From Melastoma dodecandrum (lineage: Eukaryota > Streptophyta > Magnoliopsida > Myrtales > Melastomataceae), in assembly GCA_029817715.1 (NCBI GenBank), contig JARUPY010000473.1:930001-994000 (forward strand): a stretch of 64,000 nucleotides of DNA. Reading direction: 5' to 3'. Positions 1 to 64,000 of this stretch are shown one piece after another. The position numbers and the translations under genes are program-made. Below the pieces are notes generated by a model that was not told the DNA's origin, did no database searches, and saw only the letters and a list, made by a program, of their open reading frames with translations. How positions within the stretch are numbered: the first letter of the stretch is position 1; each line of letters opens with the position of its first letter.

Positions 1-1
1 T

Positions 2-565
2 GACCCCTCAATGATACAGATCCGGCAAGGGGAAACCCTCGCGGTACACTGGCTCCAGCACTCGCTCTACGACGCCACGGGCCTCGACTGGAAAACTCTA
101 AGGATCCTCGACGAGCTGTGCCCCAGAGTCTTTACCCTGGTAGAGCAGGACATCGCACAAGGCGGGTCCTTCCTAGACCGTTTCGTCGGGTCCCTCCACT
201 ACTACTCGACCGTCTTCGACTCCCTGGGGGCGTACATCCCCCACGACGACCCGAACCGCCACAGGGTCGAGCACAGCCTCCTACACAAGGAGATAAACAA
301 CATACTAGCAGTTGGAGGTCCCGCGAGGAGCGGGGAGGAAAAGTTCAGGAGCTGGAGGGGGGAGCTGGCAAGGAGCGGAGGGTTCGTGCAGGTGAATATG
401 AGCGCGAGCTCGATGGCGCAGGCGCAGCTCATACTCAACATGTTCCCGCAGGCGCATGGCTACAACCTGTCGCAAGGGGACGGGACGTTGAAGCTCGGGT
501 GGAAGGACACCAGCCTCTACACTGCTTCTGCTTGGACTTCATCACACCATTGTCTTAGAAGATAG
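2..565 (+). CDS. GRAS-family transcription factor, C-terminal part (SCARECROW/SCL23-like)
   Basis: The reading frame is open to the left edge, so this is only the 3' end of a gene. The residues read through the second leucine-rich region, then the PFYRE part (H-Y-Y-S, RHRVEHSLLHKEI, ILAVGGPARSGE), and end in the SAW block (LGWKDTSLYTASAW). The string AVHWLQHSLYD is typical of the SCARECROW/SCL23 branch, whose members act as nuclear regulators of radial patterning and bundle-sheath or endodermis fate. The protein ends a few residues after SAW, as GRAS proteins normally do. The VHIID motif and the N-terminus lie outside the window. No frameshift is seen. The exact orthologue cannot be decided from this fragment. 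Confidence 0.88.
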   Translation, partial: DPSMIQIRQGETLAVHWLQHSLYDATGLDWKTLRILDELCPRVFTLVEQDIAQGGSFLDRFVGSLHYYSTVFDSLGAYIPHDDPNRHRVEHSLLHKEINNILAVGGPARSGEEKFRSWRGELARSGGFVQVNMSASSMAQAQLILNMFPQAHGYNLSQGDGTLKLGWKDTSLYTASAWTSSHHCLRR

Positions 566-1799
566 TTCTTATCCTCTTAAAACAAAAACATTTTACAAAA
601 TCTTACTAAAAAAATCTCTTATCTTTCTTACCATTTTGTGGCGTTTGTTATGACATAATAATTTTAGCTAGGATTTATGTGTATTTTGTGCATGTCATAG
701 GGATCACGATACTCTTTCTTAATATATTCTCCAATGTCGGAAGTTTCAATATATTAAAAGAAGAAACATTGACCATAAGAAAGTAATTTACCAATGACAT
801 CTTTCATGGGTGAGGTTGATGTCTTGTATTAAGACAAAGTTGCCGTCTTGGAGTATTTCGACATCATTCACCCTCCCACGTAACAAAATAAAATAAAAAT
901 ATAAACCAATGACGTAATATTATAATCTTAAAAAATTCAGGCCTATAGGAACACAAGCAGAAATATTACCGGAAGTTTTGTTATAATATAAAGCGAAATA
1001 TTACCGGAAGTTTTAAAATTCCTTAATTAACGTATCTAAATCGGTGTTTAAAATACCGATTTCCCAACAAAATTAAGTGTTCTTTCATATACCGATTTTA
1101 ATATCAAAAAGGGAAGTCGCTGTTTCAAATACTCGTTACCCTATTTTTTCGGCAAAATCGACATTTAAAACACAAATTTCTTTAAGGAATAAAATTGGTG
1201 TTTGAAATATTAATATATGGAAATTATTTAAGAAAATTAAGTTGCAAAAATCCTTTCTTTTTCCTTTACTCGTTTATAAAAAAAAATGTAAAATGGGATA
1301 AAATCCACGAACGTTAATCACAGCCTTACTTTGTCATAATTATTCTTATTTATTGAACCATTAATAAGCAGCCCATCAACGCAAACGATTGATCTTATTT
1401 TCTCCACTCTCGTGATTTGTTTTATTCCCTGATCATTTTCCCGTCCATAATTAAAGGTCGTGATTAAAGACATATGCGCATAATTCAATTAACTGTTACC
1501 ATAATACTTACGAGATTAATTCTTACAAGTTTAAAAATACTTCGTCTGCGATCACTTTTCCATGAAAAATGTGGTAATAGAGTCTATACGTACGCACCCG
1601 GAAGTATTTTTCTTTTTCTCCCGGTCGGGACGCGAAGAAGAAGAAGTGGAGGTAAAAGAAACATAAGAAAGTTCCTCGCACTTTCAGTCTTTGTTTTTTT
1701 TCTCTTATAAAAAAAGAAAAAGGAAAAGGAAAATAACAAATAACGTGAAAGAGGAAGAAGGAAAATGAAAGAATACGGAAAAGAAATGGGGATAATTTG
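566..1799. other. AT-rich intergenic DNA
   Basis: No gene is recognised. A short direct repeat (gaaatattaccggaagttt) occurs twice between about 961 and 1012. Around 1028-1190 there is a degenerate relative of the 'aagtcgctgtttcaaat' motif that is abundant in the inverted-repeat element at 3836-4261. Confidence 0.6.
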
Positions 1800-2182
1800 A
1801 TTTCCGAGATCATAGATTTTACAGTAGAAAGAATCTAAAGAATCCTGAATGATTCATAATGACATTCATAATATGTTTATAATACCCCTTTTAAATGTCT
1901 TTTATAATACTGTCTCGTTAAAAATCTTTCTAGAAAAATCATGTTGGAAAAAACTATGGTAAAGGAAAAAAAATAGTACAGTAAGTTTACTCCCCCCTCT
2001 TAGTAACATCACTTTAAATCTCCAAGTTTATGCATTCCAATTTTATGCACCAGCCTTTCAAAAATTGTTGTAAGCAAACCCTTTATGAATAAATCTATCA
2101 GATTTTCTGATGAACGTATTTGTTGAACATCAATATTATCACTCTTCTGGAGATCATAGGTGAAAAAGAATTTCTTGCTTTT
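1800..2182 (-). mobile_element. Ty1/Copia retrotransposon relic, 3' end
   Basis: On the minus strand, 2182-2012 encodes the last ~57 residues of a Copia RNase H (FFFTYDLQKS, VQQIRSSENLIDLF, LVHKIGMHKLGDLK). This is followed by a stop, a purine-rich stretch near 1986-1998, and the conserved non-coding tail seen after Copia pol ('tttttaacgaga'). A second purine tract precedes an LTR-like start near 1884 (tattataaacatattatgaatg). Everything upstream of the RNase H end is missing, so this is a dead fragment. The LTR boundaries are approximate. Confidence 0.75.
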
Positions 2183-3835
2183 CGAAATAGTATATGTCGA
2201 TGCATAATCTACCAGGCAGTCGCAATAATAATAAAAAACACATAAGAAAATAAAAAGAATCCAAAATATTACTCCCATATTATACAATTTTAATTAATTT
2301 TTTAATTAAAAGTTTAATTTGCACAACAAAACGTATAATTAGGTAATCATAAAATTTCATTTAAAAATAAACAAATACATCAAATTATAACAAATTATTC
2401 GACCTATTTTTTCAAATGATTACCTTACAACTGTTATGAAGGCTCCATTTGTGTGGAAACACATTAATACATAGTTGAGGAGTTGGGTAACTCATATGAG
2501 TGTGATACAGTATAGAGAGAAAGAAATAGGACGACACAAAATGAGAAAACATACATATCAGAGAAGCTCTCAATTTTTGTCAAAAGTATCTTCTTTCCAA
2601 TCTATCAAGATTCAAGAGAAATCAGATGTGTGAGGAACCTCTCTCTATATTTTGTGTAAAACCGTTCTTTCTGTTTATTATTGAGAATATTTTTTTTTTT
2701 TTTTGGTAGTAGAGAATATTTGATCTTACATGAAAATATTAACTGGAACTAAAGAGTGGAAGAGATATGCATTAAGCTCTTATTAATTATTTTGTACTAT
2801 GGGATCATCATAGCAGGTGACCACATGAAAGGACTAAACGTTAAAAATTCTTATTTGAAGGTTGAGTCACATATGGATAGTAAGCTCAGTTACAACAATA
2901 AGGTTTATTAGTGTTTTTTTTATAAGGTAAAATCAGTGAACAAGCGGTTATAGAACAGTAGTTTGCTGCAATTTGAAGCTAGGTAAAAGGTTCGAATAGC
3001 AAATGGAAGAATCATAACTCCATATCAATAGTCAGATAAGTGTTTTAATATTATCAACATACGAACGGTATGCAACTTACAAAAAAAAAAGTATATGAAT
3101 GGTGTTTCTAGGACTTGCATCACATAACTTGTGCATAGTATCATCCTCTAACAACATAATTGTAATAACGAGAATCTCTGTCATCAAGTTATATGGATTT
3201 TGTATGGTTTAAGTATCAATCTAAGGTGATTTTGAATTAACGTTGCAGGGTCATTTTATCTTGGTTGACATATATTTATGATTTCATATTATAACAATTA
3301 AGATGCAGAGATAATAATCAAGTCCATTGTTGTTAAAGGAACTAGTACCCTATAAGGTGAGATGCTCACCTGATTGCCTTAGAGGCAAAAGGCGCTAATG
3401 TAAGTAATAGTGGAGAACACTTAATCTTGGATTGATGCCAACCTTGAAGCTACTGCTAAGGGCATGCTTGCTCATTGAAGTTGCGAGTTGCACATCAGTA
3501 ATAGCATGCAAAGGAGGTTATAGTTATAATTTTTAAAATTTTCCCAAGTTCGGCGCCCTAAACTATTTGTTGTATCGTATAAATAAGACATATAATAACA
3601 ATGAATTTTATATTTCATTATAAAACACCTAACATATCCGCAATTTCTAAAAAAGGAAACAAAGTTGTACAAATCCATTAATTATAATATATAAATAAAT
3701 AACTGGCAAAACTTCCCAAATATTTTTAGACAAATTATTCAAAATCGAGACAACATTACAAGGTTGTGACTAATATTTATCTATCAATATGTTAGGTTTT
3801 TGGGTTTATTTTGACAGGATTAGATAAACGAGTTG
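2183..3835. other. AT-rich intergenic DNA
   Basis: No coding region, RNA gene or clear mobile element was recognised. Short open frames here have no protein-like composition. Confidence 0.5.
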
Positions 3836-4261
3836 GAGGATTGTACCTAATTACGCTTAGTTGAGAAAAAAATTTGCGAAAGAGTTTTTAAAATTACCTG
3901 AATATTGTCTCGACTTTTCAAACCGAGACTTTGAATTTAGTTAAAATGGACAAAGTCGCTGTAGCGACTTTAGGTAACTTGGGCTTTTTTTGTGTTTGGA
4001 GCAAAATCGCTGTTTGAAACAACGTTTCTTAAGGGAAGTCGTTGTTTCAAATATGTCTTTCGGTAAAAAATGGCGACTTTGACCCAAACATCAAAAAAGT
4101 CTAAAAAAATTCCCAAGTCATCGAAAGTCGATGGGACGGCGAGTTTGTCAATTTCAATCTAAATCGTTGTTTCAAATCGCGACTTAGAATTTAGTTAAAA
4201 TTGACAAAGTCGTTGTCCCAAACAACGACTTGAGATTTTTTGGTGTTTCGGGCAAAATCGC
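3836..4261. repeat. Left half of an inverted-repeat (foldback-like) element split by element A
   Basis: Bases about 3838-3935 match the reverse complement of about 17330-17427. The shared blocks are gtac(c/t)taattacg, ttagttgagaaaaaa, and ttaccyGaatayTGTC. The rest of this arm is built of repeated 'aaagtcg(c/t)tgttt(c/g)aaa' motifs in both orientations. Two tight hairpins are visible: AAAGTCGCT/AGCGACTTT at 3952-3971, and AAGTCGTTGT/ACAACGACTT at 4207-4231. The outer border is uncertain. No transposase is seen. Confidence 0.6.
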
Positions 4262-4798
4262 TGTAGATCCCCCAAATTGTTTACTCTCCGAACAAAACCA
4301 GTCGACTGCGAACCTGTTCGAAAATTACTTCGAAAGTTTGGGGATCAATCCAAATTGATGGACCCATTCCGACTTTTACAAAAAGGGGACGTCACTACTA
4401 AAGAAAAACCAGACTAGAAAAATTTTCTTGGCGAGGCCCAGCGAATCCAGCCCAAGCCCGTCCGCCAAGACAGCCCGCTTGCCCAACCCAGCGCCAAGGT
4501 CCCCGAGAATTGTGAAGACCAGTTGATTCCCCCCAATCCAGGCCTGGATGAACCCGGCCCAGCCAAGCTGAAGACAGTGGCGCCCCCCCGTCGCAATCTG
4601 CAACAACAGCAGCTGTAGCATCAGACACCTGCAGCAGCTTCGTTCACCTCGGGATGCCCAGAGCTACCCTGCTCTGACTTCCCCTGCTAGCTCGCAGAGC
4701 TTCGCCGCCCCCACCCCCCAATTCATGACCTGAGGCGATGAGGTTCCACCTTGATGAGTGTGCCCATCCATTCGCAGCCAGAGGGAGAAGGATTTCTC

Positions 4799-4806
4799 TA
4801 TAAAAG
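4799..4806 (+). promoter_or_regulatory. Probable TATA box of element A 5' LTR
   Basis: TATAAAAG in a clean context (ttctctataaaagaaaag), 537 bases into the LTR. It is repeated exactly at 14183-14190 in the other LTR. This would place the U3/R border about 30 bases downstream, near 4830. Confidence 0.6.
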
Positions 4807-6686
4807 AAAAGAATGGAGGGGGGGTCGACAGACCGGACCGGGAGAGCTTCTTCATCGCCTCCCCCGTTTCTCCCCAAAACAACACAACAGCTCTACCTTC
4901 CCCCCTCCCTCAATCGATTCTGCCCAAGGTGTATACCTGGAGATGGAGACCCTTTTGCGCCACGGTAGCAACAAAACCGCCCCGCCACCAGCTCCTGGTC
5001 CCAACCTCCTCCTCACTCGGCAACAAGCAGCTCGGTGATGGCAACTAGTTGCTGGTGACAACCAGAAGTGTTCTCCCATCTCATCTCCAAGGTAGCCTCC
5101 CTAACAATGCTATGATCGACACCAGTGGAACAACGGTCCCCCCGCTCCATGCCACATCCATGGATGGCCACACCAGCGGCGGCGTCGTCCTCTTAACAGC
5201 AGACACCAAGCCTCGACAACCACGATGGCCAAACCGGGCTACTCTCAGCGCCAAACCCGGCGGAATCGACCAGGAGCCCAAGGCGCTCCCGACTCCAACA
5301 ACTAGGACACCCAAGGCGCATCCCCACCTCCCCGCAGTCTCCGAGCCGCTTCCGGTCGTGACGACCAGCACCCACCTCGTCTCCCCGTCCTCCTCCTCCT
5401 CCCTCGCGTCCAGATCCGGACTCGGCCGAGGCGACCCGAGCTTGGCCGACCCGCTCCTCCCCACGGCTGGCCCGATCGGAGATGATGGCAGACCCGACAG
5501 CCCCAAAGCGGCCACCTCCACAACCCGCTTCGGATCCGGCCGCAACGGACCCCCGGGGGGTCGGCCTCCCTAGATCCGCGACAAAAAGGACACCCACCAA
5601 GGCGCGGCCGCCCTTCTCCACGATCCTCGCCCCAAAACACCCGCCATGGCGCCATCCTTCCCGAGGCGCCATCTTCCCCTCCTGGCCCATGTGACAGCCC
5701 CTTTCCCTCCTTGACATCGGCCTTCCCCTTTCCGGAAAGAGACCCCGATCTCTACGGGCAAAAGCAGCCCCACCAAGTCCGCACTGGAGGACGACGTCGT
5801 TGGGCACCACAAACCCAGAGGAAGGCGGAGGTCAGGGGAAGCGTGTGTAAGGCGAGGACATTTCGATGGTGAAATCCCAAAGCGTGTCTTCGGCTTTCAG
5901 AAGGAAAGTCAAGGCTCCAATCCCATCACAGAAAGGTAAGAGCTTTTCTTTTCCTTTTTTTATTAAAGCCGATTCCCACTGTTAGGATTAGAAATGTTAA
6001 CATTTTAACTTATTGTTATTACGTTTATTGCTCCCACTCATTGTCTTGTCATTAGAATTATTTCATTACGTTTCGATTTTCCTTTGTTTCGTTATTACTT
6101 GATTGTGTGTGTTCAAGTTACACGTGAACCCGAGGCTTCGAAGTATTCTGGATGGAATCTTTGAAATAATTTTTATAAAGCCATTAATTGTTCTTGAAAT
6201 TTAATTCTTTTCGACGAATGCCTTTGACCCCCCACTTTTTCTACTCTTTGTCGTTTGTTTGCATGAAAACATAACGAGAAATATGAATTTTCCCGAAACA
6301 TCGAAAGCCGACGCAAGCATTTGAAATCGAGGAGTCAACAACCAAGGAGACATCTTCTGACATATCAGAGGATCGACGTCAACGGGATATACAAATGTTC
6401 CATTTAATTCAACCATTTCAAACGGTAAGTCATGCCTTACTATTTTAGTACAGTTAAATTTACGTCAATTTAACCGTTACTAAAGGCTTTGCACATCGGC
6501 ATCTTCCTGTTTTACATGTAAAACACCGAGGAATTATTACCAAGGAATGCATCCTCCGACGACGCGGACGATCGACATCAACGGGATACAAAATGCCCCA
6601 TTTAACTCAACCATTTTAAACGGCTTTGCACATCTTTTCCATTTCCTTGTTTTACATGTAAAACAACGAGGAATTCATTACCAAGG

Positions 6687-6854
6687 GACATCCATTTTCG
6701 ACATCACCGAAGATCAATATCAACTGGCCACACAACGCCCCAGACATCCATCTTCCGACATCACGGAAGATCCACATCAACGGGCTATACAACCCCCCAG
6801 ACATCCATTTTCAACATCATGAAGGATCAACATCAACGGGCCACACAACGCCCG
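6687..6854 (+). repeat. Three 56-bp tandem repeats in LTR A
   Basis: Units start at 6687, 6743 and 6799 and share 'gacatcc', 'acatca', and 'atcaac(t/g)gg', each followed by 'acaacgcccc' or a near variant. Degenerate upstream copies lie near 6350 and 6547. Each unit contains a short hairpin whose stem differs between copies. The same array is in the 3' LTR from 16070. Confidence 0.75.
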
Positions 6855-7867
6855 GTGAGTAATCATTCTTACTCACCAGTTAATTTCAAAATCATCCCAT
6901 GTATTTTGGAATTTTCTGATATATCTATCGTTTTCTATGTGGTGTTTTAATTTTGCATGAAAAATCAACCGAGCTTCATGGAATTTCGACAAAGCGATAT
7001 TTCGAAGATAGAAAGCTTGAAGGCGTGTGTAACAAACCGCGCGGGTTGGACCTACCGCGGCCTAAAAAACCGCTGGTTCAGAGAGAAGCGACATCAACCG
7101 TCATCTCAGGTACATGAGGGAAGTGCGGGCTTCCCGTCTTTTCTTTATTTCCACATGTAACGGGTCGTGAGCCCAAGTGCATAGGCTCATGATCACCACC
7201 CTTTCCCGCTCTCTTTGATCTCGATAAATTGGTTGTGGTTGTTCGCATGCTTTAGGCCCGTAGGTTTATCGTCGCATGCTATTTGCTAAATACACATGAG
7301 TTCGAGTCCAAAAGGCTCGAATCGGGTCCAACGCCCGTAAAACAGTGACATGAGTCCGGAGTCATGCCCGGATCGGGTCCAACGCCCGTTAATCTAAAGC
7401 CAAACTCTTTTGGAGCAAACGCCACCTCTTCGCATGTTTAGAGTGTAAAGACTAGTAAGTAGAAATCCCCGAACAAGCTGTTTTTCCGACTTAACAGTTT
7501 TAAATTAAAAAGTCGGTGGCGACTCCGTAATAGTTTACCTAGGTTAAACAATGACACATTTTACAAACGGAGCCATTTTGGATGGGTGACGGCAACACGA
7601 GCCGCTTCCTGGATCCTCCCGGAATTTCCCAAGCGAGGTCTTAACGCAGCCTTTCGCCCGTCGCCTTCAAGGACTGGAGACGGTCGGCGAAACGCCCCGC
7701 AGATCCGCTCGGGAACCAAGGGAGGATTCAACCCGATGCCCTTCCGCAGCGTCCGACGCTCGAGTCGCGACGCCGACCGGATTGGGCCTCGGGGAGCGGG
7801 CCCGGATCCTCGTGTCGCCGGAGCCGCAGCGCGCGTGCTAGGCCGGAGGGCGCGCGTACATCCCGGA

Positions 7868-7884
7868 TGGCGACTCCGCTGGGG
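7868..7884 (+). other. Primer binding site of element A (tRNA-Arg)
   Basis: TGGCGACTCCGCTGGGG is complementary to the 3' end of plant tRNA-Arg(ACG), as I know that tRNA's sequence, including CCA. It lies seven bases after the LTR end (tcccgga spacer). Use of tRNA-Arg is a known trait of Ogre/Tat elements. Element B has the identical site and spacer. Confidence 0.85.
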
Positions 7885-9700
7885 AGTTGGGCATGTGGAT
7901 TTTTATCGAAATATCTTTACACTCGTCCACATGCGGAGGGGAGTAACTGTTTGGGCATGTACTTGCTTGGCTCGGTGCCCTTCGTTTGCGCTCATGATTG
8001 TCTTTGTTTACCGCTTTCCTAGGCATGTCTAGGTGTGCCCGAACCCGGGGCTAGGATCTTTAGGGGGGTCACCGAGAGGCTCAGCCTGCTGCTCTTTGCG
8101 GTATGGTTTTTGGCCGGGGCCCCGCCTCTCTCAATCCGAGGGAGGTTTAGAAGCCTTCATCCGTGAATCTAGAATTGCTTGCTCACTACAGGTACCAGAT
8201 GCAGCACGTGCATTTGTCTGTTACTGAGTGACTGTTACATGTGCAGGGACAGGTGTCAGATACGCTTTGTCTGTTATAACTGTAAAACTAACACTACTCG
8301 TTTTGCAGTTTGATGGAGTTTATTACAATGGGCTTCAACAACCTTCATTTCTCCTATCCCTACCTTTTTTACTGCTTACAGTATTCATACATTCGCATGA
8401 CCACATGAGTGTCTGTTTAATTGCAGTAGTTACGTTATCATGTCATTCACAGTAACTGCTCCATTGCAACACCACATATGCATACTTTTCTGCATATACG
8501 AATGCAATTAAGTATCACCATAAATTTATCATGCATCGATTACACTGTTGCATGATAATAATCTAATCTTTCTCTCTACTTTCCTTTCGAGGTCTAATTC
8601 TCCAACATGGCTCCTCGAACGGGACTTAGGGAAGGCATGACATTACAAATCTACAAGCACAAAAATGCCAAGGATTCATCGACAGCTACCAAGGCCCAAG
8701 CCGAACCTCTAACAACATGAAGACCAAAGTTTCCATTACGGCTACCAAGGTCCAAAGCCGGTATCCAACAACATGAGCCCAAAGTGTTATCAACGGCTAC
8801 CAAAGTACAAAGGCAAGCACGAACACCAAAGATCACACAACGACTACCAAGACATGCAAAGACCGGACACGTCGGAACATCGCGCCTCTACTTATCCGAC
8901 AACCACTCCAAGGAAACAAAAGCGATCACACTACATCATCAGTCAGCACAATCCAGCACAAGGACTCGTCGACCCTCTTCATGGTGCCAACAATACATTG
9001 TAGCACTAGGGGCAAACCCCGCTCTACACAATGACCTCGCGAGATCGGGACACCTGCAAGCAATCGACCTCACCGTCTCTCAGATAACAGGAACTCGACG
9101 AACACCGGATCCAAAGCATCCCCACGACCAAAACATGGACATGGACCAGTTTTTCCAAGAGAGGGAAATACATAGCGCAACTGGCATTAGAAGCTCCTAT
9201 TCGTTCTACTCGCCTTTCAACAGTTCAAAACATACATGATGAACTTACCGATATTTAAACTGCTAACACCGAGGCATCCATTTTACCTCGAAGGTACAAG
9301 ACGACTCATCTGGGGCTAATACAACAGCATACCAACACCAAAGAATATGATGTCTACCAAACGACGACGCATACTTCGACTGGGGCAATTCCCGTTGAAT
9401 TCCCTACGGCACCCAAGTGGTCATCCCGACAATAGTCAACCATCAACTCTCACCAAAGAAAAGAGGAAAAGGTCAGTCACCCCCTCACTCATTGACGAGA
9501 AACAAGCATCTCGGCCAACCACAGGAACGGTCAATTCCCTAGCCCGCCCACCACAGTACCGGTCATCGCCCACGCGTACCACAAAGTGCTACAACAATGC
9601 ATATCCCATGCAATCGCACCTAGCCAAAGAGCAACTGTCGTAACAAAGAGGAACTGCCACAAACAATCAACGCAGAAGATCTTCGACGTTATAATCACAT
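7885..9700 (+). other. Element A leader and unique internal region, non-coding
   Basis: Bases 7885 to about 8560 match the leader of element B (29029-29690), including the 'accagatgc(a/c)gcacgtgcatttgtctgttact' neighbourhood. From about 8600 the sequence is unique to A and replaces the coding block of B. It has a short degenerate tandem repeat at about 8684-8820 (ctaccaaggyccaa ... caacatga). Open frames here have no recognisable protein content. Confidence 0.65.
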
Positions 9701-12290
9701 GAAAGGGAGTATTCGTTCTTTAATCAGTACTTCCTTATTTAAAAAAAATGAGTTACATGAGCTCACTCATTTTAGCCCTTGTCGCATGTGGACGAAGGCG
9801 TGGGTGGCAGGGTGGTAAAATTTCGAGCCAAATCCTTGAAACAATTTCGAGCCAAAGCTTCGAAATATTCTTCATTGTCAACACGTACAGGAACTTCCTA
9901 AGCAGACAACAACAGGCGCGGCGGTAGGGTGGTAAAGCTCCGAGCAATATCGGGGCAAAAATTCAAGCAATCTTGGATAAATCTTCGTTTCCAAGACAAC
10001 GAATCACGTAAAAGGGAGTATTCGTTCTTTAATCAATACTTCCTTATTTGCAAAAATGAGTTACATGAGCTCACTCATTTTAGCCCTTGTCGCATGTTGA
10101 CGAAGGCGTGGGTGGCAGGGTGGTAAAGTTTCGAGCCAAAGCCTTGAAACAGTTTTGAGCCAAAGCTTCAAAATATCCTTCGTTGTCAACAAAACGATGA
10201 TCTACATGAAAGGGAGTATTCGTTCTTCAACTAATACTTTCTCTGCAGAACAGGTTACATGAGCTTACTTGTTTTTCCCTTCGGCTTGTCTCATAGGTAC
10301 ATGAACATCCTAAGCAGACGACGAAGGCGAGGGTGGTAGGGTGGAAACGTTTCGAGCCAAAGTTTCGAAACAGCCTTCGTTGGTAAAACAATGACGACGA
10401 CAACACGAGAACAATCCTGTGACAAATTTCCGAGTGATCATGGACATATCTCCGAGCGACTCTGGGGCATATCTCCAAGCTATCATGGGACGAGACTGAG
10501 CAAGCTTGGATAACTCTCAGTTGACAAAATGGCAAATAACATGAAAGGGAGTATATGTTCCTTAACAAATGCTTTCTTTACAAAACAAGTTACACGAACT
10601 TACTTGTTTTGCCCTTCGGCTTATCTCATAGGCACATAAACAACCTAGGCAGACGGGAAGATACAACAACATCCTGTCATGCCAATAAAGACAACTTTCG
10701 AAGCAAAGCTTCGAAACAACACTCATAATCAACAAGACAACAAGACAACAAATTACATGAAAATACATGAGCGTCTTAAGCAGACAACAAAGACAAACGA
10801 TGAAGTTTCAAACCAACGCTTCAGAACAATCTTCGTCAGCAAACTTCTTTATATCCCCAGGGAGTCAACTGGGGCAAAGAACACTAACAATACACATGAA
10901 AAGGGAGAATCATACAAATACTACTCTCTTCATCAAGCTAAGTGAAATTACATGAGCTCATTTCACTTACGTCCTTTGTCTCGTGGACAGGTACAAGAGC
11001 TCCTCACACGTATGGTGCAAAACTCCTATGACAAAGGCGTGGGTGGCAGGGTGGCAAAGCTTCAAGCCAAGGTCTTGTAGCAATTTCGTCAAACCTTCGA
11101 TTCCATCGGACGAAGATGCATTGATGAAATCACACAAAAAGGAAAGTAGCAAAACTCTACTTCGCCTTTCATATAAATGAAGTTACACGAGCAAACTTCA
11201 TTCTTACTCTAACAGAAACAAGTTACCAGAACTTCCTTATTTCTAGCCATCTGTTTGATAGGTACATGAGCATCCTTACACAACAGACATCAAGCTTGTA
11301 GCAATTTCGTCAAATCTTCGATTCCATCGGACGAAGATGCATTGATGAAATCACACAAAAAGGGAAGTATCAAAACTCTACTTCACCTTTCATATAAATG
11401 AAGTTACACGAGCAAACTTCATTCTTACTCTAACCGAAACAAGTTACCAGAACTTCCTTGTTTCTAGCCATCTGTTTGATAGGTACATGAGCATCCTTAC
11501 ACAACAGACATCAAGCTTGTAGCAATTTCGTCGAACCTTCGATTCCACCGGACGAAGATGCAACGATGAAATCATGCAAAAGGGAAGTATCAAAACTCTA
11601 CTTCGCCTTTCATACAAATGAAATGACATGAACAAATTTCATTCTTACTTTGAAAGAAAACAAGTTACATGAGCTCACTTGTTGTCTGTCCTTTGCCTAA
11701 CATAGGTGCATGAACATCCTATATTATGGACAAAGGCGCGGGCGGTTGGGTGGAAAATTTCGAACCAAACCTTCGGAATCGCCTTTGTTGTCACCAATGA
11801 TGAGCATACCAAGAGGGAGTATCATCTACACTGCTTTCTAACAAAATTTCTTATATTTCCCCAGATGGAGTCGTATCTCCGTTTCCCAGCTGGAGTCCTG
11901 CCTTCGTTCAAGCTGGAGTTGATTACATGCATCGCATTCCTCAACAAGAATCAGACATACAAGCATATTCTTCCAGAACTATCATTGAGACAGACATATC
12001 TATCTCATCTCCCCAGCGGATACTTCATTTCATTGTTATCTCCCCCAAGCGAGAGTCGAAGTACATGAGCTAACTTCGTCTCCGTCCGTTGTCAACTGTG
12101 TAGGCACATGGACTCCGCACAGTACGGTACAAACTCCTAGGCAACGGCGTGGGTGGTCGGGTGGAAGCCGTTTGATTCTAATATCAAAGAACATGACTGG
12201 GGCATGAAAGTGCAAACACTTTCCCCTCGAAGTTTGCACAAGAGCACTTCGGAGGTTTGAGTATCTAAACCTAGTCATTTCTTAAACATT
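9700..12290 (+). repeat. Array of hairpin-bearing repeat modules in element A 3' internal region
   Basis: Successive modules of roughly 200-350 bases begin with 'catgaaagggagtat' (9700, 10204, 10539 and others). Each then has a hairpin with loop TACATGAGCTC or a variant, then a CCTTTG...CAAAGG-type outer stem around a second hairpin with loop TACATGAGCAT, then a G-rich GGGTGG..GGGTGG string and a 'ttcgagccaaagcttcgaaa' foldback. The same modules occur after pol in element B. They do not code for protein. Confidence 0.8.
11076..11640 (+). repeat. Tandem repeat of ~221-bp period in element A
   Basis: 'tgtagcaatttcgtc' recurs at about 11076, 11298 and 11519, followed each time by the same block (ccatcggacgaagatgca, gaagttacacgagcaaact). 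The first two copies are complete and the third diverges. Element B holds a looser two-copy version (37391 and about 37610). Tat/Ogre 3' untranslated regions are known to carry such arrays. Confidence 0.8.
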
Positions 12291-13646
12291 CATGCGCTCA
12301 TTCGCATATAATTTAAAATGATTTTTTGACAATAAAAATGCTTCTGAGCGAGAGTGGAGAAGGCAAGCCTATCCCTAAACACTTACCCGGAAAGATGAGC
12401 GCAAACACTGTAAGGATTCATACCTAAGCATTCAGGCGGATAATGAATCCTTTGACAAAAGATGCTCTAAACCGGGATGAAATCGAGCATTTCTTCCCTA
12501 TCCAAAACACAAAACATTGACCATTGCTAACCCCTTCCGAGCCAAAGTCGAAGTTTCTATATACGTTACTCCCACTGAGTCTAAGGACCGCCTCACATTG
12601 AGGTTAAAGGAGATCTTGTAGCTAGAAACCGGAAGCAACGGATCACAGAGGCGACACTTCCTCAAGGTTCAAGCGAAGAGGTACCATCAACAGACGTGCT
12701 TGCCAGTTGACTTGTACCCAGGGACAAAAACATCCAACAATTCTGCAAGACGTACAAATCGTCAAAGAGTCCAAAGCAGCTCTAAAAAGATGAACGGGGA
12801 TGAAAATGGGGCAAATCCTCATATACCATCAAGAAATATAAATCCTCAAAGAGTTCAAGGCGTCTCCAACAAAGCAAAGAAAAAGAAATAAAATGGGACA
12901 AATCCCTGCATGAAAGCGAAGAAAGAGCAAAATCAGCGCAAAGACCAAGGTCGTCAAAAGCAAAGCGCAAAAAGAAAATAAAAGAGCAAATTAAAGCACC
13001 AGGGCCGACATGAAAGGCCGCAAAAGCAAAGGTGCTATCTCCCGGACAAAACAGGGACAAGGCACTCCCCAAAACAGATTTCAAAAGATGGAGAATTCGC
13101 TTGGACGGTGGATCGACCATCAATCCCCAACGGCGCATCTCAACGGGCCTGCTGTCTGGTAGATGGAGAATTCGCTTGGACGGTGGAACCTCTATGGTAC
13201 AACAGCTTCCGATGAGGTCCTTAGACTCGTTCCTTCAAAATGACAAATTCAGATTCTCTATCCAAGGCTTTACGCCAAAACTACATTTCAACCTAGATAA
13301 AGACTCTTTCGACTGGTACATGAGCATCCAAGTCAAGGGTATTCTAAAATCCAACTGAGATGACTTTTAGAAATAAGAGTAAGATATGAGAGAAGTCAGA
13401 AGCCATTCTTTATTCTCGCTCAGAAGAAATCTTAATAAAACATGACATGCATGAGAGCATAATCCTACATGTTTGATTATTTTGTTCGATCCCCCAAGCT
13501 TCACGGAATACATTTGTTACTGACATTTTCTTGATTAGATCCCAAGGTATAGATCTATCAAGAATACCCTAAGATTACAATTTGGGGTTATCTATGACGT
13601 CCTTGCGAGACAATCTTCTCAGATTCTCCCACAAGGAGGGGCAAAC
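12291..13646 (+). other. Element A 3' untranslated region and polypurine tract
   Basis: Homologous to 38345-39582 of element B (for example 'ctgagcgagagtggagaagg', 'gatgctctaaaccgggatga'). It ends in the polypurine tract AAGGAGGGGCAAAC (13633-13646) directly before the 3' LTR. That tract is identical in both elements. No coding region is seen. Confidence 0.75.
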
Positions 13647-16600
13647 TGTAGATCCCCCAAATTGTTTACTATCCGAACAAAACCAGTCGACTGCGAACCT
13701 GTTCGAAAATTACTTCGAAAGTTTGGGGATCAATCCAAATTGATGGACCCATTCCGACTTTTACAAAAAGGGGACGTCACTACTAAAGAAAAACCAGACT
13801 AGAAAAATTTTCTTGGCGAGGCCCAGCGAATCCAGCCCAAGCCCGTCCGCCAAGACAGCCCGCTTGCCCAACCCAGCGCCAAGGTCCCCGAGAATTGTGA
13901 AGACCAGTTGATTCCCCCCAATCCAGGCCTGGATGAACCCGGCCCAGCCAAGCTGAAGACAGTGGCGCCCCCCGTCGCAATCTGCAACAACAGCAGCTGT
14001 AGCATCAGACACCTGCAGCAGCTTCGTTCACCTCGGGATGCCCAGAGCTACCCTGCTCTGACTTCCCCTGCTAGCTCGCAGAGCTTCGCCGCCCCCACCC
14101 CCCAATTCATGACCTGAGGCGATGAGGTTCCACCTTGATGAGTGTGCCCATCCATTCGCAGCCAGAGGGAGAAGGATTTCTCTATAAAAGAAAAGAATGG
14201 AGGGGGGGTTGACAGACCGGACCTGGAGAGCTTCTTCATCGCCTCCCCTGTTTCTCCCCAAAACAACACAACAGCTCTACCTTCCCCCCTCCCTCAATCG
14301 ATTCTGCCCAAGGTGTATACCTGGAGATGGAGACCCTTTTGCGCCACGGTAGCAACAAAACCGCCCCGCCACCAGCTCCTGGTCCCAACCTCCTCCTCAC
14401 TCGGCAACAAGCAGCTCGGTGATGGCAACTAGTTGCTGGTGACAACCAGAAGTGTTCTCCCATCTCATCTCCAAGGTAGCCTCCCTAACAATGCTATGAT
14501 CGACACCAGTGGAATAACGGTCCCCCCGCTCCATGCCACATCCATGGATGGCCACACCAGCGGCGGCGTCGTCCTCTTAACAGCAGACACCAAGCCTCGA
14601 CAACCACGATGGCCAAACCGGGCTACTCTCAGCGCCATACCCGGCGGAATCGACCAGGAGCCCAAGGCGCTCCCGACTCCAACAACTAGGACACCCAAGG
14701 CGCATCCCCACCTCCCCGCAGTCTCCGAGCCGCTTCCGGTCGTGACGACCAGCACCCACCTCGTCTCCCCGTCCTCCTCCTCCTCCCTCGCGTCCAGATC
14801 CGGACTCGGCCGAGGCGACCCGAGCTTGGCCGACCCGCTCCTCCCCACGGCTGGCCCGATCGGAGATGATGGCAGACCCGACAGCCCCAAAGCGGCCACC
14901 TCCACAACCCGCTTCGGATCCGGCCGCAACGGACCCCCGGGGGGTCGGCCTCCCTAGATCCGCGACAAAAAGGACACCCACCAAGGCGCGGCCGCCCTTC
15001 TCCACGATCCTCGCCCCAAAACACCCGCCATGGCGCCATCCTTCCCGAGGCGCCATCTTCCCCTCCTGGCCCATGTGACAGCCCCTTTCCCTCCTTGACA
15101 TCGGCCTTCCCCTTTCCGGAAAGAGACCCCGATCTCTACGGGCAAAAGCAGCCCCACCAAGTCCGCACTGGAGGACGACGTCGTTGGGCACCACAAACCC
15201 AGAGGAAGGCGGAGGTCAGGGGAAGCGTGTGTAAGGCGAGGACATTTCGATGGTGAAATCCCAAAGCGTGTCTTCGGCTTTCAGAAGGAAAGTCAAGGCT
15301 CCAATCCCATCACAGAAAGGTAAGAGCTTTTCTTTTCCTTTTTTTATTAAAGCCGATTCCCACTGTTAGGATTAGAAATGTTAACATTTTAACTTATTGT
15401 TATTACGTTTATTGCTCCCACTCATTGTCTTGTCATTAGAATTATTTCATTACGTTTCGATTTTCCTTTGTTTCGTTATTACTTGATTGTGTGTGTTCAA
15501 GTTACACGTGAACCCGAGGCTTCGAAGTATTCTGGATGGAGTCTTTGAAATAATTTTTATAAAGCCATTAATTGTTCTTGAAATTTAATTCTTTTCGACG
15601 AATGCCTTTGACCCCCCACTTTTTCTACTCTTTGTCGTTTGTTTGCATGAAAACATAACGAGAAATATGAATTTTCCCGAAACATCGAAAGCCGACGCAA
15701 GCATTTGAAATCGAGGAGTCAACAACCAAGGAGACATCTTCTGACATATCAGAGGATCGACGTCAACGGGATATACAAATGTTCCATTTAATTCAACCAT
15801 TTCAAACGGTAAGTCATGCCTTACTATTTTAGTACAGTTAAATTTACGTCAATTTAACCGTTACTAAGGGCCTTGCACATCGGCATCTTCCTGTTTTACA
15901 TGTAAAACACCGAGGAATTATTACCAAGGAATGCATCCTCCAACGACGCGGACGATCGACATCAACGGGATACAAAATGCCCCATTTAACTCAACCATTT
16001 TAAACGGCTTTGCACATCTCTTCCATTTCCTTGTTTTACATGTAAAACAACGAGGAATTCATTACCAAGGGACATCCATTTTCGACATCACCGAAGATCA
16101 ATATCAACGGGCCACACAACGCCCCAGACATCCATCTTCCGACATCACGGAAGATCCACATCAACGGGCTATACAACCCCCCAGACATCCATTTTCAACA
16201 TCATGAAGGATCAACATCAACGGGCCACACAACGCCCGGTGAGTAATCATTCTTACTCACCAGTTAATTTCAAAATCATCCCATGTATTTTGGAATTTTA
16301 TATCTATCGTTTTCTATGTGGTGTTTTAATTTTGCATGAAAAATCAACCGAGCTTCATGGAATTTCGACAAAGCGATATTTCGAAGATAGAAAGCTTGAA
16401 GGCGTGTGTAACAAACCGCGCGGGTTGGACCTACCGCGGCCTAAAAAACCGCTGGTTCAGAGAGAAGCGACATCAACCGTCATCTCAGGTACATGAGGGA
16501 AGTGCGGGCTTCCCGTCTTTTCTTTATTTCCACATGTAACGGGTCGTGAGCCCAAGTGCATAGGCTCATGATCACCACCCTTTCCCGCTCTCTTTGATCT

Positions 16601-17239
16601 CGATAAATTGGTTGTGGTTGTTCGCATGCTTTAGGCCCGTAGGTTTATCGTCGCATGCTATTTGCTAAATACACATGAGTTCGAGTCCAAAAGGCTCGAA
16701 TCGGGTCCAACGCCCGTAAAACAGTGACATGAGTCCGGAGTCATGCCCGGATCGGGTCCAACGCCCGTTAATCTAAAGCCAAACTCTTTTGGAGCAAACG
16801 CCACCTCTTCGCATGTTTAGAGTGTAAAGACTAGTAAGTAGAAATCCCCGAACAAGCTGTTTTTCCGACTTAACAGTTTTAAATTAAAAAGTCGGTGGCG
16901 ACTCCGTAATAGTTTACCTAGTTTAAACAATGACACATTTTACAAACGGAGCCATTTTGGATGGGTGACGGCAACACGAGCCGCTTCCTGGATCCTCCCG
17001 GATTTTCCCAAGCGAGGTCTTAACGCAGCCTTTCGCCCGTCGCCTTCAAGGACTGGAGACGGTCGGCAAAACGCCCCGCAGATCCGCTCGGGAACCAAGG
17101 GAGGATTCAACCCGATGCCCTTCCGCAGCGTCCGACGCTCGAGTCGCGACGCCGACCGGATTGGGCCTCGGGGAGCGGGCCCGGATCCTCGTGTCGCCGG
17201 AGCCGCAGCGCGCGTGCTAGGCCGGAGGGCGCGCGTACA
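13647..17239 (+). repeat. 3' LTR of element A (3593 bp)
   Basis: Near-identical to 4262-7860. Visible differences include a short deletion near 16300 (bases 'ctgata' absent) and about sixteen substitutions. The TATA box copy is at 14183-14190. It ends GTACA followed by GTCGC. Confidence 0.92.
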
Positions 17240-17465
17240 GTCGCTATTTGAAACCACGTCTTTTAAGGAAAGTCGTTGTTTCAAATTGCTACTCTTTTTA
17301 AATTCAAAGTCACGATTTGAAACGGCGACTTAAGGGACAGTATTCGGGTAATTTTGAAAACTCGAATAGTATTTCTCGAATTTTTTCTCAACTAACCGTA
17401 ATTAAGTACAAACCTCTAAACGAGTTGAGCCCATAATTAAATACAAACCTCTAAACGAGTTGAGT
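17240..17465. repeat. Right half of the split inverted-repeat element
   Basis: Begins with the same 'gtcg(c/t)tgtttcaaa'-type motifs as the left arm. From about 17330 to 17427 it is the reverse complement of about 3838-3935. It ends with a two-copy direct repeat (aattaa(g/a)tacaaacctctaaacgagttgag). Confidence 0.6.
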
Positions 17466-17867
17466 GTCGTGTTTGAAGATTACTAACATGTACGAGACTA
17501 TCAACGTAACCCGTCTTTGTGATTATGTTTATTGACCGGCGTCATTTTCGTGCCTAGTTTTCTTGCTTGTTCCCCAAAGCGAACAAACCTTTGGTCCGAC
17601 CGCTATTGCGTTCCCCCTTTTTCTCATTTTCCCGTATTAGTCAATACCCTTTTTTTCTCACGGACATCAATATATTTATTTGTCCTGCCAAACTTGCTCG
17701 ATCATCCATGGTTCATTGGTTTGTGAATGACTATAGACCGTCAGATGATTTAGTAGTATGTGATTATTGAGAATTAAAAAAAAAATCATATATTAGCGAC
17801 GACTAATTCAGTGTTGTCGTGCCATAACATATGTCATGTGTAATGGGGAACATCAAAGTTCCTCGTT

Positions 17868-18035
17868 TTGACCAAGTCATGTCATGAGATTATTCCATGT
17901 TCTAAAAAGTCGATGTCTTTTGGGTCAAGGTTTTCAAAAGGACACGTCTATTAACACTAACCAATGAAATACTCGATCAACGCCTTTGAAACTCCCGTGA
18001 TGAGTTGAACTTTTTGTTTCTTTTCCCTATAAATA
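17868..18035 (+). promoter_or_regulatory. Promoter of the small secreted-peptide gene (W-boxes, TATA)
   Basis: TATAAATA lies at 18028-18035, 101 bases before the ATG at 18129. Two W-box cores (TTGACC at 17868-17873 and its reverse complement at 17923-17928) stand 200-260 bases before the ATG. W-boxes are binding sites of WRKY factors, so stress or defence control is possible. This is inference from motifs only. The stretch 17466-17867 shows nothing else. Confidence 0.45.
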
Positions 18036-18128
18036 CCGGAAGAACCTATGATTTCTATCATTCGTGTATAGTAACACATCATCGAATATTTTGTTTAGAT
18101 TCAAAGAGAAGGAGAAAGCGAAAGCAAG

Positions 18129-18401
18129 ATGAGGCGCGAGACCCTGGTGGCAGTTGCCCTGATCGCGGCGCTGTTCGTGATCCAGATACGGCCGCACGAC
18201 GCGTGTCGAGTCCTCGGAGGAGATTTCAGTAGGACGCTGTTGCCGGGATTGCAGAAGGGAGTGACTCCGCCATCGGGGAACGGGTGCACCTTCACTCCTG
18301 GCCAAGGCGGACCCCCATGCCTCGGTGGGAGAAAGTCCTTCGGCGGCCGTGATGCTGATAAAGATGATGATCATAAATTCGAGACCTTCGCCTCTCACTA
18401 G
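18129..18401 (+). CDS. Small secreted peptide precursor (90 aa), putative phytocytokine
   Basis: Single-exon ORF. Residues 1-26 form a signal peptide (MRRET, then a hydrophobic AVALIAALFVIQI core). A short variable propeptide follows, then a Pro/Gly-rich block at about residues 46-64 (PPSGNGC-TFTPGQGGPPC) with two cysteines, then a polar tail rich in Asp/Lys. The plan (signal peptide, propeptide, two-Cys C-terminal motif with C-T-x-x-P) recalls CTNIP/SCREW-type plant peptide hormones. The match is short and I do not assign the family. A frameshifted paralogue lies 1.7 kb downstream, with its TATA box at the same 101-base spacing. The precursor would enter the secretory pathway and be processed in the apoplast. 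Confidence 0.6.
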   Translation: MRRETLVAVALIAALFVIQIRPHDACRVLGGDFSRTLLPGLQKGVTPPSGNGCTFTPGQGGPPCLGGRKSFGGRDADKDDDHKFETFASH

Positions 18402-19728
18402 GCGACCTCGGGATTGGATATTAAACGAAACTTCGCGAGGATGATGTCGGGGTCACGGCAGAGTAGATGCGCAGAAACTGAGGGGTTTGGGGTAACCTTT
18501 TGCCTGAGGTTGATAAGGTTTTTCTTTTAATTCCGGGGGGTTTCGAAATTCATTCTTTTGTTCAAATGTGAATAACACGTCCCCATTTAATTATTAGATT
18601 ACTGATTTTATGACAATAATAAGGTTGAGGGTGTTGAAGTGAAGCAAAGTAAATCCAAATCCAATGGATGATACACAAAGAGGAAGAAGACAATGAAAAA
18701 AGAAAAAAATGGCTTAATTATCATTAACAAACTCTGGCGTTTTTATATACAGAATATTAATTATAACCAACACAGCAATTCTGGGAGCAACAACCTTGTC
18801 TCCCCAACTCAACAACTTTTGTTCCTTCTTGTATCTTGGACCTGGACTTCATCTTGCGCCGCCTCCCCTCTTGGCTTCAACGGCTTTACGGCCTCACTAC
18901 AATCCGCTGATATTCCAACATGAAGCATTGTAATAAAAGTACGTTCAGAAGTCTCGATGATCAAAGATTCATTTTCGTATGTTTTTGTTGTTTTTCATCT
19001 CCCTCTTCTATGGGAACTAAAGTTTTTCCCGAGGTCGCTCGGCGGATCAGGACGAGATTGTTAGTCATATACAACCCTTGACGTTAGAACTATATAACGC
19101 TCGTGAATGGCCGAGGAAGCCGGAACGATCACTACTAACAGGAGAAGGAAAGATTCGAGAGCACAACAGCGGTACACATTCGTGCTTGGACAGTTGTAGA
19201 GTTAGCCTCTCTCGTAAGAGACCTCTCGATTCATTTGTCATTCTCAAACTTATAGTCTTCATACCCGACCCTGCAGTTCAAAAAGTTGAGAAATGGCATA
19301 ATCCGACACTTCATGTTTCATCGCAAGATCTGAGGTGAATTTTTAGTGCCCTTACCACTGGGTTTTTCTCCCTCGGACGTTACTCAATTTTGACATGTAA
19401 ATAAAGATTAAAATTAAGTGATTAATTATTTTTGGTATTTGGTTATGAACTTGAGTAATAATCAGGTAGGAATATTAGCAACTTTAAAAAAAAAATACGT
19501 AAAAAAATTCTACTTCAGCGATTACGTCAGAAACATTCCAATGTCGTCTGATTAATGTTAGATTAATTTAACAAGTTCCCGAGATTTGACTAATTCAATA
19601 TTTACCAATTACTTTTCTGTGTTGAAAACCTTTTTCAGGTTGCTTACAGCTCATGTTTCGAAACGACACTTCTTATATTAAAACCAAAAACACTTTCTCA
19701 ATTAACTCCCATGTCGTGCTTTGAATTC
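18402..19728. other. Intergenic DNA between the peptide gene and its broken copy
   Basis: No gene recognised. A minus-strand frame of about 60 codons at 18771-18990 resembles no family I know and lacks a convincing start. Confidence 0.45.
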
Positions 19729-19752
19729 TTTCTTCTTCTTCTTCTTCTTCTT
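19729..19752. repeat. (TTC)n microsatellite
   Basis: About eight TTC units, directly upstream of the TATA box (TATAAATA, 19768-19775) of the broken peptide gene copy. Confidence 0.85.
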
Positions 19753-19868
19753 TTTTCTAATCTTTCCTATAAATACCAACGCTCCGATTTATCTTGTTCA
19801 TTTCACATCATATCCGTGCCATCGAATTCTACTCGAATTTTCAGGAAAATCAAAACGGAGAAATCAAA

Positions 19869-20117
19869 ATGAGGCGACGAACTTTGATTGGAAGAAGCCG
19901 TGATCGCGGCAGTGTTGGTGTTCAAGATACGTCCACATGTTGCGTGTCGCGTTCTTCCAGGAGCTTGGAGGAGACGTTTCAAGTGGTGCAGAAAGGCACG
20001 AGTCCTTCGTCGGGGGACGGGTGCATGTTCACTCCCGGCCAAGGCAGCTCCCCGTGCCTCGCGACAAGGAAGTCATTCAGCAACGGGCTCCCAAGTCTTC
20101 CTCGTGGAACGGATTGA
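19869..20117 (+). pseudogene. Frameshifted copy of the secreted peptide precursor
   Basis: DNA aligns along its length with 18129-18380: atgaggcg start, the 'cgtgatcgcggc' hydrophobic segment, 'acat.ttgcgtgtcg', 'tgcagaaagg', and 'ggtgcatgttcactcccggccaaggc'. The signal-peptide part (EEAVIAAVLVFKIRPHVACRVL) is read in one frame. A following LGGDVSSG is in a second frame. The two-Cys motif (SSGDGC-MFTPGQGSSPC) is in the third, the same frame as the ATG. At least two or three small indels are needed to explain this, one of them an insertion of about ten bases after CRVL. Promoter spacing is kept. It is either a pseudogene or, less likely, has an unusual spliced structure. Confidence 0.65.
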
Positions 20118-20898
20118 AGATGAAGAAAACTCGAGAGGACGAGTTACAAGGGATGAGGATGACCTTGTTGAAATAAACCACACCACCTACCCATCCACCT
20201 TGCTCTTCTAGATTTCTCTCGAACCCTTCTATCTAAATCTTTTTTTTTTTAATTTTGTCTGTAGCAATTTGTGAAAAGAGTATATTGCAATTTTTTAAAA
20301 GAAGTAGGTGGTGAAATGAGGCTTCAGTTAGAGAATGATCTTCTTTGGAGAATGAAATTTAGGAAATAATCAATTCTTTATGAAAGCAAATTCTATTTGT
20401 AAGGAGATATCAAAATTAGACTCATTATTTTAGTATTAGTGATGATTGGATGATAATTATTTACTGATAGGTTGATGTTCGAATATTGAAGAACGGCCGC
20501 TTAATCTATAAGATTTAGAAAATTTACTAGTCAATAAAATCACTGTACTGTAATAAGGGAAGAAACAATTTAAAAAATAAAGGGTCAGAGGAGAGAAGAT
20601 TCTCATGAACTGATAGAAGTCGTCGAAGTGAGTATTAGTCAAATCGACCACAACAACAGAAAAGGTGAGGTAAGCCTAACCAACGAAAAGACATGAATGT
20701 TTCAACTGAGGTAAGAAGAGACAATGTTGGAAAGAAAAAAAGAACGTGAAAGCCAATGCCACAAATATCACGGTGAAGTACTGAAGTTAAACGTGATTTG
20801 GCATGAATAGTATCAACGGAACGATCCAGTGGTTGAGGTTTATAGGTGTGTTGTTGAGAAGGAGATGCCAAGTTCAAGTTTCCAGCGTCCTTTGGTGG
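20118..20898. other. Intergenic DNA
   Basis: AT-rich and without a recognisable gene. The region directly downstream of the truncated DUF26 gene (20640-20898) was checked on the minus strand for the missing half of that domain and none was found. Confidence 0.5.
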
Positions 20899-21165
20899 CT
20901 AAACACGAACATCTCGATAGTTTCCGTGGCCGTAAATGGTGATTCCATGGTATACTTCACTGAAGTAATAATCGTTGGCATCAGCAGTAGGCGCGTTCAC
21001 GACTAGATGGTGCACCACGTAGTCAACAAGGTCGCCAAAGATTGGCTGATCGTATTGTTTCCCGTTGCAGACTCTGTCGAGTAACTCCTCATTGGAAGCT
21101 GCCGTAGGATTGCATGCAATGGCGATGCAAAGCAATGCGGCTGCATAATCCCGAAGAGAAGCCAT
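20899..21165 (-). CDS. Truncated DUF26/ginkbilobin-2-like secreted protein (88 aa)
   Basis: Residues 1-24 are a signal peptide (MASLRDYAAALLCIAIACNP). The body (VCNGKQYDQPIFGDLVDYV, NAPTADANDYYFSEVYHG, YGHGN) matches the first half of the Gnk2 antifungal/DUF26 domain found in cysteine-rich secretory proteins and receptor kinases. The protein then stops after GHGNYRDVRV. The conserved cysteine expected after GHGN is Tyr, and the C-x2-C half of the domain is absent. A TATA element (TATATAA on the minus strand, 21207-21213) lies about 45 bases upstream of the ATG, so the promoter may still be active. It may be a pseudogene or a short secreted derivative. It is divergent from the MRS2 gene. Confidence 0.6.
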   Translation of the reverse strand: MASLRDYAAALLCIAIACNPTAASNEELLDRVCNGKQYDQPIFGDLVDYVVHHLVVNAPTADANDYYFSEVYHGITIYGHGNYRDVRV

Positions 21166-21946
21166 GGATGGTATTTCTATTGAGCTGTAGGCCCCCGGCG
21201 CAATGCTTATATAATCGGTCGTATGGGCTTTCTTTTCATATTGAGAAAATCAATGTTTCTACCTCGTAGATGACTACACTGAGCTCTCGAAAATGCCTGT
21301 CACGAACACCATTAGCAGTCCATTCTGTCGAGACACAGCTCAGATCTGCATAAGCTAGATGGCTTTTGATTGCGACAAGATAGGGTTTTGATCTTAACGA
21401 GTACGATCTTCGACTTTCGACCGCTTAGGGCCGATCACGATCCAACATCGAGAACGCTTCCGACGAGGACGTTTACCCTTGTATCATCTCTTGTTCCTTT
21501 GCGTCCTTCAAAACGCGACATCGGCCACAACGAAGGGATTGTCTTCGTCCTTGTTTATATATGCATCATAAAAAACTGGGAAGACGAGACAAGGCTCAGG
21601 GGAAGGATCTTACCAGATTCACTGTGTTGGCATATAGTAATGCATTTGTGGGCTATCATTAAACATGTGTCGGATGTTTTTGGCAATGTCGGTTACTATT
21701 TGCCATGAAGATGGTATTTGTAAGAACGTGATCGTCGTCGTGGTATTCTGGAAGAGAAAACGTCTGTGTGCCTGTCACTGTCTCTGTCCCTGCCCACCAC
21801 CACTTCCACTTGCCCCGCCCATCAGCACCATACAATGCAATCCAGCCCCACATACTCACCACACACACGCAATCAATGAACTACCCGATTTCCCATCCGA
21901 CCCTCAACAACCAGGGAAGGAGGAGGAAGAAGAAGAAGAAGGGAAT
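21166..21946. other. Divergent intergenic region and 5' UTR of the MRS2 gene
   Basis: Holds the minus-strand promoter of the DUF26 gene at its left end. At its right end is a CT/CA-rich leader ending in (AGG/AAG)n just before the ATG at 21947. No further gene is seen. Confidence 0.5.
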
Positions 21947-24420
21947 ATGGGGGATGGTAATGGTGGTAGCGACGAGGAGGAGACAACTGAGCTCCCTTCC
22001 CTTTGGATGAATAAGAAGGCGTCGCGCAGCTGGGTATCGGTCAACCAAGAGGGGGACGCCACCGTGCTCGACGTCGACAAGCACGAGATCATGCGGCGGG
22101 TGCGGATTCACGCCCGGGATCTCAGGATACTTGACCCCATGCTGTCGTACCCGTCGAAGATCCTGGGGAGGGAGATGGTGATTGTTGTTAATCTGGAGGT
22201 GAGGTGTGCCCGCCAGATGTTCGACGGAATGTGTCAGTGAGGAGGAATGTTGGGATTCTGGTGGTGATGGTTTTTGTTTTGATTTTGCAGCACATCAAGG
22301 CGATTATTACCGCGGACGAGGTAATCCATCCCATTTGTTGTGTGGCTTGTGGTTTTCTTTTTGGGTTTTTCTGGTTGCATGCATGTTTCTCCGCAGGTTT
22401 TGCTCAGAGACCCAGAAGAGCCACGTGTGATCCCGATCATCGAGGAGCTCCGGAGGCGGTTGCCTCTAGCGAATGCTATTAGTTCCATCGCTGTAGAGGA
22501 GGAAGAGCAACAGGAAGTTAGTAACAGCGAAGAAATGGGTAATCGAAGGGGTGGGTACTGAATGGTTTTTCTTCTGAGTTTTGACTGAAGTCGGGATTTG
22601 GTAGTTCAGTGGATGCATTTTCATGTCAAATACTAGATTCTGCCCTGCATGGTGCATTATTAGCTTCCTGACTGGTTTTCTGATGGAATCTGTTTCGTAT
22701 TCTTCAAGAATTCCCTTTCGAATTCCGAGCTCTAGAAGTGGCACTTGAAGGTATCTGTAGTTTTCTTGATGCGCAGACTAGAGAACTGGAGATGGCCACA
22801 TATCCAGCTCTGGATGAGCTAACATCAAAAGTATCTTCTCTTCCCCGAAGCCTTTTGTTTATTTGTTATTTGCTAATATCTATGTTTATTGCAGATAAGC
22901 AGTCGCAATTTGGATCGGGTGCGAAAGCTAAAAAGTGCCATGACAAGATTGACCAGCCGTGTCCAGAAGGTATTCTTTCTTTACTACATTTCAGAGTGTT
23001 TAGTTTGTCACATGCACATAGGCAACGTACGAAATTGGAATGCAACTATTATTTCCAATCAAAACCCTTTCCAATTTTTGAGGAACATTGTGTTATCTGA
23101 CTGTTGTGTGTGAGCAAGTTCTGTATTTTTTTTTTTGCCATTTTGGGAATCTTAGAAAAGATCCGGAAATGATATCAACAAACCTTCGAATACATGATGG
23201 TTCATAATTCACATGTTCTGTAAAATTATATTGTATGAAGTGTATGGTGCAACAAAGCATTGTATCAGTTGAATAAGGCTCTCTCGGCATATTTGCAATA
23301 TTTAATGTGGATATACATCGTCATTTCTAGCAAGAGTGTCATATTATAAATTTTTTTTATTGAAGGTTAGAGATGAGTTAGAAGAGCTGCTCAATGATGA
23401 CGGTGATATGGCTGAGCTTTATCTGTCCAGAAAACTGCCTGCTGTGACTTCTCCTGTGAGTAATAATGGTGTTTCTGATTGGTATCTGGCCTCTCCCACT
23501 ACTGGGTCAAAGATATCCAAAAATAGTAAGGCCAGTGCACTATCAACTCATGATGAAAATGATATTGAGGAGCTTGAAATGCTACTTGAGGTCAGCTGCT
23601 AGTCATTATCATATCATAGAACATATCGGATTCGAAAATGCTGCTTGGATTCAGAGTTATTAATGCTTTTTGTCAGGCCTATTTCATGCAAATAGAGGGC
23701 ACTATGAACAAATTGACAACGGTTTGCAGTCCTTGTTTTTATGATCTTCAGTTTATTGATAGCTAATTATTCCATAAATTTAAGAATAGAAGGCAGTGGC
23801 CAAGAAACAGTCTTGATGAAGTCTTCTCTGTTGCGTCATTGATGCTGGTTTTTTTGTCTTAGCTACGGGAGTACATTGATGATACAGAGGATTACATCAA
23901 TATTCAGGTAATCAAAAAGTAGTTTCATAAGATTGTAATGGACACGATGCATATCACTTGAAATGAACATATCTCGTTTCTTATCTCAGCTTGATAATCA
24001 TCGGAACCAGCTTATCCAGGTAACATACAGGCTTAGAAAAAATCGATGGTTTTGGCCCACCTTTTCCAATTCTCAGAAGCTTAGATTATGCATTCACGTC
24101 TCATTATCGTGTTGCATAGCTGGAGCTGTTCCTTCTTTGTGGATCAATGTGTTTATCAGTGTATTCTCTGGTGGCTGCAATTTTTGGCATGAACATACCA
24201 TATGGTTGGAGAGAAGGCCATGGTTACATATTCAAATGGGTAAAAGCCTGAATCAACCCGGCTGCAACAGAGGTTTCTTCCCATCATATATCCTAACCCG
24301 ATACTCTATACTTTCCATGATAATCATCGTCAGGTCGTGATTCTCACCGGAATAGTAAGCGGATCCGTGTTCTTCTCTGTAATCTCATATGCACATCATA
24401 AAGGTTTGGTCGACACTTGA
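21947..24420 (+). CDS. MRS2-7-like: MRS2/MGT magnesium transporter (CorA family), 11 exons
   Basis: Exons by splice sites and frame: 21947-22198, 22291-22320, 22397-22538, 22709-22830, 22895-22969, 23366-23590, 23677-23721, 23863-23907, 23990-24019, 24120-24239, 24334-24420. They join without a break to 390 residues. Family marks are [97 protein letters not shown], and two C-terminal membrane helices with the pore GMN motif between them ([12 protein letters not shown]). Sequence and length best fit the MRS2-7/MRS2-2 branch. The protein forms a pentameric Mg2+ channel in an endomembrane or plastid membrane. All introns are GT-AG. Intron 3 has the less usual CAAG acceptor. Confidence 0.92.
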
Positions 24421-25042
24421 AGACATTGTAAGCAGCTGTCTGCACTGTAATGTTGGATTGGTTTACAGAGTTCACTGGGGGGCCCTAAATGGAGTTCCTG
24501 CTGTAGAACTTATATCGACTCAGGACTTGGGTATGCAGTTTGATTAACGATAGATTACCTTCTACGTATACCTGCCATCATCGAAAACTACATGTGATGG
24601 GGTTGAGGTTCAAGGATTGTCTTTGTACATGTACTATAATTGACAAGTTTCCTGGCTGAGTATTGAATCTGTTTTTGCGAATTTGAGGTGTTGATGATGG
24701 TAGTATCATATCATTTAACTTCTAGAAAAAGTGAGAAGGTGGAGTCCAGTATGATAGACTAAAGAGATCATTGAAGCAAGATTGGGGTGATTTGATTGGG
24801 GGCACCTGCAATAATGCCAGAGTAATTTGTTCTGAATCTGATCTAATTCATTAAACATGCATTCTTAGTCAGCGAAAAAATTTTGAGAAATGCGGTTAAA
24901 CTCTCAAAACACGGTTCTTAATACTCCGCTGGCGCGATCCAGAACCGCATACGCAGTTTCTAACCCCGTCTGCTCTTAGCTCTAACGAAGCGTCTTAGCT
25001 CTAACGAAGCGTCTTTTTTATATCGAAGTGTCTTTTTTATAG
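24421..25042. other. 3' flank of the MRS2 gene and insertion site of element B
   Basis: 3' UTR followed by intergenic DNA. Just before element B lies a small direct repeat (gctctaacgaagcgtctta, two copies near 24976-25015), then two 'tcgaagtgtctttttta'-like units. The last five bases (TATAG) are the left target-site duplication. Confidence 0.6.
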
Positions 25043-28000
25043 TGTAATACCTCAAATTAATACACAGGCCACAAACCATAACAAACCCAACATTTAGGCC
25101 AAAGCCCCAATCCATACAACTATAGGATCCATTTTTTTTTTTTATAAAACAAAAAATAATAAAATAATAAGAAACATAATGGCCGATCCATTCTCCAAAA
25201 TGGCCGAGCCCAATGAGCCAACACTCTGGTGGCTGCTTTCATTTCTGGTTGGCCATCATACATAAACCGTCAAGTGATACATGGATCGGTGTTAATATCG
25301 ACGATTTCGAGCAGAGAGGGGGGGGGGGGCATTTGGCTGGGATACACTTGTTCCATGTACTGGCCAATCGCAACCTTAACATCAATGGGATATGGAGGCT
25401 TGCATGCCGTGAACACGGTGGAAAAGGCATTCAATATGTTCTACATGTTATTCAATATTGGTCTCACAGCATATTTGATTGGGAACACGACCAATTTAGT
25501 TGTCCATAGTGCTGTCCAGACTTTTGGTGATTCCATAAATGGGATATTGCAATTCGTAAGCAAAAAATAGATTACCAGAAGACTCAAAAGAACAGATGCC
25601 GTCCCACATGCGGCTTAGATCCAAACAAGCCCACGGTAAACTCCAACCAAAGAAAAGGGATTGGGCAAACCCAAGCCCCCAACTTCTCCTCAAAGAGCCC
25701 AAAGTAGCTCAGCCCGCAATAACAAGCCAAACACGAGTTAAGCCCGCAATCCTTCACAGCCCAAGCCCTTCTCCTCTGATTCCCCGACAGGATCTCCTGC
25801 GCCTTCACTCCCCCTCTGACAATCGCAGATTGAAACAACCTCCTGCGCTACGGAGGATCACCTGGCCGACGTCCTGAGATGATATTGTCCCCTAACGGTT
25901 TCCTTTCCCAACTAGAGGCAAACCAGAAGGTAACTAGATTGAAACAAGGTTTCGGAGAGGAGGAGAAACTAGATGAGGGGGAGAAACCAGAAGAAAAGAT
26001 GAAACGAGAAGAATAAAAGGAGGACTCACCGTTCAGTCAGGGGGGGGGGGTCGATCAAACAGTAGAGGACTCACCAATTCTCTCTAAAAAAAACTTCCTT
26101 CAATTGAAAGGGGGAGGAGACTAACGAAGGCATCGTTCCTCTCCTTCCTCCTTCACTGTCTTCTACAGTTGCAAGGACCTCCATCCTCACTGTGGACGCC
26201 ACCATCTCTTCCCCATCCAGCCGTCTCCCTGTCAAGGTAAGAGGAGTCAGCCGCGGGAACCCCCCCCCCCTCGATGGCCAAACCAAGCAAGTAGACGACA
26301 ACAACAGCAAGCACGAGGCTATACCGTAGGTCGCGGTGCCAACTCTTCTGAACACGAGGGCATCAACACCAGGCTTGGACGGCGCCTCCATTTCCATCAG
26401 CGACGACTTGCGATGTGGGATATTCCTTTTGCAGTCGCGACGGAGCCTTCCCTTTCTGCAGACAACCCAGTCGACTCCACCTCCCTGCTGTCAATGGATG
26501 ACCAACCCCAAGCTTCTCGCAAGCATCCATCTCCTTCTACTTTAACTATTTCATTCATGTGCAGGCACAGCTCCCACGTCGTCTCCTGGTCGTGTTTCGA
26601 CCTCAGCATCTGTCGTCGCCGACCCCCTGATGTGCAGACACAGCAGCACGGCATCCATATTCTCCTCCGACACCTCCAAGCACGATAACCAGCTCTTGCT
26701 TTCCCACGTTCTCCCAGATCGATGGCAACAACCTCAACTCGAGCACCAAACTCCAGTCCCAAGGCGACTCCTCTTTTCAGCTTCCCGACGCCCACAGAAC
26801 CGCGACGATCAGCCCCAGCAATGACCAGTTCGGCGAGCCCACAGTCTCCCCTGCCTTCAAATCTTCTTCTAGTTGGACCATCACAACCCCCTAACCCATG
26901 CTCTGGCGCTCCTAGACCAAGCCTTCCCCGGCATCCTTCAGGAATGACAACCCATTCCAGAAGCTCTCGTTTAGCAGTGCAAATACTCCAAGCATGCTAG
27001 TGTGGGTGCAAGGACGGACTTGGCGACGACAGATTCCCGCCTCTCCCCGGCGCCTTCCTAGTCAAGCGGCAGCTCCCCATGGTCTTCAAGACAGCTCCCC
27101 GCCGTTAGCGGCCGGCTCGAGAAATGGCGAACCTCCCCAACAGCAGATCTGCCCGACCCGAGCGACTCGCCCTCAACCCAGTCACGAAGGCGTCCAACAC
27201 AGCCTCCCTTGCTCTCCGACGACGACGACTTCCCCCCCCCCTCTCCAAGCTACAGCGAACTCTCCTCCCGGCGACCCCAACTTCGGCGGTGACCCAACAG
27301 ACGGGCCCTTCTCCGGCGTACCCAAGCTCGACGACGGCAAACCCACACCCCAAACGTCCCCAGATCACAGCCGCCCTCCCAATGACGATGGCCTTGTCCT
27401 CCGCCGACGACCCCCCAGATCTCGACGACCAGACCCACTCCCCGGCGTCTTCCTTGTCTTTCCGGCGTCGGCTTGATCCCTCCTCGACACTCCAGATCCG
27501 AGCCGTCGTCGCAGCCATCTCCGGTGCTCCAGATCTCAACGACCCGTATCCTCCTCGGCGATGCCTCAACAATCCGGGAATCTTCCTCTCCAGCGATTTT
27601 TGATGGCTTCGGACAACACGCCTTCTGTACCTGTGCCCTCTCCCCAAAGATAGATGGGTCTCGGTTGGACTTCGAATCTCTCAGAGAGGTAATGAATCCA
27701 TTCTTTCAATAGATTTAAGTTTAATAGATATATGACTTGACTTATACGAATTGCCTTCTTTTTAATATGTTTATCTTTGACTTCCGAATCTTTAGTAATT
27801 ATCAATTGACTTATTTAGAATTTTTAGCTGGATGTCATATGAATGTGTTTACCGTTAGGATTTTAATCTTTTAAAACTTACGTTCTCGTCTATTTATGAG
27901 GATTAATATTTTATTCCGATATGCATTACTAACATCCGTTTCCCTATTGTTTTCCATGTAAAACACGGAGAAATTTCCCGAATGTTTTCGACAACGCACA

Positions 28001-29004
28001 TCAAGGAGACATCTTCGGCCAAAAAACGGTAAGACATGCCTTACTCTTTTAAATTTTGTCAAGCTCCACTTACATTTAACAATACTAACCACATTCACAT
28101 TTCCTTTGCATGTACACTGAGCACTTAATCTCGGAATACCGACACCAAAATTTCGAAGATTAACTTGAAGGCGCGTGTATCAAACCGCGTGGTTCTACCC
28201 CGGTTTAAAACACCGTGGGCTTGAAGACAAAGCGGCCCCAACCTTCAATTTAAGGTACAAAAGGGGACTCCCCGAATTTCATTTCCTAAGCCCATATGTA
28301 GCGGGTTGCGGGCCCAAGTGCATAGGCCCGCAACCACCGCCCTTCCCCGCTCTCTTTCATCTCGTTTATTGTTTGTGATTGCACGCATGACTTAGGCTTT
28401 AGGTTTATGTCGTGTGTTGATTTTTAATCAAACAAACCTAAATTCGGGTCCAAAGCCCGTTAAAACGTCGATACGAGTCCGGCCCACTCCCGGATCGGGT
28501 CCAACACCCGTCAATCAAAAGTAACTTTTTGGACAAATCGCCACCCTTTTCGCATGTGGTAAAGCACTAAGGCTAGTAAATAGGAATCCACGAACCCAGA
28601 CTCTGATTTTTCCGACTTAAAATCACAATTTTTAAACTAAGTCGGTGGCGACTCCGAACAAAGTTTTCCAAAGCTAAAACTAAACCCCACTAGCCTTTTT
28701 CGGAGCCATTTGGGGTGAGGTGACGGCTGCTCGAGCCGCTCCTCGGGCCCTCCCCGAAATTCGCGAGCGAGGCCTTAACGCAGCCTTTCGCTCGCCGCCT
28801 CCAGGGAACTGGAGACGGCTGGCGAAACGCCCCGCAGACCCGTTCGCGAATCAAGGGAAGGCCCAACCCGGAGCCCTTTTCCGCAGCGTCTGGCGTTCGA
28901 GCCGGAACGCCGACCGGACTGGGCCTCGGGGGAGCGGACCCGGATCCTCGGGTTAGCCAGAACCGCCGCCGCGCGCGCTGCTAGGCCGGAAGGGCGTGCG
29001 CACA
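25043..29004 (+). repeat. 5' LTR of element B (3962 bp)
   Basis: TG...CA-bounded, paired with 39583-43559. The last ~850 bases are homologous to the end of the element A LTR, including the hairpin 28306-28333 and the PBS-like 11-mer 28646-28656. Long open frames on both strands in the GC-rich middle (26.1-27.6 kb) are not genes. Confidence 0.93.
25213..25625 (+). pseudogene. Captured Shaker-type K+ channel fragment in LTR B (5' copy)
   Basis: Conceptual reading, shifting frame at a run of twelve G, gives [22 protein letters not shown], then [49 protein letters not shown] and [13 protein letters not shown]. After another shift it reads LPEDSKEQMPSHMRLRSK. This follows plant KAT/AKT channels from the end of S5 through the pore loop and S6 into the C-linker. 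The selectivity filter reads GYGG instead of GYGD. Two frameshifts and the short length show it is a non-functional transduplicated piece. It is carried by both LTRs (second copy 39753-40163). Confidence 0.85.
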
Positions 29005-29011
29005 TCCCGGA

Positions 29012-29028
29012 TGGCGACTCCGCTGGGG
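29012..29028 (+). other. Primer binding site of element B (tRNA-Arg)
   Basis: TGGCGACTCCGCTGGGG, identical to that of element A, with the same seven-base spacer (tcccgga) after the LTR. Confidence 0.85.
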
Positions 29029-29690
29029 AGTCCGCATGTGGATTCTTACCGAAAGCCTTTTTACCACATGCAGAGAGGAGTTACTTGTTTGCGCATGTAA
29101 TTGATTGGCTCGATGCCCTTTGTTTGATCTCCTGTTTGTGTTCGTTTATCCGCTTTACTAGGCATATATAGGTAAATCCCTATACCCGGGATTAGGATCT
29201 TTAGGGGGTCACCGAAATGCACGGCCTCGTTGCTTCCTGCGGCTTGTAGGCTATGGACCGGAACCCGCCTCCCTTAGTCCGAGGGAGGTCTTAGAAACCT
29301 CCATCCGAGTCTAGAAATTGCTTGCCCACTACAGGTACCAGACGCCGCACGTGCATTTGTCTGTTACTAAGTGCCTGTTACTCGTGCAGGGACAGGGCAG
29401 GTATGTTCTGTATGCAATAAACTGTGACACTAAATCTGTTCATTTTGCAGCGGTTTGGGTTGGTCACAGGGGGGGTTTCCAAATTCCTTTTCTCCCTTCC
29501 CTAACTCCTTTTACCGCTTTAATGCATCCATACACATTCATAATCGTATGAATGCATTCCAATTCACGATTATTCTTGTAATATCATACATTCCATTTTT
29601 ACTTGAACATGATTACATAAATCGTGTGTCGAATCATACCATACTAGGGTTAGGGATTGGAATGTTATCATCCTCGAATGATACCCTATT
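29029..29690 (+). other. Element B leader
   Basis: Untranslated leader homologous to 7885-8560 of element A. No ORF of note. The sequence 'ctattatgcag' before ORF1 could act as a splice acceptor, but that is speculative. Confidence 0.6.
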
Positions 29691-30887
29691 ATGCAGGAAG
29701 ACCTCATGGAGCCCATCTCGCTGCGACAAAAGAATATGCCTGACGCTCATAACCTCCACCGGTGGTTGCCATTGCTGAGGCCGTCCGAACGGGAGTTCGT
29801 GCAGTCCAAGCTCATAGGGCTCTTCCACCTCATGCACCTGGAGCTGGATTGGGCCCTCCTACAAAATCTGGTAGCACGGTGGGACCCAGACGCCTTCGTC
29901 TTTTGCTTCGAGGACTTGAAGCTGGCGCCGCTCTACGAGGAGTACATCAACCTCGCCGAGATGCCTCACCGCACAGGGATACTGCCCCTGCCTCGGATCG
30001 ACAAACCGAAGGAGTACATAGCGAAGCTTCTTCAGATATCATCGGCAAGTGTACCCGGGCTCTTCAACTCCCAAGGGGACCTCAGCATCAAAGACGTCGT
30101 CGATTTACAGCTCGTGCCATACAACCCGCGCATGGGAGAAGGCCAAGGATCAGCGCGAGCATTCATCCTCCTTTTCGTCGGGACGATCCTGTACCCACAG
30201 AACGAGAAGACGATCAACCGACGAGCTGTCTACATCACCAAGGCAATACTTGAAGACGCTCCTTTCCTGCCTAACCTGATCGGAGAGACCAACTTCAGCC
30301 TCACCAACATCGTGCGTGAAGCAAAGCGAGGAGTCCGCAACCACAGGATGACCTTCTGCCCATCCCTGCTGCAAGTATGGTTCTACACCCATCTCGGGAT
30401 CACGGGAGAAGCCTTCACTAGGGAGCACACACCGGGGTTGCTTGCCCGCATCGTGGAGCGTGCCCGCCTGCCTGCACGCTCTTTCGTTGGAGTGGACGCT
30501 CTGTTCCGGTCTCTGGAGCCTGCCGATTTCTACCAGAGAGCCCGCTGCTTCGACACGGATGATGCAATCACCTCCTCGACGGACGGATACTTCATTCCGA
30601 TCATGGGATTCGGAGGCACCTCCTACTACGCGCCGTTCCAGGTTCGACACCAGCTAGGATTAGCTCCGAAGACCAGGGCACCCCCGCAGCAGCTCTTCCG
30701 ACCACTCAGCCTCGACGACAAGGTGGTCAAGACAGCACTCCAGAGGGTGATCGCGCACATCTCCCGCACGTGGATGAATCTCACGGAGGAAATCTGCGAG
30801 CTTCCACCAGAGTCCGATGAGGAGGATCGCGCAGCCCAATCCCAGCGTTTCTGGAGGAAGCGTCATGCTCTGTGGGATCGCACCTGA
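29691..30887 (+). CDS. Element B ORF1, plant mobile-domain-like protein (398 aa)
   Basis: An uninterrupted ORF upstream of gag, the position of the extra ORF1 of Ogre elements. The text (LLQNLVARWDPDAFVFCFEDL, LAPLYEEYINLAEMPHR, LPRIDKPKEY) fits the aminotransferase-like plant mobile domain found in those ORFs and in MAIN/MAIL proteins. The C-terminus is acidic, then basic (ESDEEDRAAQ, RFWRKRH). Its function in the element is unknown. A second in-frame ATG (29706) is equally possible as start. Confidence is high that it is the Ogre ORF1 and moderate for the domain name. Confidence 0.78.
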   Translation: MQEDLMEPISLRQKNMPDAHNLHRWLPLLRPSEREFVQSKLIGLFHLMHLELDWALLQNLVARWDPDAFVFCFEDLKLAPLYEEYINLAEMPHRTGILPLPRIDKPKEYIAKLLQISSASVPGLFNSQGDLSIKDVVDLQLVPYNPRMGEGQGSARAFILLFVGTILYPQNEKTINRRAVYITKAILEDAPFLPNLIGETNFSLTNIVREAKRGVRNHRMTFCPSLLQVWFYTHLGITGEAFTREHTPGLLARIVERARLPARSFVGVDALFRSLEPADFYQRARCFDTDDAITSSTDGYFIPIMGFGGTSYYAPFQVRHQLGLAPKTRAPPQQLFRPLSLDDKVVKTALQRVIAHISRTWMNLTEEICELPPESDEEDRAAQSQRFWRKRHALWDRT

Positions 30888-31193
30888 CCGACGACGTCTC
30901 CATGCGACTACTGGGCCTGCGCGCCCGTTCTATCTTTCTTTTCAGTCGATTGTATTTACCTTTTTATGACGATGTCGAACTTATTGCCTTCTATCTAATT
31001 CGTTTCCCTTCTTTCGGGGTTAAATTCGAGTGACAACAATCCAATCCCTACATTAGACATCTCATGCATCACTACATGTCATGCATCCATAGTATCATTG
31101 CTTGATGCTAATAGAATTTTCCTTTCTTCACCAAGGTACTGAGCAATTGCTCCATACCGAAAGCGTCCCAGATATCGCACCATCCGGGCGGTG
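30888..31193 (+). other. Spacer between ORF1 and gag
   Basis: About 300 bases without an ORF, T-rich at first. The gag frame opens just before the ATG at 31194. Confidence 0.6.
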
Positions 31194-33421
31194 ATGGCTG
31201 AAGCTTCAGCAGGACTCCCGCCAACTCCCATGATCGTGTCCCCGGCAGCGGAAGAAGTAGCCCCGGCCGCTGGAGTCACCATCGCAGTCCCCCCACCCGC
31301 TGCCATTGAGTTCTCAGCTTCGATGGAGGCTGCCTCGCCTTTCCCGATCTCTGCCTTCCCGCCGCTGCCCCAGACCATACTTGCTGCCGGGCAACCCTCC
31401 GACGGGAGAACCTCGCCATTGTACATCCCGCCATTGACTGCGTCAGTAGCATCAACAGTGCAACCCTCGGCAGCCCTACTGACTTCAGCTCCTTTCAATC
31501 CTGCCTCGAACACGCTAGCCCAAGGCGCCAGCGACCCCTCACTGGGAGACAAGGTGGAGTCTCTCACAACCGAACTCTCCTCCTTAAAGACGATGATGGC
31601 TGAACTCCTCCAGCGTCAGCTAGCAGCCGCACCTGCTCCTGCCGCCTCCCAAAACCCTCACCTTCCTCCTGTCATGCCAGGACCTCAAACACCACCGTAT
31701 CCATTCTATCCTAGCCTAAGCACTTCTCCAAACACTTTGCCTTCTTATAACCCACCAAACACTTTACCTTCCTACAACCCGGTCATGCCCGGATCCGCTA
31801 CCTCCACAAGTGTAGCATCCTTATATAACCCACACAGGCGTGAGCCCCCCCTTTCTCTTCCTATGCCTCAACCTTACTTACCTCCATACTACCCACAATC
31901 ATCAACCTTCCAAGGGCCAACTCCCTACCCTCCTATGACATTCGGGCCAACTCCCCATGTCCAAACACCAATACCTGGGCCAACTCCCTATCACCAGACT
32001 ACCTCTACACCTCCTACCTTCAGAATCCCTCCACCAATTGCTACCCCGTCAGTTCCGCATGTGGAACCTGCCTTGCCAAGCCCGCGAACTCGCAACGCGG
32101 CAATCGTCGACGAGCTGTTTGGCGAACAACAACAAGCTAGTGCTTTCGAGACAAGGCTCGAGGCTAGGATTGCCTCAATGCAGCAAGAAGAGGCTCGCCG
32201 CATGGCGAAGTTGGAGGAGCGCCTAAACGCCATCCAGGGATATCGGGCACACAACTGGGAGTACGCCAACTACCAGATCCCGCAGATACAAGTCCCACCA
32301 AAATTCAAGATGCCTGAATTCGAGAAGTTTCGCGGGAATGGCTGCCCGGAACTACATCTCAAGCATTTCTGCCACAAGATGGCGGTATACCCTGCTGATG
32401 ACAAATTTCGCATCGCCATGTTTCAAGAAAGCTTGGCGGAGTCAGCGCTGCATTGGTACTACACCAAAGATGTCAGTCAGTATGCAACGTTCAAAGAGTT
32501 GGCTCTTGACTTCCTCAACTACTACAGCTTCAATGTAGAGATGGCGCCAACAATCTCGGATTTGCGGAAACTAAAGAGATACCGCACCGAAGATATCAAG
32601 CAGTTCGCCTACCGATTCAGACACATTGCGTCTCAGATTAAGCCGACACTTACGGAGAGGGAGCTCATCGATGAATTCATGCAGTTGCTCCCGCGTGAGT
32701 ACATGCCCTACATGATCGGGCAGACATTCTCCACGTTCGCTCAGGCAGTCATCAACGCAGACAAGCTTGACGGAGTAAACCGAGAAGGGTTGATCCCTTC
32801 CCCTTCGGCAAAACCGGCAGTGAAGCCCAAGCCCAAAGAGCTTATAGCAACTGCTGAGCAAAATAGGCAGTCGATGAGGGCAACTCCACCACCGGCTTCA
32901 TACGCGCCAAGAACGTATGTGGCAGCCGCGCTCAGGCCTCCAGCCCCGACTGCAACTCGTTTCAAACCCCCGGTCAACATGGTGGGACAACAGCAGCCAA
33001 GGCCTGCACAACCGGAGCGCCCCCGGCGTAGACTCGAGGACTTGACTCCAACACCAGATCCATTGGATGTCATGTTCGTCCGCTTAAGGGATATGGGCTT
33101 TATCAAGCCCGTGGAAGCCAAGGCCACCAACCCTTCATCTTTCGGATACAACCCCAAGGCGGTTTGCCAGTATCATTCAGGAGCAACGGGGCACGACACC
33201 AAGGATTGTATTGCTCTGAAGTTCAAGATTCAGAACCTGCTGGATGAAGGGGCTATTACATTCTCTGCGCCTCCAGCTGCCCCAAATGTTAAGAGCAATC
33301 CTCTTCCCGAGCATGTGAATTACATCGGGGCGAATTTCTTCTCAGTTTTGGTCGAACATGAAGAAGAAGTCTGCATGATGGAAGCGTCGATCCCGGCCGA
33401 GCCTGACATGCCTCTCGACGG
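31194..33421 (+). CDS. gag: Element B gag (743 aa to the splice site)
   Basis: The first ~300 residues are low-complexity Pro/Ala/Ser/Thr. A coiled-coil-like stretch rich in Glu/Arg follows (about 317-350), then the retrotransposon Gag core (about 370-530: FKMPEFEKFRGNG, ALHWYYTKDVS, MQLLPREYM). One zinc knuckle is at about 659-673 (CQYHSGATGHDTKDC, C-x2-H-x5-H-x4-C). The ORF by itself ends at TGA 33423-33425, but a GT donor at 33422 lets it be spliced to pol in frame. No DTG/DSG-type aspartic protease motif follows the knuckle, where protease normally sits. Gag forms the virus-like particle and packages the RNA. Confidence 0.88.
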
Positions 33422-33735
33422 GTGAAACTTTCCATCTTTACTTTACTGCACTTAGATAGGTAGAGTCTAGAGTAGGTTGCCTTGCTACATTCTGGTCGCG
33501 GACTAGCAAGGTCGTCTTTATGTAACGCGACCCCTAGGCAATACCTAGGGCGTTTGTGGGATCGGGCCGCTGATGATCAGGGCGAATCCGAGGAAACGAC
33601 GAGGGACCCGCTGAGTCCTGATCCCACAAAATTTTCTTTTGGTCAAACACGCATGCCTTGTTATGAATTGTCGCATGAAACTATATTCCGAATATTTCGT
33701 TTGGATACATTACTTTAATTTCTTCTCCTTTTCAG
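33422..33735 (+). other. Intron between gag and pol of element B
   Basis: 314 bases starting GTGAAAC and ending in a pyrimidine tract plus TTTTCAG. Exon 1 ends with two bases of a codon (GG) and exon 2 supplies the third (G), so splicing gives a glycine codon and joins both frames exactly. It contains no coding sequence. An intron at this place is known from pea Ogre. Unspliced RNA would end translation at gag, giving a Gag-only product. Confidence 0.75.
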
Positions 33736-36700
33736 GAACGGCGCTTCGGGAGTACCCGAGAAAATCTATGAACAATACGGAGAAACAGTAGACGACCCCA
33801 AATCCATGGACGGATATTATGGATTGGAACAAGGTCTTCAGCGACATGAAGAACCGAAGGACATCACTCTGCAGAAGCCGGTTTCAATCGACATCGGAAC
33901 TCATGATGACCCCAAGGAGTTGTTCATCGGCGCAGATTTGTCAAAGGATGAAACTGAAGACATCGTCAACCTGCTAAAGGAATTCTCTGACGTCTTTGCT
34001 TGGTCATACACGGACATGCCGGGATTAGATTCGGAGATTGTGGAGCACAAGATCCCTACAGATCCGTCAATTCATCCTATAAAGCAGAAGCAGCGCCGGT
34101 ATAAGCCCGAGCTAGCCCTTGCCATCAAGGAAGAAGTGGATAAGCTGCTCAAAGTCAACTTTATCGAAGTGGCTACCTATCCGCAATGGGTTGCCAACAT
34201 AGTCCCGGTCATCAAAAAGAACGGGAAGGTCCGAGTCTGCGTCGACTATCGCGACCTCAACAAAGCAAGTCCCAAGGACGACTTTCCACTCCCGCACATC
34301 GATCTACTGGTGGACAACACCGCCGGATTCAACAGATTCTCTTTCATGGACGGATTCTCCGGTTATAACCAGATTCGCATGGCCGAAGAAGACAAAGAGA
34401 AGACAACATTCACAACACCCTGGGGCACGTTTTGCTATCGGGTCATGCCCTTCGGGCTCAAGAATGCCGGGGCAACCTACCAACGTGCTATGGTCGTCCT
34501 TTTTCACGACATGATGCATCGCGAAATTGAAGTCTACGTCGACGACATGATCGCCAAGTCCAAGGAAGATGAAAGCCACACAGTCGTTCTCCGAAAGCTA
34601 TTTGAACGGCTTCGCAAGTACAAGCTGCGCCTCAATCCCGCCAAATGCGTATTTGGAGCGACTTCAGGCAAACTTCTTGGTTTCGTTGTCAGCAACAGAG
34701 GCATTGAGATTGACCCCGATAAAATCGAAGCGATTCGTGATCTTCCAGCTCCAAGGTCAGTCAAAGAGATCCGCGGCTTCATGGGACGCGTTAACTACAT
34801 CGGACGGTTCATTTCCAACCTAGCTGACACATGCAAACCACTATTCAAGAAACTCAGGAAAGACGTCAAATTCGAGTGGGATGATGATTGTAAGGTTGCA
34901 TTTGAGCAAATCAAGACATATTTGACAGAACCACCAGTTCTTATCCCGCCAAAGCCGGGGCATCCTCTCGCACTTTATCTCACAGTTAGAGAGGAATCAT
35001 TTGGAGCCATGCTTGCCCAACAATTACCAGGCGCCAAGGAGCATGCGATCTACAACCACAGCAAGAAATTTACAGATTGTGAGTCAAGATACACAACTTT
35101 TGAGCGTACCTGCTGTGCACTCATTTGGGTCCTCCACCGACTCCGACAGTATACTCTGCACTATGAGATCCTATTGGTCTCCGAGAATGACCCACTCAAA
35201 TATCTCTTCGACAAGCCAACATTGATGGGGAGAGTATCTAAGTGGCAATTACAGTTCGCCAAATTCGACATTCGATTTCACTCCACGAAGTCAGTGAAGG
35301 GGAGAACAATCGCTGATCATATCGCCGAGTATCCAGGAACAGATAATTCATCTCTGGAAATCGGACTGCCGGATGAGAACATCTTGCTCATGGAACAGGA
35401 ACCGAGATGGAAGATGTACTTTGACGGTGCAGTCAATTCCTCAGGATCAGGAATAGGGGCTGTGGTAATCTCCCCAGATGGACAATATTACCCAACGGCA
35501 GCCAAAGTCACGTTTCCCTGCACAAACAACATCGCCGAGTATGAAGCATGCATCCTCGGCCTACTTCGCGCACTCGACATGCGGGTTAAGCTCCTCGATG
35601 TGCACGGAGATTCGGCACTCATCATCTCCCAGACAAACGGAGCATGGCGCACTCGAGACCAAAAGCTCATTCCATATCAGGATTATCTACAAACACTAAT
35701 CCGACAATTCATTGATATTGAATTTAACTATCTTCCAAGGACTGATAACCGATTTTCTGATGCTCTTGCAGTGCTCGCGTCGATGATTCCGTTGGCTGGA
35801 GAAATGGACATCGAGCCTCTTCGCATCAACATTGCGGACGATCCAAGCTGCATGCACATTGAACAAAGTCCGCCAGAAGATTCTCTACCGTGGTTCACGG
35901 ACATCAAGAATCATTTGCAATCAGGAGGATTTCCCCAAAACAGCACAGGAAAAGAACGCAAATTCATACGGAGGATAACAAGAAGCTATTTCCTAGACGG
36001 GGATACATTATACAAGAAATCCTTCACGACGGCTCTCATGCGATGCGTCACGGAACAAGAAGCTCAAGCCCTCATTGTCGAAGTCCACGAAGGGGTTTGC
36101 GGACCACACATGAACGGATACGCTCTCGCCCAGAAGATAATGCGACAAGGGTATTATTGGCTCACGATGGAAGCAGATTGCATCAAATACGTCAAAGCAT
36201 GTCACAAGTGTCAGATTTACAGCGACAAGGTGCACGTGCCTCCAACAAGACTTTACCCGCTATTTGAACCATGGCCGTTCTCAATGTGGGGCATGGACGT
36301 AATCGGACCCATTAATCCCAAAGCATCCAACGGGCACCGATTCTTGCTGGTCGCAATCGACTACTTCACCAAATGGATCGAAGCACAATCCTTCAAAGAA
36401 GTCACAGCAAACAACGTCGTGCATTTCATGAAGGCGAACATCATCGCCAGATATGGAGTTCCAGAGCTATTGGTCACAGACAATGGTTCAAATTTCAACA
36501 GTAAACTGATGGAATCCCTCTGCGCAGAATTCCATATCAAACATCTCAACTCTTCGCCGTACCGTCCACAAATGAATGGTGCTGTCGAGGCCGCAAACAA
36601 AAATATGAAGAAGATTCTTCAAAAGACGGCAATTACATATCGCGATTGGCACGAGAAGCTCCCTTTCGCGTTACTCGCCTATAGAACGACGATGCGCACT

Positions 36701-37138
36701 TCAACTGGGGCAACCCCCTTCGAGCTCGTCTATGGTGCTCAAGCGGTCATTCCAGCAGAGGTCAAATTGCCAACTCTCAGGATATCATCCCAAAGCAACA
36801 TGACAGAAGAAGAGAGGGCCAATCATCAGCTCGTCCACCTCGACTTCATTGATGAGAAACGACTTGCCGCAGCTCACCACATGCAATGCTACCAACAGCG
36901 CATGTCCCGAGCATTCAACAAAAAGGTCAAGCCAATCAGATACAGACCAGGCGACCTCGTCCTCAAGAGGATCCTACCGAATGTCAAGGATCCACGAGGG
37001 AAGTTCGCTCCAAACTACGAAGGGCCGTTCGTCATCAAGCACGCCTTCTCAGGAGGAGCAACCATCCTAACAAAGATGGACGGAGGAGACCTGCCACAAG
37101 CAATCAACGCAGATGCTCTCCGACGATATTACACCTAA
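33736..37138 (+). CDS. pol: Element B pol: RT, RNase H, archaeal-type RNase H, integrase
   Basis: Open from the splice acceptor (1133 residues); counting below is from the internal Met at 33806. Reverse transcriptase about 100-330 with YVDD at 244-247. Degenerate Ty3-type RNase H about 385-510 (KEHAIY, KKFTDCESRY, GRTIADHIAEYP). Second, archaeal-type RNase H about 535-660 with D540, E580, D602 and D652. Integrase with zinc ligands H761, H768, C799, C802 and catalytic D831, D892, E928 (MDVIG, VTDNGS, GAVEAANK). The C-terminal domain has GDLVLKR and GPFVI. No internal stops and all catalytic residues intact, so the enzyme part could be active. The protease domain is not found in either exon. 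Confidence 0.92.
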
Positions 37139-39582
37139 GCAGCGTCAAAGCCAAGAACTCCAAAGCGATGTATCCCCAGGGAGTCGATTAGAGCAAAGAC
37201 GCTGACACATGAAAAGGGAGAATTACACAATCAACACTCTCTTCACCTGACTAAGCGAGATTACATGAGCTTATTTCGTTTACGTCCTTTGTCTCGTGGG
37301 CAGGTACAAGAACTCCTCACACGAATGGTACAAAACTCCTATGGCAAAGGCGAGGGTGGTAGGGCGGCAAAGCTTCAAGCCAAAGTCTTGTAGCAATTTC
37401 GTCAAACCTTCGACTCCATCGGACGAAGACGCAATGACGAAATCAAACAAAAGGGAAGTACCAAAACTCTACTTCACCTTTCTTACAAATGAAGTTACAG
37501 CAGCAAACTTCATTCTTACTCTAACAGAAACAAGTCGCACGAACTCCCTTGTTTCTCTCTATCTGTTTGATAGGTACATGAGCTTCCTTGCACAACAGAC
37601 GTCAAGCAAGAGTAACTATTTCGTCAATCCTTTGATTCCTACGGACAAAGATGCAATGATGAAACACATAGAGAAGGGGAGTATCAAAACTCTACTTCAC
37701 CTTTCATATAAATGGAGTTACATGAGCAAACTTCATTCTGCCTTTAAAAGAAACAAGTTACACGAGCTCACTTGTTCTCTGTCCTTTGCTTAGTGTAGGT
37801 ACACGAGCGTCCTACATTATAAACAAAGGCGCGGGCGGTTGGGTGGAAAAATTTCGAACCAAAGCTTCGAAATTGCCTTTGTCATCACCAAAGATAACCA
37901 TACCAAAAGGGAGTATCATCTACACTGCTTTCTAACAAAATTTCTCATTATTCCCCAGACGGAGTCGTTTCCCCACTTCCCCAGCTGGAGTCCTGCCTTC
38001 GTTCAAGCTGGAGTTGATTACATACGTCGCATTCCTCAGCAAGGATACAAGCATATTCTTCCAGAACTATCATCGAGATGGACATATCCATCCCATCTCC
38101 CCAGCGGAAACTTTACTTCATTTAACTCCCCAAGCGAGAGTCAAAGTACATGAGCTAACTTTGTCTTTGTCCGTTGTCAACTGTGTAGGTACATGGGCAT
38201 CCTCACAGTACGGTACAAACTCCTGGGCAACGGCGAGGGTGGTCGGGTGGAAGCCGTTCCAGGTTTAATTTAAAAGAAATCAGAATACGAAAGTGCACAA
38301 GAGCACTGCAGAGGTTTGAGTACCTAAACCTGTTTATTTCTAAAGCATTTGTGTGCTCATTTGCATACAATTCGAAACTAATCTTTAATAAAAATGTTTC
38401 TGAGCGAGAGTGGAGAAGGCAAGCCTATCCCCAAACACTTACCCAGAGTGATGAGCGCAAACACTGTAAGGATTCATACTCAGGCATTCAAGCAGATAAC
38501 GAATCCTTTGACAAAAGATGCTCTAAACCGGGATGAAATCGAGCATTTCTTCTCTATCCCAAACACAAAACATCGACCATTGCTAACCCCTTCCTAGCCA
38601 AAGTCGAAGTTTCTATATACATTACTCCCACTGAGTCTGAGGACCGCCTCACATTGAGGTTAAAGGAGATCTTGTAGCTAGAAACCGGAAGCAACGGGCC
38701 GTAGAGGCAACACTTCCTCAAGGTTCAAGCGAAGATGCATCATCAACAGTCAAGCTTGCCAGTTAAGTCGTTCCTAAGGAAGGAACTTCTCCAACAATAC
38801 TACAAGAAGTACAAATTCCCAAGGAGTCCAAAGCATCTCCAAAATGATTATAGAAAAGAAAGCGGGGCAAATTCTTATGATCCAGTAAAGAAAAAGCAAA
38901 ATCAGCGCAAAGACCAAAGTCTTCAAAAGCAAAGCGCAAGATAAAAGTCAAAAGAGCAAAATAAAGCACCAGGACCGACATTGACGATCGCAAGAGCAAA
39001 GGTGACATTTTTTCAACAAGTCAAGTGAAAACATTCCTCAAAGTGGATCATCAGCACCTAACACTAGGCCAACTATTCATCCCCAACGGAATGCCTAAAC
39101 TGGCGAACCGTCTGAAGGATGGAGAATTCGCTTGAACGGTGAAAACTCTATGGTCAAGTAGCTTCCGATGAGGTCCTTAGACTCTGCCGTTCAAACGACG
39201 AATTTAAACTTCCAATCTAAAGGCCTTATGCCAAAGCCACATTATAACCCGAATAAAGACTCCTTTGACCGGTACATGAGCATCCAAGTCAAGGGAATTC
39301 TGAAATCCAACTGAAATAGCTTTCAGAAATGAGAGTGAAGCACGAGAGAAATCAGAAGAGCCTTCTCTGCTCTCGCTTAGAAACATGGTTTTAAAGAGAA
39401 AACAAAATGAAACATAATGTGCATGTACATTTAGCCATTTTAGTTTTCGTTGTGGCTAATGGTTTTTCTTGATGAGCTTTTAGGTACATGTTAATCAAAA
39501 GTGGTTTCGAGATACAATTTGAGGTACTAACGATGTCCTCGCGAGCGAATCTTTCCAGATTCCATCCCAAGGAGGGGCAAAC
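37139..39582 (+). repeat. Element B 3' untranslated region with hairpin modules and polypurine tract
   Basis: Non-coding. It has the same modules as 10890-12290 of element A: hairpins with TACATGAGC-type loops (for example 37711-37737, 37791-37819, 38142-38163), CCTTTG/CAAAGG and CCGTTG/CAACGG outer stems, and GGGTGG strings. It then follows the 12291-13632 sequence and ends in polypurine tract AAGGAGGGGCAAAC (39569-39582). Confidence 0.8.
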
Positions 39583-42500
39583 TGTAATACCTCAAATTAA
39601 TACACAGGCCACAAACCATAACAAACCCAACATTTAGGCCAAAGCCCCAATCCATACAACTATAGGATCCATTTTTTTTTTTTATAAAACAAAAAATAAT
39701 AAAATAATAAGAAACATAATGGCCGATCCATTCTCCAAAATGGCCGAGCCCAATGAGCCAACACTCTGGTGGCTGCTTTCATTTCTGGTTGGCCATCATA
39801 CATAAACCGTCAAGTGATACATGGATCGGTGTTAATATCGACGATTTCGAGCAGAGAGGGGGGGGGGCATTTGGCTGGGATACACTTGTTCCATGTACTG
39901 GCCAATCGCAACCTTAACATCAATGGGATATGGAGGCTTGCATGCCGTGAACACGGTGGAAAAGGCATTCAATATGTTCTACATGTTATTCAATATTGGT
40001 CTCACAGCATATTTGATTGGGAACACGACCAATTTAGTTGTCCATAGTGCTGTCCAGACTTTTGGTGATTCCATAAATGGGATATTGCAATTCGTAAGCA
40101 AAAAATAGATTACCAGAAGACTCAAAAGAACAGATGCCGTCCCACATGCGGCTTAGATCCAAACAAGCCCACGGTAAACTCCAACCAAAGAAAAGGGATT
40201 GGGCAAACCCAAGCCCCCAACTTCTCCTCAAAGAGCCCAAAGTAGCTCAGCCCGCAATAACAAGCCAAACACGAGTTAAGCCCGCAATCCTTCACAGCCC
40301 AAGCCCTTCTCCTCTGATTCCCCGACAGGATCTCCTGCGCCTTCACTCCCCCTCTGACAATCGCAGATTGAAACAACCTCCTGCGCTACGGAGGATCACC
40401 TGGCCGACGTCCTGAGATGATATTGTCCCCTAACGGTTTCCTTTCCCAACTAGAGGCAAACCAGAAGGTAACTAGATTGAAACAAGGTTTCGGAGAGGAG
40501 GAGAAACTAGATGAGGGGGAGAAACCAGAAGAAAAGATGAAACGGGAAGAATAAAAGGGGGACTCACCGTTCAGTCAGGGGGGGGGGGGGTCGATCAAAC
40601 AGTAGAGGACTCACCAATTCTCTCTAAAAAAAACTTCCTTCAATTGAAAGGGGGAGGAGACTAACGAAGGCATCGTTCCTCTCCTTCCTCCTTCACTGTC
40701 TTCTACAGTTGCAAGGACCTCCATCCTCACTGTGGACGCCACCATCTCTTCCCCATCCAGCCGACTCCCTGTCAAGGTAAGAGGAGTCAGCCGCGGGAAC
40801 CCCCCCCCCCCTCGATGGCCAAACCAAGCAAGTAGACGACAACAACAGCAAGCACGAGGCTATACCGTAGGTCGCGGTGCCAACTCTTCTGAACACGAGG
40901 GCATCAACACCAGGCTTGGACGGCGCCTCCATTTCCATCAGCGACGACTTGCGATGTGGGATATTCCTTTTGCAGTCGCGACGGAGCCTTCCCTTTCTGC
41001 AGACAACCCAGTCGACTCCACCTCCCTGCTGTCAATGGATGACCAACCCCAAGCTTCTCGCAAGCATCCATCTCCTTCTACTTTAACTATTTCATTCATG
41101 TGCAGGCACAGCTCCCACGTCGTCTCCTGGTCGTGTTTCGACCTCAGCATCTGTCGTCGCCGACCCCCTGATGTGCAGACACAGCAGCACGGCATCCATA
41201 TTCTCCTCCGACACCTCCAAGCACGATAACCAGCTCTTGCTTTCCCACGTTCTCCCAGATTGATGGCAACAACCTCAACTCGAGCACCAAACTCCAGTCC
41301 CAAGGCGACTCCTCTTTTCAGCTTCCCGACGCCCACAGAACCGCGACGATCAGCCCCAGCAATGACCAGTTCGGCGAGCCCACAGTCTCCCCTGCCTTCA
41401 AATCTTCTTCTAGTTGGACCATCACAACCCCCTAACCCATGCTCTGGCGCTCCTAGACCAAGCCTTCCCCGGCATCCTTCAGGAATGACAACCCATTCCA
41501 GAAGCTCTCGTTTAGCAGTGCAAATACTCCAAGCATGCTAGTGTGGGTGCAAGGACGGACTTGGCGACGACAGATTCCCGCCTCTCCCCGGCGCCTTCCT
41601 AGTCAAGCGGCAGCTCCCCATGGTCTTCAAGACAGCTCCCCGCCGTTAGCGGCCGGCTCGAGAAATGGCGAACCTCCCCAACAGCAGATCTGCCCGACCC
41701 GAGCGACTCGCCCTCAACCCAGTCACGAAGGCGTCCAACACAGCCTCCCTTGCTCTCCGACGACGACGACTTCCCCCCCCCTCTCCAAGCTACAGCGAAC
41801 TCTCCTCCCGGCGACCCCAACTTCGGCGGTGACCCAACGGCCGGCCAAGGAAGCGACGGGCCCTTCTCCGGCGTACCCAAGCTCGACGACGGCAAACCCA
41901 CACCCCAAACGTCCCCAGATCACAGCCGCCCTCCCAATGACGATGGCCTTGTCCTCCGCCGACGACCCCCCAGATCTCGACGACCAGACCCACTCCCCGG
42001 CGTCTTCCTTGTCTTTCCGGCGTCGGCTTGATCCCTCCTCGACACTCCAGATCCGAGCCGTCGTCGCAGCCATCTCCGGTGCTCCAGATCTCAACGACCC
42101 GTATCCTCCTCGGCGATGCCTCAACAATCCAGGAATCTTCCTCTCCATCAATTTTTGATGGCTTCGAACAACACGCCTTCTGTACCTGTGCCCTCTCCCC
42201 AAAGATAGATGGGTCTCGGTTGGACTTCGAATCTCTCAGAGAGGTAATGAATCCATTCTTTCAATAGATTTAAGTTTAATAGATATATGACTTGACTTAT
42301 ACGAATTGCCTTCTTTTTAATATGTTTATCTTTGACTTCCGAATCTTTAGTAATTATCAATTGACTTATTTAGAATTTTTAGCTAGATGTCATATGAATA
42401 TGTTTACCGTTAGAATTTTAATCTTTCAAAACTTACGTGCTCGTCTATGCATGTGGACTAATATTTTATTCCGATATGCATTACTAACATCCGTTTCCCT

Positions 42501-43559
42501 ATTGTTTTCCATGTAAAACACGGAGAAATTTCCCGAATGTTTTCGACAACGCACATCAAGGAGACATCTTCGGCCAAAAAACGGTAAGACATGCCTTACT
42601 CTTTTAAATTTTGTCAAGCTCCACTTACATTTAACAATACTAACCACATTCACATTTCCTTTGCATGTACACTGAGCACTTAATCTCGGAATACCGACAT
42701 CAAAATTTCGAAGATTAACTTGAAGGCGCGTGTATCAAACCGCGTGGTTCTACCCCGGTTTAAAACACCGTGGGCTTGAAGACAAAGCGGCCCCAACCTT
42801 CAATTTAAGGTACAAAAGGGGACTCCCCGAATTTCATTTCCTAAGCCCATATGTAACGGGTTGCGGGCCCAAGTGCATAGGCCCGCAACCACCGCCCTTC
42901 CCCGCTCTCTTTCATCTCGTTTATTGTTTGTGATTGCACGCATGACTTAGGCTTTAGGTTTATGTCGTGTGTTGATTTTTAATCAAACAAACCTAAATTC
43001 GGGTCCAACGCCCGTTAAAACGTCGATACGAGTCCGGCCCACTCCCGGATCGGGTCCAACACCCGTCAATCAAAAGTAACTTTTTTGGACAAATCGCCAC
43101 CCTTTTCGCATGTGGTAAAACACTAAGGTTAGTAAATAGGAATCCCCGAACCCAGACTCTGATTTTTCCGACTTAAAATCACATTTTTTTAAAACTAAGT
43201 CGGTGGCGACTCCGAACAACAGTTTTCCAAAGCTAAAACTAAACCACTAGCCTTTTTCGGAGCCATTTGGGGTGAGGTGACGGCTGCTCGAGCCGCTCCT
43301 TGGGCCCTCCCCGAAATTCGCGAGCGAGGCCTTAACACAGCCTTTCGCTCGCCGCCTCCAGGGAACTGGAGACGGTTGGCGAAACGCCCCGCAGACCCGT
43401 TCGCGAATCAAGGGAAGGTCCAACCCGGGGCCCCTTTCCGCAGCGTCCGGCGTTCGAGCCGTAACGCCGACCGGACTGGGCCTCGGGGGAGCGGGCCCGG
43501 ATCCTCGGGTTAGCCAGAACCGCCGCCGCGCGCCTCTAGGCCGGAAGGGCGTGCGCACA
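39583..43559 (+). repeat. 3' LTR of element B (3977 bp)
   Basis: Matches 25043-29004. The first ~2.5 kb is almost identical apart from homopolymer lengths and a 15-bp insertion near 41840. The last ~1.4 kb carries most of the differences. It is followed by the TATAG target-site copy. Confidence 0.93.
39753..40163 (+). pseudogene. Captured Shaker-type K+ channel fragment in LTR B (3' copy)
   Basis: Same fragment as in the 5' LTR. The G run is ten here instead of twelve, so the local reading frame differs between the copies. Confidence 0.83.
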
Positions 43560-44162
43560 TATAGATTGAGTGTTGTTCCTAGTCACTTGGTTTTACCCGA
43601 GCGTCTTCTTTATAAATCGAGTGTTCGCGGAGAATTGCGCATCAGAGACGTTATTTTCAGTAAATTAAAAATTATGACCTTGTTTTATAATTTTTTTTTT
43701 CTAACAAACTTTAATTCATCCTAATTTAAATTTGAAATTTTTACCACGGATACTGAAATATGAAATTTGAAAAGAAAAATAAATAATTTAAATGATCAAG
43801 TAAGCTCAATTGGTGGTATACAGGCTTTTTGGTCTTTTTTTTTTTTGCATAGATGTTAGGGCTTACCACCGGCTACAGAATGATTAAGCGTGACATAATT
43901 TTATTTTATATTTTTAACTGAAAGAACTTATTTGTTTTGAGGCTCAAAACAAAACTCGGTCGTCCCCTTAGCATCTATCAATCTCTTTACTTTTCCAAAA
44001 TTCAACTCCCCATATGGCGAAAAGTCTAAGAGAGGAATCTCCATCGAGCTTCCCCATTGGTCAGTCAATGGGAAGGAAGCTGGATTCCACCTCAATCTTT
44101 ACTACCGCTCCCTCTCCTCCGTTGACGACGCGGTTCTTTCCTTCAGCGAGGAAGACAGGGCG
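43560..44162. other. Intergenic region upstream of the GABA transporter gene
   Basis: AT-rich flank of element B followed by the promoter and 5' UTR of the transporter. No clear TATA box could be placed. Confidence 0.45.
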
Positions 44163-46991
44163 ATGGCGGAGGAAGTAGTGGGGAATGAGACTGGGGATGA
44201 CTATGACGACGGTGATGGTGGAGCTGGCGGAGGCCGTGGAGGGAAGGGAACGTGGAAGCACGCGGCGTTCCACCTGGCCACGACCATCGCGACTCCTGCA
44301 GCCTACGCTCCACTTCCCTTCGCACTCGCGTCCCTCGGCTGGCCCCTCGGTACCGCTGCTCTCGCTCGAAGATGATTCCGTCCTAAGCTGCCATCCTATT
44401 TATCTTTGGAATTGAGAAAATCCTTATGCGATTATCACTTGTTTCTAGCTATATATTCATAAAAAGGAAGTCGTTGTCCGGTGATGACCTGCAAGTTTCC
44501 AGAATCGTTTAGTTTATTTTCTTTTAATACTTAACCTTTTTGTCTTGTTTGTGGTTCCGTTTAGCTTAACTTTGGATTATTCTAATCATTTGTTTGCTGA
44601 TCAATTGTTTAGTAAGTCAACTTGTTGGCTTCTAATTTGTTATTATTGATGGTACGCTGGAAATTCTCAACGACGGTAGTTGATCGTGATCGTTTGGTGA
44701 TGGGCCCCATCTTTGTTTAATTTGTGATCTCCTTGTATTTGGATGTAATAACTTGGGCAACTTCAAGAAATAACCGTTCAGATTCTGTTAATATCATGGT
44801 GGTGGATGCTTAGCTCGGTTTGCATCTGTTTCAGGCGTGAGTAGCCTGGTGAGTGCAACACTGGCAACATGGTATTCCAGTCTGTTGGTAGCATCCTTAT
44901 GGAGATGGAATGGGAACAGGCAAGTCACCTACCGGCATCTTGCGCAGAGCATCTTCGGTACGCCCCGGATGTGCAAAACTTCTGTTTGCTTGACGAAATG
45001 ATCTGCCATTTAACATACCTGACTAAAAGATGTGGCACATGCTATGCAAGTGTCTTGTCTATACAACAGATGGATATAAACAGAAAAATAATGGACATTT
45101 TTCATCAATTAAATAAAGTTGGCCTGCAACAATTTATGATAAAGCTACTGCGGAAAGTTGTATCGAATAAGTAGTGTAGAGATCTGTCATTTCTCCTTGC
45201 ACATTAGAAGTTTGTCACAGCCATTTTTTCTGAATTATGTTGTGCTCTTATTCTTCAGGTTCCAAAGGCTATCTATCTATTGCATTTTTTCAGCAGGTTG
45301 CTTCACTGGGGAATAATATTGCTGTTCAAATTGCAGCAGGCAGCAGTCTAAAGGTTTGTTAATGTCTGTAACCATGTGATGGAATTAGACACACCTGCCT
45401 TCTCCATTCATCCATCCTCCATTTTGTTTTGTCGAGTTTTCACTATCCTATCATGTCTTTTGGTTTTATAGGCTGTTTATAAATACTATCACGAAGATGG
45501 TCCTCTTACATTGCAACATTTTATCATTTTCTTTGGAGTCTTTGAACTCATTCTATCACAACTCCCCGATATTCACTCGTTGAGATGGGTCAACGCAATA
45601 TGCACATTTTGCACAATTTGCTTTGCGGCCACGACAATAGGAGTATCAATTTACAATGGTATGTCAGAGATGTTTTGATGTACGAGATTTATCGTTCTCT
45701 CTAACTATAACTATAACTATAAAACTCTATTCGCCCTAGCCCGACGATCTCCATCTGCCTACAGGGAAGGACGTGAATAGGGAAACTGTCAATTACAGTT
45801 TACAAGGAAGTTCTTCAGAAAGAATATTCAAAGCATTTAATGCACTCGGAACGATAGCCTTTTCATTTGGTGATGCGATGCTTCCAGAAATACAGGTATA
45901 TACTATAACGCTTACACGAGGCAACCATTATGCAGGAAAAGTTGAGTAGCCCTAACTAATAGGGTGTCAATAGAAAGCTTTGTCTATGATTAGTTGTTGG
46001 CTCACACTTGGTGATTTGGACCTGGCATGTGTTGCACTGATGCCATTATCTTTACCCTGTCATTTTCATTTCATGTAGAATACGGTGAAAGAACCTGCAA
46101 AGAATAACATGTACAAAGGAGTATCTGCTGCGTACACTGTCATTGTTGTAAGTTACTGGCAGTTGGCTTTCACTGGTTATTGGGCTTTCGGCTCACAAGT
46201 GCAGCCTTACGTCGTAAACTCTTTGAGGGATCCGAAATGGACTGTCATCATGGCCAATATTTTTGCTGTGATTCAGATATCAGGTTGCTTTCAGGTAATC
46301 ATACATTTTTTGCATGCTCATTGTCTGCAAGTGTCCTACATTTAACCATCAGATTATTTGTTCAGCGGCTCATGAAAAGGTTATCTTTGAACACCGCATA
46401 AAAGGATGGTGTTACTGCTCGTGTTGAAATTATGTTTGTGAATAGATCACTTTGTTTGCCTAGGGACCAATTTTTATCGGCAGTGACTTTTTGCATTTGT
46501 CATTGTTAGTAATGGAGTTAGGAGTGTGTTATTTACTTTGGATGGCTTTGGATTGTTGGCTTCAGTTTTCATCCTTTTATTTGCCTCAGATCTATTGCCG
46601 ACCAACATATGCATGCTTCGAGGAAAGTCTTCTCTCGGGCAAGCATATGGAAAAGGATGGTGCGCTAAGCCGTGGCCGTCTTATCCGTCTCATTTTCACC
46701 TTTATTTATATGATGGCAATCACCCACATCGCAGCAGCCATGCCTTTTTTCGGGGATTTTGTCGCCATATGTGGGGCGGTTGGCTTTACTCCGCTCGACT
46801 TTGTATTCCCTGCAATAGCGTATTTGAAAGCTGGAAAAACTCCCAAAAACTCAGTGTGGAGCTTCTTATTGCGGCTTGTCAACATATGCATTGCCACGTG
46901 GTTCTCGGTGGTTGCAATCTTGGGCTACATTGGTGCCATCAGATTCATAAAGGAAGATGTCAAGACATACAACTTCTTCCATGATTCGTAA
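44163..46991 (+). CDS. Probable GABA/amino-acid transporter (AAAP family), 7 exons
   Basis: Exons 44163-44349, 44835-44957, 45259-45353, 45472-45658, 45765-45895, 46079-46294 and 46590-46991 join in frame to 446 residues. Family text includes HLATTIATPAAYAPLPFALA, LATWYSSLLVASLWRWNG, FFQQVASLGNNIAVQIAAG, SFGDAMLPEIQNTVKEPAK, TGYWAFGSQVQPYVV, IYCRPTYACFE, FVAICGAVGFTPLDFVFP, and the terminal DVKTYNFFHDS. This closely follows Arabidopsis 'probable GABA transporter 2' (At5g41800), a multi-pass plasma-membrane proton symporter. The N-terminus has an acidic/glycine-rich stretch before the first membrane helix. All splice sites are GT-AG. Confidence 0.9.
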
Positions 46992-49489
46992 ATATACGAA
47001 GCATTCAGCTTCTGTGGCCAAAATCAAGACAAGGTATGTCGAACGCCAGAGCTCTCAAAGCTCGTTGTCTTCTACTTCTGCACCTCATTGTCTGGTATCT
47101 GGCATATCATGTGTGCTCAATTAAAAGAGAGGGATGGACTCGCTCGTTTTCGGCGCAGATCAATCTCTCCCACAGTAAATTAAAGAAATATTCAGTTCCA
47201 TCGACTCGAGCCTACCTCTGCAAAAACAATAATGATGGTAAAAATTCCCTCTTTGATAGTCTGTGTGAACAATTTGTGCGCCTGTTGTGATTTCCAGGAC
47301 AACATTTACTCAGGAAAAGGGCAAGTTACATGTTTCAAAATGTGTTTTGCATGTGAGTTTCGGAATCTTTCTAGATGACGGATTCCAAGCTCCGTATTTT
47401 TATTTTGGCAGAATATACGATAATATAGTAAACAATGCCCTAAATTTATGTTTTATTAAAATCTTTTTTTACTATACGATATTATTACTGGATTGTAATT
47501 TTTTGTGACCAATTTTGGATTATATTGTGAGAAAATCAAAAAAAGCATTAATATTGTCTAACATTTCTCCTATAGTAGTTGAAATCTAACCTCTCATTGC
47601 AGAGTCTTGCAATTCAGCTTACACGTAGTAGTAACACAACAATAGAGCCATCATTCGACATTCATCGATTTTACAGATTCTTAATAGTATTAATAACTAC
47701 CGTCCAACTTCGACTTTCAACTTACTTAATTTAACCACTAAAATCCTATAATAAAAAACACATGAAATGTTTCAATATTATTACTCTTTTTTTTTTACCT
47801 TTTTAGTTAATAATTGAAATTTTTAAAGGTCTATTTAGTTTTCTCATGTTAAAATCTAAGATATGCCAAAATCAATATAGAAACAAAAGTTAGTAACAAA
47901 ATAAGTTTTTTACAAAATAAAAAGTTTCGTAATAATTTTTAATATCATAGTATATTTTACCATTTTTTAAATTATTGCTTCCTTTTCATTTTCTTTCTCA
48001 CAAAGAAAAGTTTTCTATGCACGTTCTGTCCGCAAAATTGGGTGTTTCTACTCGAGCAGGCTTCTGTCTAAATTTGCATATTATAGCCCAAAGTATCCCC
48101 TTGACTAAGAGTTTTGAGGACAAATGATCACGATGCACGACAGCCATGTTCGGAGCTTTTTTTTTGTTTAGTTCCTGGGCTTGAACATGTTCCAGCAATT
48201 GTCGAAGACAAAAAACTGATAGTAGAGGAAGAACTTAATCATTGCATGAAACACGTTAAATTATGTAATATAAATCAAGCCTCACCTAACAGCTTTTGTT
48301 TTAGGTCAAATGGTATAGTCTCAATATGATATCAGAGTGGTCATATGAGTTCAAATTCCGCACACAAAAAGAATCTAATATATGGAAGAATGGGCCGGGA
48401 ACGATAAGCTCTTTGGTTGAATAAACCGAGAATGATGACTCCACGACCTTTGAAAACGAGTTGGCTGAGGTTATGCCAAACCTGCTTAATCTCGGTATTA
48501 GTATATGTTCAATGGTTACAAAAATAAAGAAAGAAAAATTATTTCATGTAAACAGTATAAAGAATAATTTTTTTTGGGTAAACAATTCATAAACAGAACC
48601 GGAACCCGTGACACTCTTTGAAACAATACAGAATTGAGCTGGTTTACCGAATTGATCCTCTGTCGTGTTCGTTTGGCTTGGCTCTTTAAAACGCTTTGGA
48701 TATGGGGTCGAGTTAAGCGATCAGAAGCATGGACAATTATCTTTTGTACTGCTTTGGAGGTGACACTTATAAAGGAATGAATTCTTTGATCAGTTTCAGG
48801 AGTCATTCTTCAGGTAAAAATCTGGCTTCAGCATTGTGTTCAAAAGGTCTTCATGCGAGAGCGTCACACGAACATTGTTTGGGTGCTTTTACTCTATGTG
48901 AGCTTCTGCTTCCTAGGAGTTCCAATGTTGGCCATATACATGGGACTGGAGCTATAATTGCTTGAGCACCACATCCCTATGAAACATAATGCAGAAAGGA
49001 TGCAGGTCAGATTGTCTATGAGTGACTAAGAGCTCCACGGACATCCAGTGTTGTCTGGAGCGTTAACCTTGACCTCACTTTCCGTCTCATTCTGAGAGTC
49101 TCGGTGTAAGCTCCCGTTCGATGATCCGGCCTGTAATAAGCAGGTATCACACCTTCTTGACCTCTCTGTGCTCCGGAAGCTGTTCGATGAAGGGATAGAA
49201 CTTGACCAGAAATGCGACCTCGAGCCAGTAGCGTTATGAATTCAACTGAATTGATATTTTATAGCAAGAGTGTTTCCGAACACAATTGAAGTGAGATGGT
49301 CTCCCGAAGATGAAATGAAAACCAATCCCTCAAAAATACAACACAGTCAGCAGCAAAAATTCCAACTCTGTTCGACCATGAAACGATGGGATGTTGAACT
49401 CATCAAATCTAACCTCTACATGCCGTCGACTGAGCACCGTTCACACTCTTAAATCGTCTCTGCAATTCTCTTTGATTGTTCTGCACGTG
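46992..49489. other. 3' UTR and gene-poor AT-rich DNA
   Basis: Transporter 3' UTR to about 47500, then AT-rich sequence. Short open frames (for example 48729-48965) show no family resemblance. Nothing else recognised. Confidence 0.5.
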
Positions 49490-50640
49490 GTTTGTTTCTT
49501 CTACCCTTATTAGTAGATGATTAAACCGATCAATTCAATATCGAAAATCCTTGTCTCAATGTGAAAGAGCTTTCTAATCATCCACAACCACCACGTCCAT
49601 GGCGATTTCGCTCAAGAAGCATGAGCCCAGTCAGCATTGTCCGAGATGCAGACCGAAACATCAACCATATCCGGGCATCTGACCTTTCCCAGTAGAATGC
49701 GTCTTGGCATGAGGGCCGCGTGTCGTTGCGTTTATGGAGTCCCCTCGTCAAAATGGGAATCTGTCATGGATGATTTCTGGACCCACCCAAAGGCCCCTCG
49801 ACATCCGGTCGTCGCTACCTAATGCCTGAACTTTTATGAAGAGAAGCAACTTTGTATGGCAGCTTTATGCTTTGGTCAGAACACGAGTTTATACAAACTT
49901 ATTTCCTTCATGAAGTGAAATCCAGGCCAAAGACTCATAAAAACATACGAAGTCAACCCTTATGGCGATTCGTAACTTTATGCCTGTTAATCCCCAGAAA
50001 TTTGTAATCCTGATGCCTTAGAGAGTACTAATCGCGAATAGCATTTTAGTTCGTGCCCTCCTGGGGAAACTTAGAAGTCTACCTCAATTAGTAGGTGACG
50101 AAGTCGATCGATTTTATCTGATCTCGAATATCTTCTTTGAAGCGACCAAGCTTTCTAATAATCATCACCATCCAAAATGGTTTTGCTTGAGAACCATGCC
50201 CTCAGTCAGCGTCGTCTGAGAACCAGATCAGAAACTCGAGCATACCCTGACATCTAAAAGCTTGACATAAGAATGTGTTTAGTCACAAGCCTCGCACGCT
50301 GTAAATCCTTTTACTGCGTCATCTCATCGGAAGGGACTTGGTCACTTTCTAGCTTCAGTAAACTTTAACTAGGACGATGTCCGATACTGCAGCTTGATGC
50401 TTCTGGCTGGGTACACGAGTTCAAACAAGCTCTAGGTCAACTCTATGCACCCTCACGGTGCTTCATAACTTCAATCCAGTTAACCCCCCACAATTCGTAG
50501 TCCCGTGGCCCTTGTAGCGCTCTAATCACGGCATAATCTCATCGTCAACCTTAATGCTATTCTTACATGTGCGTTTCTAGATAGTTAAGATGGATTCGTG
50601 TGGAAGACTATGTCTGAGGAACTCAAACCATGACAGAGTT
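49490..50640. repeat. Two degenerate direct copies of a ~580-bp unit
   Basis: About 49500-50080 and 50080-50640 share ordered but diverged blocks. Examples: attagtag(a/g)tga / cgat(c), gctttctaat, cagtcagc, cgaaa/cagaaac, tgacataag/ttggcatgag, 'tgatgctt'/'tatgcttt', 'gttaa(t)cccc'. No protein is encoded. Origin unknown; it could be an old tandem duplication or the inside of a decayed transposon. Confidence 0.5.
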
Positions 50641-51799
50641 GGGATAGAGACAGGTCAAGTTGGCATTTTATCCCCAGATGATTGAATCCGAAATGCATCC
50701 CCCAAATTTATTCCCTTCACGATTCCATCTGGATGAAACTTCGTTTCGGGGGATGATTGAAACAAAATGGGGCTGCAAGAATTGCCATTTCGTGACCGTG
50801 GAATGAAAAAGGCCACCTTCGTTGTTGTTCAACATGAGGCTGTTCTGTTCATGGTTCAATTAATCATCGCGAAAATCGGCAGAAAATTGCAGCACCACCC
50901 AATTCCTTGAATCGTTAGAGTGTCATTTATGGACTTTAGTACTTTTGATTCCATCGAAGTTGGAATCGAGCAAAGCAAGGGGATGTTTTGCAGTAGAATC
51001 CTTTGATTAGGAGAAGCAGTGTGTGCATTGGCTCTGAATTGCATCAACCAACTTTGGTTTTTGGTTTACATTGTGATTTTGAGCTAATCAGTGGAAGCCT
51101 TTTGGTTCCTTTGTTTTGTGTAATCCGATGTTGTCCGAATCTTACAATATGCAGTCAATGTTTTAGATCTTTCAAGCAAAAAATTGATGGCACAAATCTG
51201 CTACATTGGTGTATGACACACACACGACTGTTACACATCGAGGCAGGCTTGTTCAAGTTGGTCGAGCTTTGCGCGGGTTCCCGGCACCCGAACCTGGACG
51301 GAATCCCGCGCTTATCATCACGACATGTTCCCCTCTTAGTCCTCTTTCTAACGGCGCCAATACTTTCCCGATCCGCCCCGGGCATTCCCGGGAAATCCCC
51401 TGCGATCGTGAACTGACCATAACGGACACTCCCTGCGACCTCCGCTCGCTCAAACCCAAATATCTCAGCCCACGCACCACCAAACCCCTCGAACAAACAC
51501 TCATCGGATAGCTCCCTTAAGGCCCTAAACGACGGGGCAGCTCCTGCGATGATCCACCGCAGGACGGCCACGTAGAGATCGGATTTCTGGGACTCAAAAG
51601 CACACCTCCAAAAGTTCCCCCCCCAAACAGACGACACACAACGTTACCCCCTAGCCCAATGCTTTTCAGTGAAGATCCAAAAAATTGATTAAGCGGCGAC
51701 CACACCTGCAATCTCTGACCGTCCATTAGGATGGAGAGTGATCGGAGGGTCGATATTCAAACCTGGGGGATCCCCCGATCCGCGTGAGGGATGAATCGA
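50641..51799. other. Intergenic region upstream of histone H1
   Basis: No gene assigned. A minus-strand open frame at 51155-51637 (160 codons, GC-rich) lies here but matches no family I can name and has no visible gene context. Confidence 0.45.
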
Positions 51800-51856
51800 C
51801 CAATCACAGTTCAGCGTTTCTTTCCCTTTCCTCCTCTTAAATCCCGACTATTTAAA
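51800..51856 (+). promoter_or_regulatory. Core promoter of the histone H1 gene
   Basis: CCAAT at 51800-51804 and a TATA-like element TATTTAAA at 51849-51856, about 210 bases before the ATG. This leaves a leader of roughly 180 bases. Confidence 0.45.
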
Positions 51857-52061
51857 TCCGCCCCGGCATTTCGTTACGCCCCTGGGAAAAATCGTCTCCA
51901 CAATCCAGTCCAATCCTCTCGTTTTGATCTCTCCTTGGGCTGATTTGGGTGTGTTAGGGTTTGTTGCTTCGGGGTTGTGTCGGGCGGGGTTTGGTTTCCG
52001 TGACTCTAGCGGAGAGGATACAGAGGCCGTCAAGATTCGGGTTCGATCGTTAGATTCGTTG

Positions 52062-53034
52062 ATGGCTGCCGAGGAGGTGATCGTAACGATTGAGCCGGTG
52101 GCCGACGTGGCCGCCCCCGAGGGAGTGGACGGCGGCGGAGGAGGTAAGGCGGATAAATCGAAGAAGGCCAAGGAGCCTAAGGCTAAGAAGCCTGCTGGTC
52201 CGAGGAAGCCGCCTACTCATCCTTCCTTCCTCGAGGTAGTTCATGGTTCCGTGGTTGGTTTTGGGATTGGTTTTGCTTTGGTTTGATATAGGGGATTGAG
52301 TTATTTTGGTGGTTGTGCAGATGATTACGGAGGCGATTGTCACATTGAAGGAGAAAACTGGGTCGAGTGTTCCGGCTATTGCCAAGTTCAACGAGGAGAA
52401 GCACAAGCAGTTGCCTCCCAACTTCAGGAAATTGTTGCTCTTCCACTTGAAGAAGCTTGCCGCTGCTGACAAGCTCGTCAAGGTCAAGAACTCGTTCAAG
52501 CTCCCTTCTGCTTCGTCCAAGTCTTCATCGGCCCCTGCAACAGTTCCCAAGTCGGTAACTGCCTCGAAAGCTAAGAAGCCTGTGAAGACCAAGGCTGCTA
52601 CGAAGCCGAAACCGAAGGTGGCTGCCAAGCCAAAGAAGGAAACCAAGGCAAAACCTGCGGCAAAGCCGAAGGCAGCTGCTGCCAAGCCCAAGCCGAAGTC
52701 CAAGGCTGCTATGGCAGCCGTCAAAGCAAGGCCTAAGGCTCCTGCGGCAGCGAAGCCAAAAGCCGAAGCTAACCCCAGGCAGAAAGCTGCTCCGGCTGCC
52801 AAGCCAAAGCCGGCAGCTGCCAAGCCCAAGGCAGCTCCTAGGCCAAAGCCCAAGGAGAGACCTGCGAAGGTAGCAAGGACGACGACTCGGAGTAATCCAG
52901 GGAAGAAGAATGCTCCTCCGGAGCCAAAGAAGGTAGCTCCGGCAGCGAAGAAGGCGGCACCGACGAAGACGAAGGCCAAGGCGGCGTTGGCCAAGTCGCC
53001 ATCAAGGAGGGTGTCCACGAGGGCAAAGAAGTAA
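52062..53034 (+). CDS. Linker histone H1 (295 aa), 2 exons
   Basis: Exons 52062-52235 and 52321-53034. After an acidic/glycine N-terminal tail, the winged-helix globular domain covers about residues 48-118 (KPPTHPSFLEM, EAIVTLKEKTGSSVPAIAKF, LPPNFRKLLLFHLKKLAA, KLVKVKNSFKLP). The rest is a Lys/Ala/Pro-rich tail with many K-P-K and AAKPK units and an S-P-S-R-R near the end, typical of plant H1. It binds nucleosome entry/exit DNA and compacts chromatin. The intron inside the globular domain is at the usual plant position. The gene is tail-to-tail with the NAD kinase gene 360 bases downstream. A long antisense ORF over the tail is a codon-bias shadow. Confidence 0.95.
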
Positions 53035-53395
53035 ATTCACGGGTCTCAGATAGGAGGTTGAGTCGGGGTCGTTGGGGGATTGTGTAGTTGGTGCAGATTG
53101 GTAAATTAGGCAGGAAAGAGAGGGATTAGGCAGTGGGCCGTGTGAGGAGGGGAGGGGATCGGTTTGTTCGTTCGTTTGGGTGGTGTTGTGATACAGATGG
53201 CAATTTGGGAATTTCTCATACCGAGGGGACCCTAGGCGTTACCGCACCGGATTACACAGTTCAAAACCGCCATGGCAATGGCAATCTAACATCAGTCATT
53301 TAGGTTAAGAGAATTAAAAAGACGGAGCAGCATTCCGTTCTAGCACGGGAGTCTTGAGGAGCGGCTGCCGGACGGGCTTCAGGCACGTTCTCCTG
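53035..53395. other. Shared 3' region of convergent genes
   Basis: The 3' UTRs of H1 (plus) and the NAD kinase gene (minus) meet here. No other feature seen. Confidence 0.5.
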
Positions 53396-55715
53396 TCATA
53401 TTAACCGATTCGATCTTTCGACCTTCTGGATGGCATACTTGAGCTCTTGCTGTATGTTCTTCCTTGAAGGCGAGAGCACTATGTCCTTCCACACCGAACC
53501 AGCTTGTCGGGAAGGGTTTGGGTTCTTGTACAGCTCGTTGATGCTGTCTGCCTCCTCGTTTAATCTCTCAACGTTCTTCAAGCAGTCGATCTCGTCCGGA
53601 TCCACCAGTAACGTCTTGTCCCTGTCTTTCCAGCCAATCAACTGCGCGGCAGTTTCCGGCGTCATTTGACATTGCTTATACATATTGACTGAGCAAGTGT
53701 TGTGTAGTAAAGTTAAGAAACCTTAGGCGGGCCCTCGAGGGCATTCGTGCAATACAGCCTTGCATTGTCGACTAAGTTGCAGTATGTCCGGAAGGCGGCT
53801 GCAAATCTCTTGTGCGACTTCAGTTGGGATTTCACTCTGACTGCTCTCCTGCATATGAGCGCTCGCCTGCATACACACAGGAATGATCGAAATGTAGGGC
53901 ATGGGTATAAGCTTTTGGGGACGTATCGGTCGATTCATTACCTTATGCCCCGGATCACTGCCAAGTAAGCGTCGCAAACGACTCCGACCAGCTCTATCCT
54001 GTAAGGTTTCATCTTCTTCCCTCCTATCTTTTGCTGTTCTTCTCCCTCAATCCGTACCCAGTAGTTCTCGGTAACAGTACCATTGTCCTCGACCTTGTAC
54101 CCGGGTCCCATGCGATACCTGTGACGGTGGACGTTTCTCGCCATAGTAATCGTTTGCACGACAAATGGGACCCAAGATAGAGTTCCATCCATGATCACGT
54201 CTCTCCCTTCGTTCAGTGCAGTTACAAGAAGTGATGACGCGGCATCCGTAGACGACTGATGAACCTGTGTAAGACTACATGAGCTCACTGATGGATTTCA
54301 CTTTTGCACAACAGATAAGCATTTAGGCATGGAAATATCTAACAAGTTCGGCCGTTTGAAGCATGTCGGCATGGCCTCGAGAGCTGAGAGCTCGGTAGAT
54401 GACATCTGATTCTTTGAATGCGTCTGCTTCTATTATCACGGCATTACCTGCTGCTCCTGCCCAAAATGGCCTGTTTCCGACGAATGAAAAACATAGTAAG
54501 GCCTATAACGCATCAATTTTCTCAGTGACGTTTTGCAATCTTCCATGACCTGCAATGCTGAGTTCGTGGAAGTTCAACGATCTTACTCTTGCAGGATATC
54601 CTTGAGCACGGTGCTCTTTCCAGCCCCCATTCCGCCGCCCATGAAGAGGAGGACCGGACTCCGGTCGGCATGAGCAACCGGGGCCATCACATCCGTGCAC
54701 GAGTCGTCATTCGCTGAATTCCTGATTGCTTTCATTTCCTCAACTAGAGTACTGAAGACTCGCGCCACCTTCAAGTTCTTCGTCACCCTCTGAAACCTCT
54801 GCTCTCTTAAATCGACATAATGAGACAACTTTAGATCATCAAACCCTGAAATGAAACTGGACTAATCACCCGAGCAGCGACAGGTTTGCCAACCTTGTTG
54901 CGGCCAGGACAATGTCTCGGAACCTCCTCTTGGGCTCAGCATCAGTACTCAACACCTAAAATTACGAGTTCCATGACACTGAAACTAATCCAGCTCGCAT
55001 AATTCAATTGCCGTTCATTTTGATCTGCCGCAGGAATATTCATACATACCTGACTGATCATGATCTCGGCGTGCATCCAATGAAAGCCGAAGTAACTCAG
55101 AATACACCTCTCAAACTCCTCGACGAGCTTCACAAATAGTGAGTCCGCGAACGGCTCCCCTGCGAAGTACGTGTAGATGTCGTCCTCAAAACCTTCTGAC
55201 TTCTGTATATACTCTGAGGCAAGCTTGCACAGCCGCGGGCACTCCCGCCTGTCCGAGAAACCCATCTGTCTCGCTGATCCCAACATATCCGTTTCCCCGA
55301 TCCAGCATCCACGGAACAACAGAGCCCCCATCAAACACAAACTCGGCAGAGGAAACACAATGTGCAAATCAAATCGAACCACCCCTGTGGAAACTAAAAG
55401 AGGATCTCTCAAGGCAAAGTTAGCGGATGGATTTTACCTACATAATGGGAGAACTTCTCTAGCTTGACTCGACCCGAATGGCCCATATGGAGGATGGGGG
55501 CGAACTTCTTGTTCCCGAGCTTCTTCAGGCGGTAGTGCATCGCGGCCGCGATCACGATCCCGACCGAGGACGCGACCATGATCTGAGACAGTGTTGGCCT
55601 GCCATTGGAGTCTGGAAAGAGAACAAACACGATGAGATTCAGAGAAGGACGGGCATGGGTGTAAATACAATTTGTATGGTAAAGTCCCCTTCCTATTACC
55701 AATCTGAGTGAACAT
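53396..55715 (-). CDS. NADKc: Calmodulin-dependent NAD kinase-like P-loop protein (NADKc type), 9 exons
   Basis: Minus-strand exons: 55715-55700, 55611-55438, 55273-55050, 54955-54894, 54805-54587, 54470-54344, 54264-53942, 53866-53722, 53641-53396. All phases agree and give 511 residues. A membrane helix is near the N-terminus (IMVASSVGIVIAAAMHY), followed by a basic stretch (RLKKLGNKKF, SGRVKLEKFSHYVARQ) that fits a calmodulin-binding segment. The second half is a zeta-toxin-fold kinase domain with Walker A GGGMGAGKST, then VIIEADAFKESD and DVIMDGTLSW. The layout matches Arabidopsis At1g04280, the Ca2+/calmodulin-activated kinase making NADP+ from NAD+ at mitochondria. The first exon is only 16 bases. 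Intron 4 uses a TTTAAG acceptor chosen because it alone keeps the frame. Confidence 0.85.
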
Positions 55716-56144
55716 GTCCGAAGGTGCAGGGGAATGAGGACGAGGATGTCGACCAGGTCGCCGCCGACGTTGTTGTCACTGGAGATCGCGAGAAGGGATG
55801 AGGAGATGACAAGGGATTGGGAATTCTCCGATGAAGGAAAACAGAGAATGAAGGAATGGAAGATTGTGAAATGGCATATCATATCACGAACACGTCGAGG
55901 ACGATCACTTTGCTAAATTAAAATGGATCAAATCAAGATAATAACTCCAAATGAAAGAATTTGATGCTTATGAAAATTTTAGACTTCGTCAAAATTTAAA
56001 TACCGATCTGGAATGGATATCATAAGCTGTTCTTGAATGGCTCGATGGTTTACAATTTTTAAAACTTACAGTATCGTTCTTATTTAGGCTGACTCTGACA
56101 TTTGAGGGGTCGTCCGATGTTGTCTTTGCCGTCAGTCGGGCGAC
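55716..56144. other. Head-to-head intergenic region (NAD kinase / PPR)
   Basis: 5' UTR and promoter of the NAD kinase gene (minus) and the upstream region of the PPR pseudogene (plus). No motif could be placed with confidence. Confidence 0.45.
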
Positions 56145-58056
56145 ATGTCGGCAAAGGCTAGAGCCACGCTATCTTCCTTGTTCGGTTGCTCCCGTGTAAT
56201 CCCTCACGAGCATCTCCATCTCCCCCCGAGATTTATGGCCGGGGATGCAGCTTTGCCGTCGGACAAACCCCAACTCAGGCTCCTTCTTGAAGCATACAGG
56301 TTGGGTCGTGAATTCAACCTCGAAGAAGCCCGCCACCTGTTCGATCATATGCTTCAGTTGAAGCCTCTGCCGGAAATGTTGATGTTTAGGTGGCTGCTGG
56401 GCGCGATGGCCCAGAAGAGGCATTACGGCGATGTCGTGCTGCTTTGCGGCCGTCCGGAGTCGCGGTTCTTGTTGTGGGATTTAATTGTTTTGAACATCTT
56501 GATGAATTGCTTGAGCAACTTGGGGAGGTTACGCGATGGGTTTGGGGTCTTGGGTAGAATTTTTAGGGGAGGTTGGGTGCCTAACTATTATGCTTTCAAT
56601 GTTTTGGTGAGAGGGTTGTTCGAGGCCGATGAGATTGGGAAGGCAGTGGGTCTGTATGGGAAGATGATCCGGTTGGGTTGCCGCCCGAGTAGTCACACGT
56701 TTGGGGTTATGATTGCCGGGCTATGCAGGACGGGAAACACTGGCCTGGCTCTCAAGTTGCATGAAGAAATGGCTGATCTCGGTTGCGAGCCTGGATTAGT
56801 TACGTATGCAACGATCATCGATGGACTCTGCAAGGATGGAATGTTCGATAAGGCTAAGGAGCTCTATGCGGAAATGAAACTAAGAGGGATTCGCCAGGAT
56901 GTTGTTATTCTCACCTCACTGGTTCGAGGACTGTGTGTTGCCGGAAAGTGGGAGGAAGCGAGTGTCTTTTTTAATGAGATGGAGGAACATGGGATCTTGC
57001 CTAATGTGATCACGTTCAATCATAAACGCTCTATCAAAAGAAGGGAAGATGGAAGAAGCTGAAACCGCTTTAGGCTTAATGGTGCATAAGGGGGTAGAAC
57101 CTGACACTGCCACATATGTCATGATCATGGAAGGATTTTGTCTCATCGGTAAGATAGACAAAGCAAGAGAAGCTTTTCAACAGATAATTAGTTAGGGTTG
57201 GAAACTAAATGATGTATGCTACAATGTACTGATTCACGGATATTTAAAGTTGGGAAGGACTGACAAAGGCTTGCGTATCTATAAGGAGATGTTTGACAAT
57301 GGGGTTAGACCTACTGTTGTCACATTCAACACTTTACTCACTGGTCTCCTTCGAAACGGTAAGGTGGAGCATGCTCGGCAAGTTTTTAATGAAATGAAAG
57401 GAGTGGGAGTAGTTCCAGATTCAAGGACATTATCGGTATATATTGACGGGCTTTGCAAGAATGGCTATTTGGAGGATGCACTGCGTTTGTTCAGCAGTAT
57501 TGAATCCAGCACAAAGCTCAACATTGATGTTTTCAATTGCCTAGTCCACGGTTTATGGCAAGCAGGAAATCCCAATATGGCCTGGGAATTTTTCCAGAGA
57601 ATCAATGATGTAAGCCTCGTGCCGACTGTCGTAACATATAATATCATGATAAAAGGTTGCCTAGTCCACGGTTTATGGCAAGCAGGAAATCCCAATATGG
57701 CCTGGGAATTTTTCCAGAGAATCAATGATGTAAGCCTCGTGCCGACTGTCGTAACATATAATATCATGATAAAAGGACTCTGTCGGGTCGGGGAACTGGA
57801 AAAGGCAGAAGAACTGTTGATGGAAATGGAAGAGAAGGGTTGTGCCCCAGATGTTATAGCATTCAATACAATGATGTGGGCACTTTGTTTCCGGAGAGAG
57901 TCTACAAAAGTTGTAGACATACTCAGGAAGATGGCAGACCGAAATTTGAAACCTGATGCATCCACAGCAGCAATAGTTATTGATTTACTTTCGAGAGATG
58001 GAAACCATCTCGATTATCTCCATTTGCTTCCAGCATTTTCACCAGGCAGCACTTGA
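56145..58056 (+). pseudogene. Rf-like P-class pentatricopeptide repeat gene, broken
   Basis: About fourteen 35-residue PPR motifs (for example AFNVLVRGLFEADEIGKAVGL, VTYATIIDGLCKDGMFDKAK, VTFNTLLTGLLRNGKVEHA). The N-terminal helix pair (ALFDHML-type, GAMAQKRHYGDVV) resembles Restorer-of-fertility-like PPRs, which act on organelle RNA. The frame is lost near 57020: TTCAAT is followed directly by CATAAACGCT, best explained by a five-base deletion. The continuing frame has an in-frame TAG at 57193-57195. Later, 120 bp are duplicated exactly (57537-57776). No intron would remove both lesions cleanly. The first 305 codons could still make a truncated protein. Confidence 0.85.
57537..57776 (+). repeat. 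Exact 120-bp tandem duplication inside the PPR pseudogene
   Basis: 57537-57656 and 57657-57776 are identical base for base. The unit is 40 codons, in frame, but not a multiple of the 35-residue PPR unit, so it breaks the repeat register. Confidence 0.95.
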
Positions 58057-60297
58057 AGAAATGAATACAAGGTTTCCTAGCGGGGCACGCTATTCTCCGA
58101 TCGAAAAGAATTTCTACCCGAGTTTGGTATACTGACGATTGGGTAAGTGATCTATTCCAACTGACTGGATATTTGAATAGAGAGTTTCCAAAGAGGAAGT
58201 GAGGACTGAAAAGATCTGTATCCCGTCTTCTTGTTGGGAAGATCGAGAGAGATTCATCATGACTCTTGGGGGCTATTTTATGTGTCATTGCTCAAGGTTT
58301 TATGGAGTGTACACAGTGAGTGTGGTACACATTTGCATGGTTGTGTACTCGTTTTTGGAATTTAGGCGATCTTCCTACCTCTATATTAATTATGATACTG
58401 TTTCTTTAGGCATTCATCTCATCATTTTTTCTATTGAAGAGATCTCCAGTGCCACCAGTTCCTTTCTTGGTTAGTCTTTGTTTTATGCCATTTTTTTGTT
58501 CAGATCTGACCTGTGTCTTTCTCAATACTTTTCAGGGAGTTGGAGGTTTGAGCACTGCAGAAATGTCCGCATCATTCTCAATTTGCCCAGAGCTTTCATT
58601 CATCTGTCAAATAGCCATACCGTCCATCTTCGTACAAGAGAAATCTATGATATCTTCCACCTTCCCAGCCCCAGCCCTGCATAGGTACCCATACCCAAGT
58701 CACCTCCGAGCTGATCTCACCTATTGACATCCACAAAATCTGTGTCATGTAATAAGCGCCCTGCTTTGGGCTCCATAAAAGACGCATCGATGTTTAAGGG
58801 ATTGAATATGGACATCACGAGTTTTCCTGTTTCTTGAAAATAACTCCATGGCCTATGATGGGTTAAAGGAAATACCTAGTCAAGAAGGAGACGGCAAGAA
58901 ATACTTGTGTTGATATTGTCCATATTTTAAGAGCACACCACAGGGCTTCGTTTGGTTGGAAACCACCAGATCAGGGAGTCATGAAGGGATTATAGACAAG
59001 CTGGGGAAGGTGAACCCGAGCTTTTCAACACTGGTTGGGGTAAGAAGTGTGATCGCTGCTGAATTATAGGTGGAGTCAAGGATACTTACTGGAGAGAGAA
59101 TGAAACGAAAACACCGCCTACATCAAGATTGCGTGTCCAGGGAAAAGACTCGATGTGCGCGGAAGCACTGGGATGAGGGGGGAAGATAGAAGCTACGATA
59201 CGGTATTTACCATTTCCCAAGCCTTGCCAGCCTAGTTTTTTTCTCAAAAGTGCTCTATGGTACGACATTCCTTGCTGTATGTTTTCCAGGTTAGGCAGCG
59301 TTTCCACCTTGAAGAAGCATTTGAGGAAATAAACACAATATTTCTCGTGGGAAAGAACACTCTCTTCCCAGATGGAATGCTGCTGCTGCTGCTGCTACTG
59401 CAAGAATTGTTTTCCCCTGGGTTTAATAAACTGATGATTTCGTGACTGAATCTATCTGGAGAAGCTATATATATCAAATAGACTGTTACGGAAGCTGGTG
59501 CAGTGTTTTATGGAAGATGCATCACTGGGAAGGATGTATGCACTGGTTCTAGAATCTCCCGCTATTTTCTAGGCAGTTTTCAGAGTGAATTATAGACAAA
59601 TCTCCCTTGTAAGAAATAAAGGGAAGAATGGTTTCGAGTTACCAAGTGAAATACACATTCGAAACAGTTGAGAGGGGAGGGGATCCAAAAGCCTCTACTC
59701 GCAATATACTAAGCTCCCCTGTCAAAGAACGCCACTATGCATGCCCTGTTCGATCTTTAGTTATAATGAGCAATTCCTGATCGAGTATTACTAGTTCATT
59801 ACAAGTTTCAGTTGGCCATACTTCTGAAACAGCACGACGCATTGTCAGAGTTCGACACCCGACATTAAGATGTGGGGAAAATCAAAGTTAGTCAACCACA
59901 CCAGATTCTCAATCAAATGTTACATCCTGGCCTAGGCAGATTGCAGCCTAATGGGTCCTGGCGTTGATTTTGATCCCATCTCTTGGCAGCAAATTTTCCT
60001 GCTGGTAAGTGTTTGGTCTGATCTGGTCCAGAGGCAACAAAAATCACAGAGCAATGGATCCCCCACATCATGATGTTGCTAGATAATAAGGCTGCAGCTG
60101 GGTAGGAGCCGCGGAAAGCTTGACGACTAAGCTATTCAAAAGCCAAACATTGAAATGTGAAAGGGCCAAGAAGGATGAGCAGTGAAGTACACAGTTTCAA
60201 TTCATCCCTGCATAGCCCGAGACCTTGAACCCAGAACAGAAGGATCTGACCATTCCAAACATAATATCGTGAACGGCAATCATCATTCCATCATTCA
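58057..60297. other. Intergenic region with a (TGC)n microsatellite at 59378-59395
   Basis: No gene recognised between the PPR pseudogene and the 3' end of the pfkB gene. Six TGC units lie at 59378-59395. The last several hundred bases probably hold the 3' UTR of the pfkB gene. Confidence 0.5.
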
Positions 60298-63053
60298 TCA
60301 AGACATCACTGAGCTCCTTGACCGTGCAGACTCCAGCGTCGGCAACAGTTCAGAGACTGACGTTTGCAAGGATATCCGATTCACCTTCGAGCTGGTCCCA
60401 TTGATCAGCATGCTAGAAAGGAAAGTTACTTCAGAACAGTGCAATTCGGTATTGTCTAATAAATTCCCTATCACGTCCTCGTTTAGCTCAGCCCTTTTGA
60501 TGAGTTCAATAACTTTATCTAAGGTTGCACAATTCCTGCCAGCACCACAACCCAAAGCAGTTGCAGCACCAACAGCATTCGCAAGTGCCAAGGTATTGAC
60601 AAACGACAACCTATGTATATAACCAAAAGCAACGGTAGCAACAAAACTATCTCCACATCCTACTGTATCAACGACATTCACCTGAAAATAAGAAGGGCAT
60701 AATTATACTCTAGAAATGGAGGAAATAAAACAAATGTAGCTGGTGTTAGCAGACAGTACCCCCTACTAAACTACTATGACATGCAACATCTGGAAATTTC
60801 AGCAAGTATACAAATAGCTCTCATGTTGATCCGGCAAAGTAAATAATAATAAATGATTTTTAGTGTATATGTTGCAAATTCTCACTGAAGGACACATATA
60901 AATAGGGACAGATAAATGGAGAACAAGGGCACAAAAGTATCAAACTCCCTAGCATACCCAGTTAGAGCAACTAATTGTTTATCAACTGTACCACTACGAC
61001 TCTACAAGCATACCAACAATAAGGTTTAACTTTAACAGATGATTCAAGAATTGGAAATGGATGGAGCCTGGAACAACCATCTGGTATTGCTTTGTTCCAT
61101 GTTGTCCTTTAAGAACCATAACAAGGAATATCCTTCACGAGCCAAAAGGGAACGCATGCTCAGGGAGAAAATTTTTCCATAAAGAGGATTAATGTACCTT
61201 GAATGCTGGGGCACAAGATATGCTTGACCTTGAGATGATTACAGAACCTCTAGCACCCATTTTGATGACAACCCACTTTATCCGAAGACCTTTCTCGAGA
61301 AACTCCAGTCCAGCGATGATTGGATTACCAATTCCAGTCAATGACTCGGCCTGTATCCAAGAACAAGCGACTAGAATGAGCAAAAACTAGAACTGCAGAA
61401 TATTTTTTTAACCAAGGCAGACAATATAGGGGCTGCACAAAGGAAGGCCTTTCCCTAATATCATAAGCCTGATAGCAACAGAAAATGCAGAGTAGAAGAG
61501 TGAAAATCCTCTGGTATGTCATTCGAGGTTTTAGCAGCCAAACACTTCAGAAGTTACAGTACAACACTTAAGAGGCTGATTGAAAAGCTGCTTCGAGATA
61601 ACTAAGCAGTTCAGCAGATTTATCCATAAATGCTTAAGCACGTGAATTCATTTCACAGCCCCCAACTATGACATTCATAAGCCTGCTTTCTAATTTATAT
61701 ACAGGAAAATTTCATAGTTTGAGTTAGGACAAAACCTCGTCTTCAGTGAGAAGAAGAACATCCGACATCTGCAGAAACATGCTAAGTGTTCTTCGCTCTT
61801 CAGGTGTTCCTCTAGCAAGACTCTTGCCACATGGCCCGGGATCAAAGAATATTGAACTCCCAACTTCTACAGCGTACTTAAGAGCAGAGACCAGCAAAGA
61901 AGGGGATAATTCATTGAATACATACCCACTTAAAATTATAGTCTTTGATCGCTTGATAGTTAGCTTTACTTCAGAAGACAGATGTGTCATCCGACTGAAT
62001 GTTGGCTCCTTCCGAAAATCAGCATGGCTAACAAAAGAAAGTATACAGACTCTCAATATTCATTTTTATTAGTACCATAGGAGATAAGGGAGGTTATTCA
62101 AAGGGAAACCATCGAGTCCAATGAGATATACCTGCAAAACCCATGCCTTCTCAATGGATCAACAAGGACCCAACATAGATGTGTTTCATACAGGTCACTG
62201 GAATCGTCAACAGCTACATCATCACTCATACCAACAATACCAATTCCCTCATCACGGAGCACGTCCAGGAGAAACTGGCCATACATTTCACCGCCCACAT
62301 GACCAATTGCAGAGCAATGAAGTCCAAGTCTTGCCGCTGCTATGGCAGTATTGCAATTCCCACCGGCTTCCCAATATCTCTGTCAGAGAAAGCACCTGAC
62401 TCAGGATTTTTTACATTCCTACAAGTACCAAAGATTCAACATACATGCAATATATATGAGCTGAAAGGCACAAAACCTCCTCCTACCGGAGGCTGTACAT
62501 TGGACACAATCTCCAAAATCTACTACATAAATCAGGCCATAAAATTTTGAAGCCTCAGTTTAGATCTATTCTATCACAACATGATACGACAGAACAATGT
62601 ATTGTTCCCATAAAATCCATTGAACTTTGGCCCAACAAAAAACCTCTCAACATGAATTACAGAGCGGCGTCTTTTACTTGCAAAGCACATGGATCACTCC
62701 ACAATCTTCCCATAGCCACCAAACCTCACCCTCAAGGACGACCTACTCTTCATCGGCAAAATCGTATCGAACATGATTCAATTATCATCCCAAGCTCATC
62801 CTTGTCGTCTTACCTCCAAGACAATATAATTCCCAACCTCAATCCTGTAATCCATCACAGCCAACCAACCTACCTTATCAGGAGGAGACGCGGACAACTT
62901 CTCCATGTACACCTTCCTCCCTTCCAACGAAGGGGGAGGCAATTCCTCGACATCGAGGACGATGTCGACGCACAGAGTCCCAAGGGTGGCGACATCAATG
63001 TCCTTGACCACCGGGGCCGACACACGGTCCCCTTCCCCGGGGGAGGGCAGCAT
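60298..63053 (-). CDS. pfkB/ribokinase-family carbohydrate kinase, 5 exons
   Basis: Minus-strand exons 63053-62874, 62379-62132, 62027-61736, 61350-61198 and 60681-60298 join in frame to 418 residues. Motifs: DVATLGTLCVDIVLDVEELP, AGGNCNTAIAAARLGL, IGHVGGEMYGQFLLDVL, FFDPGPCGKSL, WVVIKMGARGS, and the pfkB signature DTVGCGDSFVATVAFGY with the catalytic Asp in GCGD. It corresponds to the plant pfkB protein exemplified by Arabidopsis At1g06730; the substrate is not known to me. The frame is open upstream of the chosen ATG without another in-frame ATG. A better start (63157) lies in a different frame, so the true N-terminus, possibly a transit peptide, is unresolved. Confidence 0.85.
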
Positions 63054-63524
63054 CCGCCGCCGAAACCAGTGCCGCTGGCCGCGAAGCTGAAGGAGTCGCC
63101 CCGGGTTGGGGGTGGCTGCAACCAAGGGAATGGCCGGGACGGGGAGTTGCGGTACATTTACGCTGTGTTTGGGGAGGGGAAGGAAAAGAAAAGAAAGGAA
63201 AATACGTTTCTCAATAAAATCCCCCTCTTAACATTCAAAATTTTCTCCTTTTTTCCTTTCTTTTCTTTTTTGTCCTTGCAAATTCAAACACAACGTTAAT
63301 AGTTATTTAAAGTTCAAATTATCAAATTTATCTCAAATTCAAAATATTATCATGCGTTATATTAATAATGACCACCGTTAAACTAATATGTGGACGAAAT
63401 ATTACATGACGCACAGGTGGCCATTAACGCCGTCTGCCCACCGTTGATGTGCATGACATGGCACCGACAAGAAATAAAAAAGCAGGCACATCACCGATCT
63501 GACGTGAACTCCCCCAAATCACCT
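63054..63524. other. Upstream region of the pfkB gene
   Basis: 5' UTR/promoter of the minus-strand pfkB gene and spacer. No promoter motif is placed. Confidence 0.4.
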
Positions 63525-63586
63525 AAACCCTAATTGACAAAAGTCCCCGATCTCAGTCTGTTTTCCCCAAATCACGTAAACCCTAA
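63525..63586 (+). promoter_or_regulatory. Two telo-boxes (AAACCCTAA) in a probable promoter
   Basis: AAACCCTAA at 63525-63533 and 63578-63586, within two near-identical 24-bp repeats (ccccaaatcac(c/g)taaaccctaatt). Telo-boxes are typical of plant promoters of ribosomal-protein and other growth-linked genes. Confidence 0.5.
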
Positions 63587-64000
63587 TTACCCAAACACTC
63601 CCCGATTAATCATCCCTTCCACTATAATTCCTGTCTTCGTTCATTCCCCGCCTCCTCTCTTCCCAACCTCCAACACCGGCCTCCATCGATCCCGACCTAC
63701 AACACAGGCGACTTCCAGCATTCCCGACGTCCATCGATCCCGACCTCCAACGCCGACCTCCATCGTTCCCGACCTACAACACTGGTAATTTGTATCGATT
63801 CTTGCTCGTGGTTTGTTGTGGGTTGTTTGTGGGGATTAGGGTTGGTCGTGGTTGGTCGTGGATGGTTGTGGTGCTTAGGATTGATTGTTGGTTGTTTGTC
63901 TGTTAAGGCTTAAGTTTTTTTGTTGACTTTTAAGGCTTGGTTTAGGATAGGTTGCTTGTCTTTTAAGGCTGCAGTTGTGGCTTGGTCTAGTGCATTTATT
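63587..64000 (+). other. Possible 5' UTR or first exon of a gene running off the right edge
   Basis: A C-rich open stretch (63534-63788) contains short repeats ('tccatcgatcccgacct', 'tccatcgttcccgacct') and is followed by a GT-starting GT/TTG-rich stretch that looks like the start of a plant leader intron. No protein family is recognised. Confidence 0.35.

Follow-up and report, generated by a model that had tools for sequence, protein, structure and literature searches.

Elements of the Tat/Ogre group reach high copy numbers in many plants (PMC7004042), and Tat elements are known to carry tandem repeats downstream of pol, which are reported also for copies without pol (PMC7004042, PMC11963269). 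A survey of Retand elements from 2025 calls both the origin and the function of these repeats still unknown (PMC11963269). The accessible text of both papers treats the repeats as sequence and describes no loop motif or paired changes; the words "hairpin", "secondary structure" and "stem" are absent from the main text of PMC11963269, and "hairpin" is absent from that of PMC7004042. The literature that could be searched, with most subscription papers outside its scope, likewise gave no description of hairpins or paired changes in the post-pol repeats of Tat elements, in agreement with a sequence-only reading of the present DNA, which knew of none in Tat/Ogre elements. The repeats reported here belong, by domain order, to the same lineage as those of Ogre and Retand (PMC7004042, PMC11963269), and they share with them the place, the tandem copies and the existence of pol-less carriers.

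The window, that is, the whole stretch of 64,000 nucleotides of Melastoma dodecandrum DNA that was analysed, holds two LTR retrotransposons, A and B, and in both of them a hairpin array sits between pol (in A, what looks like its remnant) and the 3' LTR:

4250-17239, forward strand: element A, an LTR retrotransposon that has neither a gag nor a pol ORF (self-comparison, ORF scan)
4250-7860 and 13639-17239, forward strand: LTRs of element A, 99.3% alike by alignment
9690-12280, forward strand: hairpin array of element A
25043-43560, forward strand: element B, LTR retrotransposon (self-comparison, ORFs, Pfam domains)
25043-29005 and 39583-43560, forward strand: LTRs of element B, 98.4% alike by alignment
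29682-30887, forward strand: ORF1 of element B, DUF7745 (PF24924; Pfam)
31143-33425, forward strand: gag of element B
33719-37138, forward strand: pol of element B, RT-RH-RVT_3-INT (Pfam)
37170-38310, forward strand: hairpin array of element B

The pol ORF of element B has the domain order RVT_1, RT_RNaseH, RVT_3, Integrase_H2C2, rve. An additional RNase H (RVT_3) separates RNase H from integrase, a separate ORF1 stands ahead of gag, and tandem repeats lie between pol and the 3' LTR; all three are traits of Tat/Ogre elements. A separate ORF1 upstream of gag is an Ogre feature, and ORF1, gag and a pol with a second RNase H together make up the Tat/Ogre plan. Judged from its sequence, element B is a Tat/Ogre-type LTR retrotransposon and element A is a relative without gag or pol. 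The gag and pol of B lie in different frames about 290 bases apart, its gag sequence has a C-x2-H-x5-H-x4-C run close to the end, and the closest named relatives of its pol, from Punica, Syzygium and Malania, are 58-60% identical. A short remnant that by eye resembles the end of B's pol directly precedes the array in A. The two elements have in common the LTR end and leader (6999-8391, 74% alike) and the pol-to-3'LTR stretch (84% over 11295-12836), and a 221-bp repeat stands in 2.7 tandem copies in A and in two copies, 79% alike, in B. The antisense TRP28 (PF04195) ORF after pol, the mark of the Retand sublineage, was absent among the antisense ORFs scanned (one in A, three in B), and the longest antisense ORF of at least 70 aa wholly inside B's pol-to-LTR region has 85 aa. 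Coding constraint on B's array was rejected as an explanation, since the sole long sense ORF there (37269-37793) has no Pfam match and antisense TRP28 is missing. Further along the window lies a pentatricopeptide gene.

The hairpins are real. Those of the class named H1, with a loop close to UACAYGARCNN on a stem of 6-10 bp, are the following:

9745-9773, forward strand: H1, stem 9, loop TACATGAGCTC
10053-10081, forward strand: H1, stem 9
10247-10275, forward strand: H1, stem 9, two G-U pairs
10581-10611, forward strand: H1, stem 10, loop TACACGAACTT
10939-10969, forward strand: H1, stem 10; one double change and two G-U changes set it apart from its counterpart in B, 37252-37282
11176-11202, forward strand: H1, stem 8-9
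11215-11243, forward strand: H1, variant loop TACCAGAACTT, one C-A mismatch
11397-11423, forward strand: H1, tandem copy of 11176-11202
11436-11464, forward strand: H1, variant loop, tandem copy of 11215-11243
11617-11643, forward strand: H1, stem 8
11659-11683, forward strand: H1, stem 7, AACAAGT/ACTTGTT
12057-12078, forward strand: H1, stem CGAAGT/ACTTCG, 10-base loop
37252-37282, forward strand: H1 of B
37488-37514, forward strand: H1 of B, variant loop ACAGCAGCA
37526-37556, forward strand: H1 of B, variant loop
37711-37737, forward strand: H1 of B, one G-U pair
37752-37776, forward strand: H1 of B
38142-38163, forward strand: H1 of B, CAAAGT/ACTTTG, double change relative to 12057-12078

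The sequence-only reading had counted at least eight hairpins in A; they are present, and the number was too low, as the 18 copies of H1 divide into 12 in A and six in B. All ten strings quoted in it are letter-perfect at their coordinates, both sides of the matched double change from CGAAGT/ACTTCG (12057-12078) to CAAAGT/ACTTTG (38142-38163) occur as it described them, and the G-U pair that it placed in B's hairpin 37711-37737 was found.

There is a second class of hairpin (11 copies), with a loop related to that of H1 on a short AGG/CCT-type stem. Several of these copies are enclosed by an outer stem, CCTTCG/CGAAGG, CCTTTG/CAAAGG or CCGTTG/CAACGG, and the outer stems too vary in paired fashion among copies. 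A G-rich block, GGCGNGGGYGGYNGGGYGG, closes most modules; one copy is one base short. The second class, the outer stem and the G-rich block had not figured in the earlier reading.

9703-9736, forward strand: leading hairpin, GGGAGTAT..ATACTTCC type (also 10012-10045 and 10211-10242)
9797-9815, forward strand: G-rich block of A (others in A: 9915-9932, 10105-10123)
10278-10344, forward strand: second class, outer stem CCTTCG/CGAAGG around TAGG-TACATGAACAT-CCTA (10294-10312), then G-rich block 10326-10344
10973-11054, forward strand: second class, CCTTTGTC/GACAAAGG as outer and AGG/CCT as inner stem, followed by G-rich block 11036-11054
11690-11753, forward strand: second class, CCTTTG/CAAAGG as outer stem, inner hairpin at 11702-11722 and G-rich block at 11735-11753
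12086-12164, forward strand: second class, CCGTTGTC/GGCAACGG as outer and CTGTG/CACAG as inner stem, G-rich block at 12146-12164
37286-37367, forward strand: second class of B, G-rich block 37349-37367
37783-37846, forward strand: second class of B, inner hairpin at 37791-37819 and G-rich block at 37828-37846
38171-38250, forward strand: second class of B, G-rich block 38232-38250

The full module order is a leading GGGAGTAT hairpin, one or two H1 hairpins, a longer stem with the related loop (outer arms in RNA CCUUCG, CCUUUG or CCGUUG with their complements) and a two-layer G-rich block. All ten G-rich blocks lie on the sense strand and inside the arrays, and the pattern occurs nowhere else in the window; four G runs with short spacers are present in all ten, which were found by that pattern.

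The existence of the arrays was confirmed by several counts. In the window the loop sequence ACATGAGC was counted 18 times where 1.6 are expected, and none of 100 shuffles reaches that number. Within the two arrays there are 23 sites with at most one mismatch to it, and the flanking bases at the hairpin register form on average 4.31 (13 exact sites) or 4.00 (10 one-mismatch sites) Watson-Crick pairs of six, compared with 1.50 (4 exact) and 1.57 (23 one-mismatch) outside the arrays. Counting perfect stems of at least 7 with loops of 3-20, the array of A has 17 against a mean of 2.71 and a maximum of 9 in 200 shuffles; the array of B has 5 against a mean of 1.07 and a maximum of 5, so that at least one shuffle equals it, and four control stretches (both flanks of A's array, the stretch 3' of B's array, and B's gag-pol) are at background level. 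A covariance model built from 16 H1 copies matched above 22 bits nowhere but at these training copies, always in sense orientation; the pair of H1 copies whose loop has 10 bases, which stood outside the training, scored only 20.3 and 16.9 bits (E 0.034 and 0.23). The Rfam search that the earlier reading had proposed gave no match at the gathering score over the whole window and none at E up to 1 over 9690-12300.

The loop, called constant in the sequence-only reading, is not so: TACACGAACTT, TACCAGAACTT, ACAGCAGCA and other variants are present. Among 409 loops from 60 genomic stretches, which were selected as having at most two mismatches to ACATGAGC and whose conservation is biased upward by this, the firm positions are C3 and A4 (99%), A7 (98%), A2 and C9 (94%) and G6 (92%), and the final two positions are free. 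Two candidates for a kissing partner, that is, a conserved loop-loop pairing, were rejected: GCTCATG in A's leader (7990) is absent from B's first 255 leader bases, and several genomic copies have CCCATT or another sequence in place of the CTCATT loop found at 12296.

The paired stem changes among the window's copies hold up as being beyond chance. In the twelve distinct 7-bp stems, the arms pair with their own partner in 79 of 84 cells, whereas randomly dealt arms pair in 62.4 cells on average and none of 100,000 deals reaches 79; the fifth pair from the loop alone appears as C-G, G-C, T-A and A-T, plus one C-A. The alignment A3 has 92.1% of its cells paired, compared with 76.9% when shuffled and 39.7-51.6% when slid; both sides differ in 21 cells, where shuffles give 7.9, and six of nine pairs changed on both sides, which 15 of 500 shuffles reach. 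Between A and B (stems of at least 6, loops up to 20), the double changes in the array are five matched and none unmatched, compared with 3:2 and 7:7 in two control regions. A versus B alone gives no excess of GU (8 GU, 10 AC; other counts 14:15 and 8:13), and the strand test from this comparison was set aside as not informative.

Arrays of the same kind were found in further stretches of this genome (373 Mb, 607 contigs searched). The 17-base core AGTTACATGAGCTCACT has 572 exact matches and its reversed control none; the 300-base stretch 3' of the array gave 890 first-look candidates, and the 40 of them that were scored are 89-100% alike. Of the sixty genomic stretches taken, 40 were chosen because they match a hairpin exactly and 20 because they match the stretch 3' of the array; the first 40 contain 3 to 15 hairpins each under a loose criterion (5 of 6 pairs, loop with at most two mismatches). 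Three copies whose pol is 86-90% identical (L026, L039, L063) carry H1 hairpins and G-rich blocks after pol. H1 hairpins average 3.6 where 230 aa or more of the pol end are present (15 loci) and 7.9 where they are not (45 loci), a comparison in which 40 of the 60 loci had been picked by exact hairpin match; a greater number of hairpins in elements without pol is not relied on, as a long array can push pol outside the stretch. In viral contigs the exact hairpin patterns gave 0, 9 and 4 stretches, and these 13 were taken as chance and not as relatives (exact pieces of 15-18 bases, weak ones of at most 36 bases, E at least 0.02); no relatives of pol were found in viral and prokaryote contigs. The structured RNA array is a real entity, repeated across the family copies sampled in this genome and matching no Rfam family.

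Three orthologous modules, a, c and f, were aligned after dropping rows in which another module had been aligned (L026, L038 and L039 from c; L034 and L035 from f). As related sequences can beat shuffles without any structure, the results for these modules are indications. Module a (38 sequences, 36 distinct) is 97.5% paired, four of its 32 pairs have double changes, and its 16 double cells compare with 1.3 in shuffles, one of 500 reaching 16; its pair 49-71 is C-G in 14, U-G in 14 and U-A in 8 of the 36 distinct rows and broken in none. Module c (38 sequences, 31 distinct) is 91.3% paired and has 13 double cells against 5.2 shuffled, with fewer further pair types than in nearly all shuffles, so that it stands above shuffles on some measures only; one of its 23 pairs (columns 46-77) was counted unpaired in all rows and was excluded from the GU/AC and tree counts. 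Module f (34 sequences, 28 distinct) is 95.1% paired and its covariation is not above shuffles. Covariation is thus strong among the window's modules and in module a, partial in c and absent in f, and the earlier claim of selection on RNA structure is partly supported.

If the selected molecule is the sense RNA, one-sided changes that live long should be GU and not AC, and older changes should keep pairing more than recent ones, because most copies are presumably dead insertions. Variants present in at least two rows are 21 GU to 10 AC (binomial p=0.07) and single-row variants 14 to 21 (contrast p=0.029); among distinct stems of 40 loci the shared variants are 17 GU to 4 AC (binomial p=0.007) and the single ones 27 to 21 (Fisher contrast p=0.06), the counts 21:10 and 17:4 using overlapping loci and thus not being independent. 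Rows with identity below 78%, cover below 85% or cut by the stretch end were excluded from the tree, which left 44 (f), 52 (a) and 55 (c) rows, window copies included; the tree was built from the unpaired columns only of the 40 rows common to the three modules. Changes from the paired state were kept to broken 37:19 on internal branches versus 51:70 at tips (p=0.0036); with AC alone as broken the figures are 37:12 versus 51:38 (p=0.042), and with reversions removed as well 26:11 versus 41:37 (p=0.10). Double Watson-Crick changes number six on internal branches and one at tips. GU:AC alone does not differ significantly on this tree (20:11 internal, 40:37 tips, p=0.29); a smaller tree of 33 rows gives 18:7 and 27:28, and the 40-row set was preferred as the larger. 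At unpaired sites on internal branches the two kinds of transition are equal (59:59), without strand bias, and the ratio of internal to tip changes is not significantly lower in paired columns than in unpaired ones (60:139 versus 148:265, p=0.17). Stems broken on one side, which the sequence-only reading had named as a sign against its claim, do exist, more often on tip branches than on internal ones. For RNA rather than DNA or antisense there is a modest GU excess among shared variants (p=0.029), against which stands p=0.29 on the tree, and selection on the sense RNA thus has moderate support.

Plain folding is a weak witness for the array. In 200-base windows over 9650-11649 of A's array the sense strand has z from -5.0 to -0.7, and in several windows the antisense strand folds equally well; B's array folds more weakly than A's, and other element parts (8450, 15650-16250) reach similar z. 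For nine single modules in sense orientation z runs from -3.3 to +0.8; of three antisense modules, one (11652-11753, z -4.24) folds better. In plain minimum-energy folds H1 forms in three of nine modules, and the G-rich block often pairs with the stem arms. When quadruplex energies are allowed, H1 is in the minimum-energy fold of seven of nine modules and quadruplexes are predicted in six of nine, three of these folds beating the plain fold by just 0.1-0.2 kcal/mol. Since the G-rich block otherwise tends to pair with the stem arms, the models suggest that its folding as a quadruplex would set the hairpins free.

The hairpins with their near-constant loop and co-changing stem sides suggest an RNA handle, and we read the array as a selected, modular RNA element. 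A multivalent protein site is proposed because there are many copies of one loop, the stems are interchangeable and the array is kept in a non-coding relative. The stretch from pol to the 3' LTR is in this reading a modular structured RNA, of which the architecture, the repetition, the paired stem changes and the presence in a relative without gag and pol are shown. By analogy, its loop would be recognised by a protein, most likely the element's own Gag, and the array would act as a multivalent packaging or assembly signal in the 3' part of the genomic RNA; we give this reading slightly less than an even chance. Gag comes first among the candidates, since a non-autonomous relative has to attract it, which is stated for BARE2 (PMC3735527). 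We count against this best explanation the weak single-strand folding and the small gains in three quadruplex folds, the lack of covariation above shuffles in module f, the missing GU excess between A and B, the three non-significant contrasts on the tree (GU:AC, kept against AC with reversions removed, paired against unpaired columns), and the degree of conservation: within the 3' region 12341-12640 is better conserved, 93-96% alike between A and B, than the aligning array bins with 81-91%. Retroviral packaging signals usually lie near the 5' end, and the 3' position of the array, between pol and the 3' LTR, counts against packaging in particular. An extension of the packaging reading, possible but doubtful, is a platform on which many one-loop hairpins, with a G-quadruplex gate after each module, would recruit Gag, while non-autonomous relatives would multiply their hairpins and outcompete the autonomous copies for the latter's Gag. 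If true, it would give a function to the long-puzzling "hypervariable tandem repeats" of Tat elements.

The main rival, rather unlikely in our view, is that the array would serve in export or stability of the RNA and correspond in plants to the constitutive transport elements, binding a host factor and not Gag. In simple retroviruses these elements precede the 3' LTR, and the array is likewise a multi-stem-loop structure before the 3' LTR. Several such elements have a complex multi-stem-loop build (PMC11379458), a need for both spliced and unspliced RNA is reported for Ogre (PMC12786077), and the separate frames of gag and pol in B, with their spacing, may mean that B needs both kinds of RNA. 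However, element A, which is without gag-pol and perhaps without an intron, has 12 H1 hairpins where B has six, and we know of no export motif in common with the array. An origin without function, in which pauses of reverse transcriptase and template switching at palindromes create, perfect and tandemly duplicate the hairpins, the arms being copied from each other, is unlikely: tandem 221-bp duplications do exist, stems are often perfect and module f does not exceed its shuffles, but such copying accounts poorly for the long-lived G-U states without a C-A counterpart at pair 49-71 of module a, for loop positions kept at 92-99% (a figure biased by the loop selection), for pairing that is kept more on internal branches than at tips, and for like modules in copies whose pol is just 86-90% alike. 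Constraint on DNA or antisense RNA, as a cruciform, a DNA-binding site or a source of small RNA, is improbable, for although hairpins inherently form in both strands and the antisense folds noted above, that of 11652-11753 included, would fit it, the shared non-Watson-Crick variants favour GU over AC in the sense strand (not significantly on the tree) and the G-rich blocks are in the sense strand only, ten of ten.

A loop-and-stem code in the Tat repeats would make the question of their function one for a binding assay. Nuclear export of RNA from plant LTR elements has not been directly studied, as a review of 2025 states (PMC12786077), so that a candidate cis-element is useful whichever role proves right.

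Several known systems invite comparison with the array. It shares with the retroviral Psi the presence of several short stem-loops on genomic RNA and differs from it in lying 3' and not 5', in its far larger number of copies and in the Gag binding, which is putative here. Kalendar and co-workers reportedly described in 2004 a conserved predicted RNA structure in the non-coding inner domain of barley LARD elements; these would be, like element A, non-coding relatives with a structured inner RNA. Constitutive transport elements (MPMV CTE, MusD MTE, SERV-K/MER11; PMC11379458) are similar in their multi-stem-loop build, whereas no common sequence is known and the host factor for the array is hypothetical. 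Quadruplex-forming sequences of plant LTR elements are described mainly inside the LTRs, around predicted promoters (PMC3902901); they have in common with the arrays G-rich blocks with short spacers in an LTR element, but those of the arrays lie in the region after pol, after most modules, and not preferentially in the LTRs. A parallel in the need to borrow a protein is BARE2, for which conserved dimerization and packaging signals are reported (PMC3735527): this relative must take its Gag from elsewhere, and element A, which has no gag ORF, keeps the array.

Directly 3' of the hairpin array, the two LTR retrotransposons A and B share a conserved stretch, and a copy of the loop sequence also occurs outside the array:

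A 12341-12640, counterpart B 38398-38696: conserved stretch adjoining the array, from the A-B comparison
A 13311-13334, B 39265-39292: short stem carrying one more copy of GGTACATGAGCATCC, also present in L039, a stretch of the same genome carrying a related element

When the elements are compared in bins, the adjoining stretch is 93-96% identical, which exceeds the identity of the array itself (81-91%, only for the bins that align) and that of the remainder up to the LTR (58-78%). The Rfam scan of the whole window at the gathering score gave no match for this stretch in either element. The further GGTACATGAGCATCC copy is located about 300 bases upstream of the 3' LTR in A, B and L039. On the 5' side of the array, the leader of A (8450-8649), within the element's non-coding inner part, has a strong predicted sense-strand fold (z -5.7).

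A separate observation concerns a gene of the window:

57196-58056: pentatricopeptide-type gene with 40 codons duplicated in tandem, CLVHGLWQAGNPNMAWEFFQRINDVSLVPTVVTYNIMIKG being present twice

The search for relatives of B's pol returned a Tat pol, P0008, from an 8.3 kb contig filed under Salmonella enterica; the likeliest explanation is that plant DNA contaminated a public assembly.

The gag and pol ORFs of B lie in different frames and are separated by about 290 bases (33425-33719), an arrangement suggestive of an intron or a frameshift, as in Ogre.
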